Assembly (NCBI GenBank): GCA_017510245.1
Contig: JAFWNQ010000019.1
Location: forward strand, 1-35,464
Length of the DNA: 35,464 nt
Source: Clostridia bacterium
GTDB lineage: Bacteria > Bacillota > Clostridia > TANB77 > CAG-508
Reading direction: 5' to 3'
The translations under genes and the position numbers were made by a program. Below, piece after piece: positions 1 through 35,464 of the stretch. Position 1 is the stretch's first letter. Every line of letters begins with the position of its first letter. The notes beneath the pieces are model-generated. The model was not told where the DNA came from. It did no database searches and was given only the letters and a program-made list of their open reading frames with translations.

Positions 1-167
1 GCTTTTCTTTGCTGTTGCTCTGGATCTCTATTTCTTTTATATCTTTTTACTGCTTTTCTTCCTACTTGCTTTGCCTTTTCTTTTGCTCTTCTCCCTGCTT
101 CTTTTTCTTCTTCGTCAGCTTGCTTTAGTGTTACATCATCTCTCTCTTCATTTTCCTCTTTATCTAT
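1..167 (-). CDS. Partial charged protein at the left edge, start codon unusual
   Basis: An open frame enters from the left edge and gives about 55 residues that are very rich in Glu, Lys, Arg and Gln, beginning KIDKEENEERDDV. It lies 45 bases downstream of the VirB6-like gene and is preceded by a very strong ribosome binding site (AAAAGGAGGTGA, 174-185). No ATG, GTG or TTG exists in this frame after the upstream in-frame stop. The codon at normal spacing from the ribosome binding site is ATA (165-167). The nearby ATG at 172-174 overlaps the ribosome binding site and is out of frame, meeting a stop within four codons. Either a rare ATA start is used or one base is wrong in the A5 run at 167-171; with A4, that ATG would be in frame. 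The function is not recognised. Position suggests another T4SS-operon member. Confidence 0.55.
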   Translation of the reverse strand, partial: MDKEENEERDDVTLKQADEEEKEAGRRAKEKAKQVGRKAVKRYKRNRDPEQQQRK

Positions 168-170
168 TTT

Positions 171-185
171 TCATCACCTCCTTTT
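171..185 (-). promoter_or_regulatory. Strong Shine-Dalgarno that places the left-edge start
   Basis: AAAAGGAGGTGA is nearly fully complementary to the 16S 3' end. It sits six bases before an ATA codon and overlaps the only nearby ATG, so it supports translation starting at 167 in the frame of the charged protein. Confidence 0.6.
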
Positions 186-212
186 AGTTGGAGTAAATTT
201 ATTTAATAATTA

Positions 213-2618
213 CTATTCATTATCTACTGGAGGTTGGTTGCCATCACCAGCTTCTCCATTTCCTCTATCATTTCCACCATCATCAGATTGCGAACCGTGG
301 TCTGTTGATGCTCCATCTTGACTATCTCTTTCTACATCAGGATCTGCTTGAGGTATTGGCATTGATGCAGGAGTTTGTGTTCCTCCATTATCTGCTCCAC
401 CGTCTTGCTGTGGTGGAGTTTGACTTCCTCCTCTATTTCCTCCAGAACTTCTAGTATCTGGTTCATGACTACCAGAATCACTACTTGATGGCGCAGTTCC
501 ATCTGCATTTGATGCATCTGGTATATTTGGATTTATAGGAATTTGTGGCGTTGTAGGTTGTCCACCTTGACCACCATTTCCAGTATTTCCTCTTCCATTT
601 GAGTATCCATTTCCACCAGAGTTACCTCTTCTTCCAGCAGATGATGTTCTTGCTCTATTATCTGATGCTGTTCTATTCATAAAGCTTTCCCATCTATCTC
701 GAAGACTGCCAACATATCTTGTAGCTGCCATCTGCTCTGTGATTTCTCCATCTTTTATTCCTTGAATAACTTTGCGAACACTCTTTAAACTCTTCTTTTC
801 ATCTTCTCCACTCTTTATATAATTGTTTTGCATATTTATTAAAGCATCTCTTAAAGCTCTTTCTTCTGCTGTTACTGCTTGTCTTGATCCCATCAAGAAT
901 TCCATTCCAAGTTCACCAATTTCATCATCACTAATATTTTCTCCCATAGCTTCTCTTTGAGCTCTATAATCATTAAAAGCTCTAGCTACTTCTTTTTTGT
1001 AATGACTTGAAGTTAAACGTCCAGACGTTTTTCCTCCATATCCTAAAAATGCACCAGCACCAGCTGCGGCACCTAAAATTGTTTGTTTTAAGTCTCCTGA
1101 AGCACCTCCAAATGCCAATCCTAAACCTAATCCCAATGCTGCCGCATTTCCTTTTATTAACACGTCAGCTGCTTTGCTTCCAACTTTTCTAGCTGTAGAA
1201 CCTGCTCTTTGTCTCCTTGTACCACCAGTATTCGAGTCTGGTGTCATTCCAGTATTAGGTCTAGACGCTGTTTCTCCTCTTTCTGAATCACTATTGCCAG
1301 AATTACTATTGCCAGAATCACTATTGCCTGTTCTACTTGTTCTTGTATCAGCTGAAGAACTTCCTTCATCTCTACCTTCTGATATTCCTGTTGAATTTCC
1401 TCCTGAATTTGTATCTGGTGGTAATGCAGGTCCATTGTCTCCTGCTTTTGGAATTTTAACTTTATCAGATGAACCTCCTCCATCATCTCCAAACATTTTT
1501 CTTCCTGCAGAGCCAAGGGTTCTAAATGCCGCATACGTCATACCTGCAGCTGCAACTGTATCTGCCATACTTTCTGATTGGAAATGGAAGATATGCTTAA
1601 TTATCTTCTCTGATGATACTAAGAATATTAGCATCGAAATTGCAATTACAGCAGACTTAAAGTCTTTACTTGACTGCAAAGTTTCTAAAGATGTAGAACA
1701 AAGTGCTAAGTAAGTTACGCATTGAAATGGTTGTATCAAAATATTATATGTAAATTCTTTTAGCCAATGGTTTAATGCTTGTGATCTTCCATCCCCCATT
1801 TTATCAATTGAATATGTTACTGTTACTAAAGGTGCAATAATAATTAAAAATCCAATTGTAATCATACGTTTTATATAAGATAGTAAGAACACTAAAGTAA
1901 TGGCTTGTAGCATAAGGTAGATAACTGCTGCTGCAAAAGTTGAAGCAAATCCATTTTCAGCACCGTTTGCTAAGCCTAATGTCAAAACATTTATAGCACT
2001 AAAATCACCTAATGCATAACTCCTAAAATCATTAGTTACTTCTAGCAGATTTTGATTTTTAACATTATTAGCTATAGTTTCAACAATAGTATTATTAACT
2101 TCTATAATCAACACCATGATAAAGTGTAGAATAAATAGCAAACACACACTTGTAATCCAATCAATTAGCATTTGTTTATATTTTGCTCTATCCTCTGCAA
2201 TTGTACTTAACGCCATTCTAATTCCTACATACAAAGCAACAATTACTAGTAGTACTGCAGATAAGTTTCTTACTCCAAGATACCATCCAGCAACATTTTC
2301 TCTAATAGCTTTAATTGAATCATCTGCAATATTAAAATCAAAGAAATTAATATCAGTAATATCTAATTTATTAAATAGAATATCTTGAACAGTTACCCCT
2401 TTTAAGCCTTTCCCTGTAAAAAAACCCAGAAGTATTCTAATTGCTTCTCCTACTGCTATTAAAAAGAATTTTGGAATTAATAGAAATAGTCCAGCAACAC
2501 CATCTGCCGCATCACCAATTATATCTGCATAAACCGCTTTATTCCCAAATATTAGTCCAATAATGATTAGTACAAGTATAATAATAGATATCCTAATCGT
2601 TTTCCTCTTTTTATTCAT
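213..2618 (-). CDS. VirB6/TrbL-like T4SS membrane protein with low-complexity tail
   Basis: 801 aa. An N-terminal hydrophobic segment (about 9-31) is followed by several membrane helices up to about residue 340. The block WYLGVRNLSAVLLVIVALYV (112-131) and the motif IDKMGDGRSQALNHW (271-285) recur in the two other VirB6-like proteins of this operon (2632-5271 and 10403-11572), so all three are paralogs. VirB6/TrbL proteins form the inner-membrane channel platform of T4SS; that role is inferred from the topology and from the VirB4 and PrgI neighbours. From about residue 375 the protein is Gly/Ser/Asn/Asp/Gln-rich and disordered-looking. It is interrupted by a less biased stretch (about 470-650) with a short Gly/Ala-rich hydrophobic part. 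The ribosome binding site AGGAG overlaps the end of the upstream gene, which indicates an operon. The paralogy is clear; the exact family name is less certain. Confidence 0.75.
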   Translation of the reverse strand: MNKKRKTIRISIIILVLIIIGLIFGNKAVYADIIGDAADGVAGLFLLIPKFFLIAVGEAIRILLGFFTGKGLKGVTVQDILFNKLDITDINFFDFNIADDSIKAIRENVAGWYLGVRNLSAVLLVIVALYVGIRMALSTIAEDRAKYKQMLIDWITSVCLLFILHFIMVLIIEVNNTIVETIANNVKNQNLLEVTNDFRSYALGDFSAINVLTLGLANGAENGFASTFAAAVIYLMLQAITLVFLLSYIKRMITIGFLIIIAPLVTVTYSIDKMGDGRSQALNHWLKEFTYNILIQPFQCVTYLALCSTSLETLQSSKDFKSAVIAISMLIFLVSSEKIIKHIFHFQSESMADTVAAAGMTYAAFRTLGSAGRKMFGDDGGGSSDKVKIPKAGDNGPALPPDTNSGGNSTGISEGRDEGSSSADTRTSRTGNSDSGNSNSGNSDSERGETASRPNTGMTPDSNTGGTRRQRAGSTARKVGSKAADVLIKGNAAALGLGLGLAFGGASGDLKQTILGAAAGAGAFLGYGGKTSGRLTSSHYKKEVARAFNDYRAQREAMGENISDDEIGELGMEFLMGSRQAVTAEERALRDALINMQNNYIKSGEDEKKSLKSVRKVIQGIKDGEITEQMAATRYVGSLRDRWESFMNRTASDNRARTSSAGRRGNSGGNGYSNGRGNTGNGGQGGQPTTPQIPINPNIPDASNADGTAPSSSDSGSHEPDTRSSGGNRGGSQTPPQQDGGADNGGTQTPASMPIPQADPDVERDSQDGASTDHGSQSDDGGNDRGNGEAGDGNQPPVDNE
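1284..1328. repeat. Three 15-bp tandem repeats inside a T4SS gene
   Basis: Three consecutive 15-base units (1284-1298, 1299-1313, 1314-1328) differ at only one or two bases. On the minus strand they encode GNSDS-GNSNS-GNSDS in the low-complexity tail of the VirB6-like protein. In-frame length change by slippage is plausible here. Confidence 0.8.
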
Positions 2619-2631
2619 TTTTCTCTCCTAA

Positions 2632-5271
2632 TTATAAACTATCTATAAATTTATTAACATCTACAACTTTACCTTCGCTGTCTTCTTTGTTTTCTTCTTT
2701 TGTATTTGTATCTTTAATATTATCTAGAGCTTTAACTATTTTTGCAAATTTATTATCTACTTTCGTTTCAATTACTGCATCTTCAATTGCTTCTGCAATA
2801 TCACCAAAACTATATGTAATTTTGCCTTTTCTCTTTCTTCTTCTTCGTCTATTAGAATCTTCTTCGTCGTCTTCGTCTTCATCGTCATTTTCATTTCTTC
2901 TTCGTCTTCTTCTTTCTTCTCTAGTAGCCTCATCTTCATCTGCTGTACTTTCTGCATCTTCGACTTCAACGTCAGAATCAACTCCTATAGTTGTATCGAT
3001 ATCGCCATTGTCTTGTTGTGTTCTTTCTTCAGGTCTCCTTCTAGTTTCTTCTCTATCATCTTCTTGAGCCTGTCTTTCTCTTCTTTTTTGATCATCTTCC
3101 TCTTCAATTGTTATTTGTTGTAAGGTTACAATTGCTTTCTCCTTAATTGCCTGTCGTTCCTCTTGTGTAATATCTCCTGGTATTCCGTCAACTATTGAGG
3201 AAATTATATCTTCTACAGTTGAGTCATCAATTTCTCTTATATTTTTTCTTACCATATATTCGTGTATTTTGTATGTTAAGTAGTATTGATTAATATTATA
3301 TGTATTAACTTGTTTAATTTGATTGATAGCTTGTTGTCTCTCTTCAACTGTCAAAGTATCTAGTTGTTGTTCAATGAAATCTCTATCATGGTCTGCGCTT
3401 ATAATTGAATGTACAACATCATCTAAATGCTCATTTGTGTCTTTAGTTTTTTCAACAAACTTGACAGCTGCCCTTCTGCTTCCAACAATTCTACTTACTG
3501 AATCAGAAAAAATAGCTAATCCAGCTTTTGGTTCTTGAACCATAATTGGTACTAGAAATACTCCTTCCGAAATACCAAATCCAATATCTTTAATAATTTT
3601 AAATCCACTCTTGAATGTTCTCTTTCTTGTTGAACGCTTTAGTTTAAGTAAATGACGTGCATTGACACCTTCCATATCTTTTCTTCTAGCTATTTTTCTA
3701 ATCTTAAATGTTTCATTAATTTTTCCTCTAATCATACCTACTTCAATTGGATTGCCATCTGCATCTATATCTGGAGTAATAAACAAATCATCGATATCAT
3801 CAAGATGATCCGTAATGCTTTCCTCTATTGATTCTCTTATGCTTCCTCCGGTAGCATCATCAATTGCATCTGTTGCTTTAAGATATCCTTTATAAATTTC
3901 ATTTTTAGCAAATCTTCCTGCTTGTAAGCTAACCTCATCAACTGCACCAATGAATCTTTTAGTAGCATTATAAGTTAAGTAAACTCCAGATAATTGTTGT
4001 CTTGGTTTAAATGGTTTTAACATCTCTCTAATGTCACCTGGATTAAATTCAAATTTAAATATGTTCGCAAATAACGCATCTGCTGATAATATAAAGTTTA
4101 GGAAAAATAATGCAATAAAGAATCCATGTAGATCATCTAATGCAATTTTTAAGGCATTTTCTACAAATGCAACATAAAGCAATGCATGGATTGACTGTAT
4201 AAAAACTGATGTAAAAAATCTTTGTAACCAATTTGAAACCATATGGCTCCCTTTTCCCGAAGCACTTTCAATAGCATATCTTATAAGCACTAGCGGTGCT
4301 AATATAATTAGCATCATTACAGTAAATAATCTCTTAAAATATGCCCATATAAATCTTAGCCACATTAACAATAATGTTAAATAAAGAATTGTAGCTGGAA
4401 CACCAATTTTCCATGGAACCTCAAGTGCTCTTGTTTTTATTGTAGCATATATAGATCCTTCATCTTCATTTATTTTTTTAAATGTAGTTACAAATAATTC
4501 ATTGAAATATATAATCACATAAATTATAACATTAATCATTAATGTTAGTATCAAACTTTTTAGCCAGCCCAATAACATTTCTTTATAATGAGCTTTTTCA
4601 CTCGCAACTGCTGAAATTGCAATTCTAATTCCATAATATATAATAAGTATAACAAGTGATACCAAAGTTACATTTCTAAATGATACAAACCAAACCGCAA
4701 CTAGTTTTCTAATAATTCCTATTGGGCTATCTTCCTTTACTTCTTTTCCTCCAGCAGTATCAGAAAATACATTTATATCAAAAATAGGAACCTCATTAAA
4801 AATAATTTTTTCTATTGTATATGGCTCTATATCATCTGTTCCCTCTATATAATCATATAAAGTTTTATTCGAACCTAATTTTTTTACTATTTTTTTGTAT
4901 AATTCTGTAGCATTTTTGTTTTCATCTTTCTTTAATTCATCCTCTGTTTTGTAGTATTCTTTTGCACCTAATTCTTTTGCTTTTGAATTATCTGCATCTG
5001 TCTTTAATATCCATTTTTTTTCTTTTTCAGAAAGCATAGGATTCTGTAAATATTGAACTACATGTACTTCACCTTTATCATCATAGTATAAATAAAAATA
5101 CGAATCAACATCTATACCTTTATTATCAATAACTGCTACACCTATTCCCTTTTCTTTCTTTTGTTTTTTATCTACATAGTCAGTATTATAGGCAAAAACT
5201 TTACTATATGAAATTGATAGCATTGTTATAATAAATAATATACTTGCTATAAATCTTATTGTTTTATTCAT
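2632..5271 (-). CDS. VirB6/TrbL-like T4SS protein with long charged cytoplasmic tail
   Basis: 879 aa. A signal-like hydrophobic N-terminus (about 8-28) is followed by a roughly 130-residue charged, probably external region, then five or more membrane helices. The core carries the operon's VirB6 signature: WFVSFRNVTLVSLVILIIYY, then APLVLIRYAIES, then NWLQRFFTSVFIQ. It lacks the GDGR element present in the two sister proteins. The last 450 residues are hydrophilic. Near the end, a polyampholyte stretch alternates Arg runs with an Asp/Glu run (ENDDEDEDDEEDSNRRRRRK). A channel-platform role is inferred from paralogy. The large tail may dock cytoplasmic partners, but nothing in the sequence proves this. 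It lies between the second NlpC/P60 gene and the third VirB6-like gene, with gaps of only 13-30 bases. Confidence 0.72.
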   Translation of the reverse strand: MNKTIRFIASILFIITMLSISYSKVFAYNTDYVDKKQKKEKGIGVAVIDNKGIDVDSYFYLYYDDKGEVHVVQYLQNPMLSEKEKKWILKTDADNSKAKELGAKEYYKTEDELKKDENKNATELYKKIVKKLGSNKTLYDYIEGTDDIEPYTIEKIIFNEVPIFDINVFSDTAGGKEVKEDSPIGIIRKLVAVWFVSFRNVTLVSLVILIIYYGIRIAISAVASEKAHYKEMLLGWLKSLILTLMINVIIYVIIYFNELFVTTFKKINEDEGSIYATIKTRALEVPWKIGVPATILYLTLLLMWLRFIWAYFKRLFTVMMLIILAPLVLIRYAIESASGKGSHMVSNWLQRFFTSVFIQSIHALLYVAFVENALKIALDDLHGFFIALFFLNFILSADALFANIFKFEFNPGDIREMLKPFKPRQQLSGVYLTYNATKRFIGAVDEVSLQAGRFAKNEIYKGYLKATDAIDDATGGSIRESIEESITDHLDDIDDLFITPDIDADGNPIEVGMIRGKINETFKIRKIARRKDMEGVNARHLLKLKRSTRKRTFKSGFKIIKDIGFGISEGVFLVPIMVQEPKAGLAIFSDSVSRIVGSRRAAVKFVEKTKDTNEHLDDVVHSIISADHDRDFIEQQLDTLTVEERQQAINQIKQVNTYNINQYYLTYKIHEYMVRKNIREIDDSTVEDIISSIVDGIPGDITQEERQAIKEKAIVTLQQITIEEEDDQKRRERQAQEDDREETRRRPEERTQQDNGDIDTTIGVDSDVEVEDAESTADEDEATREERRRRRRNENDDEDEDDEEDSNRRRRRKRKGKITYSFGDIAEAIEDAVIETKVDNKFAKIVKALDNIKDTNTKEENKEDSEGKVVDVNKFIDSL

Positions 5272-5300
5272 ATGCTATCTACTCCTTTCATCATTCTATA

Positions 5301-6755
5301 TTATTCTCCTTCAATAAATTTTAAAGATGCATCAATTGCACTTTCAAATGTCATAGCCCATCCTAAAATTGATGTTTTTATTCCATTTGTTATCAATGCT
5401 ACTATAAAATCAACAAATTGAGAAAATAATGAGAATATCCATTCTCCAGCTTTTTTGGTTCCAGAATATGTCACTGTTTTAGGAGCTCCAGAAAACTGGA
5501 AATTCTGTTCATCTAGATTAACAGTAATATCATCAATTGGATAGTTAAATTCAGCATCCTGTCCTCCAGCACCGGCTCCTGCTAAATATGCGAAATTTGC
5601 ATTTCTTGCTGCTTCTTCAGTAATTCTTCCTACAATCCCTTGATAACCTCCATTCGAATTACAATCTTGTTCAGCTGAACCATAGAATAATCCTCCATAT
5701 TGGTCTCTATACATACCAATTGATTTTCCGTCACCAACATATATAGCTACGTGATGTCCCATTATTAAAACATCTCCTGGTTGACATTGACTAAGAGGTA
5801 CTGATACTTTTTCAAGTTCATCCCAATATACTCCCCATGGGTTATTGTTTGGTGGAACTACTGCACATGAAAAACGTTCTCCACCAATATTAACTGCATG
5901 GTGTAATGCAAAACTAACAAACCCAACACAGTCAAAAGCATAAGTAGTAGATTTATCACTATCTGAAACTGATTTTTCATAAGTAGGTCCTCTTACAGCA
6001 TCATCCCAGTTATATGTGCATTGACCTCTATGCTTATTATAAAAATCTATGCACCAAGCTGCTATAGTTTCTCCTGCTTCTTGTTGTGTGTGTCCAGTTC
6101 TAGGTGTAGTTTCTGAAGGTTTAAAAGAAGAACTTCCTGCTCCTACATTATCGGGATTTCCTACATAAATGCATGCATGCTGACTCAACTTTACAAGTAT
6201 ATCACCAGGCTTTAAATTATTTGGTGATGTTGTATATTCACCACCTCTCAAAGATTGAAACCCACAATTAGTAAAACTAACTTCCATAGTTGAAGGTGCA
6301 CCAATATCAACATTCTTTAAAGGTTCTTTGCTTAATTGATATCCTACTGCTCTTACTATCATTCCCGTAGATCCAGAGCAATCTGATGCACAAGGACTTT
6401 TTATTGCAGCAGGACTATAATTGTTAGCTTCTAATTGTTCAAGAAAAGTCATTCTCGATGGGTAAGTATTATTGTATCCAATATTGTCATTTCTAGCTGC
6501 TTCAACTGCTAGTTTTGCAATTCGGCTTGCAACAGTTGAATCAGGATGTCTTAAAACACAATCCCATCCCTTTGAATACCAATTTGTTAATACATACTCA
6601 TTTGCTTGGTCTCCCAATTCAGGATGTCCATTATTCCAGCTACAGTTACTAACCATTTGATTTCCATCAGCTTCAACTCTATTAATGTGAATTGTTCCCA
6701 TTAGTATCAGTATTATTAAATTTAAGCTTACTATTTTTTTTAGCTTATTTCTCAT
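5301..6755 (-). CDS. Two-module NlpC/P60-type cell-wall hydrolase with membrane tail
   Basis: 484 aa. A signal peptide (about 1-29) is followed by two NlpC/P60-like papain-fold modules in tandem. Module 1 has DCSG with Cys126 and a His in QHACIY (His193). Module 2 has FDCVGF with Cys276 and a His in GHHVAIYVGDG (His335). Both Cys-His pairs are intact, so both modules could be active. Such enzymes cut peptidoglycan stem peptides; T4SS operons of Gram-positives usually encode one to open the wall for the channel. Residues 406-483 form a tail with a hydrophobic segment (about 439-466) that is almost identical to the tail of the hydrolase at 8299-9168, differing at three positions. The enzyme is therefore probably membrane-held at the secretion complex. 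The ribosome binding site AAAGG is weakly spaced but acceptable. Confidence 0.8.
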   Translation of the reverse strand: MRNKLKKIVSLNLIILILMGTIHINRVEADGNQMVSNCSWNNGHPELGDQANEYVLTNWYSKGWDCVLRHPDSTVASRIAKLAVEAARNDNIGYNNTYPSRMTFLEQLEANNYSPAAIKSPCASDCSGSTGMIVRAVGYQLSKEPLKNVDIGAPSTMEVSFTNCGFQSLRGGEYTTSPNNLKPGDILVKLSQHACIYVGNPDNVGAGSSSFKPSETTPRTGHTQQEAGETIAAWCIDFYNKHRGQCTYNWDDAVRGPTYEKSVSDSDKSTTYAFDCVGFVSFALHHAVNIGGERFSCAVVPPNNNPWGVYWDELEKVSVPLSQCQPGDVLIMGHHVAIYVGDGKSIGMYRDQYGGLFYGSAEQDCNSNGGYQGIVGRITEEAARNANFAYLAGAGAGGQDAEFNYPIDDITVNLDEQNFQFSGAPKTVTYSGTKKAGEWIFSLFSQFVDFIVALITNGIKTSILGWAMTFESAIDASLKFIEGE

Positions 6756-6779
6756 TTAGATATTGCCTTTCATTTTACA

Positions 6780-8270
6780 CTATTCCATATCTATAGTATT
6801 TCCATCATAGTATATTGTTTTTCCTTCTACTTTTTCTATTTTACATTCGCCACTACTTGTTGCTATTTTCTTTTTTTCTTTTGTAATAGCATCATAATAA
6901 TATATTCCACTGTTTCTAACTCCATAAACAAATGCATTATCATTATATTCGTAAATGCTTGTTGGGCTATCTACATTAATTTCCGAGTCAAAATTTTCTT
7001 TGTTTTTCGAATAAATTTTATATTTCCCGTCTTTATATATTATTGTATAATTTTTTCCAAGTAAATATAGCGTATTAATTTCTTCTGGTCTCATATCAAA
7101 CTGAGGATTTCTTTTATTCTTATCCTCCATAACCCTGTACATTTCTTCTTCAAAAATTAAATTTGTGTCTAACTTTAATACAATTCCATTAGCTGTTTCC
7201 CTATTGTTTTTTATTTGGTCTATACTTATATCGTTCTTTATAAAACCTTTATAATTGCTATATATTTGAATTTGATTATGGTTTCCGATGCTAATTTTAA
7301 ATCCCCTATTTGGGTATGTTATATTTATTTGATTATTCTCATTTTCATATTTTGAATAATCGTTATATAAATCTGTTAATTCATTTATAAATGTCTTGTA
7401 ATCTCCATTATCAGAAAAATTCGTTAGTATCTTAGCAAATTTCTTATTTTCTTCTTCATCATATACATCTTTTTCGTATACAGATATTTCTCCATCATAG
7501 AAAAAAATGTAAAAATCTTTAGTTATATATCCAATTAATTCATAACTATTGTTCATATATATTGGGCTTCCAAGCTTATCCATTATTTGAGAATTCTCCA
7601 TATTAGTAGTAATTCCATCTACTATCTCTCCCCTATACTGTTTTGTAAAAACTAAATTGTATACTTTCGAATTAATTGTTCTAATCTTATATCCTTCATC
7701 AAAATAATAGTCATAGTTATCAAAAGAACTTTCTATAGTGTCATTTTTATTAATTGAGTTTTTCCTATTCCATTGAGTATTGATTAAATTATTCAATAAT
7801 TCTGCTTTAACACTAGTATCAATTTCATATTTTGACTCATCTATAGAATTTTGAATTACTTTTTGTTGTTTAATTTTTTTAAAATAGTTTTCTTCATTAT
7901 TAATTGTATATTTTATTTCATCATCATATTTTACCCTTATCACTAAGCTGTTTTTTTCATCTAATAATCGATAGCTACTTCCCTTAAATTTTGAAGCTGT
8001 AGAAGTAATTAATTTTTCATAATAGTTTTGATTTAATTGTCCATTCTCCTCTATAGGTTCCATTGAAATAAGAAGATAGATATCTTTTTTATAGCCAAGT
8101 TCCCCAGCTCTTTTCGTTTTATAATATGTAGAACCATATGATTCAATTATTCTTTTTATATTTAAAGATAGGTTTAATTCCACAATAATCTTAATGCCTA
8201 CAACTAATAATAAAATTAAACCTATTATTAATAAGATTTTTTTTTGATTCTTTTTGTTGTTTTTTTTCAC
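6780..8270 (-). CDS. Membrane-anchored extracellular protein, unknown family (copy 2)
   Basis: 496 aa from a GTG start, with GGAG six bases upstream. The N-terminus is MKKNNKKNQKK followed by one membrane helix (about 12-32). The rest is hydrophilic, Tyr/Asn/Lys-rich and presumably outside the cell. It is a clear paralog of 9204-10391: both have YYKTKRAGELGYKKDIYL-like starts, a DYYFDEGYKIRTINSKVYN block, then EIVDGITTNMENSQIMDKLG. The phrase around ITT(N/G)...I.(D/E)KLG.P loosely resembles the BamE/SmpA-type small-domain motif, which is weak evidence. The C-terminal 100 residues, rich in short Tyr/Lys strands, are absent from the shorter paralog. Each copy sits directly upstream of an NlpC/P60 gene, so a structural or regulatory partner of the hydrolase is a reasonable inference. 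The function is not recognised. Confidence 0.7.
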   Translation of the reverse strand: MKKNNKKNQKKILLIIGLILLLVVGIKIIVELNLSLNIKRIIESYGSTYYKTKRAGELGYKKDIYLLISMEPIEENGQLNQNYYEKLITSTASKFKGSSYRLLDEKNSLVIRVKYDDEIKYTINNEENYFKKIKQQKVIQNSIDESKYEIDTSVKAELLNNLINTQWNRKNSINKNDTIESSFDNYDYYFDEGYKIRTINSKVYNLVFTKQYRGEIVDGITTNMENSQIMDKLGSPIYMNNSYELIGYITKDFYIFFYDGEISVYEKDVYDEEENKKFAKILTNFSDNGDYKTFINELTDLYNDYSKYENENNQINITYPNRGFKISIGNHNQIQIYSNYKGFIKNDISIDQIKNNRETANGIVLKLDTNLIFEEEMYRVMEDKNKRNPQFDMRPEEINTLYLLGKNYTIIYKDGKYKIYSKNKENFDSEINVDSPTSIYEYNDNAFVYGVRNSGIYYYDAITKEKKKIATSSGECKIEKVEGKTIYYDGNTIDME

Positions 8271-8298
8271 AACATACTCCTTTTATAAACATTTCTAT

Positions 8299-9168
8299 TT
8301 AATTGTCGGCTCCTTCAATAAATTTTAAAGAAGAATCAATTGCCTTTTCAAAAGTCATTGCCCATCCTAAAATTGATGTTTTTATACCATTTGTTATCAG
8401 TGCAACTATGAAATCAACAAATTGTGAAAATAGTGAAAATATCCATTCTCCTGCCTTTTTTGTACCTGAATATGTAACTGTTTTTGGAGCACCTGCAAAT
8501 TGAAAATTTTGTTCATCCAAGTTCACTGTAATGTCATCTATTGGAAAAGCAGTAAAACCCTCAGCATCTCCAACATATATATTTGTATGATTTTGTTCAT
8601 TAAGAAGTACATCTCCAGGTTGCAAGTTAGCTGGATTGTCTGTATATTCTGCTCCACTTAACACTTGCCATCCATGAGCTTCAAAGTCTCCTCTCATGCT
8701 TCCTGTCCATCCCCACTCATCAATTGCTTTAAGTTCTTCATTATTTAAAATAAATCCAGCAGCTTTTACATTTGCACAAGTTGATCCAGAGCAATCTGCT
8801 TCACATGGAGTAGTAATTGCAGATGGATTATAGTTTACCCTTTCTAATTGTTCCCAATATGTATGCCTTTCTCCTTGATCATATCCAACCATATCATTAT
8901 TAGCTCCACTAACAGCTAGCTGTGCTATTGTCATTGCCGCATTAGAATCTTTGTACCTAAGCACATATTCTATTCCATAATTATACCAAGGCTTAACTGC
9001 ATACTCTCCACCTGTCTGATCTCCTGCTTGTCCTCCTGATATTCCTCCATTTTCATCTCCACCGCAGTTACTAACATTAGTTGCCCCAGCTACACTTAAG
9101 CAAAAACTGTTTATTAAAATAATTGAAATCAAAATAGTTATTGCTATTTTCCTTAAACATTTATTCAT
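8299..9168 (-). CDS. Single-module NlpC/P60-type cell-wall hydrolase with membrane tail
   Basis: About 289 aa. Of two nearby ATGs, the one at 9168 is eight bases from GAAAGG and is preferred over 9174. A signal peptide is followed by one NlpC/P60-like module with DCSG (Cys128 counted from the longer start) and His196 in NHTNIYVG. It is the counterpart of module 1 of the 484-aa hydrolase: both share YVLxxWYxxGxxxVLR, a TPCEADCSGST-like catalytic block and PGDxL. The second module is missing. The C-terminal tail begins FPIDDITVNLDEQNFQF and is nearly identical to that of the larger enzyme. It lies downstream of the paralog of 6780-8270, which shows that a gene pair was duplicated. A likely job is wall opening at the secretion apparatus. 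Confidence 0.8.
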   Translation of the reverse strand: MNKCLRKIAITILISIILINSFCLSVAGATNVSNCGGDENGGISGGQAGDQTGGEYAVKPWYNYGIEYVLRYKDSNAAMTIAQLAVSGANNDMVGYDQGERHTYWEQLERVNYNPSAITTPCEADCSGSTCANVKAAGFILNNEELKAIDEWGWTGSMRGDFEAHGWQVLSGAEYTDNPANLQPGDVLLNEQNHTNIYVGDAEGFTAFPIDDITVNLDEQNFQFAGAPKTVTYSGTKKAGEWIFSLFSQFVDFIVALITNGIKTSILGWAMTFEKAIDSSLKFIEGADN

Positions 9169-9203
9169 TAACATTACCTTTCATGTATCCTATATTAGTC
9201 GAC

Positions 9204-10391
9204 TTATTTATTAGATTCTTTTTTTATTAAACTCTTTCCATCATAATCTTTAATAATTCTATCCATCTCACTGATGAAAACAAAATCTTTTGATTCATAA
9301 CTCATTATTGATGGTAAAGAATAGTTTCCTTTCTTCACACCTTCTATAGTTATATCTTTAGATACTTTTCCACTATAATTGTTATATATTTTTATTCCAC
9401 TTTTTTTACCATTCTCAAAGCTAACCTTAAACCCTCTTAATGGATAATCAATTTCTATTTTACTTCCTTCATTAGTATAACTTGTATAATCAGAATATAA
9501 GTCAGTTAATGAACTTAAAAATACATTGTAATCGTTGTTATCTATTAGAGTAGAAACTAATTTAGAAAACTCATCATTCTTTTTTTCATCAAATTCTTCT
9601 ATTCTGTATATCGAAATTTCTCCATTGCAGAAGAAGATATAGTATTCTTGTGTTAAGTATCCTATAAGTATATTGGCATCTCTATTTTCGAATGAAGGCT
9701 TTCCCAATTTTTCTCTAATTTCTGCATTTGTCAGTCCTGTTGTTATTCCTTCAATTATTTCTCCTCTATAATTTTTATCAAATATAATATTATATATTTT
9801 TAGATTAACCGTTTTTATTCTATATCCTTCATCTTTGTAGTAGTCATATCCTTCTTTATTTTCTTCAGCTGTTCCAAGTTCTTCTTTTATATTACTTCTA
9901 ATCCAATTGTTATTTATTATTTTTTTTAGTACTTCCGATTTATTATTAAATCTATGATTTGAATAATTCTTATCCATTTTTATCTGCTGATTTTCATAGT
10001 AATTATTATCACCATCGATTGTGTATTTAGCTTCTCCATTTTCAAATCTTACTCTTATTGTTCTTTCAATGGCTAAATCATGCTTGTCCATAATAATAAA
10101 ATTCTCTTTTTTTAACAAAGTACCCACAGCTTTTATAATCTGTTCATAGTAATACTGATTAGATATTCCATCACTATCAACTGGTGGATAAGGGATTTTT
10201 ACATATATCTCCTTTTCAAAACCTTCTTCCTTAGAATTCTTAACTTCATAAAATGTACATTCATAATAATCAAATAATTCATTATATTGCATAATTGTTT
10301 TTTTGTTATATTCATATATTCCAACAATAAATAATAATATAATAATCACTATAACAACAAAGATTATTTTTTTTATCCTTTTCTTTTTCAC
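9204..10391 (-). CDS. Membrane-anchored extracellular protein, unknown family (copy 1)
   Basis: 395 aa from a GTG start. The nearest Shine-Dalgarno, GGAGG, overlaps the stop of the preceding gene and is rather far away (14 bases), so translation may be coupled. There is one N-terminal membrane helix (about 8-28) and a Lys/Tyr/Asn-rich outer domain. It is similar over most of its length to 6780-8270, including the blocks around YRIKTVNLKIYNIIFDKNYR, GEIIEGITTGLTNAEIREKL and FFCNGEISIYR, but it ends about 100 residues sooner. It is not a recognised enzyme. It is placed between a VirB6-like gene and an NlpC/P60 gene, and its paralog precedes the other NlpC/P60 gene. A partner of the hydrolase or an extracellular T4SS component is inferred. 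Confidence 0.7.
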   Translation of the reverse strand: MKKKRIKKIIFVVIVIIILLFIVGIYEYNKKTIMQYNELFDYYECTFYEVKNSKEEGFEKEIYVKIPYPPVDSDGISNQYYYEQIIKAVGTLLKKENFIIMDKHDLAIERTIRVRFENGEAKYTIDGDNNYYENQQIKMDKNYSNHRFNNKSEVLKKIINNNWIRSNIKEELGTAEENKEGYDYYKDEGYRIKTVNLKIYNIIFDKNYRGEIIEGITTGLTNAEIREKLGKPSFENRDANILIGYLTQEYYIFFCNGEISIYRIEEFDEKKNDEFSKLVSTLIDNNDYNVFLSSLTDLYSDYTSYTNEGSKIEIDYPLRGFKVSFENGKKSGIKIYNNYSGKVSKDITIEGVKKGNYSLPSIMSYESKDFVFISEMDRIIKDYDGKSLIKKESNK

Positions 10392-10402
10392 AATTACTGT
10401 TA

Positions 10403-11572
10403 TTAACCTCCACCCAATTTTATATCTGACAATCCTCTTTGCATTCTTGGTTTTATCTTCATAACACTCTTAAATATCTTTTCTCCATTTGACAAAGTTG
10501 CTAGAAATACTAATCCCAAAATAGGGTTTCTAATTAAGATTTCTCCCATTGAATAAATCATTATCAAATATATTAGTAAATGCATTGGTTGTAAAAAAAC
10601 TGTAATTATAAATTCTTGCATCCAATTATTAAAACCTTGCGCACGTCCATCTCCCACCTTGTCAATAGGATATGTTAGACAAACTAATGGAGATATAATA
10701 ATATAAAAAGCAGTTCTTAAAAGTCTTCCAATATATATTGCAAAGAACTTAACTTGATAATATGAAAACATTATGTATAATACTGTATAAAAAATAGTAG
10801 TACTTGTTTGATGAGCTCTATCTAAATTCTTATCAATATTATTCATTATTCTTTCTTCTAAAGTTTCAGCAGCTCCAGTCTTCTCTATTGTGTCTTTAAG
10901 TTTTTCTACCATAAAATCTGATGCACTAATTATGAAAACTATAAAGAATTGTATTACCAATAGGATTATTACTGCTTCCAACCATGACATCAACATCTTT
11001 TTATATTCTGACTTATCTTTTGAGACAGTTGCAATTGCTAATCTCATAGCTACATATATTAAAGTTATTACACTTCCAACTAGAGCTAAATTTCTAACTC
11101 CAACAAACCAACCTGCAGTATTAGTTCCTATCTTTTCTAATAATGATTTTGAGTACTTATCCATTCCATTTGAATCAATAAGATATTTTATATTAAACAA
11201 ATCATATTCACCTGTTAGCAATTTTTCTATTGTAAATGCTTTTTTTCCATCACCTACAATATTGGATAATGTGTAATTAACTATTTGAGGTAAAGCTAAC
11301 AATAATCTACAAACTAATTTTTCTAAAAATGGCATACTAGCGGCCTGTGTTTGTAAATCAACAGAAGCACTCTCTTGCCTTGTTTCACCATTAGTAGAAG
11401 TTGTTCCTTCTTCAAACAATTGATTAAAATTCTCTAATTCGACTCCATTTTGTATCTCTGTTAAGCTTTCATCTTTTCCAAAAATATTAGAAGAAGCATT
11501 TACTAAGAGACTATTGCTTAAAAATAATATTAAAATTATTATTATCAAAACACTTGTTACTTTTCTTCTCAT
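10403..11572 (-). CDS. VirB6/TrbL-like T4SS channel protein, short form
   Basis: 389 aa. A signal-like helix (about 5-25), a roughly 60-residue linker and then membrane helices run to the end. It carries the shared signature WFVGVRNLALVGSVITLIYV (155-174), SPLVCLTYPIDKVGDGRAQG (294-313) and QEFIITVFLQPMHLLIYL. Unlike its two sisters it has no large tail, so it is close to a minimal VirB6/TrbL core. It lies directly downstream of the VirB4 ATPase gene (28-base gap), the usual VirB4-VirB6 order in Gram-positive conjugation operons. The role as inner-membrane channel platform is inferred from family and context. Confidence 0.78.
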   Translation of the reverse strand: MRRKVTSVLIIIILILFLSNSLLVNASSNIFGKDESLTEIQNGVELENFNQLFEEGTTSTNGETRQESASVDLQTQAASMPFLEKLVCRLLLALPQIVNYTLSNIVGDGKKAFTIEKLLTGEYDLFNIKYLIDSNGMDKYSKSLLEKIGTNTAGWFVGVRNLALVGSVITLIYVAMRLAIATVSKDKSEYKKMLMSWLEAVIILLVIQFFIVFIISASDFMVEKLKDTIEKTGAAETLEERIMNNIDKNLDRAHQTSTTIFYTVLYIMFSYYQVKFFAIYIGRLLRTAFYIIISPLVCLTYPIDKVGDGRAQGFNNWMQEFIITVFLQPMHLLIYLIMIYSMGEILIRNPILGLVFLATLSNGEKIFKSVMKIKPRMQRGLSDIKLGGG

Positions 11573-11600
11573 TAAATGCTCCTTTTTTTTATATATTCAT

Positions 11601-13550
11601 TTAACCATTAGTTTCGTTAATATTTGTATTAACAAATTCTAATTCTTTCTTTGTAGGTCTAATCTCAATTATTGCAGTTTGTTCTCCAACTTTAAATAAT
11701 CCTTGTCCTCTTGTACATGTCGTCAAGAATGACGCCTCCCCTTCACTTAATTTAAATACTTCTTTAATATATTGGATTTCTGATTTGTCTTGTGCTAAGA
11801 ATAGTTTTGTATCTGAAGATGTCAAAACAGCCTGAACATCAGACATTTCATAGAAGTCCTGGAATCTCTGAGAAACAACAGCAAGTGATACGTTTCTCTT
11901 TCTAGCACGTCTTGCCATCTTATTTAAGAAATCTACTGCTTCTGGAAATGGAAGCAACATCCATGCTTCATCAACAAGTACTCTTCTCTTTCTAGCCTTT
12001 GCCCTATCTTCACTATTTTTCTTAACAAATTTTTCCCAAATCCATGACAATAAAATCTGTTGTGCTAAAGGTCTTGCAAATCTTTCCTCTAATTGTGAGA
12101 TATCAAGGTTAATGAACGTTGTCCCCTCTAGCAAGTCAAATGTTGATTGTCCATCAAAGTATGACATTTGTCCATTATACTCTCTTACATATTGTCTCAT
12201 AACTTTTGAAAGATAACTATAATGCATTCTATAGTCTGGATTTCTGTTTTGACTTCCATTTAATATTATTCTATGATACCAAGAACCAATTGTTGGCATT
12301 GGTTTTTTATTTTTACCTAAGAAGTCTCCTTGAATTCTTCCACCTCTATTTATAGCATATAAACTGTTTACATCATTAGTAATACCTAAACTTGCATATT
12401 CTTCTGCAACAGCTTCAGCAATTATTTGCTTAGTAAGCTCATTAACATCCTCTGTTCTTGTACTACCTCTTGCCATTGTTAACAAAACTTGTGTTACATC
12501 TTCAATCTTATTTTCAACATTTAATGAAACCATTTCTTTTCCTGTGATTTCATCTTTTGTTATTTCTGGTTCAATATCGAAAGGATTTATTATAGTATTA
12601 GAATTTGGAGAAATTACAACATTAATTCCACCCAAAGCTTCAGCAACTACTCCATACTCTCCCTCGGCGTCTAGAGCCATACTTTCAATTCCCATTAGTA
12701 CAGCAGATCTTGCAATAAGAGTCTTTATTGTAACACCTTTACCAGCACCAGATTTACCGAATACAACCATATTATAGTTGCTAAGTGTAGAGCTAAAGTT
12801 ATCATATAATATAGGTAATCCAGTTTGTCTATTAAATCCTATTGGTATTCCATCTTCATGTCCTACCTCAGAATTAATAAATGGAAAGACTGTTCCCATT
12901 GATCTACGGTCAAATGTATGTTTTTTTCCTAATTTATCTTCATTAAAAGGTAAATTAGATTTAAATGCATCCTCCTGCATTGCCCATGCTGTTTTTATTC
13001 CCGTTAGAGTCTTTGACATTTCAGAAGATAATAATTCACTTTTTCTATCTAATTCTTCCATATTGTATTCAAATAATGTACAAAATATTGATGCTTCAAA
13101 TAACTTGTCTAGTCCACTAGCAATAGCATCTCTAAGCTCCTCTGCTTCTTGCCTTTTTTGTGCAAGTAAACTCTCACGGTTAATATTTCCTCTGTCAGCT
13201 GCAACAAGTCTTTCTGACTCTAAGTCATTAATAGTCCTATTCAATTCATTTTGAGATCTTGCTTCACTTACTGGAGTTATAAAAACAGATACATTTATAT
13301 CTCCAAATGTATACATCCCCCTCAATAATAAAGGGAAAGTACACATTCTAGGAAGTGATGATACTGTAAAAGTTCTAGAGTATTTGCTTGTATTTGCTAC
13401 TATCTCCAAATGATTTGTGCTTGTTGCATCGATTCCTGATGGTGCTATTAAATCTTTTATATCTTTTTGATTTTTCTTTAGTAATCCTCTGTTATCAATT
13501 TTTGGACTACTTGAAATTCTAACATCTTGTTCGGCATTATTATTCTTCAT
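11601..13550 (-). CDS. VirB4/TraE-type T4SS ATPase
   Basis: 649 aa, a usual length for Gram-positive VirB4 proteins. The N-terminal half (about 45-200) is the VirB4 accessory domain. The C-terminal half is the ATPase, with Walker A GKSGAGKG (265-272), Walker B VLVDEAWML (524-532) and the downstream VSQRFQD motif (559-565). It powers assembly and substrate transport of the T4SS at the membrane. The ribosome binding site GAAAGG lies upstream of ATG 13550. It follows the TraC-like N-domain gene by 60 bases and is followed by a VirB6-like gene. This is the most securely identified gene of the T4SS. No VirB11-like ATPase is seen, as is normal for Gram-positive systems. Confidence 0.93.
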   Translation of the reverse strand: MKNNNAEQDVRISSSPKIDNRGLLKKNQKDIKDLIAPSGIDATSTNHLEIVANTSKYSRTFTVSSLPRMCTFPLLLRGMYTFGDINVSVFITPVSEARSQNELNRTINDLESERLVAADRGNINRESLLAQKRQEAEELRDAIASGLDKLFEASIFCTLFEYNMEELDRKSELLSSEMSKTLTGIKTAWAMQEDAFKSNLPFNEDKLGKKHTFDRRSMGTVFPFINSEVGHEDGIPIGFNRQTGLPILYDNFSSTLSNYNMVVFGKSGAGKGVTIKTLIARSAVLMGIESMALDAEGEYGVVAEALGGINVVISPNSNTIINPFDIEPEITKDEITGKEMVSLNVENKIEDVTQVLLTMARGSTRTEDVNELTKQIIAEAVAEEYASLGITNDVNSLYAINRGGRIQGDFLGKNKKPMPTIGSWYHRIILNGSQNRNPDYRMHYSYLSKVMRQYVREYNGQMSYFDGQSTFDLLEGTTFINLDISQLEERFARPLAQQILLSWIWEKFVKKNSEDRAKARKRRVLVDEAWMLLPFPEAVDFLNKMARRARKRNVSLAVVSQRFQDFYEMSDVQAVLTSSDTKLFLAQDKSEIQYIKEVFKLSEGEASFLTTCTRGQGLFKVGEQTAIIEIRPTKKELEFVNTNINETNG

Positions 13551-13610
13551 CTTAAAATCCTTTCTGAGGTATTCAATGATTTGAAATACACTATTTTCAA
13601 ATTTTCCTCG

Positions 13611-14801
13611 TTAGTTATTCGATTGTCTTCTAACCACTCTTCTACTTTGAGTTTTTTCTTTTAACATCTCATCCACATCTGCCTGATCAATTTGTCTCTT
13701 TGTTTCTTCATATAGTGGTTTACTCAATTCTCCTTTATAGTCTTCAACCATCTCTTTTGCTCTAGCTTTTATTCTTTTTATTCTTTCTTGTCTTGTTATT
13801 TCATCTGCTTTTACAATACTCTTTGTTGCAACCTTTTGTGCATCTTGCTCAATCTTCATTTCTAGTCTACGTTTCTTTTCTTCTAACACATCCCTTGCTG
13901 TAGAATATAATCTATCATATTCTGCATTCAAAGCATCTTTTAATGTGTATTTTTCAGACTCATCTCTGTTGTATGCAACATATAGTAATTCCGCTAATTC
14001 TTCTGAACTTAGAACTTTTCCATTTACTTCAGCAGAAGCCAATGCTCTAATTAGAGTTTGACACCTAGTATATAATTCTGAGAATGCAATATCATTAATC
14101 TCTTCTTTTGAATACTTGCTTAAGTCTCCATATTCGCTTGGGAAATATGAAACTACAATATATGTTTTTTGTTGTAAAATGTTTCTACTTCCACTAATTC
14201 TCATTGTGTAATCTTCGATTGATTTTCCGTATTCAAATATATTCTGTTTTCTACTTTTTTCTCTTTGAAGTGCCCTTGCAGATTCCTCATCTCCATTATT
14301 TAAGGCTGCCTGTATTCTTGTATCTGTTTTAAAAATCTGATCTTTTATTTCGTCTGTTCTTTCTACATATTTATTAACTAAAGCTCTAAGATTTAGTGTT
14401 CTGGTTTGAATATATAATTGTATAGGAAATCTTAATGTATTTAGCATAGCAATAAATCCAGATTCAACTGCATTTTTTTCATCTTCTGATAGCAAATCAT
14501 AATTTATTCCTTTACATTCTATTACCATAACATGATGGTTGCCATTTTTTCTTACAATCATATTATCTGTAATATAATCAAATTCCATAAATTCATATAT
14601 AGAATTAATAGTTTCACCAGATCTTGTAATCAAGTTTTCTCGATTTTTTGTTTCTGGTTCTTGTTGTTGAATTTGTTGCTTTTTAGCATCATTTTTACTA
14701 CTCTTTATTCTAACTATAATTATTATTGCAACTCCACCCAACACTGCAATGATAAAAAGAACTACTATAAGAATTATATTTAATAATTGTACTGTATCCA
14801 T
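13611..14801 (-). CDS. TraC-like VirB4 N-domain protein, membrane anchored
   Basis: 396 aa. One N-terminal helix (about 7-30) is followed by a domain with the look of the VirB4/TraC N-terminal region: NMIVRKNGNHHVMVIECKGI, then NYDLLSEDEKNAVESGF, then LNTLRFPIQLYIQTRTLNL. It has no Walker A and ends in a long Lys/Arg/Glu-rich helical stretch (about 280-390), so it is not an ATPase. The start codon shares one base with the stop of the PrgI-like gene (TAATG), so the two are translationally coupled. The next gene is a complete VirB4, so this is an extra, separate protein rather than a split half. Stand-alone proteins of this kind are known to me from Gram-positive and candidate-phyla T4SS loci. 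The role is inferred as a VirB4 partner. Confidence 0.7.
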   Translation of the reverse strand: MDTVQLLNIILIVVLFIIAVLGGVAIIIIVRIKSSKNDAKKQQIQQQEPETKNRENLITRSGETINSIYEFMEFDYITDNMIVRKNGNHHVMVIECKGINYDLLSEDEKNAVESGFIAMLNTLRFPIQLYIQTRTLNLRALVNKYVERTDEIKDQIFKTDTRIQAALNNGDEESARALQREKSRKQNIFEYGKSIEDYTMRISGSRNILQQKTYIVVSYFPSEYGDLSKYSKEEINDIAFSELYTRCQTLIRALASAEVNGKVLSSEELAELLYVAYNRDESEKYTLKDALNAEYDRLYSTARDVLEEKKRRLEMKIEQDAQKVATKSIVKADEITRQERIKRIKARAKEMVEDYKGELSKPLYEETKRQIDQADVDEMLKEKTQSRRVVRRQSNN

Positions 14802-15232
14802 TATTTATTCTCCTCCTTTGTACTATCAGAATTAGTTTTCCCTGTTATAAAATTAACTAAAGGTGATGTAACACTTGTGTCGGCATAACTAGGTTCTTTT
14901 CTTGGAATACTATATGTATATACTTTTTTATTTTTCTTAAATTGCATATAATGTACTATGATTTCATCTATCGAATCACCACCAACATTTTTAACTAATT
15001 TAGAAGTTCCACTTGTGGGCATTTTTATTGTTCCAATTCCATATCCTATTAGTGCAAATATTGCTAAAACAAGTATTCCAGCTGTCTTAAGCTGTAAAAG
15101 TGTAAATATTAAATAAGCAAAAAATCCAATAAAACCACCAACCGCAGTATATATAAGTGACTTTCCAGTAAAAATATATAGTATTCTGTTTTCTCCCTTT
15201 AATTTATTGCTTGGTATATAATAACTTCCCAT
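14801..15232 (-). CDS. PrgI-family (VirB3-like) T4SS protein
   Basis: 143 aa. A short N-terminus (YIPSNKLKGENRILYIFTGK) is followed by two adjacent membrane helices (about 28-50 and 52-70) and a soluble C-terminal part with an IVHYMQFKKNKKVYTYS segment. Size, helix pairing and position between pilin and VirB4 genes match the PrgI family, the Gram-positive VirB3 counterpart that helps anchor VirB4. A good GGAGG site precedes the ATG. The stop overlaps the next start by one base. Confidence 0.82.
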   Translation of the reverse strand: MGSYYIPSNKLKGENRILYIFTGKSLIYTAVGGFIGFFAYLIFTLLQLKTAGILVLAIFALIGYGIGTIKMPTSGTSKLVKNVGGDSIDEIIVHYMQFKKNKKVYTYSIPRKEPSYADTSVTSPLVNFITGKTNSDSTKEENK

Positions 15233-15249
15233 AACAATCCTCCTTTGTT

Positions 15250-15642
15250 TTATTTAGTAGCAGTTGTAATTATCTTATAAACAATATTGAATACTCCAGC
15301 AGAACTAAATATTAGAACAGCAGAAACCACATACCATACCAGCTTCTGTTTCATATTAGCTCTTTCGTCAGCTCCTGAAATCATAAATTTAACACCCATT
15401 ATTGAGCCTACAATTAGCAAAACCATAATTGCTATTCCAAACAAAATATTTCCAACTGCTTGTAAATCTTTTTCTGCTCCTGCCTGTGAAATCTTTCCTT
15501 GCCCACCTTTACTAATAAATCCTTGTGCTTTCGACCAAATTGAGCTACCACTTAGACCACTTGCATATACATTTTGTTTTAATACTATTATAGCAAATAT
15601 TATCATAGCACTAATTATTATTACTTTTTTTAAAACTTGCAT
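15250..15642 (-). CDS. VirB2/TrbC-like pilin (third of three)
   Basis: 130 aa. A signal peptide ends near VYASG, a 40-residue Gly/Gln/Lys region follows, then two hydrophobic helices separated by a short charged loop (SGADERANMKQKLVWYV). This two-helix, small-loop layout is that of TrbC/VirB2 pilins. The loop pattern KFM.(S/A)...(D/E)...(I/M)K.. is shared with the two upstream pilin-like genes. Ribosome binding site GAGAGGAG. It is encoded 17 bases before the PrgI-like gene. Confidence 0.78.
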   Translation of the reverse strand: MQVLKKVIIISAMIIFAIIVLKQNVYASGLSGSSIWSKAQGFISKGGQGKISQAGAEKDLQAVGNILFGIAIMVLLIVGSIMGVKFMISGADERANMKQKLVWYVVSAVLIFSSAGVFNIVYKIITTATK

Positions 15643-15679
15643 CTTATTATCTCCTCTCCCATTTAGTATTAAAGCAATC

Positions 15680-16066
15680 CTATGAAACCAAATGCATATT
15701 GTATATTATTTTTAATATTGTCCTTATTGTAAATACCATAACTGCACCAGCTACTGTTACTACCATTTGTTTTTTTATCTCAGCTTTTCCTTCAGGAGCT
15801 GCTGCCATAAACTGTACACCTTTTATTAAAAGTATTATTAATGCAGCACCATAACATACATAAGCTACTACTCCAAAAATAACCCCAGAGACTTTGTTTA
15901 TTTTTGCATCAGGTGTGAAGTGTGCATTACTTGCAACCTGAACATATTTCACATCAGTTCCATAATTGCTTTGAGCATTAGTTATTTGAATCTCTTTTGC
16001 CATTACAGTTTTATTTACTACAAGAATTGCCAAAATCATAATTAATGTTAAACAAATTTTTTTCAC
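15680..16066 (-). CDS. VirB2/TrbC-like pilin (second of three)
   Basis: 128 aa from a GTG at 16066. An ATG further upstream (16111) has no ribosome binding site and lies only about 15 bases after the -10 box, while the GTG has AAAGAGGT at good spacing and begins a textbook signal peptide (KKICLTLIMILAILVV). After a roughly 45-residue exported segment come two helices with the loop KGVQFMAAAPEGKAEIKKQM, nearly the same loop as in the first pilin (KFMTASPDGKAEIKKS). It is a structural pilus or channel-surface subunit by family inference. Confidence 0.75.
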   Translation of the reverse strand: MKKICLTLIMILAILVVNKTVMAKEIQITNAQSNYGTDVKYVQVASNAHFTPDAKINKVSGVIFGVVAYVCYGAALIILLIKGVQFMAAAPEGKAEIKKQMVVTVAGAVMVFTIRTILKIIYNMHLVS

Positions 16067-16125
16067 TTTTTTACCTCTTTCATATTCTAAATTTCTCATA
16101 TTTTTGTACATATTTATTCCATATT

Positions 16126-16154
16126 ATTATAATTTTCTTTAATAAAAAATGCAA
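16126..16154 (-). promoter_or_regulatory. Sigma-A-type promoter for the main T4SS operon
   Basis: On the minus strand TTGCAT (16149-16154) and TATAAT (16126-16131) are 17 bases apart. It lies just downstream of the terminator of the first pilin gene and starts transcription into the second pilin and the rest of the operon. Confidence 0.7.
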
Positions 16155-16219
16155 TACTTTTATGCTAAAAAAGCCACTTGTAATCAAATTGTAATATTAT
16201 TATTACAATTCGTTCTTGT

Positions 16220-16256
16220 AAAAAAAAGAGATGCAAAAAATGCATCCCTCTTTTTT
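16220..16256 (-). terminator. Rho-independent terminator after the first pilin gene
   Basis: In the minus direction, AAAAAAGA-GG-GATGCA pairs with TGCATC-TCTTTTTT and ends in a run of eight Ts, 17 bases after the pilin stop. It separates a one-gene pilin transcript from the rest of the operon. Confidence 0.8.
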
Positions 16257-16272
16257 CTTTTTCTTTCATTTA

Positions 16273-16629
16273 TTAGCCTGTTTTTACTGCCTGATTTCCA
16301 AGATTTTGGATAACCTTTAATATTGTACCAGCTGCAAATACTAAAATTGCACCAACAACATAAATTACTGCTGATTTCTTAATTTCAGCCTTTCCATCTG
16401 GTGAAGCTGTCATGAATTTTACACCTAATACAACAAGTAAAATAACTGCTGCTGCATAGCATATAAATGAAACTACACCTATAACGTTCTTTACAGTAGG
16501 ACTTATTGCACTAATTCCACCAGTTCCTGCCTCTGGAATTGAAAGAGCAAATACAACATTTATAGCCATAAGTATTGTAGCAATTATCATTAAAGCAGTT
16601 CCAATTTTTACTATTTTCTTACTATTCAT
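16273..16629 (-). CDS. VirB2/TrbC-like pilin (first of three, own transcript)
   Basis: 118 aa. A signal helix (about 10-28) is followed by a short Gly/Pro/Ser-containing linker, then two hydrophobic helices around the loop KFMTASPDGKAEIKKSAVIY. The fold pattern is VirB2/TrbC and it is a close relative of the second pilin. It has a near-perfect promoter, an AAAGGAGG ribosome binding site and an immediate terminator. It could therefore be made separately and in larger amounts than the rest of the apparatus, as suits a major pilin. Its sequence alone does not prove polymerisation. Confidence 0.78.
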   Translation of the reverse strand: MNSKKIVKIGTALMIIATILMAINVVFALSIPEAGTGGISAISPTVKNVIGVVSFICYAAAVILLVVLGVKFMTASPDGKAEIKKSAVIYVVGAILVFAAGTILKVIQNLGNQAVKTG

Positions 16630-16661
16630 AACTTTATCCTCCTTTTTCCCATATTACTTTA

Positions 16662-16690
16662 ATTATAAAATAATTAATCAAACTTGTCAA
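16662..16690 (-). promoter_or_regulatory. Consensus sigma-A promoter of the first pilin gene
   Basis: Perfect TTGACA (16685-16690) and perfect TATAAT (16662-16667) with a 17-base spacer on the minus strand, about 30 bases before the ribosome binding site. Confidence 0.88.
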
Positions 16691-16790
16691 TTGTTTTCGT
16701 CATTTTTATTTATTTTTGTTAATAAAAGTGGCATATATTCCCTTTTTTATATGTTTTTTCGTTATTTTTACTATTATCTGTATAATTTTT

Positions 16791-16955
16791 TTAGTTACTT
16801 ATGTCATTCACATTAAATACACTTTCTCTATAATATTTAGCAATAAGCTTGTCTAAATCAGTGCTTATTTTATAGATTATCGAGTAATCTTCATTGTTAA
16901 GAATACTTTCGTCTAATTGTTTTCTCAAATTGTTTATTTCTTCTTTATTCAACAT
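16791..16955 (-). CDS. Spo0E-like aspartyl-phosphate phosphatase, small gene
   Basis: 54 aa: starts MLNKEEINNLRKQLDESI, then ISTDLDKLIAKYYRE. The S-x-x-LD-x-LI-x-x-Y motif is the hallmark of the Spo0E family, whose small two-helix proteins remove the phosphate from Spo0A and delay sporulation. Length is typical (50-85 aa). A GGAGTG site lies five bases before the ATG. It is a single gene between the T4SS pilin promoter and an inverted-repeat element. It implies, but does not prove, a Spo0A phosphorelay in this organism. Confidence 0.8.
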   Translation of the reverse strand: MLNKEEINNLRKQLDESILNNEDYSIIYKISTDLDKLIAKYYRESVFNVNDISN

Positions 16956-17057
16956 AAAATCACTCCAATCTTTTCAATAATATGTATATTAAATACCATA
17001 TTTTTACATTTTTGTCAAGAGTTATTTTATAAATTGTTAAATACCGTAGAAATTTTT

Positions 17058-17122
17058 TAGGAAATGAGGACGGTTTCGAATTCACAATTTTCTAAGGTTT
17101 TATAAACCGTCCTCATTTCCTA
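17058..17122. repeat. Orphan REP-like 19-bp perfect inverted repeat
   Basis: Arms 17058-17076 and 17104-17122 pair perfectly over 19 bases (TAGGAAATGAGGACGGTTT) around a 27-base AT-rich loop. The GAGGACGGTT core resembles the GGACGGTTC hairpins that I recall scattered in Firmicutes near REP-type Y1 transposase genes. No transposase is next to it, and it is not followed by a convincing T run. It lies 35 bases after the ymfH stop, so it could also affect transcript 3' ends. Confidence 0.8.
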
Positions 17123-17156
17123 TTTTTCGCATTTTCACCAACTATTTTTTCCTAAT

Positions 17157-18413
17157 TTATTTTACAATTGATAATATAGCCTCATCTTTCTTAAGCATTT
17201 CTTTTCTTATTTTATTTACATACTCTATGTTCATATTACTTATTTCATCTATATAGTCCAAGCTATTTATTCCTCTTATACTGTCTGCTAAAAACATTCT
17301 GCCAACATGTTCTACATCATCATAATTTGTTACAAATTCTCCATAAATTCTCTTTTTACTTCTTTCAAAATCTTCAATTGATATTTCTTCATTCTGCAGT
17401 TTATCAATAATAGTATTATATACTTCCTCTGGTTTTCTTGATTCACCTGAAATTAATACATGTGAATATTGATTAGAAAACTCAAAATCACAATCCATCT
17501 CTCTCATTAATAATCCGCTATTATATAAATCTTGATAGGTTTTTGAGCACTTTCCTAAAATACTATTGAAAACTATTCTAATAGCTATATCTTTTTTTAT
17601 CTGGTTTTCATTTTGTAAGAAATCTCTATACCCTATCATGAATAACGGCATATTTACATTCATATGTTTTTCAATATAATTTTTATTAATTGTTGGTTCA
17701 TATTCAGGATAAATTCTTTTTATCTCAGCCATTTTTTCACGTGGTTTTAATCTCTTTTTTATCTCTTCAACAATAGTATTTGGTTCAAAATCTCCACTAA
17801 TGCACATTATCATATTTGAAGGATGATAAAATGTATTATAACAGCTATACAAAGTTTCCTTTGTAATATGGCTTATCGATTCAACTGTTCCAGCAACATC
17901 TATTGTAATCGGATTATTCTTATATAAGCAATTCATAGCATTAATATACAATTTCCATATAGGTTCATCATCATATCGCTGTATTTCTTGTTCAATTATT
18001 CCTCTTTCTTTATTAACATTTTCATCTGTAAAATATGGGCTTTGAACATAATCCATTAATTCATCTAAACCTTCATAAAAATTATCTGTACATGCAAATA
18101 GATATGCTGTATGATCGTTTGTTGTATAAGCATTTGCATCAAGTCCTAGTGCCATTAAAGTATATAGACTATCTACTCCACTCTCTTGTTCAAACATTTT
18201 ATGTTCTAAATAATGGGCCACTCCATCTGGCACTTGAATTTCTTTACCTGTTTTAGGTTCTATAAAATGATTATCATTTGATCCAAATTTAGTTCCCCAA
18301 ATTATATATTTTTTCTTGGTATTATCCTTTGGAATAATTATGATTTTCATTCCATTTTCAAGTGTTTCAATATATACCTTTTCATCAATTTTTTTATTTT
18401 CAATAACTTGCAT
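17157..18413 (-). CDS. ymfH: M16 zinc peptidase, YmfH type (catalytic partner)
   Basis: 418 aa. It has the inverted zinc motif HYLEH (His67, Glu70, His71) and the downstream Glu in GIIEQEIQRYDDEP (about 141-143), as in active M16 peptidases. Length and the surrounding sequence (GVAHYLEHKMFE) match the Firmicutes YmfH group. It is the downstream member of a two-gene pair with the YmfF-like protein (98-base gap). M16B enzymes work as pairs of an active and an inactive subunit forming a chamber. The physiological substrate is not known from the sequence; the family has been linked by annotation to EF-P modification gene sets. Ribosome binding site AAAGGAAAG. Confidence 0.87.
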   Translation of the reverse strand: MQVIENKKIDEKVYIETLENGMKIIIIPKDNTKKKYIIWGTKFGSNDNHFIEPKTGKEIQVPDGVAHYLEHKMFEQESGVDSLYTLMALGLDANAYTTNDHTAYLFACTDNFYEGLDELMDYVQSPYFTDENVNKERGIIEQEIQRYDDEPIWKLYINAMNCLYKNNPITIDVAGTVESISHITKETLYSCYNTFYHPSNMIMCISGDFEPNTIVEEIKKRLKPREKMAEIKRIYPEYEPTINKNYIEKHMNVNMPLFMIGYRDFLQNENQIKKDIAIRIVFNSILGKCSKTYQDLYNSGLLMREMDCDFEFSNQYSHVLISGESRKPEEVYNTIIDKLQNEEISIEDFERSKKRIYGEFVTNYDDVEHVGRMFLADSIRGINSLDYIDEISNMNIEYVNKIRKEMLKKDEAILSIVK

Positions 18414-18511
18414 TTTTAATAACTTTCCTTTCTATAGGCACGCTAGGCATTTTTCAAACTATACCTCTCTACTATAAAATCCATTACGCACTTTTATATT
18501 AGTAATTCTCT

Positions 18512-19711
18512 CTATTTTTCTAAATAGTATATTGTATTAATTGATATTTCCTTTCCTACTTCAATCACTTTTTCTTTACTAACTTTATTTAGTTTATCAA
18601 TATATTCGTCAACAGTTAGATTTTCTCCATATAATCTTTGGTCATAGTTAAAAGCTATCATATCTTCTTGTGATTCTTTTATAAGATTCAAAGAAGATAT
18701 AATTAGTTGTTTTGCTTTATCAAATTCATCGTCAGTAACTTTTCCATTTTTAATATCTTCTATCTGCTCTTTAATTATCTTTAAAGTCTTATCGTAGTTT
18801 TGTAATTCGATTCCAGTAACAATAAATATAGCATCTTTTCTTCTAATATATTTTGATCCAGCCGAGTAAGCCAAACTTGCTTTTTCTCTAACGTTTTGGA
18901 ACAGTTTTGAATTAGCCCCTCCCCCTAATACTGCGTTATATAGGCTAACAGCAAATCTGTTATCATTTGGTGTACTCATTCCTATAATTAGTTTTCCTTG
19001 AGTAACATCAGCTTTCTCATTAACTATTCTTTCTTCTTGTTTTGGTAATGGCTCATTTTCCTTTATATTTACTACACTATGATTGTCTAAAGAATCTGGA
19101 ATTTCAACTTTATCTGCATCCACACCATTTATCACTATATATATTTCTGATTCATTAACCATTTTTTTATAATAATCAAACAATTCTTTTTCATCTATTT
19201 CTTGCAAGTCTATCAAATTACCATATTTATATATACCATATGGTTCATTTTCAAACATCTCTTCAATACATCTATTTAATGAATATAGAGATTTATTATC
19301 TTTTCTTGACTCTATCTTTTTCTTTAAATTCTCCTTTTCTTGTTCAACATATTCTTTACAAAAACCTTCATCAACAGTTAAAGGATTAAATATAATCTCA
19401 TTTATTAAATCCATAGCTTTTTGAGTTAAGTTTTCATCTATAGGTAGAAACTTATCACAAACTGTTTCTATATAGAACTTAAGGATACAATTATCTCCTG
19501 TCTTGTCTATACCACAATTAAAAAATGCACCATACATGTTTTCTAATTGTTTGCCTATTTCAACTTGGTTTGGATATTTATTTGTCCCTCTTCTCAATAC
19601 AGCTGGAAGAAGTGCATTCATAGTTATTGTTTCTTTCTTTAAAGGCATTGTCAAAAAAATAGCAATTTCATTAGTTTTAAACTTATTGCTTTTCATTCTT
19701 TCAATTTTCAT
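18512..19711 (-). CDS. ymfF: M16 peptidase-like protein, YmfF type (non-catalytic partner)
   Basis: 399 aa. M16 fold with the family phrases LLPAVLRRGT...YGAFFNCG near the N-terminus and GGGANSKLFQNVREKASLAY in the middle, but no HxxEH motif. It is therefore the inactive subunit expected to pair with the zinc-containing YmfH. AAAAGGAGGAGA precedes the ATG. A possible -10 (TATAAT) lies about 35 bases upstream without a good -35. The gene starts directly downstream of the duplicated hairpin elements, whose transcripts would read into it. Confidence 0.86.
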   Translation of the reverse strand: MKIERMKSNKFKTNEIAIFLTMPLKKETITMNALLPAVLRRGTNKYPNQVEIGKQLENMYGAFFNCGIDKTGDNCILKFYIETVCDKFLPIDENLTQKAMDLINEIIFNPLTVDEGFCKEYVEQEKENLKKKIESRKDNKSLYSLNRCIEEMFENEPYGIYKYGNLIDLQEIDEKELFDYYKKMVNESEIYIVINGVDADKVEIPDSLDNHSVVNIKENEPLPKQEERIVNEKADVTQGKLIIGMSTPNDNRFAVSLYNAVLGGGANSKLFQNVREKASLAYSAGSKYIRRKDAIFIVTGIELQNYDKTLKIIKEQIEDIKNGKVTDDEFDKAKQLIISSLNLIKESQEDMIAFNYDQRLYGENLTVDEYIDKLNKVSKEKVIEVGKEISINTIYYLEK

Positions 19712-19830
19712 TTGTCTCCTCCTTTTTATTTATTATTAGCAATTATAGACTTTTTATTGAATATATTATTTTTTAATTTTTCTCTATGCTAGTTGTCATT
19801 TATTCACTCTCTTCTTTTATCATTTTTGCT

Positions 19831-19953
19831 GTTGAATAAGAATCCGGATTTTTGCTAGGCAAAAAAGGTTTTAAAGGCAAGGGCGCGTATATTTTATACG
19901 TAACCGCGTTTAAAAATTTTTTTAACGACGCAAAAAACGAATTATTATTCAAC
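19831..19953. repeat. Long hairpin element, copy A
   Basis: 123 bases, ends GTTGAATAA and TTATTCAAC. The two halves pair along nearly the whole length with mismatches. A 31-base core (19877-19907) begins GCAAGGGCGCGTA and ends TACGTAACCGC around a short T loop. The core is shared with copies B and C. No T run follows, so it is not a normal terminator, and it does not code for protein. Confidence 0.85.
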
Positions 19954-19996
19954 TATTTATTTGTCATTATTCACTCTCTTCTTTGTCATTTTTGCT

Positions 19997-20119
19997 GTTG
20001 AATAAGAATCCGGATTTTTGCTAGGCAAAAAAGGTTTTAAAGGCAAGGGCGCGTATATTTTATACGTAACCGCGTTTAAAAATTTTTTTAACGACGCAAA
20101 AAACGAATTATTATTCAAC
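19997..20119. repeat. Long hairpin element, copy B
   Basis: Identical over 123 bases to copy A, 166 bases downstream. Its right end is five bases from the T-run side of the rpsU terminator, so it follows rpsU in the direction of transcription. Confidence 0.85.
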
Positions 20120-20124
20120 TATAT

Positions 20125-20169
20125 AAAAAAACAAAAAGGAACGTCATATATACCATATCCAACGTTCCT
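20125..20169 (-). terminator. Rho-independent terminator of rpsU
   Basis: On the minus strand AGGAACGT (20162-20169) pairs with ACGTTCCT (20137-20144), followed by TTTTGTTTTTTT. It begins 16 bases after the rpsU stop. Confidence 0.85.
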
Positions 20170-20184
20170 CATTTTAGTTCGCTA

Positions 20185-20355
20185 TTAATACTTTCTCTTT
20201 CTAGCTGCTTCAGATTTCTTTTTTCTCTTAACGCTTGGCTTCTCATAGCATTCTCTCTTACGAACTTCTTGTAATAAGTTATTTCTAGCATTCTCCCTTT
20301 TTAGCTTTCTTAATGCATCTTCTATATTTCCATTAACAACTTTAATTTCAGGCAT
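20185..20355 (-). CDS. rpsU: Ribosomal protein bS21
   Basis: 56 aa from the ATG at 20355, giving [20 protein letters not shown] and an Arg/Lys-rich C-terminus. An in-frame ATG seven codons upstream is rejected because GGAGGGG, the ribosome binding site, lies inside that extension and at good spacing to the chosen start. Length matches bS21 (about 57 aa). It is a small-subunit protein near the mRNA 3' platform. It is a single gene with its own promoter, leader hairpin and terminator. Confidence 0.93.
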
Positions 20356-20400
20356 CCTTTTATCCCCTCCTTCCAAAGCTTGTAACTATTGTCCGGGATT

Positions 20401-20421
20401 TTTAAGCTTGTTCAGCTTAAA
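20401..20421 (-). promoter_or_regulatory. Hairpin in the rpsU leader
   Basis: A perfect 8-bp stem (TTTAAGCT / AGCTTAAA) with a five-base loop lies between the rpsU promoter and the start codon, inside a roughly 80-base leader. It has no T run, so it is not a terminator. Autoregulation by bS21 is possible but unproven. Confidence 0.5.
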
Positions 20422-20439
20422 GCTTTTTCACACTCAATT

Positions 20440-20469
20440 ATTATACATTATTTTTTTTAGTATTGTCAA
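20440..20469 (-). promoter_or_regulatory. Sigma-A promoter of rpsU
   Basis: Minus-strand TTGACA (20464-20469) and TATAAT (20440-20445), both perfect, with an 18-base spacer. Confidence 0.87.
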
Positions 20470-20487
20470 GTATTAGCACTATTTTTT

Positions 20488-21216
20488 TTAAATTTCCCTT
20501 GCTTTTAATACTAATCTTTCTTTTCCATAATTAGTACAAGTTATTAGAGTTATCTCCCTTTTTCCATTTGTTCTTTGACTAGTACAGCTAACATCAGTAG
20601 GATCAACTTTAAACTTATTATATATTGAATAAGTAATCTTTCTTCCTGATAAATCAGACAGAATTACTTGGTCTCCTATTTCTGCCATACTTAGTTTTCC
20701 AAACATTTTTCCACTTTTATAATTATGACCAACTATACAGTAATTACCTACATTATTAGGACTTGGTCCCCAATATTTACAAAGCGATACCTTTAATAAT
20801 CTATCATTTTCATCTGATAATACTGGGTAAGTAATTCCCAATCTTGGAAATGACAAAACAGCTTCAGCATCATATTGATTTCCATCACTCGTACTTACTT
20901 TACTCTTTACTGTTTCATTTTCAATCTCTGCTTCATCAAATTGAACTATTTGACTTTCATCTTCCTCATCATTTTCATATTCTTCATCAAGTGCAACTAC
21001 AATAGTTTGATCTAAAACTGTAGTATTGTCAATTTGTTCTAGAATCTCCTTTCCTAGAGCCTCTTGCGAATTCCTCATACTTTCTGCAAACACAAAATAA
21101 ACTAGAAGGATAATTATAGTAAATATAGATAATATATATAGTGTTTTATATATCATTTTTTTTCTTTTCATTTCTCGAGTTACATATATTTTTTTTGATA
21201 TAAGTATTTGGTTCAT
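20488..21216 (-). CDS. Sortase (class B/D-like transpeptidase)
   Basis: 242 aa. A cytoplasmic Lys/Arg-rich start, one membrane helix (about 23-44), an acidic linker (about 76-105) and a sortase beta-barrel. Catalytic residues are visible: His164 in IVGHNY, Cys227 in TLITCTNYG and Arg234 in KERLVLKAR. Sortases link surface proteins to peptidoglycan or build pili. No LPXTG-type substrate is seen in the window, and the class cannot be fixed from sequence alone. It starts 21 bases after the rsmA stop with AGGGAGGATAAT before the ATG, so it is probably in one transcript with rsmA and the PBP gene. Confidence 0.88.
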   Translation of the reverse strand: MNQILISKKIYVTREMKRKKMIYKTLYILSIFTIIILLVYFVFAESMRNSQEALGKEILEQIDNTTVLDQTIVVALDEEYENDEEDESQIVQFDEAEIENETVKSKVSTSDGNQYDAEAVLSFPRLGITYPVLSDENDRLLKVSLCKYWGPSPNNVGNYCIVGHNYKSGKMFGKLSMAEIGDQVILSDLSGRKITYSIYNKFKVDPTDVSCTSQRTNGKREITLITCTNYGKERLVLKAREI

Positions 21217-21236
21217 TATTATCCTCCCTTCTCTAA

Positions 21237-22046
21237 TTATTTATTACACATATTACATATTTGTGCATACTGTTCCAATGATAATGCCTCTCCTCTTGTA
21301 TTAACATCAATCTGTAATTCGTCTAAAATATTTATCAATTTATTTTTTTCAATAATTCTACCTAACGAGTTTGTGATACTCTTTCTCCTTTTAGTGAAGT
21401 TTTCTTTAATTAGTCTAAATAATAGTTCTTCATTTTCCACATTTACTCTAGGTCCATCTAACTTAGTAATCTTTACTATTGCTGACTCAACTTTAGGTTG
21501 TGGTATAAAACTATCACTACTTACATAATCAACAACACATGCATCTGCAAAATAATTTATATAATAAGTAATTGCTCCTGCGTCTTTATTTCCTGGTTCT
21601 GTGCAAATTCTATCTGCTACCTCTTTTTGAATCAATAATGTAATATCTTTTATATTAGACTTTATAATATTAGTTATTATAGAAGTTGTTATATAATATG
21701 GTAAGTTCGCCACTACCTTAGCTCCTGGCGCTATTTTGTTAATATCAAGTTTTAAAATATCTTCATTAATTATTTCTATATTATTATATAATTTAAATCT
21801 GTCATTTAGTACTTCTACCATTTTAGCATCTATTTCTACAGCAACTACTTTTTTTGCTTTTTCCAACAAAATAGCTGTTAAGTTTCCTAATCCTGGTCCT
21901 ATTTCTAGAACAATATCATCTTTTGAAACATCTTTAGCAATTTTGTTAAGCATATGCTTGTCAATCAAAAAGTTTTGTCCAAAATTCTTTTTAGGATGTA
22001 TATTATAACTTTTCATCAAGTATCTTGTTTCATTATAAATGTCCAT
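21237..22046 (-). CDS. rsmA: 16S rRNA dimethyladenosine transferase (KsgA/RsmA)
   Basis: 269 aa, family-typical. The N-terminus has KKNFGQNFLID. The SAM-binding motif is VLEIGPGLGNLTAILL and the catalytic motif is ANLPYYITTS. The C-terminal domain carries FTKRRKSITNSL. It makes the two N6,N6-dimethyladenosines near the 16S 3' end during late 30S maturation. It lies 13 bases downstream of the PBP gene and upstream of the sortase gene. Confidence 0.96.
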   Translation of the reverse strand: MDIYNETRYLMKSYNIHPKKNFGQNFLIDKHMLNKIAKDVSKDDIVLEIGPGLGNLTAILLEKAKKVVAVEIDAKMVEVLNDRFKLYNNIEIINEDILKLDINKIAPGAKVVANLPYYITTSIITNIIKSNIKDITLLIQKEVADRICTEPGNKDAGAITYYINYFADACVVDYVSSDSFIPQPKVESAIVKITKLDGPRVNVENEELLFRLIKENFTKRRKSITNSLGRIIEKNKLINILDELQIDVNTRGEALSLEQYAQICNMCNK

Positions 22047-22059
22047 TTACACAACCTTT

Positions 22060-24321
22060 CTAATTTTGAGTTTTTGTTGCTTGTTCTTGAAGCGTAACAC
22101 TAACAACTGTTCCTTCATCTACAGTAGCTCCAACTTGAGGATTTTGTGCAATTACAATTCCTGAACCTGTTTTAGATATATTTAAGTTCTTAGCTTCTAG
22201 CATAATCTTAGCTCTTTCAAATGTTACTCCCTTTAAGTCAGGAACTGTTTGTGATACTCTTTCATCATGTCCACTTGAATAAAGCTTTACTATTCCCCCA
22301 CTAGTTAGTTGAGTTCCACTTGTAGGAACTTGTTCTGTAATAACATCATCTGACTGCGATGAACTATCACATTTTAATCCCATAGATTCGATAATCTTTT
22401 TTGCTTCAGTAAAAGTTTTTGTTTTAACGTTTGGTACACTTAGTAGATTACTATTACTGTTATCAGATTTATCGTTAGATGGTATATCTAAATATGGAAG
22501 TACTTCAGATAAAATTTGAGAAACAGCTGGTGCTGCAATTTTACCACCATAATAGTCACTTGTATGTGGTGCATATAGTGTTAGAAGTACAACTAATTTT
22601 GTATTTTCTACCGGTGCTATAGCTAGGAATGATGATACATATCCATTTTCAGGATGACTTGGGTCTGGTTCAGATGTACCTGTCTTTCCACCTATAGTAT
22701 ATCCTGAAACTTGAGCATAAGTTCCTCCACCTTTTTCAACAACATCTTTCATAATATCTTTCATATTATTTGCAACTGTTTTTGAAATAACTTGTTTTTC
22801 TTCAACAGTTTCAATATTTGTTATTGTTCCTGTATTTGTATTTTCAATTTTCTTAACAATATGAGGAGTTACCATTACCCCTTCATTTGCTATTGCACTA
22901 ACTGCTTTTACTAATTGCATAGGAGTTATTGTAAATCTCTGTCCAAATGACATTGTTGCTAACTCAACTGGTCCAACATTTTTTTCACTCCAGAAAGTAC
23001 TGTTTCCTTCACTTGGCAAGTCAATACCAGTTTTACTAAATAGACCAAACGATCTCAAGTATTTATAAAAAGTACTAACTCCTATTCTCTGCCCTAATTG
23101 AATTAAAGCTGGGTTACAAGAATTTTCAAGAGCCTGCCTCAAGGTTTCAGAACCATGTCCGCTTTCCTTTGCACAACTAATTTCTTTATCTGAAACTTGT
23201 ACTTTTCCACTGCAGTAAAAATCACCAGCAATATCAGTCTTAGCCAAACTCTCTTCAAGTGCTGCTGAAGCAGTTATAACTTTAAATGTTGAACCTGGTT
23301 CGTATGTATCTAAGACTGCTCTGTTTCTCCACATCGAATACAACAGCTCACTCTTTTTTTCTGTAGCAAGTTCATCCCATCCACTACTTATTGATGAATT
23401 TGGAGTATATGGCTCATTCAAATTATAATCTGGATATGTAGCCATTGCCAAAATTTCACCAGTCGTTGGATCCTCAATTATAACATTTCCTCCTCTTGAG
23501 CAACTATTTTCTTCAACAGCTTGTTTTAAATATTTTTCAGCAATTTTCTGTATATTTGAATCTATTGTCAAATAAATATTGCTTCCATCTTCAGGAGCTA
23601 TATATTGCTCATCTCCATCTGGAATTGCATCTTGAGTTACAGAAATAGATGTAGTTCTTTTTCCGTTTGTTCCTTTAAGAATTCTGTCATAACTTAATTC
23701 AACACCATCTAATCCTTGATTATCAGTTCCGCAGAATCCAATTAAATTTGATGCTAAATTATCATATGGATAATATCTTTTTGTATCTTTATCTATATTT
23801 ATTCCAGGACCAGCATTGTTATCTTTTAGCCATTTTCTTAATTCATCTACTTTATCGTTTTCAACCTTTGATACGATTGTTTCAAGTTCTTTTTCACTAT
23901 TTAGTTTTTCCAAAACAGAATTGTAGTCTAACTCAAATATGTCTGAAAATTCTTTAGCTAAATTCTCCTTTAGTGCTTTTGTTTCTTCCTGATCAACTTC
24001 TTTTTTATTCTTTGATTTAATCAATTTTGGATTAACACTAATTGTATCTACATCCGCACTTATAGCTAAAGACTTTTTGTTACAGTCATAAATAATTCCA
24101 CGTTTTGCACTTATTACCGAACTTGAGATTGACTGATTATACTCTCTTTGCCTTAAATAATCACCATCTATAAACTGTATCTTTCCTATTCTAATAAGTA
24201 AGCCACATAATAGCAAAACAATTATAATTAAAAAAATCAAAGCTCTTCTTTGAGAAATCTTTAATACTTTTTTTCTCTTTTTTATCTTATCTTTCATTGG
24301 CATCTTTTTTTTGTTTTCCAT
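22060..24321 (-). CDS. spoVD: Class B penicillin-binding protein with two PASTA domains, SpoVD type
   Basis: 753 aa. One N-terminal helix (about 27-46), a dimerisation domain, then a transpeptidase domain with GSTFK (active Ser344, Lys347), SCN (401-403) and KTG (546-548). Two PASTA domains end the protein (about 628-683 and 692-745). PASTA-bearing class B PBPs include the septal PBP2 and SpoVD, which makes spore cortex. With no division genes (ftsL, mraW, mraY) adjacent, SpoVD versus PBP2b/FtsI cannot be settled from this window. The ribosome binding site is GAGGTAATA. It is the first gene of a likely PBP-rsmA-sortase transcript. Confidence 0.85.
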   Translation of the reverse strand: MENKKKMPMKDKIKKRKKVLKISQRRALIFLIIIVLLLCGLLIRIGKIQFIDGDYLRQREYNQSISSSVISAKRGIIYDCNKKSLAISADVDTISVNPKLIKSKNKKEVDQEETKALKENLAKEFSDIFELDYNSVLEKLNSEKELETIVSKVENDKVDELRKWLKDNNAGPGINIDKDTKRYYPYDNLASNLIGFCGTDNQGLDGVELSYDRILKGTNGKRTTSISVTQDAIPDGDEQYIAPEDGSNIYLTIDSNIQKIAEKYLKQAVEENSCSRGGNVIIEDPTTGEILAMATYPDYNLNEPYTPNSSISSGWDELATEKKSELLYSMWRNRAVLDTYEPGSTFKVITASAALEESLAKTDIAGDFYCSGKVQVSDKEISCAKESGHGSETLRQALENSCNPALIQLGQRIGVSTFYKYLRSFGLFSKTGIDLPSEGNSTFWSEKNVGPVELATMSFGQRFTITPMQLVKAVSAIANEGVMVTPHIVKKIENTNTGTITNIETVEEKQVISKTVANNMKDIMKDVVEKGGGTYAQVSGYTIGGKTGTSEPDPSHPENGYVSSFLAIAPVENTKLVVLLTLYAPHTSDYYGGKIAAPAVSQILSEVLPYLDIPSNDKSDNSNSNLLSVPNVKTKTFTEAKKIIESMGLKCDSSSQSDDVITEQVPTSGTQLTSGGIVKLYSSGHDERVSQTVPDLKGVTFERAKIMLEAKNLNISKTGSGIVIAQNPQVGATVDEGTVVSVTLQEQATKTQN

Positions 24322-24375
24322 TATTACCTCACTGATTGTGGTATTTGTTAATTATTGCCCAATTTCACACATATT

Positions 24376-24405
24376 ATTATACCATTAAATGTATATAAAA
24401 AACAA
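24376..24405 (-). promoter_or_regulatory. Likely promoter of the PBP-rsmA-sortase unit
   Basis: Minus-strand TATAAT (24376-24381) with TTGTTT (24400-24405) 18 bases upstream, in the 312-base gap between the PBP gene and ftsH. A TTGACA further upstream is not paired with a -10 box. The rest of this gap holds only the ftsH terminator and AT-rich sequence. Confidence 0.6.
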
Positions 24406-24584
24406 GATATTATTGAAAAATTTGTCAAAATTTTATTACTGAATTTAATGTTTTATTATTCTTAAAATAGCTATAGATAGTAAGGATTTTGTTTTATTTT
24501 ACAACTATAAAAAGAATATAAATTCTAGTTAAATTGTTCGTCTTCACTACATTATATATAATATGGAAAACAGCTTTGATATTA

Positions 24585-24622
24585 AAAAAATCTAAACATC
24601 AAAATTGATGTTTAGATTTTTT
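24585..24622 (-). terminator. Rho-independent terminator of ftsH
   Basis: AAAATCTAAACATCAA pairs with TTGATGTTTAGATTTT in a 15-16 bp perfect stem followed on the minus strand by a T run. It lies 12 bases after the ftsH stop. Confidence 0.9.
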
Positions 24623-24633
24623 AATATATGTTT

Positions 24634-26439
24634 CTAATCAAATATTTCGTCAAATTCTTCTCCTGTAATTTTTTCTTTTTCAATTAGTATTTCTGCAACT
24701 CTATCAAGCTTATCTCTATTTTCTTGAAGTATTGTCTTCGCCTTTTCATAAGCCCAATCAATAATTCTTTTAACTTCTTCATCAATTGCTGCAGCTGTTT
24801 GCTCTGAATATGCTTTTTCATGTGCAAAGTCTCTTCCTAAGAATACTTCTTCTTGACTTGATCCAAGCATAATTGTTCCAAGTCTCTCACTCATTCCATA
24901 TTGTGTACACATTGATTTTGCAATTTGAGTAGCTCTTTCTATATCATTACTTGCTCCAGTAGAAATGTCTCCTAGTACAAGTTCTTCTGATACTCTACCA
25001 CCTAATAATGATACAATGTTCTCAAGCATTTCTGTTCTTGAAACAAAAGACTTATCCTCTGTTGGGCGATACATTGTGTATCCACCTGCCACACCTCTTG
25101 GAATAATTGAAATCTCATGAACTGGATCCTGTGTAGGTAAGAATTTACTAACTACTGCGTGACCACCTTCATGATAAGCAACAAGTTTCTTTTCTTTATC
25201 ATTTCTAACTCTACTCTTCTTTTCTGGTCCCATTGAAACTTTTACCATTGCATCTTCAATTTCTTTCTGTCCTATAGATTGTTTATTTCTTCTTGCTGCT
25301 AAAAGAGCCGCTTCATTAAGTAAATTTTCAAGGTCTGCCCCTGTAAATCCAGAAGTATTTTTTGCTATAACTCCTAAATCTACATCTGCTTCAAATTTCT
25401 TTTTAGAACTATGTACATCCAAAATCTGTTCTCTCGCTTTTACATCAGGTGCTGGTACAACTATTTGTCTGTCAAATCTACCTGGCCTTAATAAAGCTTT
25501 ATCCAATATATCAGGTCTGTTAGTTGCTGCTATTACAATAACTCCCTCATTTGCTGTAAATCCGTCCATCTCAACAAGCATTTGGTTTAATGTTTGTTCT
25601 CTTTCGTCATGTCCTCCACCAAGTCCAGCTCCTCTTTGACGACCTACTGCATCAATTTCATCTATAAATATAATTGATGGTGCATTTTTCTTTGCTTCTT
25701 CAAATAAATCTCTAACTCTTGAAGCTCCAACACCAACAAACATTTCAACAAAGTCTGAACCACTAATAAATAAGAATGGAACTCCTGCCTCACCTGCAAC
25801 AGCTTTTGCAAGTAGTGTTTTTCCTGTTCCTGGTTGACCAACTAATAGTACTCCTTTTGGAATTCTTGCTCCCATTTCGGTATACTTCTTTGGATTCTTT
25901 AGGAATTCAACAATTTCTTCAAGCTCTTCTTTCTCTTCATCAATTCCAGCAACATCTTTAAATGTAATCTTTGATTTGGTGTTTCCATTTATCATTTTAG
26001 CTCTACTTTTTCCAAAAGGAAGTGAGCCATTTCCTCCTTGTCTTTGTCCTCCACCCATAAAAATCATTAACATTAATAAAATTAAAATTATGCTTGATAC
26101 AGGCACAAGTAATTCAGAAACAATCATCCAGAAAGGTTCATCCTCCATTACAACACTTACTGAATCATCTTTCATTTTTGAATTTAAATTTTCCATTAAG
26201 TTTTCTACATCAGGAATATTAACTGTTTTTATGCTTTTATCAGTTAATTTAACACTGGCTGATTCATTGCCATAATTAATCTGTACATCAGTAACTTCAC
26301 CTGATTCTATTTTTTCTAAAAGCTCTGAATACGTCATCTTGTTATTTGCACTATCTAAAATTGCAGGAATAACAAAAACTAATATTGCTCCTATTATTAG
26401 CCAAACGGCTACTGTCTTTAATCCGTTTTTCATCTTCAT
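24634..26439 (-). CDS. ftsH: ATP-dependent zinc metalloprotease FtsH
   Basis: 601 aa. Two membrane helices (about 9-27 and 107-128) frame an external domain. The AAA+ module has Walker A GQPGTGKT (201-208) and Walker B IIFIDEID (256-263). The peptidase has HEGGH (423-427). It degrades membrane and short-lived cytoplasmic proteins as a hexamer. The C-terminus is shorter and less extended than some homologs but complete (ending EEFDEIFD). It follows tilS with a 147-base gap that contains its own promoter; tilS-ftsH adjacency is common in Firmicutes. No hpt gene lies between them. Confidence 0.97.
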
Positions 26440-26489
26440 TTTTTTCTCCTGTTCTACTCAATGATAAAATACACATTTAAGCAATTATA

Positions 26490-26518
26490 AGATTATCATA
26501 TCAAATTAATTAATGCAA
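26490..26518 (-). promoter_or_regulatory. Likely sigma-A promoter of ftsH
   Basis: Minus-strand TTGCAT (26513-26518) and TAATCT (26490-26495), 17 bases apart, about 50 bases before the ftsH start. Confidence 0.55.
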
Positions 26519-26586
26519 GACTTTAAAGAAAACTTTTATAGTATTTTTCATGTCTATCAAAATCATTTTCAGATTAATATATATAC

Positions 26587-27594
26587 CTAAAAATGCAATT
26601 CTTGCTTTGAAATAATTACTCTTCCCTTATTAATCTCAACTTTAACGTTCTTATTTAGTAAAATAAACTTATTACCTACATTTTTTTCTATCAATTTTAG
26701 AACTTCATTTATGTTTGAGTTATCTATATTCTTAGTATCACCTTGAATTTGATTTATTGCAATGATAATTACCCTGCTTTTTATAATAACTTGTAGATTA
26801 TTTATCTCTTTTATGCTTAATGTAACTTTGTTCTCTTCTACTTTGGCAATTCTATTATAAACCTTTTCTGCTTCATTATCTATATATCTATTGTTTTCAA
26901 CAACAATGTTTGATGTTCTTTTTAAAGTTTGTACTATATTTGGATTAAGTTCTTCTATTAATGGTATTATTTTATTTCTAATAATATTCCTTTTATAAAT
27001 ATTTTCCTTATTTGTACTATCTATTCTAGGATTCAAATCATTAATATCACAATAGTCTTCTATATATTTTCTTTCACAGTTAATTAGCGGTCTAATATAT
27101 TTATTATATTCAAGTGACTTTATTCCTTCAAGTCCAGAAAGGCCTGTTCCTCTAATTAAATTTAAGAGCATTGTTTCTGCATTATCATTCATATTATGTG
27201 CAATAGCAATTTTATTAGCTCCTTCTTTTTCTGCAACTTCATCAAAGAATTTATATCTTATTACTCTTCCCATTTCCTCTGTACTTCTTTTTTCTTCTTT
27301 TGCTAATTTTTCAACTTCTACTCTTTTTTTATAAAACTTTAGATTTATTTTTTTACACAAGTTTTCCACATATTTTTCATCGTCTGTGGAATCTTTTCTA
27401 ATTAAATGGTTAATGTGAGCAACAATAATTTCGCATTTAAAACGATCTTTATACTTATATAAGCATGTTAAAAGAGTAGTAGAATCTGGTCCTCCCGATA
27501 CTCCTACTACAATTTTATCACCTGGTTCTATTAACTTACTATTTTTTATAGTATCAAGAAATTCTTGTTCCACCTTGTGTAAGCGTTTTGCCAT
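26587..27594 (-). CDS. tilS: tRNA(Ile)-lysidine synthase, short form
   Basis: 335 aa. The ATP-pyrophosphatase P-loop SGGPDS is at 33-38, and IAHNMNDNAETMLLNLIRGT marks the N-type ATPase domain. It converts C34 of tRNA-Ile (CAU) to lysidine so that AUA is read as isoleucine. Most Firmicutes TilS proteins run to about 450-470 aa; this one stops soon after the linker domain and lacks most of the C-terminal domain. Short versions are known (for example in Aquifex). The stop looks genuine, with no continuing frame seen downstream. The gene starts about 80 bases downstream of hairpin element copy C. Confidence 0.9.
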   Translation of the reverse strand: MAKRLHKVEQEFLDTIKNSKLIEPGDKIVVGVSGGPDSTTLLTCLYKYKDRFKCEIIVAHINHLIRKDSTDDEKYVENLCKKINLKFYKKRVEVEKLAKEEKRSTEEMGRVIRYKFFDEVAEKEGANKIAIAHNMNDNAETMLLNLIRGTGLSGLEGIKSLEYNKYIRPLINCERKYIEDYCDINDLNPRIDSTNKENIYKRNIIRNKIIPLIEELNPNIVQTLKRTSNIVVENNRYIDNEAEKVYNRIAKVEENKVTLSIKEINNLQVIIKSRVIIIAINQIQGDTKNIDNSNINEVLKLIEKNVGNKFILLNKNVKVEINKGRVIISKQELHF

Positions 27595-27674
27595 TTTTTC
27601 TCCTTTATTGTAGGCTCAATCTCAGCTCTTTCTTTTTACCCTAAACTATTTTTATTTTGACTATTAAGTTAAGT

Positions 27675-27794
27675 TTAAATTGTGAAGCTGAGTGCTTTTT
27701 ATGAATATTTGGAAGCAAGGGCGCGTACGTTTTGTACGTAACCGCTTTCAAATTGATTAAAAAGTGCTCAGAGCAAAATCTAAGCCCAATTTAA
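27675..27794. repeat. Long hairpin element, copy C
   Basis: Outer arms TTAAATTG (27675-27682) and CAATTTAA (27787-27794) and inner arms around GAGTGCTTTTT / AAAAAGTGCTC pair around a 31-base core (27715-27745). The core matches copies A and B at 28 of 31 bases, in the same orientation. The arms share no sequence with A and B. Its right end overlaps the dnaB stop codon. There is no T run at either end. Confidence 0.8.
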
Positions 27795-29116
27795 CCATTG
27801 TATTTATTAACAAACTTAGTAAAGCTAGGCATCCAAAGAAGTTCTGTTGTTCCAACAGGACCACTTCTATTTTTTGCAATTATTATTTCAGCAATATTAG
27901 TTTGTTCTGTTTCTGGATTATAATAGTCATCTCTATATATAAACATTACAATATCTGCATCTTGCTCAATTGATCCTGATTCACGCAAATCTTGAAGCAT
28001 TGGTCTATGATCTGTTCTTGCTTCTGGAGAACGTGATAGTTGTGATAAAGCAATAACTGGTACATCAATTTCTTTCGCAAGAATTTTTAGAGAACGACTT
28101 ATCTCAGCTATTTCTTGTTCACGACTTGATGTTTTTCCGCTTCCTCTAATCAGTTGTAAATAATCTATAACAATTAAACCAATGTCTTTTTCTATTTTTA
28201 ATTTTCTACATTTAGCTCTAATCTCAGCAACAGTTATTCCAGGAGTATCATCAATAAATATTCCTGCAGATTCCGATAATTCACCAGATGCAATTGCTAG
28301 TTTAGACCATTCCTCATCGTCTAAATCACCTTTTGTTACTTTCTGACTATCAACCATTGCCTGAGAGCACAAGATTCTGTTTGCACATTGCTCTTTTGAC
28401 ATTTCCAAGCTAAACACAACAACAGGTGTATTGGCTTGTATAGCTGCATTAGTAGCTATATTTAATGCAAAAGCAGTTTTTCCCATTGCAGGTCTTGCTG
28501 CTATTAATACTAATTCAGATTTGTGTAATCCAGCTGTTTTATTATCTAAATCTATAAATCCACTAGCAACACCTGTGATATGTTGCTTATTATTATATAG
28601 TTCTTGCAATTCTTCAAACGAGTCAACAAGTATATCTTTAATTGAAGAATATCCTTTTTGAGACTTCCTCTGCATAATGTCAAAAATTTTCTTCTCTGCC
28701 CCATCCATTATTTCTTCAATCTCTTCATTTTGATTGTATCCTAACTCAATTAACTCATTAGCAGTTTTAATTAAACTTCTAAGTAATGACTTGTTTTCAA
28801 CTATTTTTACATATTTGTCGACATTAGCTGTTGTTGGAACCTTTTCTGGCAAATTCGCAAGATACTCAATTCCACCAACAGCTTCAAATTTTCCCATGGA
28901 TGTTAATTCTTCTTTAATTGTAATAATATCAATTGGCTCGCCCTTTGAATACACATTTGAAATTGCTTCAAAAATTGTACTATTATCATTTCTATAAAAG
29001 TCTTCTGGTTTTAAAACTTCTATTCCTGCAACAACAGCATCTTTATCTGTAAGCATACTACCAATTACAGCTTGTTCAGCTTCTTCATCATGTGGCGGAA
29101 TTTTTTGTAGCTCCAT
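27791..29116 (-). CDS. dnaB: Replicative DNA helicase DnaB
   Basis: 441 aa. The N-terminal domain (about 1-110) binds primase and is followed by a linker and a RecA-like motor with Walker A ARPAMGKT (207-214), the Walker B region IGLIVIDYLQLI and the helicase signature ALSQLSRSPE. It unwinds DNA ahead of the replication fork as a hexamer. AAAGGAAATC precedes the ATG. rplI lies upstream, as in many bacteria, but here the two are separated by a roughly 395-base insert holding a toxin-antitoxin-like locus. Confidence 0.97.
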   Translation of the reverse strand: MELQKIPPHDEEAEQAVIGSMLTDKDAVVAGIEVLKPEDFYRNDNSTIFEAISNVYSKGEPIDIITIKEELTSMGKFEAVGGIEYLANLPEKVPTTANVDKYVKIVENKSLLRSLIKTANELIELGYNQNEEIEEIMDGAEKKIFDIMQRKSQKGYSSIKDILVDSFEELQELYNNKQHITGVASGFIDLDNKTAGLHKSELVLIAARPAMGKTAFALNIATNAAIQANTPVVVFSLEMSKEQCANRILCSQAMVDSQKVTKGDLDDEEWSKLAIASGELSESAGIFIDDTPGITVAEIRAKCRKLKIEKDIGLIVIDYLQLIRGSGKTSSREQEIAEISRSLKILAKEIDVPVIALSQLSRSPEARTDHRPMLQDLRESGSIEQDADIVMFIYRDDYYNPETEQTNIAEIIIAKNRSGPVGTTELLWMPSFTKFVNKYNG

Positions 29117-29138
29117 CTTTGATTTCCTTTCACTCTAT

Positions 29139-29167
29139 TTGACATTTTACTATGAAATGTGTATAAT
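29139..29167 (+). promoter_or_regulatory. Consensus promoter of the antisense-like RNA
   Basis: Plus-strand TTGACA (29139-29144) and TATAAT (29162-29167), both perfect, with a 17-base spacer. It faces into the gap, against the direction of all neighbouring genes, and no plus-strand protein follows. Confidence 0.88.
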
Positions 29168-29173
29168 AAATAT

Positions 29174-29257
29174 AGAAAATGAGAAACACAAAATGTGTTG
29201 TCAGTTGAAGAATTTTGATAAACCATTCCCCTAGCAAAGCAGAATGGTTTATTTTTT
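29174..29257 (+). ncRNA. Predicted ~84-nt RNA, putative type I antitoxin
   Basis: Start is inferred about 7 bases after the -10 box; the end is the terminator T run. The RNA contains a small hairpin (AACAC...GTGTT, 29185-29199) and the terminal stem. It has no convincing ribosome binding site or reading frame. It runs convergently to the 38-codon peptide gene, reaches its stop codon, and would pair with the 3' untranslated part of that mRNA. By analogy with par/Fst and TxpA/RatA loci it could act as the antitoxin; this is inference. Confidence 0.65.
29218..29257 (+). terminator. Rho-independent terminator of the small RNA
   Basis: The stem ATAAACCATTC (29218-29228) / GAATGGTTTAT (29242-29252) is 11 bp with a 13-base loop and is followed by TTTTTT on the plus strand. 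On the minus strand the same stem follows the peptide stop but lacks a good T run, so the peptide mRNA may read through. Confidence 0.85.
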
Positions 29258-29372
29258 ATTGCCTATATATAACAATCACCAATGCAATTATTAAGGCAAC
29301 GTTTATGATAGTTATTCCTACTAACGCGTAGAATACTAAATATATTGTTATTGTTAATCCTGATTCTATCAT
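29256..29372 (-). CDS. 38-aa single-TM peptide, putative type I toxin
   Basis: Begins MIESGLTITIYLVFYALVG, continues with a purely hydrophobic helix and ends VIVIYRQ. One membrane span fills most of the protein, with a charged end, as in small type I toxins that depolarise the membrane. A strong GGAGGTGG site lies before the ATG, and a TTGACA-17-TAAAAT promoter lies about 85 bases upstream, leaving a roughly 80-base leader. The convergent small RNA ends at its stop codon. It is not matched to a named family from memory. A harmless small membrane peptide is the alternative, but the locus layout argues for toxin-antitoxin. Confidence 0.65.
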   Translation of the reverse strand: MIESGLTITIYLVFYALVGITIINVALIIALVIVIYRQ

Positions 29373-29457
29373 AGACACCACCTCCATTCTCATAACTTAA
29401 GCTATGCTTATGTACAGTGGCAACACATTCTGCTAATTCTCATTTTCTATGTTAATT

Positions 29458-29486
29458 ATTTTACGATATTTCGTCATGTTTGTCAA
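29458..29486 (-). promoter_or_regulatory. Promoter of the putative toxin mRNA
   Basis: Minus-strand TTGACA (29481-29486) and TAAAAT (29458-29463) with a 17-base spacer. The predicted start near 29451 falls at the edge of the inverted repeat. Confidence 0.8.
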
Positions 29487-29511
29487 TATAATAATTTGAA
29501 AATTTGTTTTA

Positions 29512-29958
29512 CTATTTAGATATAACTTTAACCTTTAAAGTTCCATTCACTCCCTCAAACAGTTTTACATTGACATTAAATGTTCCCAAGTTCTTAATAG
29601 TTTCTTTAAGTTCTATTTTCTTTTTATCAATTTCTATTTTATGTTTTTCTTTTAATTTATCAGAAATTTCTTTAGATGTTACTCCACCAAAAATCTTTCC
29701 ATTATCTCCAGCTTTAACTTCAATTTCTAAAACAATATTTCCTAACTGCTCTTTAATTTTCTCTGCTTCAGCTTTCTCTAAATCTTTTTTATGAGCCTTT
29801 GAATCTTGTTTTGATTTTAATTTAGCTAAATTTCCAGGAGTTGCTTCAACAGCTTTCTTTTGTGGAATTAAAAAGTTTCTAGCATATCCATCATTAGCAG
29901 TTATTATATCATCTTTTTTTCCAACCCCTTTTATATTATCTAATAAAATTACCTTCAT
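29512..29958 (-). CDS. rplI: Ribosomal protein bL9
   Basis: 148 aa from ATG 29958. The N-terminal MKVILLDNIKGVGKKDD and the GYARNFLIPQKKAV signature are typical, followed by the long connecting helix and the C-terminal domain. A GTG four codons upstream abuts the ribosome binding site and is rejected. Length matches the usual 148-150 aa. It binds 23S rRNA domain V near L1. Confidence 0.95.
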   Translation of the reverse strand: MKVILLDNIKGVGKKDDIITANDGYARNFLIPQKKAVEATPGNLAKLKSKQDSKAHKKDLEKAEAEKIKEQLGNIVLEIEVKAGDNGKIFGGVTSKEISDKLKEKHKIEIDKKKIELKETIKNLGTFNVNVKLFEGVNGTLKVKVISK

Positions 29959-29992
29959 AAATAATATCACTCCTTCTTCTTTATACTTTTAT

Positions 29993-30021
29993 ATAATATC
30001 ACAAATCCGGTTCAAAGTAAA
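29993..30021 (-). promoter_or_regulatory. Likely promoter of rplI
   Basis: Minus-strand TTTACT (30016-30021) and TATTAT (29993-29998), 17 bases apart. An alternative pair, TTGAAC with TATAAA, overlaps it. Confidence 0.5.
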
Positions 30022-30079
30022 TACATATTAATCTAAAGAAACTTTAATGAATTGACTTAATTTACATTTGTATATAAGC

Positions 30080-30110
30080 AAAAGAAAAGTCCCACATTAT
30101 TATGGGACTC
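30080..30110 (-). terminator. Terminator of gdpP
   Basis: On the minus strand AGTCCCA (30103-30109) pairs with TGGGACT (30088-30094) and is followed by TTTCTTTT, directly after the gdpP stop codon. Confidence 0.8.
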
Positions 30111-30112
30111 TT

Positions 30113-32131
30113 CTAATTTTCTATTTCAAAAAAGTATTCATTAATTCTGTTTATCAATTCTTGTTTTGCATCTTCTATGCTCATGCCTTCAATTTGAGCA
30201 CCAGCTAGAGTAATATGTCCTCCGCCACCAAGTTTTTCAAGAATTATTTGAACATTTATATCTCCAATTGATCTACCACTAATGTAAATCGTTTCACCTA
30301 TTATTCCTAAAACAAACGACGCTGTAATTCCTCCAATAGTTAGCAATTCATCAGCAGCTTTAGCTACTATAATATTAGCATCACTATCATTCTTATCATA
30401 TTGCGAAATAGCAATGTTGTCATTCAATATTTCTGATTTTGATACTATATCAGAAATGGTTTGATATGTCTCCAAATCACTTTGGAACCATTTTTTTACT
30501 TTTATAATATCTACACCACATCTTCTAAGATATGCACAAGCTTCAAATGTCCTTACTCCAGTTTTAAAAGTAAAGTTTTTAGTGTCCAGCATTATTCCTG
30601 CATATAACGCTTCCATTTCTATTGTTGTGAGATCAATTTTAAACTGTGCATACTGAATTATCTCAGTTACTAATTCGGCAGCAGATGAAGCATACACTTC
30701 ATGGAATGTTAATATGGCATCTTCAATATAATCTGTACTTCTTCTATGGTGGTCAACAACAACAACTTTTTTTGCAAGTTCTAAAATTGCTGGTGATTCA
30801 ACATAGTTTCTTTTATTTGTATCAACTACTATCAACAATGTATTTTTGTTCATTAGTTCTTTAGCTTGTTGTTCTGATACAAAGCAATCAGCATATTCTT
30901 CTGTCTTCTTAGCCTCATCTATAAATCTTTCAATTCCAATACCTGTTGTTTCATTTATTACTTTTGCTTCTTTTCCTAAATCTTTTGCAAATCTATACAA
31001 TCCCATAGCAGAACCTATAGCATCCATATCACAATGCGAATGTCCCATCAATAGTACATTATCTGATTCTTGTACAAGTTCTTGTAATGCATGAGCAATC
31101 ATTCTAGCTTTTACCTTAGTTCTCTTTTCTACTTCTTGGGTTCTTCCTCCAAAGAATTCATATTTCCCATCAATTTTAACTATTGCTTGGTCTCCACCTC
31201 TTCCCAATGCAATATCAATCACTGCTCTAGTTGATTCTTCTTTTTCAGTAATTGTTTTTCCATCATTAGAAAATGCAATACTTAATGTTGCTTGAGTTAA
31301 ATCACCAACATCAGATTTTTTTATTTCATCTAAGATTGACATCTTATCTTGCAACATTTCATGTAAAGCCTTTCTGTTAGCAATACAATAAAAACTATCT
31401 CTATCAGATTTTATAATCATGGCATTATATTTTGCTACCCAATCATATATGCTTTGTTCAACTTTTGCTATCATTATAGGCTTAGCTTCTGCTGAAATTC
31501 TTTGGCTAACTTCTTCATAATTATCTACCATAATTATTCCTAAACATATATCATTATCATAAATATTCTTTTCGAGTTTAATCTTTTCTGTATCATCAAT
31601 AAAATACAAAATTGTTGTATATTCTTGAGATTTTGTTCTATTCTTTTTATGTGATTTCACATATGATCCCATTATTTGATAATGCTTATTATTTACTTCT
31701 ATCTCTGATAAAATTTTACCTTTGTCCTTATTTTCAGAATTATCTATTAAAGTCTTTACATTTTTTAAAACATCATTTAAAAAATCATCAACGTTAATAT
31801 CTACAAATTCATATGCAAATTTTTCGCTTTTCCAAATCATATTGCCATTAGTCTCTAACATAACTAAAGGAAAAGGAGAATTAATTAAAGTTGTTTTTGC
31901 TGTAGTATTTACATTTAAGGTTAAGTCCTTTAATTGTTCAGATAATTCTGCTTTTCTTCTATTATTACTCCATTGAGTATACATTATTAATAAAACAAAT
32001 AATGAAATTGCTGCTGGTATAAATCTATAGTTCAGTATACACAATATAGCTAATAATAAGAATATAACTATCAAATAGATTTTTGTTCTTGAAACAAAAC
32101 TCTCTGATTTTATACTATTACCACTCGGCAT
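30113..32131 (-). CDS. gdpP: Cyclic di-AMP phosphodiesterase GdpP
   Basis: 672 aa. Two N-terminal helices (about 13-50), a PAS-like domain (about 70-165) and a degenerate GGDEF region (about 190-310) precede a DHH/DHHA1 phosphodiesterase. The metal-binding motifs are GHSHCDMDAIGSA and VVDHHRRS. The C-terminal DHHA1 motif is GGGGHITLAGAQIEG. It hydrolyses c-di-AMP to pApA and so influences osmotic balance and wall stress responses. It is upstream of rplI and dnaB in the direction of transcription (gdpP-rplI-dnaB), a common Firmicutes order, but each seems to have its own promoter here. Confidence 0.95.
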   Translation of the reverse strand: MPSGNSIKSESFVSRTKIYLIVIFLLLAILCILNYRFIPAAISLFVLLIMYTQWSNNRRKAELSEQLKDLTLNVNTTAKTTLINSPFPLVMLETNGNMIWKSEKFAYEFVDINVDDFLNDVLKNVKTLIDNSENKDKGKILSEIEVNNKHYQIMGSYVKSHKKNRTKSQEYTTILYFIDDTEKIKLEKNIYDNDICLGIIMVDNYEEVSQRISAEAKPIMIAKVEQSIYDWVAKYNAMIIKSDRDSFYCIANRKALHEMLQDKMSILDEIKKSDVGDLTQATLSIAFSNDGKTITEKEESTRAVIDIALGRGGDQAIVKIDGKYEFFGGRTQEVEKRTKVKARMIAHALQELVQESDNVLLMGHSHCDMDAIGSAMGLYRFAKDLGKEAKVINETTGIGIERFIDEAKKTEEYADCFVSEQQAKELMNKNTLLIVVDTNKRNYVESPAILELAKKVVVVDHHRRSTDYIEDAILTFHEVYASSAAELVTEIIQYAQFKIDLTTIEMEALYAGIMLDTKNFTFKTGVRTFEACAYLRRCGVDIIKVKKWFQSDLETYQTISDIVSKSEILNDNIAISQYDKNDSDANIIVAKAADELLTIGGITASFVLGIIGETIYISGRSIGDINVQIILEKLGGGGHITLAGAQIEGMSIEDAKQELINRINEYFFEIEN

Positions 32132-32192
32132 ACAAATATTCCCTTCATAAATAATATAAACAGTGTATTATTCATATAACTACACAATCTAT

Positions 32193-32221
32193 ATTTTACT
32201 CTTTTTTAGCCGATTTGTCAA
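32193..32221 (-). promoter_or_regulatory. Sigma-A promoter of gdpP
   Basis: Minus-strand TTGACA (32216-32221) and TAAAAT (32193-32198) with a 17-base spacer, in the 207-base divergent gap. Confidence 0.8.
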
Positions 32222-32283
32222 TTTTTAGCCTATTTCCCACACTAAAAAATATTTGTATACTCGGTCAATTAATTCTCTTTTTA

Positions 32284-32312
32284 TTGCTCTGTTTTTTTTA
32301 TTGTGATAAAAT
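32284..32312 (+). promoter_or_regulatory. Likely promoter of the acyl-CoA synthetase gene
   Basis: Plus-strand TTGCTC (32284-32289) and TAAAAT (32307-32312), 17 bases apart, just upstream of AAAAAGGAGTG and the ATG. It is divergent from the gdpP promoter. Confidence 0.6.
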
Positions 32313-32338
32313 AAAAAAAACTAAAAAGGAGTGTCATT

Positions 32339-34129
32339 ATGATTTATTCAGATGAAGAGATAGATAAAATCAGAAATTCAAAAGAACCTGATAGAAGGGT
32401 TTACAAATCAAGAAGAATCAAGAATTTTAGAGAACTTGTTTCTTATACAGTTGAGCATTATCCCAATAATGTAGCATACAAATATAAAAATAAGCCAACT
32501 GACAAAAAAATAATTGAAAAAACTTATTTACAAGCCGATTCGGATATAAAGTCTTTTGGAACTGCAATGTTAAACAGAAAAATTAAAAACAAAAAGATTG
32601 GAGTTATAGGTAAAAACAGATATGAATGGTGTATGACTTATTTAGGAACAACAACAGCTGGAATGATAATTGTTCCTCTAGATAAGTTACTTCCAGAGAA
32701 AGAACTTGAAACCCTAGTAAGAAGAAGTGAAATTGAAGTTATTGTTTGTGATAGTCAGTATATTGATACTTTTAAAAAACTAAAAAAAGATAAAAAAGTT
32801 TTATTGCACACAATTATCTCAATGGATGAAATAAAAGACAAAGATGTACTAACTTGGAAAAATGTAATTAAAGAAGGTAAAAAACTTATTGATAAAGGTG
32901 ATACAAAATATGATGAAGTAGAAATTGATGAAAATGCATTGTCAGTATTACTATTTACATCTGGAACAACTTCAGAAGCTAAAGGTGTAATGTTATCTCA
33001 AAGAAATATTTGTATAAATATCGAAGATGTTACAACTCATGCCAAGATGTATCCAACTGATGCAATTCTATCAGTATTGCCATTACATCATACCTTCGAA
33101 AGTTTAGTATCATTTCTATATGGTTTTAGCTGTGGAATCACACTAGCATTCTGTGATGGATTAAGGTATTATGCACAAAACTTAAAAGACTATGATATAT
33201 CTATAATCGTTGCTGTTCCCCTTCTTCTTGAAACAATTTATAAAAAAATACAAAAAGGAATTGATGAATCTGGAAAAAGAGCAACTTTTGAAAAAGGAGT
33301 TAAAATTTCAAGAGCACTTTTAAAACTTCATATAGATGTTAGAAAAAAACTATTTAAAGAAATTCGTGAAAAACTTGGTAGTAGAATTAGAATTATCTAT
33401 TATGGTTCTGCCCAAATGGAAAAAGACACAATTCAGGGTTACTATGATTTAGGAATTGTTTCTATTCAAGGTTATGGTTTAACTGAAACCTCCCCTATTC
33501 TTACAGCAGAAACAGACAAAGTCGGTAGACCGGGTTCAGTTGGAATTGCACTTCCTTCTGTTTCACTAAAAGTAATAGATAAAAACGATGAAGGCATTGG
33601 CGAAATTTGTGCTAAGGCTCCTAATGTAATGCTTGGATATTACAACAATGACGAAAAGACTAAAGAAGTATTTGATGATGAGGGCTACTTTAAAACTGGA
33701 GATTATGGGTATATTGATAAAGATGGCTTCCTGTTTTTAACTGGTAGAAAATCTGATACTATTGTTTTAAGAAATGGAAAGAATGTGTATCCTGATGAAA
33801 TTGAAGGTTTAATAAACAAGATTCCTTATGTAAAAGAGAGTTTGGTATTTGCCAGAAATAGTTCAAAAACAGATACACTACTAGCAGCTAAGGTAGTCTA
33901 TGATGAAGAAGAATTCGAAAAAGCATATGGAAAAATTGTTAGCTATACAAAAAAAGATAAAATAGTTATGGAAGACATTAAGAAATATGTAGATGCAAAC
34001 CTAGCCGATTATAAACATATTAAAAGAATAATTCTTCAAACAGAAGAGATGGAAAAAACAACAACACATAAGATAAAGAGAAATCTTGAATTGAAAAAGA
34101 TTTATAAGAAAAAAACTTTAAATAATTAA
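32339..34129 (+). CDS. Long-chain acyl-CoA synthetase (AMP-binding family)
   Basis: 596 aa. The ANL-family motifs are present in order: LLFTSGTTSEAKGVMLS (about 201-217), IQGYGLTETSPIL, and KTGDYGYIDKDGFLFLTGR followed by a KNVYPDEIE block. The C-terminal lysine loop (TTTHKIKRN) is present. It activates fatty acids to acyl-AMP and then acyl-CoA. The long-chain class is inferred from length and from similarity to FadD/AMP-dependent synthetase forms; other acyl substrates are possible. It is the only complete plus-strand protein gene in the window, with its own promoter, a good Shine-Dalgarno and a strong terminator. Confidence 0.9.
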   Translation: MIYSDEEIDKIRNSKEPDRRVYKSRRIKNFRELVSYTVEHYPNNVAYKYKNKPTDKKIIEKTYLQADSDIKSFGTAMLNRKIKNKKIGVIGKNRYEWCMTYLGTTTAGMIIVPLDKLLPEKELETLVRRSEIEVIVCDSQYIDTFKKLKKDKKVLLHTIISMDEIKDKDVLTWKNVIKEGKKLIDKGDTKYDEVEIDENALSVLLFTSGTTSEAKGVMLSQRNICINIEDVTTHAKMYPTDAILSVLPLHHTFESLVSFLYGFSCGITLAFCDGLRYYAQNLKDYDISIIVAVPLLLETIYKKIQKGIDESGKRATFEKGVKISRALLKLHIDVRKKLFKEIREKLGSRIRIIYYGSAQMEKDTIQGYYDLGIVSIQGYGLTETSPILTAETDKVGRPGSVGIALPSVSLKVIDKNDEGIGEICAKAPNVMLGYYNNDEKTKEVFDDEGYFKTGDYGYIDKDGFLFLTGRKSDTIVLRNGKNVYPDEIEGLINKIPYVKESLVFARNSSKTDTLLAAKVVYDEEEFEKAYGKIVSYTKKDKIVMEDIKKYVDANLADYKHIKRIILQTEEMEKTTTHKIKRNLELKKIYKKKTLNN

Positions 34130-34131
34130 AT

Positions 34132-34174
34132 AAAACAACCAACTTGCTAATTTGCAAGTTGGTTGTTTTATTTT
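34132..34174 (+). terminator. Strong, probably bidirectional terminator
   Basis: AAAACAACCAACTTGC (34132-34147) and GCAAGTTGGTTGTTTT (34154-34169) form a perfect 16-bp stem with a six-base loop, followed by TATTTT. The minus-strand side also ends in a T-rich stretch, so it can serve both the synthetase gene and the convergent surface-protein gene. Confidence 0.9.
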
Positions 34175-34227
34175 ACTATTTTTCTTGTTTTATTTCATAT
34201 TCATCTGTTTTTCTTAACTATGTTTTA

Positions 34228-35464
34228 CTATACTCCTTTTTTGTAATAATAGCATCCACTTATAGTTTTTGTTGTTCTCGTTTTATAACTATTCATATAA
34301 TTAAATACTCTGTCTCCTGCTGTACCAGTTGAAACATTTGTTGTATCATTTGCACCGTTTTTGAAAAACATATATTTACTATTTCTTGAAACAAATTGGC
34401 CTTTTGTTACTGTTATTGCAGAATTGTATGATCCTGTTGAAGCAACATGGCTTCCTGTACAATAAAACCATCTATCCGAATTAAAAATAATAGATCCCCC
34501 TGCTGCATTCATGAGTATTCCGTCCTTATCATTTTCATTTAAAGCATATATCTTTGAATGTTCTTTACATTCCACTGTACATTTACTTGAACAATAGATT
34601 GCATTTCCTCCATAAGGTCCTGCATATACTCCACATGTACCTGCTAGTGTAACTTTTCCAGTTGAATTTGTATTAATCGTTCCAGAATAGTTTCCTGATC
34701 CATCTAATCCCGAAGCATTTTGATAGCCATTTCCAACACTGCTATCTCCATTAATTGTTAATGTTCCAGTTGAACCAGCCGAATAGTAAATTGCATTCTT
34801 GTCTTTTTTTGGTGTATATACATAGGCATCTGTTAAAGTTAAGTTACTTTGATCTGCCATTATTATTGGTCCCCTTCCGATAGCATATACATATCCTCCT
34901 AATATGCTTATCGAAGCTTTTTTCGCTCCATGAATTCCATTTCCTGCTGATTGGATAAGAGGCGTTCCTGAAGTTTTGAATACTCCTGATTCTGTTACTA
35001 TTATTGCATATTTATCAGAAGTATTAACTACACTTCCTGTTCCACTCAGTGTTACTGTACCACCTTCAACTCTAATTGATCCATTCTCCCTAGAAATACT
35101 TTTTTCATTTGTATTTATAGTTAAATTCTTTGTAATAGTAACATTTCCAGTTTCTGATGCATTTGCTAGAGCCTTTACAGTAGCTCCCGCATTTGATGCT
35201 GCAACTGCATTTGCTAAGCTTCTATGGTATTTTTGTTTTCCACTTGCAACACTTGATACTTCATAAATTGCTGCTTGAACTGTAGCTGAATATGTTGCTG
35301 TTTTACCCGAATAGTTTGTTCCCGCTGCAGCTGTTACTGTTATTGTTGCGCTGCCTGCTGCGACACCTTTTACTGTAACTGTCTTGCTACTTAATGATGC
35401 TGTTGCCTTTCCAGTAGCATTTGATGAAACTGATAATGCTCCATCACCATTATATGTTATTGTA
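34228..35464 (-). CDS. Secreted Ig-like and beta-helix protein, C-terminal part (5' end beyond window)
   Basis: The frame is open from the right edge (35464) to the TAG at 34228, about 411 codons. A Met at 34860 is internal, because the frame continues unbroken upstream of it. The upstream part has a BIG-type immunoglobulin-like repeat: VSSNATGKATASLSSKT, then VKGVAAGSATITVTA. It is followed by a long Gly/Thr/Ser/Asn-rich region with short strands (GGTVTLSG, GTLTINGDSSV, GKVTLAGTCGVYAG) typical of right-handed beta-helix or pectate-lyase-like surface proteins. The C-terminus (SGCYYYKKGV) has no LPXTG motif or membrane anchor, so it is not an obvious substrate of the sortase in this window. 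An exported adhesin-like or polysaccharide-interacting protein is inferred. Confidence 0.75.
   Translation of the reverse strand, partial: TITYNGDGALSVSSNATGKATASLSSKTVTVKGVAAGSATITVTAAAGTNYSGKTATYSATVQAAIYEVSSVASGKQKYHRSLANAVAASNAGATVKALANASETGNVTITKNLTINTNEKSISRENGSIRVEGGTVTLSGTGSVVNTSDKYAIIVTESGVFKTSGTPLIQSAGNGIHGAKKASISILGGYVYAIGRGPIIMADQSNLTLTDAYVYTPKKDKNAIYYSAGSTGTLTINGDSSVGNGYQNASGLDGSGNYSGTINTNSTGKVTLAGTCGVYAGPYGGNAIYCSSKCTVECKEHSKIYALNENDKDGILMNAAGGSIIFNSDRWFYCTGSHVASTGSYNSAITVTKGQFVSRNSKYMFFKNGANDTTNVSTGTAGDRVFNYMNSYKTRTTKTISGCYYYKKGV

Follow-up and report, generated by a model that had tools for sequence, protein, structure and literature searches.

How is a wall hydrolase held at a T4SS channel, and why should two hydrolases of one operon keep almost the same C-terminal tail when their catalytic parts have diverged? 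To our knowledge, it is poorly defined how single-membrane bacteria recruit wall hydrolases to their T4SS channels. The locus described here raises both questions. It lies in a stretch of 35,464 nucleotides (the window), which is contig C19 of the 1.24-Mb draft genome of a gut bacterium. Hydrolases A and B are encoded inside a T4SS operon together with VirB4, VirB6 and pilins (table 1). The locus is probably best read as a split VirB1-VirB6 protein of a chromosomal Gram-positive-type T4SS, in which the tail mounts the hydrolases on the protein termed VirB6-2 and the copies are held to one partner.

Table 1. Features of the T4SS operon in the window.
Feature	Position	Strand	Remarks
VirB6-3	213..2618	minus	VirB6-like, 801 aa
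VirB6-2	2632..5271	minus	VirB6-like; VirB6 core at residues 151-443; tail absent
Hydrolase A	5301..6755	minus	484 aa; order: signal-peptide-like start, ELLD, NlpC/P60, tail
Tail of hydrolase A	5304..5540	minus	79 aa, PIDDITV...EGE
NlpC/P60 (PF00877) of hydrolase A	about 5718-5945	minus	8e-12
ELLD (PF25309) of hydrolase A	about 6156-6617	minus	3e-40
Unnamed ~500-aa protein	6780..8270	minus	paired with hydrolase A
Hydrolase B	8299..9174	minus	291 aa; order: signal-peptide-like start, ELLD, tail
Tail of hydrolase B	8308..8544	minus	79 aa, 4 residues unlike A
ELLD (PF25309) of hydrolase B	about 8566-9075	minus	2e-51
Second copy of unnamed protein	9204..10391	minus	paired with hydrolase B; 395 aa, C-terminal part missing
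VirB6-1	10403..11572	minus	VirB6-like, 389 aa
VirB4-like ATPase (TraG P-loop)	11601..13550	minus	
PrgI/VirB3-like small membrane protein	14801..15232	minus	weak match, below cut-off
Three VirB2-like pilins	15250..16629	minus	15250-15642, 15680-16111, 16273-16629

Hydrolases and tails of the window

Matches to PF25309 and PF00877 lie far above cut-off and point to peptidoglycan-hydrolase-type catalytic domains in A and B. The first-pass annotation described two NlpC/P60 proteins; this applies to A, which joins PF25309 to NlpC/P60, but not to B, which has PF25309 only. Judged by eye, both hydrolases have signal-peptide-like N-termini, and VirB6-2 has a signal-peptide-like start of its own. A core HMM matches all three VirB6-like proteins of the window. 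The sole match for a coupling protein is coupling-protein-like and falls below cut-off (82%-complete MAG). The T4SS site looks fixed: the window and 33 relatives' loci all have an M16 peptidase pair on the upstream side.

The two tails coincide with a DNA repeat (5306-5541 and 8310-8545, 86% identity). They differ at 4 of 79 residues, three of these within the first 78, and at 35 of 237 bases; about 29.5 of the base differences are synonymous. In NG86 counts the tails give a dS of 1.06, a dN of 0.030 and a dN/dS of 0.029, whereas the ELLD domains, which are 46% identical, give 1.33, 0.53 and 0.40, respectively. The dS is near-saturated and similar for both parts. The earlier by-eye counts (3 differences in 78 residues and some 30 mostly silent changes in the DNA) were accurate, and the accompanying statement that the catalytic parts are far more diverged than the tails is confirmed by the dN/dS values.

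Outside the operon, this genome encodes a third paralogue, C, on contig C5. Its NlpC/P60 and ELLD domains stand in reverse order relative to A, and its tail is 91% identical to that of A. As no VirB6-like gene is present on its contig, copy C would have to act in trans. Tail dN/dS among the copies of this genome is 0.02-0.05. The congener G010 (locus L041) also has two such proteins, with heads that are 32% identical and tails that show 5 differences in 84 residues. Within-genome tail dN/dS is 0.02-0.07 across the two lineages, and these two genomes are the only ones from which the multi-copy tail freeze is known.

The tail in related loci

Between species the tail behaves differently. It is 30-46% identical to the tails of congeners whose VirB4 is 80-84% identical, and sister species typically show a tail dN/dS of 0.15-0.5, with a few pairs outside this range (less saturated comparisons). 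Pooled tail N:S is 8.5:45.5 within genomes versus 162.5:78.5 when species of the window's genus are compared (Fisher p 9e-13); over all tested pairs it is 252:199 (p 5e-9). Averaged over loci, identity is 31% in the tail, against 40% in the VirB6-2 core and 78% in VirB4. One clade is an exception: its VirB6-2 tails, which have no hydrolase head, show a between-species dN/dS of 0.03-0.08. The tail freeze is seen only among copies that share one genome. Strong purifying selection on the tail, as originally proposed, therefore holds among such copies and not between species, and the expected constancy in relatives fails, since tails vary freely in most of them. It is accordingly very unlikely that purifying selection has frozen the tail as a docking surface under universal constraint. 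The low dN/dS of the window copies and a G-x-P and W/F/G pattern that recurs across the tail family would suit such a surface, but the variation between congeners and sister species contradicts it as stated, and the tail is less conserved on average than the VirB6-2 core or VirB4.

The tail alignment offers no conserved patch, and VirB4 was therefore chosen as the search query. It yielded 80 loci from uncultured gut Clostridia, to which loci from whole-genome searches were added. A tail HMM places the tail on the N-terminal side of the VirB6-2 core in 33 loci and in a separate ORF in 19; both arrangements occur together in none. VirB6-2 is the middle one of three VirB6-like proteins. The fused tail is often preceded by a hydrolase domain, and the separate tail ORF usually lies just upstream of a tail-less VirB6. 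The usual order in tail-bearing loci is VirB4, VirB6-1, the ~500-aa unnamed protein, hydrolase-tail plus VirB6-2, and VirB6-3. In clean split loci VirB6-2 has a signal-peptide-like start and follows the tail ORF by 3-56 bp. On the VirB4 tree the fused or separate state changed at least five times with ambiguous rows dropped, and eight times with them. Split loci L051, L052, L055 and L124 were set aside as possible frameshifts or odd arrangements, and L108 was omitted from the second state count even though a signal-like start is present on its VirB6-2. The heads differ among loci (NlpC/P60, ELLD, M23 or none). Among 385 genomes of the order the tail is confined to the window's family; tblastn did not find it in plasmids or phages, and its sequence has no match above chance in PDB, Pfam or PHROGs.

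The tail is homologous to the N-terminal extension of VirB6-2. A search for the tail in other proteins, as advised by the first-pass annotation, thus finds it as the N-terminal part of a VirB6-like polypeptide in many relatives. Because the tail is repeatedly fused with VirB6-2, the idea of hydrolase-VirB6 docking is well supported; physical docking is what we infer from these fusions. The docking originally suggested on a VirB6-like protein is upheld in that the tail is tied to such a polypeptide, and given up in that the surface is not universally frozen. In a partial Mantel analysis controlling for VirB4, tail divergence is related to VirB6-2 and VirB6-3 with partial rho of 0.19 and 0.20. 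Since this does not favour VirB6-2 over VirB6-3, the identity of the partner rests on fusions and gene order.

For L065, one of the fused relatives, AlphaFold2 (residues 30-597, 25 sequences) predicts the main part of the tail as one 47-residue helix (pLDDT about 80-89), preceded by a disordered linker. Beyond the helix, the core aligns with residues 2-272 of R388 TrwI/VirB6 (Z 11.2, rmsd 3.8, 233 aligned), a moderate match for a helical protein with which the gene context agrees. The alignment begins at model residue 268 and the tail occupies residues 191-266; as modelled, the tail is an extension ahead of the minimal VirB6 fold and not the counterpart of any part of TrwI. The helix is hydrophobic and amphipathic (mean H 0.3-0.6, moment 0.2-0.5). 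An even number of membrane crossings is expected for the tail, because the head is exported and the start of the core is apparently outside (it has a signal sequence when split). The description of the tail as membrane-spanning is therefore doubtful for a single helix with both ends expected outside the membrane. A peripheral or re-entrant placement would fit the long amphipathic helix better.

The unnamed ~500-aa gene follows the tail closely. Both are present in 50 loci, the tail alone in 2, the gene alone in 1 and neither in 34 (Fisher 1e-20, ignoring kinship of loci), and the gene is duplicated along with each hydrolase. A model of its product (pLDDT 89) predicts a TM helix, then a large extracytoplasmic alpha/beta part with propeller-like C-terminal strands; fold matches are weak, propeller-like and limited to the last ~100 residues. 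The closest T4SS relative, L061 (VirB4 90-93% identical), keeps the same VirB6-2. At its locus no tail, hydrolase module or partner gene is found, and no tail elsewhere in its genome. The tail hydrolase and partner gene thus behave as a unit. This unit may be dispensable, unless its absence reflects an incomplete MAG.

Causes of the tail likeness

Recent gene conversion, the alternative named by the first-pass annotation, is excluded for the window tails. Their silent-site differences (pS 0.57-0.62) are near the 0.69 +/- 0.09 (sd) expected at saturation with the genome's codon usage, the differences are evenly spread, and the longest identical runs are within chance. Silent sites so near saturation leave the age of the copies uncertain. 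In the window, the paired ~500-aa genes are 37-43% identical and no closer to each other than to the copies of other species, and in their tree WIN_A is not sister to WIN_B plus WIN_C. This suggests that their duplications are old; faster evolution of the duplicates may contribute. In G010 the tail pS is 0.37 (CI 0.23-0.52), whereas that of the partner genes is 0.62 (0.56-0.68), a difference that suggests tail exchange after duplication there. An account in which gene conversion between copies makes the tails alike, with selection merely in the background, draws on this G010 difference, on the lack of tail conservation between species, and on partner genes and heads that have diverged as far within the genome as from one species to another, so that something would have reset the tails after duplication. 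It is a possible but lesser account: the window tails contain no identical tract beyond chance, and their near-saturated silent sites mean that any exchange was old and was followed by strong purifying selection.

A single partner common to all copies, be it VirB6-2 or the other tails, accounts best for the within-genome freeze. The preferred mechanism would begin with an ancestral polypeptide composed of a signal peptide, in some cases a wall hydrolase, the tail and the VirB6 core. (i) In the window species the gene would have split between tail and core, and the core would have gained its own export signal. (ii) The hydrolase-tail half would then have been duplicated together with the upstream partner gene. 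(iii) The tail may re-associate with the VirB6-2 platform, directly or via tail-tail oligomers on the VirB6 ring. (iv) Different wall hydrolases would thereby be fixed at the channel and open the cell wall locally. (v) Every copy in one cell would have to fit the same partner, which would keep the tails near-identical even as tail and partner drift from one species to the next. Homogenizing exchange between copies at an earlier time may help.

Several observations run against the shared-partner reading: L061 without the module, the equal Mantel rho values, the head-less clade with low dN/dS, the near-saturated silent sites of the window copies, and the number of multi-copy genomes, which is two.

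In R388, VirB5 sits on top of the VirB6 pentamer. A related but unlikely arrangement has the tails oligomerize as a ring on the VirB6-2 pentamer; interchangeable heads from several genes would then be combined in mixed rings at the mouth of the channel or the tip of the pilus, and tail-tail compatibility would freeze the tails. It is similarly improbable that the tail does no more than anchor a wall hydrolase to the membrane in a generic way. The hydrophobic, amphipathic helix would serve for this, and membrane-anchored VirB1 proteins exist in Gram-positive bacteria (PMC12857230); near-identity among copies would, however, be needless for a generic anchor, which is also not expected to be fused to a VirB6 core in some loci and encoded next to it in others. 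Very improbable, too, is a C-terminal T4SS secretion signal, with A, B and C as exported effectors and the adjoining unnamed gene as immunity protein. One C-terminal module is indeed common to different heads, each beside a partner gene, but the signal-peptide-like N-termini of the hydrolases point to Sec export and the module is internal in relatives, on the N-terminal side of VirB6. The effector/immunity scheme was rejected as the main reading, since the partner gene also accompanies VirB6-2 proteins that lack a hydrolase head.

Comparison with known systems

The preferred reading, a split VirB1-VirB6 protein, departs from the known Gram-positive VirB1 proteins, which are membrane-anchored, multi-domain and separate from VirB6 (PMC12857230). 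PrgK of pCF10, TraG of pIP501 and Orf14 of Tn916 are alike in being extracytoplasmic, membrane-associated hydrolases of T4SS operons with modular catalytic domains (PMC12857230). They are described as stand-alone membrane-anchored proteins, whereas the anchor-like module here is an N-terminal extension of VirB6, fused in many relatives. The open-access literature yielded no description of VirB1-VirB6 (VirB6-hydrolase) fusions, most subscription journals being outside the scope of the search. Repeated fusion and fission of hydrolase and VirB6-like protein suggests that VirB6 is the subunit that does the recruiting, with a small module as the candidate means. The combination of identity among the copies of one genome and fluidity from species to species offers a computable signature for shared docking modules elsewhere.

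The predicted core fold is that of TrwI of R388, and the proteins are similar in length (700-1500 aa) to the extended VirB6 of MPF_FA systems. Unlike these, they include an additional helix module on the N-terminal side, which may or may not bear a hydrolase head and can become a protein of its own; each operon also encodes three VirB6-like proteins. The ELLD (PF25309) and NlpC/P60 (PF00877) families account for the catalytic heads of A, B and C; the tail is part of neither. In X-T4SS effectors with an XVIPCD, too, a C-terminal module is common to diverse hydrolase heads. The proteins described here differ from those effectors in their signal-peptide-like start, and their module belongs, in relatives, to the machine protein VirB6.

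The partner protein family

An unnamed protein family, encoded beside each hydrolase, is present with nearly all tail-bearing T4SSs. Searches of Pfam and NCBIfam gave zero families above cut-off. The predicted structure is confident, with C-terminal strands that appear propeller-like, and the family is predicted to be membrane-anchored.

Features of the window and related loci
Feature	Sequence	Position	Remark
Partner proteins	window	6780-8270; 9204-10391	two copies
M16 peptidase pair	window	17157-19711	
144-nt direct repeat	window	19816-19959; 19982-20125	99% identity between copies
45-nt relative of repeat	window	27708-27752	
Paralog C	L032 (G000 contig C5)	11702-13198	
VirB6-2 directly after VirB6-1	L061	5013-9004	
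~1100-aa protein	L061	11537-14968	after VirB6-3

Hydrolase variation among loci

Paralog C, the third tail-bearing hydrolase of this genome, has its catalytic domains in reversed order relative to hydrolase A, and its endolysin-like domain (ELLD) motif is changed (DSICSLS versus DCSGS in A and B). Hydrolase and partner genes are absent from L061, the closest T4SS relative. The ~1100-aa protein of L061 has, by eye, an apparent second wall-hydrolase domain; the window ends before the counterpart position.

Genomic setting

The 144-nt repeat has zero matches in Rfam. The M16 peptidase pair lies immediately upstream of the T4SS operon in the window and 33 related loci from several genera, pointing to a fixed chromosomal T4SS, inherited vertically, rather than a mobile element.
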